Shown here: in pieces, positions 1-38,594 of the stretch
Layout: each line of letters begins with the position of its first letter
How positions within the stretch are numbered: the stretch's first letter is position 1
Origin: an uncultured Bacteroides sp.
GTDB lineage: Bacteria > Bacteroidota > Bacteroidia > Bacteroidales > Bacteroidaceae
Assembly: GCA_947074235.1 (NCBI GenBank)
Contig: CAMTOV010000010.1
Location: forward strand, 1 to 38,594
DNA length: 38,594 nt
Direction of reading: 5' to 3'
Notes under the pieces: model-generated
Database searches by the model: none
What the model saw: the letters and a program-made list of their open reading frames with translations, nothing else
What the model was told of the DNA's origin: nothing
Program-made: the position numbers and the translations under genes

Positions 1-9
1 GTAAATGTA

Positions 10-1176
10 TTAGCAGACTTCCACTTGCGCAGCAATACGTTTTACCTTATCGCGAAGAGCATCGAGGTCAGATCCGATTGGCGCATAGCATAGCACTACC
101 CCCATGCGACGATTAACACGAGTAAACGGTTTGCCAAAGATACGAAGATAAGTATCCTCTTCGGCAGCTACCGACTCTAAACCTTTGTAGCTAGGAGGCT
201 CGTGACAGGTGATGCCAGATAGAATAACAGCACTTGCACCCATGCGCTCTAACTTGATATTGGGGATAGGCAAACCTAATACGGCACGAAGGTGAAGCTC
301 AAACTCGTTGAGGTTTTGTGTGCCGGCTAGTGTCACCATACCAGTATCGTGTGGACGAGGAGATAACTCAGAGAAGTAAACTCCGTTTTCGTGACTCAAG
401 AAGAACTCAACACCCCATAGGCCGGCACCTGTAAGGGCTTCGGTAACTTTGGCAGCCATCTCTTGTGCCTCTTTTAAGTGAAGAGGGTCGATGGGTGCAG
501 GTTGGAAGCTCTCTTGATAATCGCCTCCTTTTTGGATGTGACCGATGGGTGGACAGAATAGCGTTGGGCCCTCTTTTTGAGTTACCGTAAGTAGGGTGAT
601 TTCGCTATCGAACTTAATGAACTCTTCGATAATGAGTTCGCGGATGTCGCCACGGCTACCGCTACAACCATATTCCCAGGCTGCTACCAGCTCGTCGGCA
701 CTCTTCACTAACGATTGGCCTTTGCCCGATGAAGACATCAGTGGTTTTACCACACAAGGGAAACCTATTTCTTGAGCAGCCTCTTTTAGTTCATCTAAAG
801 TAGTAGCATAAAAATAGCGAGCCGTTTTTAAACCCAATTCTTTGGCAGCCAAGTCGCGGATGGCTTTGCGGTTCATGGTGAAGTTGGCAGCGCGGGCACT
901 AGGCACCACTTGTATACCAAGTCCTTCGTAGTCGTAAAGGCGTTCGGTGCGAATGGCCTCTATTTCGGGGACAATGATGTCCGGGCGGTGTTTGCGTACC
1001 ACTTGGTCGAGATCGTCGCCATGTAGCATGTTGATAACCTCAAACTCATCGGCCACTTGCATAGCCGGAGCGTTTTCGTATGAATCGCAGGCAATCACAT
1101 ATTGCCCTTTGCGCTGAGCTGAGATGACAAACTCTTTTCCGAGTTCGCCCGATCCAAGCAGAAGTATTCTTTTCAT
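10..1176 (-). CDS. purT: Phosphoribosylglycinamide formyltransferase 2 (formate-dependent, ATP-grasp)
   Basis: 388-aa ORF starting [24 protein letters not shown], with ATP-grasp motifs ([44 protein letters not shown]) typical of PurT. Confidence 0.96.
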
Positions 1177-1202
1177 TTAATATTGAATTTAAATTCGCAC
1201 TG

Positions 1203-1210
1203 CAAAAGTA
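1203..1210 (-). promoter_or_regulatory. Candidate Bacteroidetes -7 box (TACTTTTG on the minus strand) upstream of purT
   Basis: Plus-strand CAAAAGTA matches the reverse complement of TAnnTTTG, about 27 nt upstream of the purT ATG. No clear -33 TTTG. Confidence 0.45.
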
Positions 1211-1262
1211 ATATAATTCATTTACATTCTAATGATTTGTGTTTTGAACATTATGATATATT

Positions 1263-1301
1263 AAAAAAAGCTTACCCACTTGATAAGTTGTGAGTAAGCT
1301 T
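1263..1301 (-). terminator. Intrinsic terminator downstream of the DUF2231 gene
   Basis: Minus-strand reading AAGCTTACTCAC-loop-GTGGGTAAGCTT followed by a T7 run. One pair is a G-U wobble in minus-strand RNA. Confidence 0.75.
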
Positions 1302-1375
1302 AAAATAAGTGTATCAAACCTCTTGATTGTAGATGTATTTGCTCAATAAACTGCCGACTTTGCCTCGTGAATAGA

Positions 1376-1807
1376 TTAATGCATATGAAGTAAGTCGTTG
1401 TATACCAGCGAACCACCTAAGAAACCTGTTATAGACACGGAGATGGCTGCTAAGAGGTAGACTATCCATCCTAGAACTTCGAACAGGTGTGCTCGTTTTT
1501 TAAAGATGTATCTAGCCAAATAGCCTGCTGTAGCCACACACAACAGTGTGAGTGTGATGCCGGCAAACGTGCTATGAATGTTTTTGGCTTGATGCAACAC
1601 AGGGTTTGTAAAGTGTGGCGTAAAGTTATTGCCGGCAATAAGTGCCAGTATAGCCGAGAAGGTGGCAAAATATAAAATTATCTCGCCACAAGGATAATGA
1701 CACTTGTTGGGTTTGAATAATTTGAATGCCGATAATAAAACTCCCAGTAGCGTGAGCGCTATAGGGAAATGTACCAACATGGGGTGAATATGAGCTGTAT
1801 CAAACAT
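1376..1807 (-). CDS. DUF2231-like integral membrane protein
   Basis: 143 aa, four hydrophobic segments, N-terminal HPMLVHFPIAL motif typical of DUF2231. Confidence 0.75.
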   Translation of the reverse strand: MFDTAHIHPMLVHFPIALTLLGVLLSAFKLFKPNKCHYPCGEIILYFATFSAILALIAGNNFTPHFTNPVLHQAKNIHSTFAGITLTLLCVATAGYLARYIFKKRAHLFEVLGWIVYLLAAISVSITGFLGGSLVYNDLLHMH

Positions 1808-1917
1808 AGAGTGTATAAATTAAGTTATTCTATGATAACAACCATCGAGTTGATTTGTTTGATACAAACGTGTGTAGGGATATGCTGAATGTTGGGATAA
1901 TGAGCACCCTGATAGCT

Positions 1918-1955
1918 AAAAAAAAAGCTTACCCACTTAAGTTGTGAGTAAGCTT
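1918..1955 (-). terminator. Intrinsic terminator, near-identical to 1263-1301, downstream of CDS 1982-2797
   Basis: Minus-strand AAGCTTACTCAC...GTGGGTAAGCTT followed by a T-run (plus-strand A9). Confidence 0.75.
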
Positions 1956-1981
1956 TTCTATATTATATAAATCAATGTGCT

Positions 1982-2797
1982 TTAAATATCGCCAAACAGA
2001 CCTTTTTTAGCACGAGTGACTACTATTAGTTTTTGGCCTCTATCGAAAGCGTTTTTAATATCGTCTCCGCCTTTTGTGATAGAACAAACCGAAAGGTTTC
2101 CACCAAGCACCTCTTTGGCTTTGGCAGTGCCCACTAGGCGCGAGCCCGATTCGCCAGCTACCTCAAGCACCTGATAAACATCGAACATCTGACCTTTTTG
2201 GATGCCATCATTGCTACCCATGGTCACAAAAACGGTTTTAGCACCTTTTCTGTCTACTTGGTCGAGTTCTTTAATATATGCTTCTACTTTGAAGTTGTCT
2301 TCTACAAATTTTTTCATTCTGTGAAGCGTAGCCAATTCGATGGCTTGTGCAATGCATTTTGATTCATCATCGCCTCTGCCGCTAGTACCTTCAAATTCGT
2401 GTGTAACCATCACCTTACCTGTACTGGTATCTACTAAAGTAAGGCTATAGCCTACTTTTACTGTATAGATAAACTTTCCGCCCTTACGCTCTGATTGACA
2501 ATCGAGCAGGTTGAAATTTCCTTTTACCAACACTCCTATATTATCTTGAGATAAACCTTGAAGGAAACTCTCTTCGCTATCGGTTGGTTCGTCTACATTT
2601 TGAACGTCTACCACGTCCAATCTACCAGTTTCTAAAATTCCTTTGGCTACATTATCGCGCAACATATTGGCCCATTTTGAGCTAATGCGTCGAGCATATT
2701 CGAAATCGTCGATACATACTGTTGGCTTGTCATGATCTTGTGCCATCATACTAATGCTCAAAGAGATAAGCATAATGATTGAAAAAATTCTTTTCAT
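1982..2797 (-). CDS. Secreted CsgG/FlgT-C-like protein, paralog of CDS 3459-4298
   Basis: Signal peptide MKRIFSIIMLISLSISMMAQ. C-terminal KGAKTVFVTMGSNDGIQKGQMFDVYQ...VGTAKAKEV resembles the FlgT C-terminal fold. Clear similarity to the neighbouring paralog. Confidence 0.65.
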   Translation of the reverse strand: MKRIFSIIMLISLSISMMAQDHDKPTVCIDDFEYARRISSKWANMLRDNVAKGILETGRLDVVDVQNVDEPTDSEESFLQGLSQDNIGVLVKGNFNLLDCQSERKGGKFIYTVKVGYSLTLVDTSTGKVMVTHEFEGTSGRGDDESKCIAQAIELATLHRMKKFVEDNFKVEAYIKELDQVDRKGAKTVFVTMGSNDGIQKGQMFDVYQVLEVAGESGSRLVGTAKAKEVLGGNLSVCSITKGGDDIKNAFDRGQKLIVVTRAKKGLFGDI

Positions 2798-2851
2798 AAA
2801 TAGATTGTATTTTTAATGAATAAAATTGAATTGTGTTGCTATTTTATAATG

Positions 2852-2859
2852 CAAATATA
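2852..2859 (-). promoter_or_regulatory. Candidate -7 box (TATATTTG on the minus strand) for CDS 1982-2797
   Basis: Plus-strand CAAATATA is the reverse complement of TAnnTTTG, about 55 nt upstream of the ATG and just after hairpin 2877-2920 in the direction of transcription. Confidence 0.45.
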
Positions 2860-2876
2860 AATTAAAATATATAAAA

Positions 2877-2920
2877 CATCCCACTTATCATTTTATAATT
2901 TTAAAAAGATAAGCGGGATG
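2877..2920 (-). terminator. Hairpin downstream of CDS 2945-3451, probable terminator or attenuator
   Basis: CATCCCACTTATC / GATAAGCGGGATG 13-bp arms. On the minus strand the imperfect pair is G-U. AT-rich loop and T-rich downstream tract. Confidence 0.55.
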
Positions 2921-2944
2921 CTATATTAGATATAAGAAGAAATA

Positions 2945-3451
2945 TTAATCTTTATTTCTTACTCCAATGCCAAATTCACGTTTTTCTTTTGGCTCGGGGG
3001 CTACTTTTTGAGTTTCTTCATCTACTATGATGTGATTGATTTTGAGTGTGCGAATGAGCGACTCGTAATTGACCACAATATTGGCAAAGCCACGATACTC
3101 TTTTGTAGGAAGTGTTTCGATAGCGCCATCCAATTGAATTCCTTTCACAAAACCATTGTAAGGTGCTCTATCGCCACCTTTGAAGAAATTGTCTAACCAA
3201 AACTTCTTTTCTTGCTCTACCAATTTTTGGTCATCGTTAAAACCTTCTACGCCTTCGTAGAATAGTTTATAGAAAAGATTTTTGGTAGCGGCTTCTAGCA
3301 CACCCTTCTTTTTATCGGACAACCCTTCGGCTCGAAAAGTAGCTGTGGTTTCGTCCAACTCTAGTAGTTCTACCTCTCCTACTCCTTTGTATTGGGCATG
3401 GAGGCTGCAGCTTAGGCCTACTAATAACAGAAAGAAAAAAAGTTGTTTCAT
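2945..3451 (-). CDS. Hypothetical secreted protein
   Basis: 168 aa with signal peptide MKQLFFFLLLVGLSCSLHAQ. Packed 7 nt after the upstream CDS in the operon. Confidence 0.7.
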   Translation of the reverse strand: MKQLFFFLLLVGLSCSLHAQYKGVGEVELLELDETTATFRAEGLSDKKKGVLEAATKNLFYKLFYEGVEGFNDDQKLVEQEKKFWLDNFFKGGDRAPYNGFVKGIQLDGAIETLPTKEYRGFANIVVNYESLIRTLKINHIIVDEETQKVAPEPKEKREFGIGVRNKD

Positions 3452-3458
3452 ATATGGA

Positions 3459-4298
3459 TTAATTTAGAATATCACCCAACCCGAATAGGTCTTTTTTAGC
3501 GCGAGACACAACGATAAGCCTCACATTATTATCGAAAGCGTTTTTGATCTCTACTCCACCCTTTGATACTGTGCAAAGTGTGATGCCACTACTTACTACC
3601 TCTTTAGCTTTGGCTGTGCCAATTTGTTTTTGTCCGATTTCGCCAGCAATTTCAATTTCTTGGTAAACATCGAACATTTGTCCTGGCTGGATGCCGGCTT
3701 CGCTACCCAATGTAACATAAACTGTTTTAGCTCCTTTTTTAGGGTCTACTTGGTCGAGCGCTTTGATTACGGCCTCCATTTTGAATTTATTGTCGACAAA
3801 CTTCTTCATATCGCCAATAGCTTCTTCTAATGCTTTTGTAATAGACTCAGACTCTGTGCTACCTGAATACCAAGTATTTTTAAAGTTTTCTGAACCCAAC
3901 ACAGCACCAGTTTTAGTATCGACAAGCGTCAATGTAAAATCGGCTGTAGTTTCGTAGGTACTCTTTCCGTCTTTGTAGTTTCGTAGTGAATGCAAAGAGT
4001 TGAAATGACCTTTGATTAACACGTCTACATTGCTTTGACGCAACTCACCTAAGCGTTGTTCGTTATCGTTTGATAAATTGCTTAGATTAGTAATGTCGAT
4101 AATATTCAAACGGCCTGTTTGATGAATACCTTGAATGACATTGTTGCGAAGGTTTGTAACCCAGTTTGTTCCAATACTTGTGTTGTAACCAAAATTATCA
4201 ACGCACACATTTGTTTTCTCGTTTTGCGCAGAAATTGTTGTTGCAAACAGCAATGCAACAAACAAAGATGAAATAATTTTTTTCATAAATCTAGTCAT
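3459..4298 (-). CDS. Secreted CsgG/FlgT-C-like protein, paralog of CDS 1982-2797 (start may be the internal Met at 4286)
   Basis: MKKIISSLFVALLFATTISAQ signal peptide. Shares KKGAKTVYVTLGSEAGIQPGQMFDVYQ...IGTAKAKEVV...RLIVVSRAKKDLFG with its paralog. Confidence 0.68.
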   Translation of the reverse strand: MTRFMKKIISSLFVALLFATTISAQNEKTNVCVDNFGYNTSIGTNWVTNLRNNVIQGIHQTGRLNIIDITNLSNLSNDNEQRLGELRQSNVDVLIKGHFNSLHSLRNYKDGKSTYETTADFTLTLVDTKTGAVLGSENFKNTWYSGSTESESITKALEEAIGDMKKFVDNKFKMEAVIKALDQVDPKKGAKTVYVTLGSEAGIQPGQMFDVYQEIEIAGEIGQKQIGTAKAKEVVSSGITLCTVSKGGVEIKNAFDNNVRLIVVSRAKKDLFGLGDILN

Positions 4299-4328
4299 TA
4301 AAATTAATAATTATTTTAGTAGTTATTA

Positions 4329-5603
4329 TTATAAATCTTGTGCCAAGCGAAGCCCTATGGTAGATGAGGAATCTCCTGGCTTTTCGTGTCCGCGATAGGC
4401 ATTGCGTAGTGAGGACTCTTCGTCTTTGTATGAACCGCCACGAATGATTTTGCGAACTCCCATTTTAGGGCCTGTAGGGTTGTTTTCTTTGACTGCCGTA
4501 TACTTGCCCAGCCAATCGGAGCACCATTCGGCTACATTGCCACTCATATCATATATGCCCAAAGCATTGGGTTGTTTCATGCCAACATAATTGGTGCACA
4601 CGCCTACATGGGCAACTTTGGCCAATTGGCTACTTCCCGAAAATTCATCGCAAGGATCTGTGCCTCTGCTACGGGCAGCATACTCCCACTCGGCCTCGGT
4701 AGGTAGTCGGAAGCTTGTTCCGCAACGTTCGTTGAGTTTTTGAATAAACTCTTGACAATCTTTCCAAGTTACATTTTCTACCGGGAAATTAGGACCTTTA
4801 TTGATGGACGGATTGCTACCCATGATTTCTTCCCAAAGGGCTTGGGTAACTTCTGTTTTGCCAATGCTATAGCCACGAAGAGTTACCTCGTGCACGGGTT
4901 GTTCGTAATTGAATGTGGTGCGTTTATCGTTTTTGGCGGTAGAGCCCATATAGAAACTTCCCGCAGGCACCTTTATCATTTCGTAGGAGATGCCATTGAC
5001 AGAAAAGCTGCCGGCTGCACGCATGGGGATATGCTGTTTTAGCTTTTTATTGAGCTCTACATCTATCATTGCACGTTCGTCGTTGTATCCGGCCGCTTTT
5101 AGTTCAACGGTGTGTTTTCCCTCAGGGCCTTTGTAGCTATAGGGTGTAACACTGCTCATTTTTTCGCCATCTACATATACATCGGCATTGGGCACATTGC
5201 TGGTGATGGTGACAATGCCGGTGGGGCCATCATAGGCCACTAGAGGGCGCTCTATCTGCATGATGTAGGTAGAATTGGGATTGACAGCATCGAACTCATA
5301 GCGCAAAGGCAGGTATTTTTTGGTTTTAATATTCAACCAATTGGCGCCTCCTATCAGATATACCCAATACTCTCCGTTTTTGAATTCTGATTTTACAATA
5401 TCACCTTCGAAAGTGGCATCGGCAACGGCTAGCCCAACCTTGACCAAGGCACAGGGGTCGCCACCCAGATCTTTGACCTGAAACTTAACGGCACTGATAT
5501 CGCTATCGTCCAATCGGAACTCTTTGACAGTAAGCTCTTGAGCTGACAGCGATTGGCCTATAAATAGTAATAATGTGATAATGTATGCAAAATATCTACT
5601 CAT
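4329..5603 (-). CDS. Secreted PEGA + SUMF1 (formylglycine-generating-enzyme-like) protein
   Basis: PEGA segment ITSNVPNADVYVDGEKMSSVTPYSYKGPEGKHTVELKAAGY. SUMF1 segment IKVPAGSFYMGS...YSIGKTEVTQALWEEIMGSNPS...RLPTEAEWEYAAR...IYDMSGNVAEWCSDW...RGGSY. Confidence 0.88.
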   Translation of the reverse strand: MSRYFAYIITLLLFIGQSLSAQELTVKEFRLDDSDISAVKFQVKDLGGDPCALVKVGLAVADATFEGDIVKSEFKNGEYWVYLIGGANWLNIKTKKYLPLRYEFDAVNPNSTYIMQIERPLVAYDGPTGIVTITSNVPNADVYVDGEKMSSVTPYSYKGPEGKHTVELKAAGYNDERAMIDVELNKKLKQHIPMRAAGSFSVNGISYEMIKVPAGSFYMGSTAKNDKRTTFNYEQPVHEVTLRGYSIGKTEVTQALWEEIMGSNPSINKGPNFPVENVTWKDCQEFIQKLNERCGTSFRLPTEAEWEYAARSRGTDPCDEFSGSSQLAKVAHVGVCTNYVGMKQPNALGIYDMSGNVAEWCSDWLGKYTAVKENNPTGPKMGVRKIIRGGSYKDEESSLRNAYRGHEKPGDSSSTIGLRLAQDL

Positions 5604-5605
5604 AA

Positions 5606-6592
5606 TTAAGGCAACTTAAATTTGTTGAGGGTAAATACTTCGTCTTCGCTCACCTCGGTGGGTTGCCAAGTGCGTACATGTATTTTGGGGGCATCTTCGT
5701 TGGTAAAATCCCACACAAGAAATACGATACCCTTGTCGCTGTATCTTGATGAGTTCCACTCTTGCACCAAGGTTACACCATAATAGTTGGGTTTGGCTCC
5801 GTGGCGCTTGATGCGATAATCGTTGAACTTGACATTGATATATCCGTTGTTGGCAAAAACACTGCGAAGATTGTTGAGATACTGTTGCTTGTCTTGCACT
5901 TTGTACTCCACTTCTACCTTGGGCAAGCTAATTTCGGAAGGGACACGTTTTACTACCTTACCTGTAACAATGAGTGCATCGTCGCTAAAGATATCGTTCA
6001 TAAACTTGATATCTTTTTGATTGTAGGCCGTGCGGAACTGCTCGATATAGTGAATAATCTGCATGCGGCGGTCTATATCATTTAGCTCTATACCCTCTTT
6101 CATCAACTGAGTATATTGGCGGATGCCCATGGTGATATTGAAATCGACAATTTTGCCAGATGTGTTGAAGTCGATACATACCTCTTGATGGCGATCGTCG
6201 GTATAAGTATCGTCTAATGGATACATTTGAATAGCGATGTTGCGCACTTGATAGCCACGCAGCGTGTTGTTGCCATTGCGCAATTGCAGGCAGTGCTCTA
6301 CGATATCATCGTCCATGGTGCGGAAGTGCACATTATTCCAAAGCATGCAGATGCTTTGTGTGGCCATATCGTCGATATCGATGCCCGAGAAATTGATGTC
6401 AGTATTGTTTGTCTGAGCACGGTTGATAGCGGTGAGCAAGTTGGAAATTTGACGTTCCATCTTATTCTTCAAGGTGGCATTTTCTATACCGTCGGAAAAT
6501 TCAAAAGAAACAGCATCTTGCGCTTGCAATCCTGATGAACAAATCAGTAACATTAGTAGTACTACTGATGAAGTTTTTAATATACCTTTCAT
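5606..6592 (-). CDS. Secreted protein with C-terminal NTF2/SnoaL-like region
   Basis: Signal peptide ending GLQAQ. C-terminal FRTAYNQKDIKFMNDIFSDDALIVTGKVV...KGIVFLVWDFTNEDAPKIHVRTWQP resembles NTF2-like domains. Confidence 0.6.
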   Translation of the reverse strand: MKGILKTSSVVLLMLLICSSGLQAQDAVSFEFSDGIENATLKNKMERQISNLLTAINRAQTNNTDINFSGIDIDDMATQSICMLWNNVHFRTMDDDIVEHCLQLRNGNNTLRGYQVRNIAIQMYPLDDTYTDDRHQEVCIDFNTSGKIVDFNITMGIRQYTQLMKEGIELNDIDRRMQIIHYIEQFRTAYNQKDIKFMNDIFSDDALIVTGKVVKRVPSEISLPKVEVEYKVQDKQQYLNNLRSVFANNGYINVKFNDYRIKRHGAKPNYYGVTLVQEWNSSRYSDKGIVFLVWDFTNEDAPKIHVRTWQPTEVSEDEVFTLNKFKLP

Positions 6593-6607
6593 GAATCTAT
6601 ATTTTTT

Positions 6608-7363
6608 TTATTTTGACAGTGTGAACCAAAGAGCATTGGCGCCCGAATAATTGGTTAATGAATCGTATCGCATGGTTTTGAAATTGGTGCGCTGAGTGCC
6701 CGGACCAAGTATGGTTTGAATCATGCCATTGTTGTCGGCAATAATCCAGAAGCAGTTATTGGGGTTTTTGCACTCATCGTAGGTGCCATAGCGCTTTACT
6801 TTATACTCAACCTTCAACCTGTTGAGCGATGCCTTGGCACTGGTTAAAGTAGATGCAGCCAGCAGTTCGTTGATGACATTTTGTTGCCAGCTAGACTCAA
6901 CTGGGTTGTCGGCTACTTCTACAGGCTCACCTTGAGGCAACTCTTCTATTTGGGCAGGAGGAAGCGCAATGGTTGGCTCGGGTTTGACTTCAACCACCTC
7001 GGGCTTTACCATCGTGATGAGATTGTCGGCAGGAATGATGTCGCTCTTCTTTACGTAAACAAACACACGATACATTTCGCCACGCATCATTTGAATTTTA
7101 TCGCAATTGCTGGCTATATCTTTGATGATAATATTTTCGGCTTTACTCAGTTTCTTCTTGTCTTCTACATAATCGTTGATATAGACCGTAAGCAGCTCTT
7201 CGGCCACTTGGTAGGCTTCACTTTCGGTGGCCATGGTGGCTTCGGCATAGATATACTGATTGTTTCGCTTAATAGAATTGATCTGTTTCGTCTCAGATTG
7301 TTGAGCCGAGATAGATGCAGCGATGATGCAACCTAACAGTACAAGTGTAGTTTTTAGTTTCAT
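6608..7363 (-). CDS. Hypothetical secreted protein (LPP20-like N-terminal half)
   Basis: 251 aa, signal peptide MKLKTTLVLLGCIIAASISAQ, central proline/acidic linker. Only weak domain resemblance. Confidence 0.55.
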   Translation of the reverse strand: MKLKTTLVLLGCIIAASISAQQSETKQINSIKRNNQYIYAEATMATESEAYQVAEELLTVYINDYVEDKKKLSKAENIIIKDIASNCDKIQMMRGEMYRVFVYVKKSDIIPADNLITMVKPEVVEVKPEPTIALPPAQIEELPQGEPVEVADNPVESSWQQNVINELLAASTLTSAKASLNRLKVEYKVKRYGTYDECKNPNNCFWIIADNNGMIQTILGPGTQRTNFKTMRYDSLTNYSGANALWFTLSK

Positions 7364-7366
7364 TAT

Positions 7367-8491
7367 TTATTGTCTTAGTTCGTCAAACAAATATTTAATT
7401 TTGGAGGATGGCACGTAACTATTCAATCGGGCCTCGATAATTCCTTTTCTATCTTCGAGTTGAGTAATATCGAAAGTTAGTTTCATCACATGATTGTAGC
7501 CCAAATCGGCATTGCGCATCAATAATTCGCAGGTAGCAAAATTGCCATCATAGTTTATGACTCCCACATAGGGGGTGCAACCGGTGTTTAGGCAGAAGTT
7601 TATCCAGCTATTGAGCGGAACGCTTATCGCATCTTCGGTGAGGCCATACTTTTTGAGGCGAATATCCATCACAAACTGATTGTCGATGGCTGAAGATGTG
7701 AGTAGATTGGCTAAGCTCTCTAAGGGGTATTTTGAAGTGTATACTAAGTTGTAGCCACCGGTATCATCTTGCTCGAAATACTTATTTGTATTTAGCTCAT
7801 TTGAATAATAGCTTTGACCTTGCTGAATGAAGTAGTTTTTCTGCCACGTAGCCGATAGCTCATCTGGGGTAGCTGCAACGGAGTTGCTACAAGCAGCACT
7901 GGTTTTTAAAATTTCGCCGGCTAGGCGTCGTTCGTTTTCCAGCATTTCGCTGCCATTGAGCAAATCGTAGTCGATAGGAAACTTGATGGCGCAATAGGTC
8001 TGATTGTTTTTTTGCCATTGCACCAGGTAGTTCTTATCATCTTTATTCTCTATGCTCACTTGATAGGTGGTGTCATTGAACAAATGGCAAAAGGACGAGA
8101 ATGTGCCTTTATCAAACGACACTCCACTCTCGGCAATGTGTTTCTCTACCGATTTTTCGCGCTCTAAGGGTACAGCTATTTCCAAAGAAAATCGTTCAAG
8201 GAAGTTGCAAATAGGTGCTTTGAGAAGAGAACGCTGATAGGGAGTAAAAAGAGAATGCCCGATGTGCTCTATGCTATTGTTGCGCACAATGACCGTGACA
8301 GGCTGCCCCTGATAAGTAAATTGTTTATAGTATTCACCATTGGCTAGTGAACTCAACTGAGAGGTGATATTCATAGAAGCTGCCATACGAGCCAGCAGGT
8401 CGGTTTTATAATCATTGCTAGCTATCAATGAATTATTGATAGCTAACAACGAGAATAATAGGAGGCATGTATGTAGCTTCAGTTTCAGCAT
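7367..8491 (-). CDS. Hypothetical secreted protein
   Basis: The ORF track begins at 8560 and overlaps the upstream gene. The internal Met at 8491 gives MLKLKLHTCLLLFSLLAINNSLIAS (signal peptide) and a clean 4-nt gap, so I prefer that start. Confidence 0.65.
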   Translation of the reverse strand: MLKLKLHTCLLLFSLLAINNSLIASNDYKTDLLARMAASMNITSQLSSLANGEYYKQFTYQGQPVTVIVRNNSIEHIGHSLFTPYQRSLLKAPICNFLERFSLEIAVPLEREKSVEKHIAESGVSFDKGTFSSFCHLFNDTTYQVSIENKDDKNYLVQWQKNNQTYCAIKFPIDYDLLNGSEMLENERRLAGEILKTSAACSNSVAATPDELSATWQKNYFIQQGQSYYSNELNTNKYFEQDDTGGYNLVYTSKYPLESLANLLTSSAIDNQFVMDIRLKKYGLTEDAISVPLNSWINFCLNTGCTPYVGVINYDGNFATCELLMRNADLGYNHVMKLTFDITQLEDRKGIIEARLNSYVPSSKIKYLFDELRQ

Positions 8492-8495
8492 ACTT

Positions 8496-9317
8496 TTAGA
8501 TATTAATCCACTTTTGAGTGCCATTGGTGAAATGGATTTGACCTTGCACCAATCTACCATTTATGAATTTTGTATTTGAGATGTAATCACCTTTTCTAAC
8601 GTTTACATACTCGGCAGGCATCTTTTTTAAATCGATTTGATAACTGGTAGTGAAGGTAAGTGTGCCACCCATGCCATGAGGCTTGCCATTTTGACGTGGG
8701 CCATCGTAGATAGCATATCCTAAGTTGACTTTGCCGTTAGTATTGCCGTCATCAACCTTTACCGGTTCTCCGGGTTTAGCAGGTTCTTCAGTCACTTCTT
8801 CTACTTCTTCAACGGGAACTTCTACAACAGGAGCATTCACTACATATTGACACATTGCTACAGCGTCGCCGTTTTCGTTGGCAACTACTGTTACGGTAGC
8901 TTCTCCGGGAGCTATGGCAGTAACCTGTCCATTGCTTACTTCTAATACAGCCGGATTGCTGGTAGACCACACATAGGTAGCTGGGGCGTCAATCGGATTA
9001 TTGGTTACCACCAATGTATTTTGATCGCCAACTAACATTGTTTGAGTGGATGCATTTAATACAAGACCTTCAATTTTTGGTGTGGAAGGAATAAACAATA
9101 GAGCTATAGCGCCACCCAGTATGATCACCACTACAATGATGCAAGCGATAAGCTTCCAGTTACTACCTTTTTTCTCTTGCACCTCGCGCAAATCAGAGTG
9201 ACACTCCGGACAGATAAAATCGTCCAGTTCATCCATCTCTATTTTTTCACTGGCTTTGGCTTTGCTGCAATTTTCAAAGTTCTCGCAAACACCATATCTT
9301 TTTCCATTTTTTGCCAT
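8496..9317 (-). CDS. Zinc-ribbon / single-TM / Big_2 Ig-like protein with MORN-like C-terminus
   Basis: N-terminal VCENFENC...FICPECHSDL; TM WKLIACIIVVVIILGGAIALLF; Ig-like TYVWSTSNPAVLEVSNGQVTAIAPGEATVTV; C-terminal GKPHGMGGTLTF repeat-like segment. Confidence 0.75.
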   Translation of the reverse strand: MAKNGKRYGVCENFENCSKAKASEKIEMDELDDFICPECHSDLREVQEKKGSNWKLIACIIVVVIILGGAIALLFIPSTPKIEGLVLNASTQTMLVGDQNTLVVTNNPIDAPATYVWSTSNPAVLEVSNGQVTAIAPGEATVTVVANENGDAVAMCQYVVNAPVVEVPVEEVEEVTEEPAKPGEPVKVDDGNTNGKVNLGYAIYDGPRQNGKPHGMGGTLTFTTSYQIDLKKMPAEYVNVRKGDYISNTKFINGRLVQGQIHFTNGTQKWINI

Positions 9318-9333
9318 AATCGTATTCTTTTAT

Positions 9334-12300
9334 TTATGATTTCAATTCTTTGGTTAATGCACGACAAACATCTAAGTATGTTTTGTATACAGGGTCGGAC
9401 GTGTTGTTTTTTCGTTCGGTCAGCACTGAGTTAGACACTGCTACTACAGCCTTAGCCAACTCTTCGCGAGCAGTGATGTGCAAATAATCTTCGGCCATCT
9501 TTTCGTTGATTTCTTCTATCAACTGAAGAATGTCGGCACGTTTTACCGTTTCTGTTTCGTGAAGCTCCGAAAGTTTTTCAGTGAATACGATTGGAGGCAA
9601 TGGGAAACCGTCTTCATCTACCTTCAAACGACAGTAATATTTGCGGCCTGTGCCATCGCCATTTTCTTGATATTGAATCAAGCCCATAGCTACACCCAGA
9701 ATCATATCTTTGAGGTATTTCTTAGGGTCGAATCGCTCTACAAATAGGTTTGGATATTGGCTGCCATCGCCCTCTAAATGAAGCACCAAGCGGTTGATTT
9801 CACCTTGTTGATCATCGTTGATCATCAATTCGTATTTAGGTTTGAGCATCTTTATATCGTTGACCGCACGCAATGGGAAGCAATAAGTTAAGTTGATAAT
9901 CGTGATTTCGTTTATCTTAGGACTATTCAACTCGAAACTGATGGTGCGAGAGCCGTCTGTGCCTTCTTTGAATGCATCGACAAGACGATCGACAAATGCT
10001 TGTTTTGACTTATCGGGGGCAGCCGGAATACTAATTAAAGTAGTGCGGAACATGATATTGACGCCCGGACGAGGTGCAACATTGTTGGTAATAGTACGGG
10101 TGGTTTCAGAACTATCGAATGTTAAGAATACACCTGCTGAACGTACCATTTTATCGGCAAACTCTTTGAGTTGGTCGGCTTGTTCGGACGAACCGTATTG
10201 TTCGTATAGTTGGTCGATAATATTTTTGTCGATGATGCCTTTTTTATTGCCTTGTATAGCATCATTGTGTGCTTTTGTGGCCGATTCACGGCAATTCTTT
10301 TCGAGCACAGTCACCATGATGTCTTTGGTTACCTTCTCTTCCATCTTGGCAAAAGAGGGTTCTGCTCCGCACACCTCGGCAAGTTTATTCAAAATGTTTT
10401 TGGTTTGCTCGTTTTGAGTAGACTTGGTGAGGCAAAGTGATTTTGTGATGGCTCTAACCGCTGCAGGATCGTAGTAGCGCACTACAGGGTCTTGGAAGTT
10501 ATTATCCACATTGCCCTCTTCGTGACAGCGTTTGTTGATATCTTCTTTCGTTTCCTTGATAGCTTCGGTCATGCGTTCGCTCAACACGTTTACATTTTCG
10601 CCCAGTTCGCTAACCATCACACTTAAATCGCGCAATAGCGCTTTGGCAAATTGCAACCCTTCGAGCTCGGTTTTGATGATGTAGATTTTCTTCATCAATG
10701 GAATGTGATTGGCATGCAAATCTTTGCGACTACCCAAAAGGTGTTTGCCCAAGAAGCCTACATTGCCCCACTGCTGCTCGTTGCGAGTTTTTCTTTCAAG
10801 CAAATCTGATAGTTTGCCCTCGCGCTCTACAATCATTTTTTGATAGCGTTGAGCGGTATCGTCAATATATTCGGAGATCATAGAGACCATGCGACTAATG
10901 CCATAGATAGAGCGTTCGCCACTTTGCCACTGTTCGAATAAGAGTTTTTCGATAGCATTGCTAATCTCGCGTGCATGCTCGTCTTTTGATTGGGTTTTGA
11001 CAGAAAAAAATTCGGGAGCTCCACGTTGGCGGAATTTCTTGTCGAAGCGATCTTGACACAAACGAGACATCTCTTGCAAAGCATGATCTTGATTATTGTT
11101 CCAAGCTGCTTGACCAATGATAGGCATAATAGCTTCCCAATCATCTGTGAATGTTTTCCAATTTTGTTCTTTCTCACTCTTCAAGATAGGCAACGACAAC
11201 ATCAAGTGATCATCTGTCATGAAGATGCTCTTCAAGAATGGTTGATTGTTGAAAATCTTCGAACGATAATCATCGGGTTCTGCTTCATCACGATAGCCCA
11301 AATCATCGGACCAATTGCCATACTTGATGCGATAGAGCGCCTGTATAGCGAAATTGTAGGTAAGGTATTCTTTGATTTCTTCTTCGGGGTTGACAATGCG
11401 TTTAATACCAAAAGATTTGAAGGCTTTGGTACGCACAGGTACTTTCATATCTGTGTCTACTGCATCTTCATCGTATTCATCTTTAGGATCTACATTTTCT
11501 GTAGAGAAGCAGTCTTTGAACTCACGCACGTTGCTATCTTCGGGCAAAGTGATATAATGATATACAATGTCGCTTACAATATTGGGTAGATCGTCTTTGG
11601 TATTGACCGTGATATTGCTTTCGTTGGCATTGGTATACAAAAAGCAAGAGTTGAAGAAGTCGTTGCCATCGTATTGCACTTTATCAAACTGTCCGCTTAC
11701 ATCGTGTGGAGTGAACTTTCTAACTTTGAATGCATTGAGCTCGGTAAGGGCAGCAAACCCGTTGGCATGATATGCCCCTTTGTCCCAATTGGGCAGTGGA
11801 GAATGCTCGGGGATTTGACAGTATACAATGATTTTGTAATTTAAACCTGAAGTTACATTAGGCTCATAGTGCTTGCGAGTTTGAGCAATGACATCGACCA
11901 CCGAACCCGAACCTGTTCCACCGGCTAGACCAGCAAAAATATGGAAAGTGATATCGGTATTACTACTCACGTCTTTGACGTGTTGAACTTGATTTTTGAG
12001 TAGAGATTCATATTCATTGACACTGCACGAGAATAGGAATCTACCTAAACGACGCTTTTGTGCAGCTGCACCATCATCGCCTACATTGCCCACAATGTTT
12101 CGCCATATCTTTTTACTACCAATCCAACTAGAGATGCCTGGATAGTTGTCGACATTATCTAATTGATCGCTTAGCTTAGCACCACGAACATATAGAAAAC
12201 TATCTTTGCCAAGTTGTGAGTTTTCTCCTAGCACTTTCCAAGTTTGATCTTTGGGATTCATCATCTCCATACTGGAGTCAACATAAACAAAACCCAAAGG

Positions 12301-12420
12301 CAGTTTACGTCTCTCTTCAGTTGAATTCTCTTGAAATAGTCTTTTTCTAATGGCTTTTAGGATTTTTCCACCTGTGCCACCAATGCCTATAAAGACATGG
12401 TTGTCTTTCACGTCAATCAT
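9334..12420 (-). CDS. Tubulin/FtsZ-superfamily-like protein (Tubulin_2-like)
   Basis: 1028 aa. N-terminal HVFIGIGGTGGKILKAIRKRL, then FAGLAGGTGSGSVVDVIAQ matching the tubulin signature loop (codons at 11905-11922). Confidence 0.85.
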   Translation of the reverse strand: MIDVKDNHVFIGIGGTGGKILKAIRKRLFQENSTEERRKLPLGFVYVDSSMEMMNPKDQTWKVLGENSQLGKDSFLYVRGAKLSDQLDNVDNYPGISSWIGSKKIWRNIVGNVGDDGAAAQKRRLGRFLFSCSVNEYESLLKNQVQHVKDVSSNTDITFHIFAGLAGGTGSGSVVDVIAQTRKHYEPNVTSGLNYKIIVYCQIPEHSPLPNWDKGAYHANGFAALTELNAFKVRKFTPHDVSGQFDKVQYDGNDFFNSCFLYTNANESNITVNTKDDLPNIVSDIVYHYITLPEDSNVREFKDCFSTENVDPKDEYDEDAVDTDMKVPVRTKAFKSFGIKRIVNPEEEIKEYLTYNFAIQALYRIKYGNWSDDLGYRDEAEPDDYRSKIFNNQPFLKSIFMTDDHLMLSLPILKSEKEQNWKTFTDDWEAIMPIIGQAAWNNNQDHALQEMSRLCQDRFDKKFRQRGAPEFFSVKTQSKDEHAREISNAIEKLLFEQWQSGERSIYGISRMVSMISEYIDDTAQRYQKMIVEREGKLSDLLERKTRNEQQWGNVGFLGKHLLGSRKDLHANHIPLMKKIYIIKTELEGLQFAKALLRDLSVMVSELGENVNVLSERMTEAIKETKEDINKRCHEEGNVDNNFQDPVVRYYDPAAVRAITKSLCLTKSTQNEQTKNILNKLAEVCGAEPSFAKMEEKVTKDIMVTVLEKNCRESATKAHNDAIQGNKKGIIDKNIIDQLYEQYGSSEQADQLKEFADKMVRSAGVFLTFDSSETTRTITNNVAPRPGVNIMFRTTLISIPAAPDKSKQAFVDRLVDAFKEGTDGSRTISFELNSPKINEITIINLTYCFPLRAVNDIKMLKPKYELMINDDQQGEINRLVLHLEGDGSQYPNLFVERFDPKKYLKDMILGVAMGLIQYQENGDGTGRKYYCRLKVDEDGFPLPPIVFTEKLSELHETETVKRADILQLIEEINEKMAEDYLHITAREELAKAVVAVSNSVLTERKNNTSDPVYKTYLDVCRALTKELKS

Positions 12421-12442
12421 AATGTGTATTTTATAGTTATTT

Positions 12443-12991
12443 TCAATATAAATCTAAATCGTCGTCGTAATTGTAATTGGGCTTTTTAGGTTGAGCTATA
12501 GCAATGATAGTTACTCCTACGGCCATGAAACCAATCATCCATAGTATGCGTCGCAAAATATAATAGTTGATAGAGCTTTTTATCTCTGTAATGACATCCA
12601 ACACTACATTTCCATTAACACCATCTGGAACAACTACGCCAACTTTATTGAGGAATGGAGACAACAAAGGGTATTGTTCTGCTATATCGTTCTTTAATTC
12701 GACACTTTGCTGTATGACGGATTGAGTGCTACTCTCAACTTGACCAATCATCGAGGCTATATTGCCTCCTATACTATTGACTGTGCTTTTGACATTGATA
12801 GCACCTACCAGCATAAAACTTTGCGCAAAAATAAAAATCAACAATAGGGCGAAAATGATAAAACTAACAGGAGATAACGTGAAAGATGGAGAAAGAAGTC
12901 TTAAAATTACATATACTAAAAACACAAGTATAACTGTGAGAAGAAATCCCCACAAAATGCACGAAAATATATTTCCAAAAATTGCAAACAT
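12443..12991 (-). CDS. Small integral membrane protein with acidic C-terminal tail
   Basis: The ORF track starts at a TTG (13030). The ATG at 12989-12991 (MFAIFGNIFSCILWGFLL) is more likely. About three TM segments, tail PKKPNYNYDDDLDLY. Confidence 0.7.
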   Translation of the reverse strand: MFAIFGNIFSCILWGFLLTVILVFLVYVILRLLSPSFTLSPVSFIIFALLLIFIFAQSFMLVGAINVKSTVNSIGGNIASMIGQVESSTQSVIQQSVELKNDIAEQYPLLSPFLNKVGVVVPDGVNGNVVLDVITEIKSSINYYILRRILWMIGFMAVGVTIIAIAQPKKPNYNYDDDLDLY

Positions 12992-13218
12992 AATAATTCT
13001 ATTAATTATGATTGTGAGTAGAAACACCAACCAATAACTTTAAAAAAATACAAACAGTCTAGTCATGGTTATTATAATGAACTAATTAGGTTTGTTGCTT
13101 ATCGTGTTTTTTCATCCAAAACAGTTGATAAATGGCGCTGAATAGCTCTTTTGTGTTATAATAACATGTTTTGCAAATATAAACCATATTTAATCAATAT
13201 TGTATACTATATTTTTAT

Positions 13219-13226
13219 TACATTTG
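13219..13226 (+). promoter_or_regulatory. Candidate -7 box TACATTTG for the XRE regulator gene
   Basis: Matches TAnnTTTG, 37 nt upstream of the ATG at 13264. No well-spaced -33 element. Confidence 0.4.
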
Positions 13227-13263
13227 CCAATAATTATGTTAATGTTAACAAGTATATTACGAT

Positions 13264-13641
13264 ATGAGTGAAAATAACAAAAAAATGGTTGGCCAAAGAT
13301 TGCACTTACTTCGAATTGAAAAGGGGTTGACGCAAGAACAGATGGGAGAAATGCTGAATATCTCGACAAGTGCGTATTGCAAAATAGAGTACGGTGATAC
13401 CGACCTCACATTGACAAGAATTACTAAAATAGCTGATACTTTTGGAATGTCGGAGATGGAATTATTTGGTAAAATTACCAACAATAGCATGGGGTATGAT
13501 TATCATGAATCGAGCCTTCATTCTGTAACTTACGAACGTAGTCTAATCAAACATATTGACAGTTTGAAAGAATTAGTAAAATCAAACAGCAAACTAATTG
13601 ACCATTTAAGCAAACGAATTGTTGAGCTGGAAAAGAAATAG
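13264..13641 (+). CDS. XRE-family HTH transcriptional regulator
   Basis: VGQRLHLLRIEKGLTQEQMGEMLNISTSAYCKIEYGDTDLTLTRITKIADTFGMSEMELF is a canonical Cro/CI-type HTH, followed by a short coiled-coil-like tail. Confidence 0.9.
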   Translation: MSENNKKMVGQRLHLLRIEKGLTQEQMGEMLNISTSAYCKIEYGDTDLTLTRITKIADTFGMSEMELFGKITNNSMGYDYHESSLHSVTYERSLIKHIDSLKELVKSNSKLIDHLSKRIVELEKK

Positions 13642-13659
13642 CTTACTATACAAATTTCT

Positions 13660-14892
13660 CTATTTAAAGCGATACCCCACTCCCAACATCAGGAAATTGG
13701 GCTCTGAAAAATCGTGAAGTGTATAGCCTACGTTGAGGTAAGCGCCACGATAAACTGCTGTCTTCAAGGATAATTGTTGATAGAAGCCTCGTCTATCGCC
13801 GTGAGAGTGGATAAAATTGTTGCCCAAACCAAGATTGATGGTAAAAATGGGCATCACAAATTCGGCACGGATAGCCATCCCCAACGAGGTGCGTCGAGCA
13901 AAGGATGTTTTTATAAATTCAAAAGTGGGTATGTTTATATCGTCTAAAGCAGTGGGTAGTTCTTCTATACGGATATTGGCACTATCATCATATACACCAT
14001 CGAGCGACAAACCCACACGAAAACGATAGCCAAGATTGTACATGGGCGAGAAACTAAAACCAAAAACGGGGTAATGACCGGGGACGGCGATTAAACGATC
14101 ATCGAAAGCTGCCCCTTTGCGACGCCAAGAGCCGTAGACAAGTAGATCGTAGGTGATGTGACGACGAAATGCAGGAATAGCTAGAGACTCATTATTGGAT
14201 TCTTCAAATTGATTGTTGCGATTGAAATAATAGGCAACTCCTACCCGAATGCCTCCATTGTTGATGCCGGCATTCGGGTATTTAGTATTACCATTGGAGA
14301 AATGAGTAAAGGTAGCTCCGGCAATGATATCAAAATGTTGGGAGATATGGGTATTGAGGTAAATTCCGGCATTGATATAGGCATTGCGTTTAGTACCTAC
14401 TCCTCCATTATTGAAATTGGTGATGATATTGTAGGGATGCCAGCCACAAGAGATTCCGAAGTTCCACTCATAGTTGAGACTCATGCGCGGGTTAAATCGG
14501 ACTATCTCTGCGCCCTGAAACACATAAAAGGCAACGGGAGTGCCTAGCTCTTTATGATTGTGATAGTTATAAACCCCTACCCCTACGCCCTGATAGGGAT
14601 TGCCATAGATGCGCCCCTTCTGGCTATTGGAATCGTACTGAAAGGAGTAGGCTAAGTGGAAGCCATAGGTATTGTTGATACGTTCATGGTTTTCATTTTC
14701 ACCACGCAAGAAGTCGTTGGACGGAAAAACATATTCGGGACGAAAATCGGCAGAAAGGCGGTGAAGAACCGGCGAAGGAATTTTGAAGGGAATAGAATCT
14801 TGGGCACAAATAGGAAGGAAGCACAGCAGAGTAGCTGCACTTCCTAGTATAATCTGTTTAACTATTCGATTAATCAAATTCAAGATGAACAA
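13660..14892 (-). CDS. Outer-membrane acyloxyacyl hydrolase / PagL-like lipid A deacylase family protein
   Basis: 410 aa with signal-peptide-like N-terminus and beta-barrel-like repeats; FRPEYVFPSNDFLRGEN...PYQGVGVGVYNYHNHKELGTPVAFYVFQGAEI. Confidence 0.6.
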   Translation of the reverse strand: MFILNLINRIVKQIILGSAATLLCFLPICAQDSIPFKIPSPVLHRLSADFRPEYVFPSNDFLRGENENHERINNTYGFHLAYSFQYDSNSQKGRIYGNPYQGVGVGVYNYHNHKELGTPVAFYVFQGAEIVRFNPRMSLNYEWNFGISCGWHPYNIITNFNNGGVGTKRNAYINAGIYLNTHISQHFDIIAGATFTHFSNGNTKYPNAGINNGGIRVGVAYYFNRNNQFEESNNESLAIPAFRRHITYDLLVYGSWRRKGAAFDDRLIAVPGHYPVFGFSFSPMYNLGYRFRVGLSLDGVYDDSANIRIEELPTALDDINIPTFEFIKTSFARRTSLGMAIRAEFVMPIFTINLGLGNNFIHSHGDRRGFYQQLSLKTAVYRGAYLNVGYTLHDFSEPNFLMLGVGYRFK

Positions 14893-14895
14893 TCA

Positions 14896-16413
14896 TTACT
14901 GATGCTGATCGCGAAGTAAATCATTCACCGTTTTCACCGGATTGAAGGTGGTTAGTGGTACTTCAACAAACACGGTGTTCCAATCGCTCATGGCGCCATT
15001 CCACAATCCGGGCAACTCAAGGGCTTTGAGCTCTTTGCCGCTTTTTGATTTGTAAGAGATGAAACCGGTAGCAGGGTCTACATATTTGTTGAGGTCGAAT
15101 TTATCGCCTTTATAATTGCGCACAGCACAAACCAAGTCTACCGGATTGAAGTGTGTTCCGCCTTCGAACATGGCTTTCTTCTCTGGGTCGTTCATATCGA
15201 TTTGCGAACTTTCGAGAATTTGACACGAAATAGTTCCATCGGAATTGTAAGCCAAGAATGGGCCACCACCAGGCTCACCCACATTCTTCACCATACCGCA
15301 TACACGCATGGGGCGATTGAGCTTTTCTTTGAGATAGATAACCAATTCGGCATCTTCCAAGTTTTTGGTTTCGGGATTTTTGCAGAAGAGTTTCTTTTGA
15401 AGGAACTGCAAGATATCCATTACTTGCTCGTGGGTATAGTTGCCACCGTCTAGCAGCTCAAGGTATTCGAAAGCTTGTTTTTGTAGGCTCACCAATACTC
15501 CGGCAATAAGCTTTTTGTAGAGCACAGTGTCGGCCTTCAAACGATCGGGCACTACATTGTCGATATTCTTAATGAATATCACATCGGCATCGAGGTCGTT
15601 TAAGTTTTCAATCAATGCGCCATGACCACCGGGGCGGAACAAGAGTTTACCTTTGTCGTAGAAAGGGTGATTGTTCATATCGGCTGCAATGGTGTCGGTG
15701 CTGGGTTTTTGCTCAGAGAAGCTGATGGCGTAGTTCACACCATACTCTTTGGCATAGATACCGGCATTGTCTTCTACCAACGACTCGAACATAGAGCGGT
15801 GTTCGGGCGATACGGTGAAGTGTACATTTACATCTCCCTTGGCTCCTGCTGCATAAAGTGCGCCTTCTACTAGATGTTCTTCGAGTGGAGTGCGCGCTCC
15901 TTGTGGATAGTTGTGGAATAACAACAAACCTTTGGGCAATACACCATAACCTAAACCATCGGCATCGAGCAACACTGCTACTATCTTTTTGTATTCGCCT
16001 TCAAGAATGAGTTGAGGGATATTTTGGTTGAACAGACGCACACAGGCACTATTCAAATCTTTATAGAATGCAAAATGGGTAATGTTAGTAAAGAATTTCT
16101 GCTCGAAAGGTGTGGTAGGCTCAGCATAGGGAGCTTCCAAAAACTCGAACAAGTCTTTGAACATACGACTGGCAGCACCAGAGGCAGGCACAAACTTTAA
16201 GATGGTATGATCTCCGTTTTTGTACTCTTCCCAAGCGTGTAGGTAGGATTGCTGCTCGGTAGTTGCCGGCTTTAATATACCTTTATCAATAGACGCTGCC
16301 GCATATAAGCGTAAATAAGGAAAACCTGATTCGAAAGAAGCCAATTGAGCGGTTATTTGTTTTTCACTAATCCCTTTCTCAGCCAGTTGTTCTCTGTCTT
16401 GTGCTGTTAACAT
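14896..16413 (-). CDS. DUF4301 family protein
   Basis: 505 aa; MLTAQDREQLAEKGISEKQITAQLASFESGFPYLRL...LKFVPASGAASRMFKDLFEFL typical of the Bacteroidetes DUF4301 family. Confidence 0.85.
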   Translation of the reverse strand: MLTAQDREQLAEKGISEKQITAQLASFESGFPYLRLYAAASIDKGILKPATTEQQSYLHAWEEYKNGDHTILKFVPASGAASRMFKDLFEFLEAPYAEPTTPFEQKFFTNITHFAFYKDLNSACVRLFNQNIPQLILEGEYKKIVAVLLDADGLGYGVLPKGLLLFHNYPQGARTPLEEHLVEGALYAAGAKGDVNVHFTVSPEHRSMFESLVEDNAGIYAKEYGVNYAISFSEQKPSTDTIAADMNNHPFYDKGKLLFRPGGHGALIENLNDLDADVIFIKNIDNVVPDRLKADTVLYKKLIAGVLVSLQKQAFEYLELLDGGNYTHEQVMDILQFLQKKLFCKNPETKNLEDAELVIYLKEKLNRPMRVCGMVKNVGEPGGGPFLAYNSDGTISCQILESSQIDMNDPEKKAMFEGGTHFNPVDLVCAVRNYKGDKFDLNKYVDPATGFISYKSKSGKELKALELPGLWNGAMSDWNTVFVEVPLTTFNPVKTVNDLLRDQHQ

Positions 16414-16439
16414 AATATCTTATTTTATTGATTATATGC

Positions 16440-16447
16440 CAAAAATA
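16440..16447 (-). promoter_or_regulatory. Candidate -7 box (TATTTTTG on the minus strand) for the DUF4301 gene
   Basis: Plus-strand CAAAAATA, about 27 nt upstream of the ATG. Confidence 0.4.
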
Positions 16448-16491
16448 CAAAATGTTATTGATTTACAAATTTAACTGAACAAAAAAATGTA

Positions 16492-17106
16492 TCAAGACTT
16501 ATCGGGGTGGTCGGGAGCGGGTTTTACAATGCCCAACTTAATGCGCCACTTAGCTATAATCTTACTATTTACGGGGTATTGCTTATCGGGGTTGAGATTG
16601 TTGATAATAAGGGCTACGATAAATAGTATCAATGCGCCCGAGAGTACGGGTGACAAGATGTACCAATAGCCCAAATGGCTGATTTTCTCGGTGCCCCCTA
16701 CTGCTATCAAGGCAATAGCGCCTCCGGGCGGATGGAGGGTGCGGGTAAGCTTCATGGCAATAATGGCTAAACCACCGGCTATTGGGGCGGATAGGTATAT
16801 CATATCTGGAAATATTTTATATACAGAAACGCCCACAAAGGCCGAAATGATGTGGCCACCAAATAGATTGCGAGGTTGCACCAACGGACTTTGATAGGCG
16901 GCAAAAATCAAGGTACTGGTGGCACCCATAGAGCCTATAACAAAGATGTTTTCAACATCGCTAAGAATGAAGGATTGATAAAAAGCAATGCCACCCAATG
17001 CTATGATAATACCCACAAAGGTGAGTATATCATGGCGGGGTGATACATCGAATTGGGATTTCAACCATCCTCCCCGCGGATTTAAATCGTTTTTAGAATC
17101 CATCAT
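16492..17106 (-). CDS. HPP family membrane protein (candidate nitrite transporter)
   Basis: 204 aa, multi-TM, with the diagnostic TRTLHPPGGAIALIAVGG motif. Confidence 0.85.
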   Translation of the reverse strand: MMDSKNDLNPRGGWLKSQFDVSPRHDILTFVGIIIALGGIAFYQSFILSDVENIFVIGSMGATSTLIFAAYQSPLVQPRNLFGGHIISAFVGVSVYKIFPDMIYLSAPIAGGLAIIAMKLTRTLHPPGGAIALIAVGGTEKISHLGYWYILSPVLSGALILFIVALIINNLNPDKQYPVNSKIIAKWRIKLGIVKPAPDHPDKS

Positions 17107-17114
17107 TCAAGGTA

Positions 17115-18395
17115 TTATAAGTGTATATGATCGCTAATATCTTCGCTCAGTGGCATGCCCCATGTAGGTATCTTGCCGCCTAACTCATGATACATGTTTT
17201 TGAAGCTTATCTTCATAATGTAAGGTAAACGTCCCATTTGCATCACACTGATATTGCCTCCCCACCACTCGTTGGTGTGCATGTAGAAGCCTTTGTGACT
17301 ACCCATATCGCCAAAACATACCACCATAGGAGAAACGGGGTCGACTTTTGAATCGGCTTTATTGGGGTTGGTGAGACGTGCCAACATCTTGGATACTACC
17401 ATGGCTTCGGCATGGCCTAGAGCGCCTAGTTTGGGAACGGTGACAGCAGCGGCATCACCTACTGCAAATATTTCGGGATAATCGGGGTTGTGCATATACC
17501 AATCGGTGATAACGAAGCCTTCGGAATCGGTAAATGGTTTATTTTTCATAAATGAATGGGGCGCCCAGTTGGGGAAAACAATCTTCATTTCGGCTTCGAG
17601 ACTTGTTCCGTTTTTAAACTCGATACCTTCTTTGTAGATACGTTTCACTCCAACGGTGTTTGATACATAACCATATCCCATTTTTTGAGCCATAGGAAGT
17701 AGTTTTCCCAAAATGGTCTTACCGGCATCTTCAGCTATCACTTCGCCGGGTGTAAACATGGTGATTTTGCTGGCATCACCTAGTTTCTTTTCTTTCAACC
17801 AATCGGCCATAGAGAAAGATAATTCTATTGGAGGGCCTTCGCAAGCTGCTAGAGCCGAGGGCACATTGGGCAACTTAGGGCTTTGGCCTTGGATAAAACG
17901 ATCGGAGCCAATGGCAATAGGGCCACCTTTATATTCGTAGTTCAAGAATTTGCGTACTTTCTCTCCGTTGAAGGTATCGGAAAAGGTAAAGCCATAATCG
18001 GCAAAGCCTTCTATCTCATCGTAAGCCAGACGGCAGCCCAATGCAACGACCAAATAATCATATTTCATGGTTTGCGAGCAACTGCCGGCACGTTCGTTGG
18101 GCTTATAAATCACCTGTTTATTGTCCGCATCAATATCGAGCACTTCGGCCATAAAGAAGTGTGTGTTATCATCGTCAAGGTGTTTTTTGAACGAGAACAA
18201 TAGGCTATCGGCCGGATTGCGATTACCAAATACTTCGATAGGAATGTTGGGAATAAAATTGATGTAATCTTTTTTATCCATTACTACTATATTTACATGA
18301 TCGCTACACTCTTCGCGAATATATCGAGCAGCAGTGAGTCCGGCGAAATTACATCCTAGTATAAGCACCGTGGGTTTGTTGTCAAGCTTCTTCAT
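17115..18395 (-). CDS. NAD(P)/FAD-dependent oxidoreductase, sulfide:quinone reductase-like
   Basis: PTVLILGCNFAGLTAARYI dinucleotide fold; YDYLVVALGCRLAYDEIEG; YPEIFAVGDAAAVTVPKLG FAD motif. Confidence 0.85.
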   Translation of the reverse strand: MKKLDNKPTVLILGCNFAGLTAARYIREECSDHVNIVVMDKKDYINFIPNIPIEVFGNRNPADSLLFSFKKHLDDDNTHFFMAEVLDIDADNKQVIYKPNERAGSCSQTMKYDYLVVALGCRLAYDEIEGFADYGFTFSDTFNGEKVRKFLNYEYKGGPIAIGSDRFIQGQSPKLPNVPSALAACEGPPIELSFSMADWLKEKKLGDASKITMFTPGEVIAEDAGKTILGKLLPMAQKMGYGYVSNTVGVKRIYKEGIEFKNGTSLEAEMKIVFPNWAPHSFMKNKPFTDSEGFVITDWYMHNPDYPEIFAVGDAAAVTVPKLGALGHAEAMVVSKMLARLTNPNKADSKVDPVSPMVVCFGDMGSHKGFYMHTNEWWGGNISVMQMGRLPYIMKISFKNMYHELGGKIPTWGMPLSEDISDHIHL

Positions 18396-18493
18396 GATTT
18401 AATAATTCTAGTGGGTTGGTTTATTAAAAGATAACAAAACAGCCTATAGTTAGTTCACATACAAAATATATTTACTCACTAATAATTAACTAG

Positions 18494-19057
18494 TTAGCAA
18501 ACAATATCCGACCGATAATTGATATTGGCAAAGTTGTTATCTTCTTCGGGAGAGATAAGAAATGATTGGCTAACAGATGTATCGAGCAAGGAGCGTAGAT
18601 TATACGATTTCTTCTCTATCTTTTGTTGGATAGCGCTGAGCAGCGAACGGGATATAAGAAGTGGGAAAAGCTGTATACTTTGCCTGCAATCTTTCCAGTA
18701 GGTGATTTGCACCTCTTCGTTAATGGAGAGCAACCGTTTGGCACAAGCTACTGTCATATAAGGCATATCGCAACTAATGAAAAGGTAGTACGGGGAACGG
18801 GCGTGTAGCATGGCTGAGTAAATGCCTCCCAGTGGACCTATATCGGTGATTAAATCGGGTATACACGCTACACCCAATTGCTGATAATCATCGCATTGAC
18901 CACTGATAAAGACTTTGCTGCAAAGAGGTGTCAGTAGTTGGACTGCACGTGATAAGAGTGTTTGCCCCTGATGCACATAAAGGGCTTTGTTGCTACCAAA
19001 GCGTGAGCTTCTACCGCCGGCTAGCACTACTCCTATTATTTGATCTCGGGCAATCAT
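18494..19057 (-). CDS. mobA: Molybdenum cofactor guanylyltransferase
   Basis: GVVLAGGRSSRFGSNKALYVHQGQTLLSRAV nucleotidyltransferase motif. Gene context with nitrate reductase. Confidence 0.88.
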   Translation of the reverse strand: MIARDQIIGVVLAGGRSSRFGSNKALYVHQGQTLLSRAVQLLTPLCSKVFISGQCDDYQQLGVACIPDLITDIGPLGGIYSAMLHARSPYYLFISCDMPYMTVACAKRLLSINEEVQITYWKDCRQSIQLFPLLISRSLLSAIQQKIEKKSYNLRSLLDTSVSQSFLISPEEDNNFANINYRSDIVC

Positions 19058-19533
19058 TTACACTTTATTTGTTTGTAATGGGTGATGTGATAGTGTTGCA
19101 ATAGGTCGTTGAAACGATGAAGCCGAAAGACTAGCCTCAACTCTACCCCTGCAGATAGGGCTTGCTTTATCACATTATCGAACCCTTCTCCCTGCAACTC
19201 TTGGTTGCCAATCTCGTCAATCCAAATGGGCGTATGACCGACATGGATGGCATCAATCAACCATCGAGAGGCTTCTTGAAAGGCTTTTTGCGAGAACACA
19301 AAGCGATTGTATTGCAATAAATCGGTATCCACCAGCATATCTTTGTAAGCCTTGAAACGGATGAATGGGGCTGAACTTTTATCGGGCAGGCGCACTAGAT
19401 CATAGCCAATCCATTCATCTTCTTGATACACTTTTTGAGTAAGCACCCCCACACCGGCATTCTCTTCAAGATATAACTGCTCTAAAAGCGATGTCTTACC
19501 TGAACCTTTTCTACCGGTGATGATGGTAATCAT
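19054..19533 (-). CDS. THEP1-like P-loop NTPase
   Basis: Walker A GRKGSGKTSLLEQL and Walker-B-like PIWIDEIGNQELQGEGFDNVIKQAL. Overlaps both neighbouring CDSs by 4 nt. Confidence 0.7.
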   Translation of the reverse strand: MITIITGRKGSGKTSLLEQLYLEENAGVGVLTQKVYQEDEWIGYDLVRLPDKSSAPFIRFKAYKDMLVDTDLLQYNRFVFSQKAFQEASRWLIDAIHVGHTPIWIDEIGNQELQGEGFDNVIKQALSAGVELRLVFRLHRFNDLLQHYHITHYKQIKCK

Positions 19534-20225
19534 AGTTTATCAATCAATGTTTTGGAAGAGTCGAACATCTTGTTGCCGCGAAACATATACATCACCGGAG
19601 CTTTTATCATGTGCATCAGTTTGGTGTATGGGAATATCATGAAGATAAAGAACCCATTGACAATGTGAAGTTTATAAATGATGTTGGCTTCTAGGATATG
19701 TTTCCATGCGTTGGGTTCGAACCATACAAGACCTTGCGCCCAGTAATCGAAAGCCAAATAATCGGCAAGTGTAGACTGGGTAGTGATGTAGGTGCTAAGC
19801 AACCCGAGCGATATTTGCACCAAGATAAGAAACACGATGAAGTAATCTTGAAAAGAGCTGGTGCTATGCACACGGCTTGAAACAAACTTGCGTATGCAAA
19901 GCAATGACAAACCAATAAAGGCAAAGAAGCCGGCACACAAACCGATGGAGATGGCAAGCATCCGTTTGGTTTCGAGCGGCATAAACCACTCAATAACGAA
20001 TGGTGGTGTGAATAACCCAAACACATGACCAAAGAATACTAAGATAATGCCATAGTGAAACAACGGACTACCCCACTTGATGAGCCAGTCTTTCTCGAGG
20101 AATTGAGTAGATGTGGCATGAATCGTTTTGTTGGACACAAAGAAATGATAAAGCACACCTATCAAAAAAGCTGTGAGGGCTATATATGGCAGGTAGCCCA
20201 AGAATAAACCATTAACATAATCCAT
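19530..20225 (-). CDS. narI: Respiratory nitrate reductase gamma subunit (cytochrome b)
   Basis: 231 aa, multi-TM, with His in FHYGIILVFFGHVFG and YKLHIVNGFFIFMIFPYTKLMHM, matching the NarI heme-ligand pattern. Confidence 0.93.
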   Translation of the reverse strand: MDYVNGLFLGYLPYIALTAFLIGVLYHFFVSNKTIHATSTQFLEKDWLIKWGSPLFHYGIILVFFGHVFGLFTPPFVIEWFMPLETKRMLAISIGLCAGFFAFIGLSLLCIRKFVSSRVHSTSSFQDYFIVFLILVQISLGLLSTYITTQSTLADYLAFDYWAQGLVWFEPNAWKHILEANIIYKLHIVNGFFIFMIFPYTKLMHMIKAPVMYMFRGNKMFDSSKTLIDKL

Positions 20226-20237
20226 ATCTATGCATAT

Positions 20238-20768
20238 TTAGGTTGCCAATACTGTTACTTCTCTACCCATCAGCGATTGAAGAATATTGAAGATGTATTT
20301 GTAGAAAACATCTTTCTCGTTGGTGAGTTTATGAAGTTTTTCAATCACATTTTTGATATCATTTAATAGTTTTATCGTTTTACCCTCGTCGGTTTGAAAC
20401 GATAAATACTCAAGAAACACGGGCAGGTAATCGGGAAGTTCATTGGTGGTTAGCTCAAAGCCATCATTGCTATATGTTTCTTTGAGATTGACCATAGCCA
20501 TGCCCCGTTGGCGCGAATCTCCATAGATATGATCGAACAGATAAAGATTAATCTGTTTGGACATATCAAATACATTGACGTAATACATTTGCCACTCTTC
20601 CAATGAGAGTTTTTCGCACTCGGATAGGAAGGCATCCAGTTGTTTCAGTTCCTCCTCATTGAGATAATGATCGCAAGTAGCTTCATTGTCAATAAAAGGA
20701 ATAGTATCATAAACATCCTTTTCGGGATATTCGAGTAACAAGGATAATATTTTATATGTTTTCTGCAT
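20238..20768 (-). CDS. narJ: Nitrate reductase molybdenum cofactor assembly chaperone
   Basis: 176 aa; ILSLLLEYPEKDVYD...YLPVFLEYLSF typical of NarJ/TorD. Position between narH and narI. Confidence 0.88.
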   Translation of the reverse strand: MQKTYKILSLLLEYPEKDVYDTIPFIDNEATCDHYLNEEELKQLDAFLSECEKLSLEEWQMYYVNVFDMSKQINLYLFDHIYGDSRQRGMAMVNLKETYSNDGFELTTNELPDYLPVFLEYLSFQTDEGKTIKLLNDIKNVIEKLHKLTNEKDVFYKYIFNILQSLMGREVTVLAT

Positions 20769-20798
20769 AAAGTAAAGTAAAATGTTTATTAAGCAATA

Positions 20799-22277
20799 TT
20801 ATAAGCCGCCAAAGGCGTTCCATTCGTTGGGGTTGCCATCGGGATATTCGTAGCCACCTTCTGAGCGCAAAGCGAACATATCTTTATCATCTTTATAGGA
20901 GGTGGTAGGCACCACAAAGCGATCTTCATAGTTGGCTATGGCCAGATAGCGATACATCTCTTCGTATTGCTCGGCAGTGAGTCCTAATTCTTGCGGCACA
21001 TCGGGGTTGTCTACTCCTTCTACTGTTTGCTGGCGTTTGCGTCGGCGCAAGGCTATGAGCTTTTCGAGTGCCTCAACCACTAGTTTCTCATTGCCTGCTG
21101 TGAGCATATTAGCAATATACTTGATGGGAATGCGCATATCGGCTACATTGGCCACATACACGTCAGACGATTCGGCCTTATTTATTTCTTGCAGCACTGG
21201 CGATAATGGTGGTATATACCACACCATAGGGAAGGTGCGAAACTCGGGATGAAGCGGAAAGGCTAGCTTCCACTCTTTTGTCATTTTATAGACGGGCGAT
21301 TGCTTGGCTGCTTCTAGATATTCATAGGTGATGCCCTGGTTGAGTGCTTCGGCATAGACTTGTGGGTCGTTGGGATTGAGAAAGACTTCCAATTGTGCTT
21401 CGTACAAATCTTGCGGATTTTCGGTGGCAACACTAGTTGCAATCTTATCTTCATCGTAAAGCATCACCCCCAAGTAGCGGATGCGTCCTACACACGAGTG
21501 TGAACAGGTGGTAGGCAGCCCACTCTCGATAAGTGGGAAACAGAAGATACACTTCTCGGAACGCTGACGACGCCAGTTGAAATAGGTCTTTTTGAAAGGA
21601 CAAGCGCTGACACACTCGCGCCAGCCACGACACTTATCTTGGTCGATAAGTACGATGCCATCTTTCTCGCGTTTGTAGATAGCCCCCGAAGGACATGCTG
21701 CCAGACATGCAGGATGCAGGCAGTGCTCACAAATGCGAGGTAGATAGTACATGAATGAGCGTTCGAACTCCTCCATTCCTTTTTGATCCATATCTTGTAG
21801 ATTGGGATCGGACTTGCGATTCTTGAAAGGGCCTCCCAAATCATCTTCCCAGTTGGGACCGTATTTTATATCCATCAGCTTGCCGGTGATGAGTGAGTAT
21901 GGGCGAGCAGTGGGAACGGTTTTGCACTGTTTGCTATCTCTCAGCACTGATAAGTTGAACGTAAACGGCTCGTAGTACCGGTTGATAGAGGGAAGATAAG
22001 GATTGGCAAAGAGGTCGGTGAGTATCTTAAAACGTGAACCTTGCACGAGGTCTACTTTACCTTTTTTGGCCAACTTCCATCCTCCTTTGTATCTCTTTTG
22101 GTCTTCCCAGTCGATGGGATATCCCGGACCGGGCTTAGCCTCAACATTATTAAACCAAACATACTCTACCCCTTCGCGACTGGTCCATACATTTTTGCAA
22201 GTGACCGAACAAGTGTGACACCCGATACATTTATCGAGATTCATCACCATGGCTATTTGTGCTTTAATCTTCATCAT
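20799..22277 (-). CDS. narH: Respiratory nitrate reductase beta subunit (Fe-S)
   Basis: CIGCHTCSVTCKNVW, CEHCLHPACLAACPSGA, CRGWRECVSACPFKK (Trp in place of a Cys, as in NarH) and CIFCFPLIESGLPTTCSHSCVGR. Confidence 0.97.
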   Translation of the reverse strand: MMKIKAQIAMVMNLDKCIGCHTCSVTCKNVWTSREGVEYVWFNNVEAKPGPGYPIDWEDQKRYKGGWKLAKKGKVDLVQGSRFKILTDLFANPYLPSINRYYEPFTFNLSVLRDSKQCKTVPTARPYSLITGKLMDIKYGPNWEDDLGGPFKNRKSDPNLQDMDQKGMEEFERSFMYYLPRICEHCLHPACLAACPSGAIYKREKDGIVLIDQDKCRGWRECVSACPFKKTYFNWRRQRSEKCIFCFPLIESGLPTTCSHSCVGRIRYLGVMLYDEDKIATSVATENPQDLYEAQLEVFLNPNDPQVYAEALNQGITYEYLEAAKQSPVYKMTKEWKLAFPLHPEFRTFPMVWYIPPLSPVLQEINKAESSDVYVANVADMRIPIKYIANMLTAGNEKLVVEALEKLIALRRRKRQQTVEGVDNPDVPQELGLTAEQYEEMYRYLAIANYEDRFVVPTTSYKDDKDMFALRSEGGYEYPDGNPNEWNAFGGL

Positions 22278-22278
22278 G

Positions 22279-25200
22279 TTACTCTTTTATGGGTTCATCG
22301 GTTTCATCACCCCATTGCACTTTATCGCACTTACGCAAAAGAACTACCTCATCGCGATTGGCACCAATGGTTCCGTAATAATTTAAACTAAAGGATAGCT
22401 GTGCATAGCCTCCAATCATGTGTGTGGGTTTGGGGCACAAGCGAGAGATGGAGTTGTGTATGCCACCACGGTTGCCAGTAGTAGGACTAAGGGGCACGTT
22501 GACCATTCGCTCTTGATTGTGATAGAAATAGACTGCTCCTTGTGGGATGCGTTGCGACACGACTGCTCTACACATGGCAGAGCCGTTGTTGTTGAGCACT
22601 TCTACCCAATCGTTGTCTTTGAGGTTGATGCTATCGGCATCTTTCTCGCTTATCCAGATGACCGGACCGCCACGACCGAGGGTGAGCATCATCAGGTTGT
22701 CGGCCCACGTAGAGTGTATGCCCCATTTATTGTGAGGTGTCATCAAATTGAGTGTCAATATATCGCCGGTGATGCCGAGACGCTCTTTGAGATTATCGAC
22801 TTCTTTTTTGCACAAAGGCGGTTTGTATACCACCAGGTTCTCGCCAAAGGCCGAAATCCAAGGGTGATCTTGATAGAGAGTTTGACGGCCGCTCAAAGTG
22901 CGCCAAGGTACTAACTCAAACACATTGACATGATTGGCCGAATAGGTATTTTCATCATTTTCTACACCACTCCAGATAGGCGACACCAAGGCTCTGCGTG
23001 GCTGCTCTACCAAGTCGCGATAGCGCAGGTGTGTCTCTTCCTGACCGTCGGCCAAGTGAGTAAGTTGAAGCCCTGTTTTGCCTTCCAACGATTTCCAAGC
23101 TTTCACTCCTACCTCGCCATTGCTTTCGGGAGATAGGGTAAGGATGGTTTCTACCGCATCGATATCGCTATCAATGCGTGGTAGACCTTGGGAATCGCCT
23201 TCGTTCAGCACCACACCATTGAGTCGTTTTAAGAAATCGATCTCTTCTTGCACTTTCCAGCTAATGCCTTTGCCGCCTTCGCCCAAAGTAGACATCAATG
23301 GGCCTAAGGAAGTAAAGCGTTTGTAGGTATCGGGATAGTTGCGCTCTACGGTAACGAGGTGTCCCATATCTTTACCCGGAACGGGTATGGTATTGTTTAC
23401 TTTCCAATCTTCTACATGCAAGGGCTCGGATATCTCACCGGGCGAATCGTGCAACAAGGGGGCTAACACTACATCTTGCTCTACGCCGAGATGCCCCACA
23501 CAGAGTTCGGAGAACTTCTTGGACAGGTCTTTGAAGAACTGCCAATCCGACCGTGACTCCCAAACTGGATCGATGGCCTGAGAGAAGGGATGGATAAATG
23601 GGTGCATATCGGTAGAGCTGATATCGTTTTTCTCGTACCACGATGCAGCAGGCAGCACGATATCGGAATGCAAGGAAGAGGTAGTCATGCGGTAGTCTAC
23701 CGTGACAACCAAATCGAGCTTGCCGGTGGTTTCTTCTTCGCGCCATTTTTCAAACTGAGGCAATGGTTGTTGCATCTGTTTAATGTCTTCGCCCAAGAGG
23801 TTGTTTTGCGTGCCAAGCAGGTGCTTCATCACATACTCCATGCCCTTGGCGCTACAACCAAAGAGATTGGCTCGCCAAATAAATAAATTACGAGGGAAGT
23901 TGACAGGGTTGTCCAAATCTTCGGAAGCCAAATACATATCGCCTGTATGCAGCTTATTGGTCACATAATCGTCTACGCTCTGACCTTGCTTTTTAGCCTC
24001 ATCGGCAATAGACAAGGAGTTGACATTGAGTTGTGGGGAAACAGGCAACCAGCCCAATCGCTGCGAGCGAATGTTGCAATCGACCATCGTTAGGTCTTTC
24101 CACTTATCCTTATCGGCCAATGGAGAGAGCTGATCTTCTATATTTACCTTTTCGTATCGCCATTGGTCGCTATGCATATAGAAATAGCTGGTAGAGTTCA
24201 TCTGTCGAGGCGGACGACACCAGTCGGTAGCAAAAGCCAAGACACTCCACCCTACTTGCGGACGCACTTTCTCTTGCCCCACATAGTGAGCCCAGCCACC
24301 GCCCGACTTGCCCACTGTGCCACAAAGCACCAGCAGATTGATAGCGGAGCGATAGGTCATGTCGGTATTGTACCACTGATTGACCCCTGCACCGATTATA
24401 ATCATCGATTTACCTTCTGTCTTAGCCGCATTGTCGGCAAACTGACGGGCCACGGTGATAATTTGATTGGCAGGTACACCTGTAATCTGCTCTTGCCAAG
24501 CCGGGGTGTAAGGGATGTTATCGGAATAATCTTTAGCAACATTATCATCGCCCAAACCACGGTCTATTCCATAATTGGCCACTAAGAGGTCGAAAGCTGT
24601 AGTGCAGTATATATCGCCCTCTTTGGTAGTACATTTTATTACAGGTACTTTTCGCTGCTGGATGTTGCCATGATTGGAGGCGCTGTAGTATGGATTCTTA
24701 TAATCTTCACCACCGAAATAAGGGAATGCTACATCTAGCAATTCCTCTCTTTTATCGATAACAGATAGAAGTGGCGTATAAGCATCGCCGGTGCGTACAT
24801 CTTGCCATTTCAGATTCCATTTGCCACTATTGTCCCAGCGTGAGCCCATGGCACCATTGGGCACTACCATCTTGCCGGTAGCCTCATCGAGCAACACGAG
24901 ATGCCAGTCGGCATGATCGGCTACCCCTAGTTGGTCGGCAAAATCGGATGTACGAAGCATCATGCCACTTTTATAATAACCATCGGGAGTCTTTTCGAGC
25001 TTCACCAAATAAGGCAAATCGGTATATTGTTTGACGTAATTGTCGAAGTAAGGTGTTTTGTTTTTGATGTAAAACTCATTGATGATAACATGCCCCATAG
25101 CCATGCCCAAAGCCGAGTCTGTGCCCTGCTTGGGTGCAATCCATGTATCGGCAAACTTGGTAGCAGCACTATAATCGGGAGAGATAACTACCACCTTGGT

Positions 25201-26025
25201 ACCTTTGTATCTTACTTGGGTAAGAAAGGGTGAGTCGGGCGTACGAGTGATGGGTACATTAGAGCCCCATAGCATAAGATAAGAGGAGTTATACCAATCG
25301 GCACTTTCGGGCACATCAGTCTGCTCGCCCCACGTTTGTGGCGACGAAGGAGGTAGGTCGCAGTAAAAATCATAGAAGCTCAAGCAAGTTCCACCCAAAA
25401 GACTGAGATAGCGAGTGCCCGATGCATAAGAGACCATAGAGAAGGCAGGTATTGGCGTGAATCCCACCACTCGGTCGGGCCCATAGGTCTTGATGGTGTA
25501 GATATTGGCAGCAGCAATCATCTCCAAAGCCTCATCCCAAGGCACACGAATAAAGCCACCCAATCCTCTTCTGCTCTTATACAAAACAGATTGAGATTTA
25601 TCATCCATCACCGATTGCCAAGCTTTTACGGGGTCGGTGTTTTGAGACTTAGCGTCACGATAAGCACGTAGCAACTCATAGCGAACCATGGGGTGCTTTA
25701 CCCTACCCGAATTGTATAGATACCACGAGTAGCTTGCACCACGTGGACAGCCTCGCGGTTCGTGATTGGGCAGTCCCGGATGGTTACGGGGATAATCGGT
25801 TTCTTGCAACTCCCAAGTCACAATGCCTTTCTTTACAAAGATTTTCCACGAGCACGAACCTGTACAGTTCACGCCATGTGTAGAACGCACCTCTTTGTCG
25901 TGTTCCCAACGAAAACGATAAAAGTTCTCCGAAGGTCGTTTATCGTTTAAGTCATTCTTACTTACATTTTGTTCTCCAGTTTCTTTCTGAACGAAATAAC
26001 GAGATTTATTAAAAACGGATTTCAT
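22279..26025 (-). CDS. narG: Respiratory nitrate reductase alpha subunit (molybdopterin)
   Basis: 1248 aa; STHGVNCTGSCSWKIFVKKGIVTWELQETDYP, NHEPRGCPRGASYSWYLY, WGSNVPITRTPDSPFLTQVRYKGTK. Confidence 0.97.
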   Translation of the reverse strand: MKSVFNKSRYFVQKETGEQNVSKNDLNDKRPSENFYRFRWEHDKEVRSTHGVNCTGSCSWKIFVKKGIVTWELQETDYPRNHPGLPNHEPRGCPRGASYSWYLYNSGRVKHPMVRYELLRAYRDAKSQNTDPVKAWQSVMDDKSQSVLYKSRRGLGGFIRVPWDEALEMIAAANIYTIKTYGPDRVVGFTPIPAFSMVSYASGTRYLSLLGGTCLSFYDFYCDLPPSSPQTWGEQTDVPESADWYNSSYLMLWGSNVPITRTPDSPFLTQVRYKGTKVVVISPDYSAATKFADTWIAPKQGTDSALGMAMGHVIINEFYIKNKTPYFDNYVKQYTDLPYLVKLEKTPDGYYKSGMMLRTSDFADQLGVADHADWHLVLLDEATGKMVVPNGAMGSRWDNSGKWNLKWQDVRTGDAYTPLLSVIDKREELLDVAFPYFGGEDYKNPYYSASNHGNIQQRKVPVIKCTTKEGDIYCTTAFDLLVANYGIDRGLGDDNVAKDYSDNIPYTPAWQEQITGVPANQIITVARQFADNAAKTEGKSMIIIGAGVNQWYNTDMTYRSAINLLVLCGTVGKSGGGWAHYVGQEKVRPQVGWSVLAFATDWCRPPRQMNSTSYFYMHSDQWRYEKVNIEDQLSPLADKDKWKDLTMVDCNIRSQRLGWLPVSPQLNVNSLSIADEAKKQGQSVDDYVTNKLHTGDMYLASEDLDNPVNFPRNLFIWRANLFGCSAKGMEYVMKHLLGTQNNLLGEDIKQMQQPLPQFEKWREEETTGKLDLVVTVDYRMTTSSLHSDIVLPAASWYEKNDISSTDMHPFIHPFSQAIDPVWESRSDWQFFKDLSKKFSELCVGHLGVEQDVVLAPLLHDSPGEISEPLHVEDWKVNNTIPVPGKDMGHLVTVERNYPDTYKRFTSLGPLMSTLGEGGKGISWKVQEEIDFLKRLNGVVLNEGDSQGLPRIDSDIDAVETILTLSPESNGEVGVKAWKSLEGKTGLQLTHLADGQEETHLRYRDLVEQPRRALVSPIWSGVENDENTYSANHVNVFELVPWRTLSGRQTLYQDHPWISAFGENLVVYKPPLCKKEVDNLKERLGITGDILTLNLMTPHNKWGIHSTWADNLMMLTLGRGGPVIWISEKDADSINLKDNDWVEVLNNNGSAMCRAVVSQRIPQGAVYFYHNQERMVNVPLSPTTGNRGGIHNSISRLCPKPTHMIGGYAQLSFSLNYYGTIGANRDEVVLLRKCDKVQWGDETDEPIKE

Positions 26026-26085
26026 AAGCTAGTACCGTTAGTTATTATTACATAGTATTTTAGATTGCAGGTTTAAAAGGCTCTT

Positions 26086-27372
26086 TCAGGTTGTAGATTT
26101 TGGAGTTGCTTTCATAAAGAGCATCAATATAAACAAGCAGACGATGGCAAGAATTAGATAAATGCCAAAGCCCCAAGCATAGCCATCGTGCCCCATATGA
26201 GAAGCAATCATTCCCATAAGAGGAGGAAAGGCAAATCCACCAAATGCGCCAATGCCACCAATCCATCCAGAAGCACCTCCTACGGCCTTAGGGATATAGA
26301 TAGGAACCATCTTGAATACAGCTGTATTGTTGATGCCCATAGCAATGGCAAGTATGATAGTGAAGATGAGCGACAAAGCAAAACTACGACTCAGCATCAT
26401 GCCTATAGCACCTATAGCTATCAGTATCATGGAGGTGTAGCAAAGTTTGCGCCCACCAAACTTATCGGCAAAGGGACCAGTTCCGGCACGTATTAACGCC
26501 GAGAACATAGAGAAACATGCAGTGAGTAGTCCACATTGGATATCGCCAAGGCCATAAAACTCGCGCCAGAAACTAGGATACCACACGGTGAGGGCTAAGA
26601 AACCGCCAAAGGTGACGAAGTAAAGGATGGTGAGCAACCAGGTGCCCGGTATTTTGGCGGATGTAGCCAAACTCTTCTTTACCGAACCTGTAGGAAATAA
26701 CTCTTGTCCTTGAGTGAGTGCCTGAGTCTTTGCTTCGTCATCTGATAGGCCTTTTTTCTTTAACTGAAAATAGGGAGCATTGCGGGCAAAGAGGATATAA
26801 ATAAGCGTACCTATCAATAAGAAGACGGTCCACCCAACATAGGCATAGCCTAAACCAATAGCAGCAATAACAATAGGGAGTAATAAGGCAAACAGCCCCG
26901 GTGCTAATGTACCAATGCCACCAAACATACCAGTAGCATATCCTTGCTTCTTGGATGGAAACCAATAGGAAGCCTGACTAATACCCACCGAGAAGGTAGC
27001 TACACCACAACCGGCTAATAGCCCCAAGAATAATATGAGCGGGAAAGTTCCATCCATATTATCGGGATAATTGGCATTGACAAGCCACATCAACCCTCCT
27101 ACACCTATCACAGAAAGTATAAGAAGGATAGCGAATGGTTTTTTACCTCCGGTGGTATCTACCCAAGCGCCAAATGGGATGCGTAGCAATGAGCCCGATA
27201 AAGAGGGAATGGCTACAAGAAGACCGATGGTGGCAGGATCGAGTTTCATCACATCGCCAAACTTGTGCGCTGTGGGACCAAACAGAGATACAGACGCCAT
27301 GCCAAAGAAAAAGCCTAGGGTAGCAATCCACAATCCCGAAACTGAGTTGCCTTTAATTTTTAGGGGATTCAT
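26086..27372 (-). CDS. narK: MFS nitrate/nitrite transporter
   Basis: 428 aa, 12-TM MFS; FGGIGTLAPGLFALLLPIV and context immediately upstream of narGHJI. Confidence 0.88.
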   Translation of the reverse strand: MNPLKIKGNSVSGLWIATLGFFFGMASVSLFGPTAHKFGDVMKLDPATIGLLVAIPSLSGSLLRIPFGAWVDTTGGKKPFAILLILSVIGVGGLMWLVNANYPDNMDGTFPLILFLGLLAGCGVATFSVGISQASYWFPSKKQGYATGMFGGIGTLAPGLFALLLPIVIAAIGLGYAYVGWTVFLLIGTLIYILFARNAPYFQLKKKGLSDDEAKTQALTQGQELFPTGSVKKSLATSAKIPGTWLLTILYFVTFGGFLALTVWYPSFWREFYGLGDIQCGLLTACFSMFSALIRAGTGPFADKFGGRKLCYTSMILIAIGAIGMMLSRSFALSLIFTIILAIAMGINNTAVFKMVPIYIPKAVGGASGWIGGIGAFGGFAFPPLMGMIASHMGHDGYAWGFGIYLILAIVCLFILMLFMKATPKSTT

Positions 27373-27385
27373 GTTGTTTATTTAT

Positions 27386-27399
27386 TAGTGATATCACTA
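27386..27399. promoter_or_regulatory. Perfect 14-bp palindrome TAGTGATATCACTA upstream of narK, possible operator
   Basis: Exact self-complementary sequence 14 nt upstream of the narK ATG. Confidence 0.4.
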
Positions 27400-27464
27400 T
27401 ATTATATAACCCTATGCAATACTAAAAAGTTCATCATTTCCTGGTCACGGATTAGGTATATTCA

Positions 27465-28328
27465 TCACCCAACATCCTCTATGTCAAATAGTTTCTTAAA
27501 GTCTAGTTGTAACACAAGCATTGCTCTTTGAAACTTTGATAAATCATCGGGTAGATTCTGATTGACATACTCTCTATTATGATCGGAGGAAGAGATGAGC
27601 CACCCCTTACCGTCTTTATTCACAATTCTATATTCCATCTTATCTCCCGGTTCTAAAATAAGCTGACGCCGACCGGGAGTAAAGCCAGTGACAAACATCA
27701 GACCATCCAACACGCAGTTTGGCTGCTGTGCCATAAGCCTATAATCATAAGGATCCTGTTTATTATCATAAATCATCTTCATCACTTCTGCTCCACACAA
27801 CACGCCCATAGCAATACCGGGGCAGATATGCCCATGCAACTGTCCGGCTTTATAAAGCAAATCTTCGCGATTGGTAGAGTTGATGCATCGCTCAATATCA
27901 ATGCGAGGATTCTGAGCTAGAATAGATTTATGCACCGTTTCGATATCATATTTTGAAGTGTCGCAATGTTTAATATCAAGCACCGGTGTATCATTGATAG
28001 CATCGAGTCCGCTGACATACAAATGGTTTCCTTCAACCTTGATTAGCTTCACTGTAGTAACCCCAATATGATTGGGACGAGAGGGAATACGAGTAGCAAA
28101 TACGCCTACGCCTTGTGTAGACTTGGTATTGACAATTAATTTCTCTTCGGCATTGCAATGAAAATAGTAAACTATATCTAGATATTCACAAGAGGATATA
28201 TCTTTCAATCCCAATGCGTAGTGTGAATCTATCTCTATCACACTAACTTGCTCTTTGATGATGCCAGGAGCTATTGGTTCAACAATTGAGTTCTTTACCA
28301 CTCCGATAGATTTCATTTCAATTTTCAT
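27465..28328 (-). CDS. TrmO/TsaA-like domain fused to an FmdE-like domain
   Basis: N-terminal GVGVFATRIPSRPNHIGVTTVKLIKVEGNHLYVSGLDAINDTPVLDIK (TsaA/TrmO). C-terminal AGQLHGHICPGIAMGVLCGAEVM (FmdE GHxCPG). Confidence 0.85.
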   Translation of the reverse strand: MKIEMKSIGVVKNSIVEPIAPGIIKEQVSVIEIDSHYALGLKDISSCEYLDIVYYFHCNAEEKLIVNTKSTQGVGVFATRIPSRPNHIGVTTVKLIKVEGNHLYVSGLDAINDTPVLDIKHCDTSKYDIETVHKSILAQNPRIDIERCINSTNREDLLYKAGQLHGHICPGIAMGVLCGAEVMKMIYDNKQDPYDYRLMAQQPNCVLDGLMFVTGFTPGRRQLILEPGDKMEYRIVNKDGKGWLISSSDHNREYVNQNLPDDLSKFQRAMLVLQLDFKKLFDIEDVG

Positions 28329-28345
28329 ACTACAATCCTTATAAT

Positions 28346-29119
28346 TTACGATCTAATATTATTTTTTCTCTGCGGTAGAATATAGGTTTGATTATCGTGA
28401 TTGACAATCTTTACCGTTGTACCAAATAAGTCATCGATATTATCTTTAGTGAAGATTTCTTTTCCTCCTGAAGCGAAAAGAGAGCCATTGGATAGCATGA
28501 TTGCCTTGTTGCAATATTGAAGAGCCAAATTAATATCGTGCATAGTGACTATAATAATTAACCCCTCATTGGCAAGTGTAGCTAAGTTCTCTAGAATCTC
28601 AGACTGATGAAATAGATCGAGATTGGCAGTGGGCTCATCGAGCAAAAGAATATCAGGTTGTTGCGCTAAGGCCCTTGCCAGATAAACACGCTGTTTTTGT
28701 CCTCCGCTAAGGGTATTAATATCGCGCATGGCCAAGGATGATAAATCAAATCGTTGCAAAAGCTCTGTCACAATTTGTATATCTTGAGCTGTTATCCCCC
28801 ACTCTATATATGGTTTTCGCCCTAACATCACTGTATCAAACACACTATTTGGCATTGTATATTCATCTTTTTGTGGCACATAAGCCATTTTCCTAGACAG
28901 AGTGCGGGGCGATATTTGTTTAATATCCTCTCCATCGAGTTGTATCAACCCTTGTTTGTATTTTAAAATCCTATCGAGACATTTCAATAGAGTACTCTTT
29001 CCCGATCCGTTGGGCCCTACAATGACCATAAAATCGCCATTGCTAAGTGTAAAAGAGACATTGCTTAAAGCTATTGTCTGTTTATAACTGTAGGAAAGAT
29101 TATTAATAGTAAGTCTCAT
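28346..29119 (-). CDS. ABC transporter ATP-binding protein (FecE/BtuD type)
   Basis: Walker A GPNGSGKSTLLKC, signature LSGGQKQRVYLARAL, Walker B ILLLDEPTANLD. Confidence 0.95.
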   Translation of the reverse strand: MRLTINNLSYSYKQTIALSNVSFTLSNGDFMVIVGPNGSGKSTLLKCLDRILKYKQGLIQLDGEDIKQISPRTLSRKMAYVPQKDEYTMPNSVFDTVMLGRKPYIEWGITAQDIQIVTELLQRFDLSSLAMRDINTLSGGQKQRVYLARALAQQPDILLLDEPTANLDLFHQSEILENLATLANEGLIIIVTMHDINLALQYCNKAIMLSNGSLFASGGKEIFTKDNIDDLFGTTVKIVNHDNQTYILPQRKNNIRS

Positions 29120-30173
29120 TCTTTTTTTTATTTAATAATAGAATAAGAAAAAATGGAGCGCCTACAATGGAGGTAATAATACCAACCGGCAAAGTGATAG
29201 GTGAAAGTATAGTACGCCCAATAGTATCGCACAATAGTAAGAAAGTAGACCCTACGAGAGCCGAACCAATGATGAGAAATTCTTCATTATTGCCTATGCA
29301 CTTTCTGACTATATGTGGAACTACCAACCCTATAAATGCGATAACACCAAAAAATGAAACAGCCACAGAGGTACATATTGTGGTAAGTATCAGACCAATG
29401 ATACGTGTTTTATCGGGGTTAACTCCAATACTACTAGCATATTCATCGCCTGCACTTACGGCACGATAGTTCCATCGAAAATAATAAAGGCAGATAGATA
29501 TGGGCAGCAACACCACAAATATGAGCAAAAGATCGGGCCAATCTACATGACTCAAATCTCCAAATGTCCAAAAAACGATGGAGGCCAATTGAGACGAACT
29601 AGCAATATATTGAATGCCACTCAAAGCGGCTGCAAAAATAGAACTGATGATAATACCTGAAAGAATGATGGTGTGAGAGTCGCGACTCAATGATTTCATA
29701 ATAAGTAAAATAATAAACAGAGCTAGAAGGCTAAAAGCAAAAGCGCTCAATGTGACGGCATAAGGATTGACCACAGTAATGAAATCGCCCGATTGAGGCA
29801 CTTGAACAGCAAAACTACCAAAGACAATAGCAACAGAGGCTCCGAAAGCAGCCGCATTGGATATACCTAATGTATAGGGCGAAGCAAGCGGATTCTTTAG
29901 AATGATTTGCATGATGCTACCCGAAAGAGCTAATGCCCATCCACAAAGCAGGGCTGCCACTATTCTAGGCATTCTCATGTTTATAATAATCTGTATGGCT
30001 TCATCACTGGCTTTGCCTACCATCAATGCATACACATCACTATACCCAATAGCCGTACTACCCAGGCATAGCGAAAAGCAGATTGTTAGAAAAAGAATCA
30101 GTATTGTGACATAAATAAAATAGAATTTCCTTTTTCTGCTTTGCTTATATAATATATCAACTTCTTTGTTCAT
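29103..30173 (-). CDS. ABC transporter permease, FecCD family
   Basis: 356 aa; MRMPRIVAALLCGWALALSGSIMQIILKNPLASPYTLGISNAAAFGASVAI is a hallmark of FecCD permeases. Confidence 0.95.
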   Translation of the reverse strand: MNKEVDILYKQSRKRKFYFIYVTILILFLTICFSLCLGSTAIGYSDVYALMVGKASDEAIQIIINMRMPRIVAALLCGWALALSGSIMQIILKNPLASPYTLGISNAAAFGASVAIVFGSFAVQVPQSGDFITVVNPYAVTLSAFAFSLLALFIILLIMKSLSRDSHTIILSGIIISSIFAAALSGIQYIASSSQLASIVFWTFGDLSHVDWPDLLLIFVVLLPISICLYYFRWNYRAVSAGDEYASSIGVNPDKTRIIGLILTTICTSVAVSFFGVIAFIGLVVPHIVRKCIGNNEEFLIIGSALVGSTFLLLCDTIGRTILSPITLPVGIITSIVGAPFFLILLLNKKKNETYY

Positions 30174-30197
30174 ACATGCTTTATACTAGAGTACAAA

Positions 30198-31322
30198 TTA
30201 CTCATTAAGAGAATGCCACTCTGTTTTATTAATATTTTTTGATTGATAATCCAATTGTTGGTATTTACTCCACTCATTACACAATTCATCGTATATGGGT
30301 TTTCCATAGAACATTGTAAAGAGCTCATTTCCTTTATTGCGCATGGAAACATCTTTAAACTTACTGGGATAGATACATTTTGCCATATACCAAGCATTGA
30401 GCAATAACACGTCATAGTTGTGATGATAACCATTATAAGGCCATACCACATAGATATCGCTATTTCTATATGCTTTTAAGAGATTGTTCAACTGAGGTTT
30501 GTTCTTAAAGCATTCATCGGCTTTTGCTACTCCACCACGATCCACAAATATGAAATCGGGGTTCCATTTAATAATCTGTTCATAATCAATAAATGTGCCG
30601 GTGATAGGCGATACAATGGATGAATCTATTTCGGAAGCAACATTATGAACGTTGATAAATTGCAACGATGAGTAGTAAGGATCGGTAGCAGTGAGATCTC
30701 TTTCTCCTTTATAAGTGATGGCTCCAATATAGGCATTCACTTTATCTAAGCCAGAAGTCATAGTATTCAACTCTATCTTTTCATTATTGATATAAGAAAG
30801 AAGAGTATCTACTTGCTGAGTTGTGCCCAATACATTACCTATAATGCCCATTGATTTACAGAATTTCCAATAATTGCTTCCAAAGTCGCCACCTTCTATA
30901 ACAATTACCGGAATGTTCAATTTGGCTTGAAGCGCATCAGCAGCTTCGGCTGTAGTGGTCGACATAAATATCACATCGGGATGATTGGAATAAATCAATT
31001 CATTATCTCCACCAAAGCGCGGACCGATAACCTCTTTTTCTAACAGCTCGGGATAAGCTATGGTATGAATAAATTTGAGCTTCCCTTTTTCCGTATCTTC
31101 TATGCCCGAAATATGATTAATACCTCCCGCCATTATTACAAGTTTGATACACCCGGGACGTATACAAACTACTCTAGCAACGGTATCGGGCACTTGCACG
31201 GTGCGATTAGTAAAATCAATAATGGTTCGTGAGTTGTTATCAATGCTTGTATTATGCTTATTACTACAAAAGCATAATAAAATCGAAGAGATGATTATAG
31301 TAATTGATTGTATGAATTTCAT
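30198..31322 (-). CDS. ABC transporter substrate-binding lipoprotein (FepB/MolA-like)
   Basis: Lipobox-like ILLCFC; VPDTVARVVCIRPGCIKLVIMAGG...HPDVIFMST of the COG0614 type. First gene of an operon with the permease and ATPase. Confidence 0.88.
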   Translation of the reverse strand: MKFIQSITIIISSILLCFCSNKHNTSIDNNSRTIIDFTNRTVQVPDTVARVVCIRPGCIKLVIMAGGINHISGIEDTEKGKLKFIHTIAYPELLEKEVIGPRFGGDNELIYSNHPDVIFMSTTTAEAADALQAKLNIPVIVIEGGDFGSNYWKFCKSMGIIGNVLGTTQQVDTLLSYINNEKIELNTMTSGLDKVNAYIGAITYKGERDLTATDPYYSSLQFINVHNVASEIDSSIVSPITGTFIDYEQIIKWNPDFIFVDRGGVAKADECFKNKPQLNNLLKAYRNSDIYVVWPYNGYHHNYDVLLLNAWYMAKCIYPSKFKDVSMRNKGNELFTMFYGKPIYDELCNEWSKYQQLDYQSKNINKTEWHSLNE

Positions 31323-31345
31323 CGGTTCTTATTTAATATATTAAA

Positions 31346-31353
31346 CAAATTTA
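31346..31353 (-). promoter_or_regulatory. Candidate -7 box (TAAATTTG on the minus strand) for the ABC operon
   Basis: Plus-strand CAAATTTA, about 24 nt upstream of the ATG. A TTTG lies upstream (31369-31372) but the spacing is shorter than canonical. Confidence 0.35.
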
Positions 31354-31538
31354 AATATTAATTCAGAGCAAAGGATAGGGTAAATTTAATATTTATTATG
31401 AAACAATGAAACACTATGGGTTATTTGTACAACAACAAAGTATCATTTAGATACAAAATGACTACTTATATCAGCATAATATCAAAATAAAAACTTATTT
31501 TTACAGCTGAATAATTCATTAAAAATTCTATTTTAATA

Positions 31539-33758
31539 ATGGATAAAATCGCATTTATAACAGAGGCAGAGAAAGAAGAATTCTTTGCCCTATACAAACA
31601 ACTATACCAACTTGCGGGAGACAGTGTAACGACTGATAACATCCGTAATTTGAAAAAATACCTCACTGCCGGTGTAAATGACAAAAAGTTGATACGCAAC
31701 AATTTTGGCATGAATCCTATAATTAGAGATTTGCGAACGGCCCTTGTAGTGGCCGATGAAATAGGCATGAAAGGCTCGGGCCTAACGGGCATCATGCTTC
31801 ATGCTATAGTAAAATCGGGGGTGCTGACAGTAGAACAAGTGAAGAGTGAATTTGGTGAAGATGTGGCAAATATCATCAAAGGGCTGGTAAAAACAAGTGA
31901 GCTCTATGCCAAAAGTCCGGCTATTGAATCGGAGAATTTCCGCAATTTGCTTCTATCATTTGCAGAAGATATGCGAGTGATCTTAATCATGATTGCCGAT
32001 CGTGTGAGCTTGATGAGACATATCAAAAACACCGATAAAGAGGAAGACAGACTAAAAGTGGCCAATGAAGCGGCTTATCTATATGCTCCGCTTGCTCATA
32101 AGTTAGGATTATACAAGCTGAAATCGGAGTTGGAAGATTTATCATTGAAGTATCTTCGCAAGGATATGTACTATCTTATCAAAGATAAGTTGAACGAAAC
32201 GAAGGCTTCGCGCGATAAATATATTGCCTCTTTTATTGAACCGATACAAAAAAAGGTGGCAGCAGCAGGATTGACTTTCGACATCAAAGGACGCACAAAG
32301 TCTATCCATTCGATATGGAACAAGATGCAAAAGCAAAAAACGGCTTTTGAAAACATCTACGACCTGTTTGCTATCCGCATCATCATCGACTCTGACGATG
32401 ATAAAGAGAAACAAGAGTGCTGGCAGGCCTACTCCATCGTGACGGATATGTATCAGCCCAACCCTAAGCGCTTGCGCGACTGGCTTTCTATCCCAAAAAG
32501 TAATGGATACGAATCGCTACATATTACTGTGATGGGCCCTGAAGGAAAATGGGTAGAGGTGCAAATCAGAACGCGACGCATGGACGACATTGCCGAACGT
32601 GGACTGGCTGCTCACTGGCGTTACAAAGGTGTAAAGGGCGAAAGCGGGCTAGACGAATGGTTGACATCTGTACGCGAAGCACTAGAGAACTCAGACAGTG
32701 ATTCACTACAAGTGATGGATCAGTTTAAGATGGACTTGTATGAGGATGAGGTGTTTGTGTTTACTCCTAAGGGTGATTTATTTAAGCTACCCAAAGGGGC
32801 AACTGTGCTCGATTTTGCATTTCATATACATAGCAAACTGGGCAGCAAGTGTATTGGAGCCAGAGTAAATGGCAAGAATGTACAGCTAAAACAGAAACTG
32901 AATAGTGGTGACCAGGTGGAGATTATGACTTCGAACACACAATCGCCAAAGCGCGACTGGTTGAAGATTGTGACTACCTCTAAGGCTCGCAACAAGATAC
33001 GTCAGGCATTGAAAGAGATGGCAGCTACGCAACTCGATTTTGCCAAAGAGACATTGGAACGCAAGTTCAAAAATCGTAAGATTGATTATGATGAAGGGGT
33101 AATGATGCGCATGATAAAACGCCTGGGCTATAAAGTGGTGACGGAGTTTTATCAAGCTATTGCTGAAGAGACACTCGACGTAAATGATGTATTAGAGAAA
33201 TATCTGGAGCAGAAGAAGCGTGAAACTGACAGTCATGAAGAGGTTGTTTATCGTAGTGCAGAAGGCTACAACCTACAACCCCAAAAGGAAGAAACCAACA
33301 ATAGCAAAGAGGATGTTCTAGTGATAGATCAAAACTTAAAAGGAATAGATTTTAAACTAGCTAAATGTTGTAATCCTATTTATGGAGACGATGTGTTTGG
33401 GTTTGTCACTGTTTCGGGAGGTATCAAGATACACCGCAACGATTGCCCCAATGCCGATCAAATGCGCGACCGATTTGGGTATCGATTTGTAAAGGCTAAA
33501 TGGGCCGGCAAGTCTCAAGGCACGCAATACCCCATAACATTAAGGGTGGTGGGCCACGACGATATAGGTATTGTAACCAATATCACATCCATTATATCAA
33601 AAGAAAACGATATTTCATTGAGAGCTATAGGCATAGACTCGAATGATGGGTTATTCTCGGGAACACTTACTATCATGGTGGGTGATACAGGGCGATTAGA
33701 GGCTTTGATAAAAAAGCTGCGCACAGTGAAGGGTGTGAAACAAGTAAGTAGAACTTAA
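31539..33758 (+). CDS. relA: RelA/SpoT family (p)ppGpp synthetase, TGS and ACT domains, probably synthetase-only
   Basis: RLRDWLSIPKSNGYESLHITVMGPEGKWVEVQIRTRRMDDIAERGLAAHWRYKG synthetase motif. TGS VFVFTPKGDLFKLPKGATVLDFAFHIHS. HD position reads LHAIVKSG. Confidence 0.95.
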   Translation: MDKIAFITEAEKEEFFALYKQLYQLAGDSVTTDNIRNLKKYLTAGVNDKKLIRNNFGMNPIIRDLRTALVVADEIGMKGSGLTGIMLHAIVKSGVLTVEQVKSEFGEDVANIIKGLVKTSELYAKSPAIESENFRNLLLSFAEDMRVILIMIADRVSLMRHIKNTDKEEDRLKVANEAAYLYAPLAHKLGLYKLKSELEDLSLKYLRKDMYYLIKDKLNETKASRDKYIASFIEPIQKKVAAAGLTFDIKGRTKSIHSIWNKMQKQKTAFENIYDLFAIRIIIDSDDDKEKQECWQAYSIVTDMYQPNPKRLRDWLSIPKSNGYESLHITVMGPEGKWVEVQIRTRRMDDIAERGLAAHWRYKGVKGESGLDEWLTSVREALENSDSDSLQVMDQFKMDLYEDEVFVFTPKGDLFKLPKGATVLDFAFHIHSKLGSKCIGARVNGKNVQLKQKLNSGDQVEIMTSNTQSPKRDWLKIVTTSKARNKIRQALKEMAATQLDFAKETLERKFKNRKIDYDEGVMMRMIKRLGYKVVTEFYQAIAEETLDVNDVLEKYLEQKKRETDSHEEVVYRSAEGYNLQPQKEETNNSKEDVLVIDQNLKGIDFKLAKCCNPIYGDDVFGFVTVSGGIKIHRNDCPNADQMRDRFGYRFVKAKWAGKSQGTQYPITLRVVGHDDIGIVTNITSIISKENDISLRAIGIDSNDGLFSGTLTIMVGDTGRLEALIKKLRTVKGVKQVSRT

Positions 33759-33760
33759 TC

Positions 33761-34135
33761 ATGGTGCAACAAAAGAGAGAACCGTTTAGCTTGAAGAAGA
33801 GAGCCAAAAGCTTTGTATACGCTGCAAGAGGCATCAGGTGGCTATTTGCCGAACATAATGCTTGGATACATCTTGTAGCAGCCATTCTGGTGGTGATAGC
33901 CGGGTTTCTATTCGGCATCACTCACACTGAATGGATGATAATATGTATCTGCATTGGGTCGGTATTTGCTGCAGAGGCTTTCAATACAGCCATTGAAAAA
34001 CTATCGGATGTGGTATCGCCCCAATGGAATAATAAAATTGGAAAAGTAAAAGACCTAGCAGCAGGGGCTGTTTTGATAACGGCCATCACAGCTGCAATTG
34101 TGGGATTGATAATTTTTATCCCATACCTTTGTTAA
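33761..34135 (+). CDS. dgkA: Diacylglycerol kinase (DgkA-type) family protein
   Basis: 124 aa; AAEAFNTAIEKLSDVVSPQWNNKIGKVKDLAAGAVLI. Confidence 0.92.
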   Translation: MVQQKREPFSLKKRAKSFVYAARGIRWLFAEHNAWIHLVAAILVVIAGFLFGITHTEWMIICICIGSVFAAEAFNTAIEKLSDVVSPQWNNKIGKVKDLAAGAVLITAITAAIVGLIIFIPYLC

Positions 34136-34166
34136 CAAACTAATCTACTATAAATATACAAATACT

Positions 34167-36599
34167 ATGAAACATAATTTAATCGCATTTTTTACATTTA
34201 GCACATTCCTGTTTTTCTCTTGCTCTTCTCCCAACAAAGCTGAGCATGAATATTTATTCTACACATCGCCGGCCGAACAATGGGAAGAAACACTCCCTCT
34301 GGGAAATGGTCGCCTAGGCATGATGCCCGATGGTGGTGTAGAACACGAGACCATTGTATTGAACGAAATTAGTATGTGGAGCGGTTCGGTGGCCGATTAT
34401 AGAAACGAAGAAGCTGCAAACTGTCTACCCATTATTCAAGAGCTATTATTTGAAGGAAAGAATAGAGAGGCTCAAGAAATGATGTACAAAAGCTTTGTGC
34501 CTAAGAAACCGGAGAAAGGGGGAACGTATGGATTGTATCAGATGCTAGCCGATTTGAATATAGACTATCTATATAGCAACAGCGATACTATAAACGACTA
34601 TAAAAGAGCTTTAGATTTATCTACTTCGGTGGCTTACACCAGGCTTTCGCGCGGAGAGCAACAGTATGAACGAAAGTATTTTGCCTCGCGCGATAAGGAT
34701 GTATTGGTTATAAAACTAACCAGCAATCTTCCACATCACATTAGCTTGAAGATAGGCATGACACGACCCACAGAAAACGGAGATATACATCAAGCTACTG
34801 TTAACCAAACAGGGATATTAGAACTCACCGGTGTGTTGGATAGTGGTAAGGAAGGCATCGACGGAATAGCCTATGCTGCATGTGCTGAAGTAAAAGCCCT
34901 TGGCAGAAAAGCAGTAAGAACCATTAATAATGATGAGATTATTGTAGAGAATGCCAAAGAAGTGTGGATTGTGGTCTCGGCTGCTACTTCGTTTTTTGAG
35001 AAAAACAACTACTTGCAACGTGCACACGAATTACTGGCAGCTGCTATCAACGACGACTTGAATGTGACTGAAAAAGAGAGTATCAAGAGTTATCAAGCAC
35101 TCTATGATAGAGCAGGTATTAAAATAGAAGGCAATCCTGAATTAAAAAAAATTCCGACAGATGAAAGGATATTGAGATTTCAACAAGAGGAGGATCCTTC
35201 GCTGGCTTCATTGTATTACAACTATGGTCGCTATCTATTGATTAGTTCTACTCGTCCAGGCTCTCTCCCACCCAACCTACAAGGATTGTGGGCTAATGAT
35301 ATTCAAACACCTTGGAATGGAGATTATCATACCAATATCAATGTGCAAATGAATCACTGGCCGGTGGAGCAAGGCAATCTTTCGGAACTTCACCTGCCGC
35401 TAGTAGAGCTTACTAAAGGATTGGTAGAGAGTGGCCAAGAAACAGCTAAGGCCTTTTATGGTGATAATGCCAAAGGCTGGGTGGCACACATGATGACCAA
35501 CGTGTGGCAATATACTGCACCGGGCGAACATCCATCGTGGGGAGCTACCAATACGGGTGGTGCATGGCTATGTGCACATCTTTGGGAGCATTATCTGTAC
35601 ACACAAGATAAAGCTTACTTAGAAGATATTTATCCTACATTGAAAGGCGCTTCAGAGTTTTTCTTATCTACTATGGTAGAAGAGCCTAAGCATGGCTGGT
35701 TGGTAACTGCACCAACATCATCGCCCGAAAACACATTCTTTGTTGGCGACGACCGCACTCCTATCAGTGTATGTATGGCTCCAACTATGGATAACCAATT
35801 GGTGAGAGAGCTTTACAGCAATGTGATAGAGGCATCTAAAATACTAAATATAGATAATGACTACAGTGAGCAATTAGCATCGGCTTTGTCTAAACTACCA
35901 CCAAATCAAATAAGCGATAAAGGGTATTTGATGGAGTGGCTGGAAGATTACGAAGAAGCTGAGCCTCAACATCGTCATGTATCTCATCTATATGGATTGC
36001 ACCCAAGCAATCAAATATCTACCACACTTACTCCAGAGCTAGCCGAAGCTTGCAAGGAAACACTAGAACGAAGAGGTGATGGTGGTACAGGATGGAGTCG
36101 TGCATGGAAAATAAACTTCTGGGCCAGACTGGGAGATGGCAATAGAGCTTATAGCTTATTCAAAAGTTTAATGGTTCCGGCTTATACTCCCGAGAATCCA
36201 AGACAACATGGAAGTGGCACATTCCCTAATCTATTCTGTTCGCATCCGCCTTTTCAGATAGATGGCAACTGGGGAGGCACAGCAGGTATTGGTGAGATGC
36301 TATTGCAAAGTCAAGATGGATTTATTAATCTTTTGCCTGCTCTACCCGATGCATGGTCTAGCGGAAGTTTCTACGGATTGAAAGTGCGTGGTGGTGCAAC
36401 GGTTGGCTTGGCATGGGAGAATGGTAAACCACTGAATGCAACAATCAAAGCAATGCATCCAGGAGTTTATAAATTCAAGAATCCTACACCAAATGGTGCG
36501 ATAAAAGTAATCAGCAAAGGGAAGATTGAGACGACTAATGCAGATTATTTTGAAGTTACATTAGGCAAAGACGAAACAGCAACTATCAGCTTCTTATAA
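34167..36599 (+). CDS. GH95 family alpha-L-fucosidase-like lipoprotein
   Basis: Lipobox FFSCSS; YTSPAEQWEETLPLGNGRLGMMPDGGVEHETIVLNEISMWSG; QGLWANDIQTPWNGDYHTNINVQMNHWPVEQGNLSEL. Confidence 0.93.
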   Translation: MKHNLIAFFTFSTFLFFSCSSPNKAEHEYLFYTSPAEQWEETLPLGNGRLGMMPDGGVEHETIVLNEISMWSGSVADYRNEEAANCLPIIQELLFEGKNREAQEMMYKSFVPKKPEKGGTYGLYQMLADLNIDYLYSNSDTINDYKRALDLSTSVAYTRLSRGEQQYERKYFASRDKDVLVIKLTSNLPHHISLKIGMTRPTENGDIHQATVNQTGILELTGVLDSGKEGIDGIAYAACAEVKALGRKAVRTINNDEIIVENAKEVWIVVSAATSFFEKNNYLQRAHELLAAAINDDLNVTEKESIKSYQALYDRAGIKIEGNPELKKIPTDERILRFQQEEDPSLASLYYNYGRYLLISSTRPGSLPPNLQGLWANDIQTPWNGDYHTNINVQMNHWPVEQGNLSELHLPLVELTKGLVESGQETAKAFYGDNAKGWVAHMMTNVWQYTAPGEHPSWGATNTGGAWLCAHLWEHYLYTQDKAYLEDIYPTLKGASEFFLSTMVEEPKHGWLVTAPTSSPENTFFVGDDRTPISVCMAPTMDNQLVRELYSNVIEASKILNIDNDYSEQLASALSKLPPNQISDKGYLMEWLEDYEEAEPQHRHVSHLYGLHPSNQISTTLTPELAEACKETLERRGDGGTGWSRAWKINFWARLGDGNRAYSLFKSLMVPAYTPENPRQHGSGTFPNLFCSHPPFQIDGNWGGTAGIGEMLLQSQDGFINLLPALPDAWSSGSFYGLKVRGGATVGLAWENGKPLNATIKAMHPGVYKFKNPTPNGAIKVISKGKIETTNADYFEVTLGKDETATISFL

Positions 36600-36609
36600 G
36601 CTGATAGTT
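36581..36609. other. Perfect 12-bp inverted repeat (5-nt loop) spanning the stop codons of two convergent genes
   Basis: AACTATCAGCTT-CTTAT-AAGCTGATAGTT. GH95 stop at 36597-36599, MFS stop at 36608-36610. No U-tract on either side. Confidence 0.7.
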
Positions 36610-37762
36610 ATCTGACACGTTTGCTTTTAAAATAGGGATAAGTTATCAGAAGGAAAAACACAAATGCCACCAATGAAGCTATTGAAGCATAAAGTGGTAG
36701 TGCATCAATCTGATTATTGGCTTGCAAATGGCAAGCCAAAGCAATGCCCGATGATATGCCAATGCTCCACGCAAGAAAATGAGAAGTATTGGCAGTGCCT
36801 CGCTGACAATGATGAGATAGTTTCACAAACACCAACAGAAACTCCGGAGCTACCAATCCCAAACCTAAACCCAACAATAATGGAGGGAATGCAGACAAGG
36901 CAATCTCGTGAAACAAAGTGGCGAATATGATAAAAATAAGCCCTACGGAGATAGCTAAAAAAGATTTATCATTTGTAAAAAACAACCTATATAGTATCAA
37001 AGCCAAAGGGAATCCGAGCACTACGAATGCAAAGAATGGCAGTTCATAGCCTAAAAATATCACCCCACAAGTGTAGTGATGAAAGATAGGAACAAACAAT
37101 CCTGGAATGAAAGCTATAATCATTAAGTTGATAGCAGGCACCCACGCACGCAGCAATAAGAAGCGATCGGTAGAACATAAAGAAGTAACTATTGGCGCTC
37201 TAAATGGCACATATAGTGTAAATAAGAATAGATTTCCTAAAAGACCTGCAACCACAGATACAATTAGAAAAATCTCAAAGCTATACCATTGATATAGCCA
37301 CACCCCTAAAGCCACACCAGACAACATACCCAGTCGCACCATCCACGAGAAGGTGAGATTGCCATAGCTACGTTTATTGGTATGTGTGATATCTATTGCA
37401 AGAGTAACACCGGCCATAGTAGCCAACCCTACAAACATGCCTTGCACAGCACAAAGTGCCAAAAGCATCGAGTAATTATCCACAAAATAGTAGCCAATTG
37501 TAGCACCAATCAAACCCAAAGAAGAGAGGATACATACATGTTTTCGCTTGTAAGCATCGACTATATAGGCTGAGAAAGGACCTACAACCAACATCCCCGC
37601 CGTAAGCACCAGAAACAACTTTCCGGTATCGGCTATAGATAGGCCCAATCGCTGCGACATCTCCAAAGGGATGACAGGAAAGAGCATATACAAAGAGATG
37701 AATAACAACAAATTAGCAATACAAACCCGCATAAATTGAGCCGTACACAAACGGTTTGCCAT
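36608..37762 (-). CDS. MFS transporter
   Basis: 384 aa, 12 hydrophobic segments; FPVIPLEMSQRLGLSIADTGKLFLVLTAGMLVVGPFSAYIVDAYKRKHV. Confidence 0.85.
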   Translation of the reverse strand: MANRLCTAQFMRVCIANLLLFISLYMLFPVIPLEMSQRLGLSIADTGKLFLVLTAGMLVVGPFSAYIVDAYKRKHVCILSSLGLIGATIGYYFVDNYSMLLALCAVQGMFVGLATMAGVTLAIDITHTNKRSYGNLTFSWMVRLGMLSGVALGVWLYQWYSFEIFLIVSVVAGLLGNLFLFTLYVPFRAPIVTSLCSTDRFLLLRAWVPAINLMIIAFIPGLFVPIFHHYTCGVIFLGYELPFFAFVVLGFPLALILYRLFFTNDKSFLAISVGLIFIIFATLFHEIALSAFPPLLLGLGLGLVAPEFLLVFVKLSHHCQRGTANTSHFLAWSIGISSGIALACHLQANNQIDALPLYASIASLVAFVFFLLITYPYFKSKRVR

Positions 37763-37771
37763 AAATATTCA

Positions 37772-38593
37772 TTAATACTGTTCTTTCTCGTTAGGGAAAT
37801 AGCAGTTTTTTACATCAGATACATAGCGGCTAAGAGCATCAGTCATCACTGAGTGCAAATCGGCATAACGGCGCAAGAAGCGAGGACGGAATCCATGATT
37901 CATACCAAGCATATCTTGAACAACCAATACTTGACCATCTACATCACCACCAGCACCAATACCTATCACAGGTATAGTTAATTCGCTAGACACACGAGCC
38001 GCCAAGGTAGCAGGAATCTTTTCCAACACAATAGCAAAGCAACCTGCTTCTTCAAGCAGTTTAGCATCTTTAATTAGTTTTTCGGCCTCAGCATCATCTT
38101 TGGCACGCACAGTGTATGTGCCATATTTATTGATAGATTGTGGCATAAGACCCAAGTGTCCCATCACAGGAATACCGGCACTCAGGATACGTTTTACAGT
38201 ATCAATAATTTCTTCACCGCCTTCTAGCTTCAAAGCATCGGCATGGCTCTCTTTCATGATACGAATAGCAGAAGCAAGCCCTTCTAACTCATTACCTTGG
38301 TAAGAGCCAAACGGCATATCTACTACCACCATGGCACGTTTTACTCCACGCACAACCGATTTACCATGATAAATCATTTGGTCGAGTGTGATAGGAAGAG
38401 TAGTTACGTTACCCGCCATCACGTTAGATGCAGAGTCGCCCACTAAAATTACATCCATTCCGGCACCATCTACAATTTGTGCCATTGTATAATCGTATGC
38501 AGTTAGCATTGAGATTTTTTCACCACGTTGCTTCATCTCTATAAGACGATGCGTTGTCACTTTTCTTGTATCATCTGATATATAACCAGCCAT
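37772..38593 (-). CDS. panB: 3-methyl-2-oxobutanoate hydroxymethyltransferase
   Basis: [60 protein letters not shown] at the window edge, apparently full length. Confidence 0.97.
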
Positions 38594-38594
38594 A

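Follow-up and report, generated by a model that had tools for sequence, protein, structure and literature searches.

The tubulin-like gene and its operon

The window (the whole stretch of 38,594 nt that was analysed, from an uncultured Bacteroides sp.) carries a run of co-directional genes on the minus strand, separated by small gaps. Among them is a gene for a tubulin-like protein of 1028 aa (9334–12420, minus strand), whose frame starts at 12420 and is uninterrupted over 1028 codons. The plus-strand translation of the same region is full of stops, and two antisense ORFs with TTG starts (9893–10417 and 10990–11589, plus strand) were judged to be chance open frames.

The tubulin-like gene is preceded, at a distance of 22 nt, by a gene for a small multi-span membrane protein (12443–13030; 195 aa from a TTG start). 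Directly downstream, after 16 nt, is the gene for a zinc-ribbon protein of 273 aa (8496–9317), identified by Pfam and alignment. It overlaps, as listed, with the gene for the exported protein E397 (7367–8560), which is listed with 397 aa but probably begins at an internal start. Further exported proteins follow: E251 (6608–7363; 251 aa) after a gap of 3 nt, NTF328 (5606–6592; 328 aa, weak NTF2-like matches in Pfam) after 15 nt, and a SUMF1-type protein of 424 aa (4329–5603) with PEGA (8e-12) and FGE-sulfatase (7e-43) domains after 2 nt. Two facultative members of the cluster are next, an exported protein of 279 aa (3459–4298; gap of 30 nt; a weak FlgT_C match below cut-off) and one of 168 aa (2945–3451; gap of 7 nt). 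The run probably ends with an exported 271 aa paralogue of the 279 aa protein (1982–2797), which lies beyond a gap of 147 nt. All of these genes are on the minus strand, and most of the proteins encoded from 8560 down have a signal-peptide-like start, ending near 'AQ'.

A gene for an XRE-type HTH protein (13264–13641, plus strand) is divergent from the operon and is a candidate regulator; in the relatives compared it showed no conserved linkage to the operon. No Rfam families or tRNAs were found in the window.

The minus strand also carries a respiratory nitrate-reductase-like cluster (19530–27372), with genes for a molybdopterin oxidoreductase (22279–26025), a ferredoxin-type subunit (20799–22277), a NarK-like transporter (26086–27372), and chaperone- and membrane-subunit-like proteins. 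To our knowledge, such clusters are uncommon in this bacterial group. A MobA-like gene (18494–19057) and an NTPase gene (19054–19533) adjoin it. Nearby, a fusion of TrmO_N and FmdE is encoded together with an ABC transporter of the FecBCD type (27465–31322, minus strand); the location next to Mo-enzyme genes suggests uptake of molybdate/tungstate or of a molybdophore.

Family assignment

Residues 9–362 of the tubulin-like protein (11335–12396, minus strand) match the Tubulin_2 model PF13809 with E=4.4e-60 (204 bits, cut-off 27), and the limits of this nucleotide-binding domain are supported by model secondary structure and conservation. A match of this strength means that the ORF called in the original prediction is real and not a chance frame. 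The classical Tubulin model PF00091 gave 6e-5 only, under its own cut-off. FtsZ_C and Tubulin_C were both absent in the Pfam scan, no NCBIfam model gave the protein a name, and phmmer found zero matches among PDB sequences.

PF13809 corresponds to FtsZl1, a family described by Makarova and Koonin in 2010 (PMC2875224) and labelled 'FtsZ-like (Tubulin_2)' in PMC9871819, and a member from Bacteroides caccae was already present in the 2010 alignment (PMC2875224). FtsZl1 proteins were described as having about 1000 aa, with an N-terminal FtsZ-like domain carrying GGTGSG, a central long helical or coiled-coil part and a C-terminal domain (PMC2875224), and the secondary structure of our model agrees with this layout. 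The T6–T7 region could not be confidently identified by sequence in FtsZl1 either, and the published loci likewise have membrane-associated neighbours and a patchy spread; the published C-terminal domain was described as mostly helical (PMC2875224). The size that had been remarked upon, more than twice that of FtsZ, is correct and is usual in FtsZl1, as most relatives have frames of about 1000–1200 aa. Since the protein fits the description of 2010 and the family is already named, it belongs to a known family and is not a new kind of protein.

Predicted fold

An AlphaFold2 model, built with 60 full-length relatives in the alignment, had a mean pLDDT of 90.9 and a pTM of 0.79. All of the 50 PDB matches listed by Foldseek were CetZ, alpha-, beta- or gamma-tubulin, or TubZ, with a prob of 1.00 and E values between about 3e-5 and 1.5e-4. 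In a viral structure library the top matches were FtsZ-like phage proteins and PhuZ. The structural comparison proposed earlier thus recovered CetZ, tubulin and TubZ and no unrelated Rossmann fold, and together with the Tubulin_2 match it upholds the predicted membership of the tubulin/FtsZ superfamily. The protein shares the predicted fold of the nucleotide domain, and the T1 and T4 loops, with CetZ, TubZ, FtsZ and tubulin, but identity to these is only 11–16%.

In the model, the nucleotide-binding domain comprises residues 1–366. It is followed by an all-helical segment (residues 367–775; 10096–11322, minus strand) with two very long helices, 505–553 and 564–629, in an antiparallel, coiled-coil-like arrangement, and by a C-terminal alpha/beta domain (residues 776–1028; 9337–10095, minus strand). 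What had been predicted as a very long C-terminal extension is indeed long, but is modelled as two parts, an all-helical segment of about 410 residues and then a separate alpha/beta domain. Within the latter, residues 791–848 form a unit of strand, helix, strand and strand, the same order as S8-H10-S9-S10 of FtsZ, and residues 333–366 could, judging from the model, be S7-H9 of an FtsZ-type activation domain. If so, the helical segment would be an insertion into that domain. The isolated C-terminal fragment folds alone (pLDDT 87.7) and gave nothing in Foldseek at E<=0.001, so a split activation domain stays hypothetical. Excision of the putative helical insertion from the profile gave a score against FtsZ no better than that of control splices.

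Nucleotide-binding loops

The T1 loop (FIGIGGTGGKIL) occupies residues 10–21 (12358–12393, minus strand). The T4 loop GGTGSG (residues 167–172) lies at 11905–11922 of the minus strand, exactly where the original prediction had placed it; its context reads LAGGTGSGS, compared with GGGTG(S/T)G in the superfamily. Both loops of the proposed layout are therefore present. Among 60 homologues the invariant residues include G14, G15, G17 and G18, D48, Q121, R123, G126 and R127, GLxGGTGxG, the GR of T3, N266 and E315. By the order of elements, a T6-like motif (YTNANE; 11620–11637, minus strand) and an H7-like helix containing D284 (residues 278–291; 11548–11589, minus strand) may be assigned. In the model and the 60-sequence alignment, S6 (258–262) leads into Y-T/S-N-x-N266-E, and D284 is D or E in 58/60.

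The T7 acid had not been found in the original prediction. A candidate for it is the loop ENVDPKDE (residues 308–315; 11476–11499, minus strand), which follows helix H7 and has the family consensus ENxDxxxE (E308-N309-x-D311-x3-E315). It is well conserved, with E315 in 60/60 sequences, E308 and N309 in 59/60 and D311 in 44/60. The T7 motif is NxDxxD in FtsZ and NVDxxE in alpha-tubulin. The window protein reads NVDPKDE, with a spacing from N to E of 6 instead of 5, and the loop may be placed at the T7 position by order of elements rather than superposition, which answers the earlier gap in part. The NxDxxD motif, the full T1–T7 set and FtsZ_C that mark FtsZ are not combined in this protein, and in a profile-profile comparison with 22 FtsZ sequences the T4 region alone aligned (residues 141–183).

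These features bear on whether the protein may form filaments. It might instead bind nucleotide without polymerising and work, as a monomer or dimer, like a GTP switch by which an envelope complex is gated; the helical arm would then be a spacer. The atypical T7 and the lack of similarity beyond T4 by profile comparison would fit such a switch, as would the long helices, which suit an arm, and the authors of the 2010 study likewise had doubts about the usual filament interface (PMC2875224). The E308-N309-x-D-x3-E315 element, however, is conserved like a catalytic loop, and polymerisation is general in the superfamily; we regard the switch as somewhat unlikely.

Conservation of the gene cluster and the zinc-ribbon partner

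A single-sequence scan of genome contigs gave no relatives of the tubulin-like protein, and relatives were obtained by an alignment query of the contigs. Among those of the same bacterial family, most loci preserve the order membrane protein, tubulin-like protein, ribbon protein, E397, E251 and NTF328. The GTDB set consists of Bacteroidota plus a single Elusimicrobiota contig; at its loci with 6 kb or more of downstream sequence, the ribbon protein was present at 30/33 loci, E397 at 29/33, NTF328 at 27/33, E251 at 23/33 and the SUMF1-type protein at 16/33. The upstream small membrane protein was found at 28 of the 34 Bacteroidota/Elusimicrobiota loci with room for it. PEGA (14) and FGE-sulfatase (10) were the commonest Pfam domains among other neighbours. 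In several Betaproteobacteria, the gene that follows the ribbon gene encodes a TAXI/NMT1-like binding protein (7 members).

The zinc-ribbon partner of the window has ribbon cysteines at C11, C17, C36 and C39, one transmembrane segment by hydropathy (residues 56–74), and an outer part with a Big_2 domain (91–152) and then a C-terminal MORN-like part. Its signature is an N-terminal GxCxN(x)nC...CxxC followed by a single membrane span. A ribbon ORF, counted if it had CxN..C..CxxC and a start within -100 to +300 nt of the tubulin-like stop, was adjacent in 68/76 full-length relatives with downstream room. By comparison, only 11/871 other ORFs of the same loci carried the signature, and reading of the sequences showed 10 of these 11 to be further copies of the same protein type. 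Of the eight misses, three (L078, L104 and L125) have visibly the same protein with the last pair altered, and one (L076) has a ribbon protein 853 nt away; L083, L087, L093 and L096 have no adjacent ribbon protein. Two consecutive zinc-ribbon/TM proteins follow the tubulin-like gene in Methylacidiphilaceae and related loci (L070, L071, L072, L075, L080 and L089).

An alignment of 40 partners shows just five invariant residues, C11, N13, C17, C36 and C39, all within the ribbon. The C-terminal domains of these 40 vary, with OmpA in 11, PBP_like_2 in 11, Big_2 in 8, MORN in 7 and FGE-sulfatase in 2, and they differ between lineages, Big_2/MORN occurring in the window and PBP plus OmpA in Proteobacteria and Verrucomicrobia.

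A sub-clade of relatives provides a hint of contact between the two proteins. Sixteen relatives, including L034, L036, L042, L112 and L119, carry GYF_2 at the C-terminus, a type of domain that binds proline motifs. A PPP/APP stretch right behind the ribbon was found in 14/16 partners of these relatives versus 4/67 others (Fisher p about 1e-10; a test of independent pairs has one pair). The GYF_2 domain has a single origin on the tree, so the association represents one event and not independent proof, and the GYF-bearing proteins also have proline-rich tails of their own, which could be the target. The tubulin-like protein of the window has no GYF domain and its partner no PPP/APP stretch. The pairing fits, but does not prove, a putative contact with the partner at its end nearest the membrane.

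Relationship to FtsZl1 systems with vWA proteins

The majority of published FtsZl1 loci, but not all, have a vWA-domain protein in the operon (PMC2875224). No vWA protein was detected by Pfam in the window operon, and vWA is not obligatory for membership of FtsZl1. Nor were vWA, kinase or GTPase domains among the families common to at least two of 153 neighbouring proteins of relatives. The published system has vWA, GTPase and kinase neighbours, whereas the sub-lineage described here pairs with the zinc-ribbon/TM protein. Four loci of the same bacterial family (L029, L035, L043 and L044) have vWA-type neighbours and lack the ribbon protein; VWA was found by Pfam in L035, just below cut-off in L043, and by a DxSGSM motif in L029. 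In a tree of head domains, calculated without L029, L035 and L044, a long branch parts the ribbon-type relatives from L043, L165 and L166, with a support of 92 from a quick search with long branches. Polaromonas and Methylacidiphilum, placed outside the main bacterial branch in the 2010 FtsZl1 tree (PMC2875224), have relatives that are of the ribbon type here.

The locus could then be an ordinary FtsZl1 system, part of the published vWA/GTPase/kinase membrane-remodelling machinery, with the ribbon partner merely its 'OmpA-family' protein. The protein clearly belongs to the family, Polaromonas and Methylacidiphilum are represented in the 2010 tree and have relatives in the ribbon sub-lineage, and the partner ends in OmpA in Proteobacteria and Verrucomicrobia, so that the published OmpA association probably includes the ribbon protein. 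Against this, no vWA, kinase or GTPase was found in the window operon or among the shared neighbour families, the vWA-type members L035, L043 and L029 have no ribbon gene, and the constant part of the partner is the ribbon and not OmpA. This makes the ordinary system an unlikely description of the locus.

The ribbon-type system is a variant marked by its conserved zinc-ribbon adaptor, and is undescribed in the literature searched. Beyond the papers cited, that search gave nothing on the ribbon sub-lineage, the zinc-ribbon partner or later FtsZl1 work, and the word 'zinc' is absent from the main text of PMC2875224.

Distribution

The 77 usable loci belong to Bacteroidota (40), Pseudomonadota (23), Verrucomicrobiota (8) and six other phyla (1 each), although some assignments from single-contig MAGs may be wrong. 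The spread is patchy, with 7/61 of the nearest genomes, 22/151 in the family and 6/198 in the phylum sample, which indicates that the tubulin-like system is accessory and not division machinery. No FtsZ was seen in the genome of the window, but this says little as the genome is only 77.6% complete. A phage or plasmid origin of the tubulin-like gene was rejected (zero phage matches and a single plasmid record, a 1.09-Mb non-mobilizable replicon); for the same reasons, and with exported envelope proteins as neighbours rather than nucleases or toxins, it is very improbable, in spite of the patchy distribution, that the tubulin-like protein serves in defence or conflict as part of a mobile or accessory system.

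At one locus (L032:6980–12415) tubulin-like genes are in tandem; the first encodes a short protein of 774 aa in which T1 is degenerate (LEDNGS in place of LGGTGG) and which may be a nucleotide-free partner for the product of the second. Another FtsZ-like family is possibly represented by frames of 490–573 aa (L020, L021, L022, L167, L168 and L169), which match Tubulin_2 weakly and below its cut-off around T4.

Proposed role

In the literature searched there are almost no functional data on FtsZl1 proteins, and for Tubulin_2 proteins the only experimental lead is Sll0445 of Synechocystis (PMC9880817). This protein, from another lineage, co-purifies with proteins of pilus assembly and of the photosystems, and phototaxis is impaired in the mutant (PMC9880817). 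Sll0445 resembles the window system in its Tubulin_2 domain and its link to membrane and pilus proteins, but its neighbours differ, being FtsA-like (Sll0446) and DivIC-like (Sll0447) (PMC9880817).

The envelope proteins of the operon and the Sll0445 data favour a cytoplasmic tubulin-fold scaffold, tethered to the membrane via its zinc-ribbon partner and coupled to an envelope complex, and we consider this role, on balance, probable. The tubulin-fold protein would bind and might hydrolyse GTP, and would probably self-associate via its head and helical arm, possibly polymerising. The cytoplasmic N-terminal zinc ribbon of the single-span partner would dock it to the inner membrane, perhaps with help from the small upstream membrane protein. 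Once docked, the scaffold may organise or position a complex of the operon's exported proteins, which would be the Big_2/MORN, NTF2-like and PEGA/SUMF1 proteins here and PBP/OmpA proteins elsewhere. In the ribbon sub-lineage, it is the neighbouring genes that point to this envelope role.

A broader proposal is put forward more tentatively: a two-component, membrane-tethered tubulin system of at least nine phyla, in which a giant tubulin-like scaffold in the cytoplasm is joined, through a constant zinc-ribbon/TM adaptor, to periplasmic domains that are exchangeable, and in which an FtsZ-type activation domain may be split by a helical insertion of about 420 residues between H9 and S8.

Few members of the tubulin superfamily are as diverged as the FtsZl1 proteins. 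The zinc-ribbon protein offers a concrete candidate partner for them, with conserved residues available to mutate, and culturable members are at hand in Bacteroides oleiciplenus, Mangrovibacterium, Polaromonas and Nitrospirillum. The design suggested for the system is one cytoskeletal head and one type of adaptor, serving many different envelope domains.
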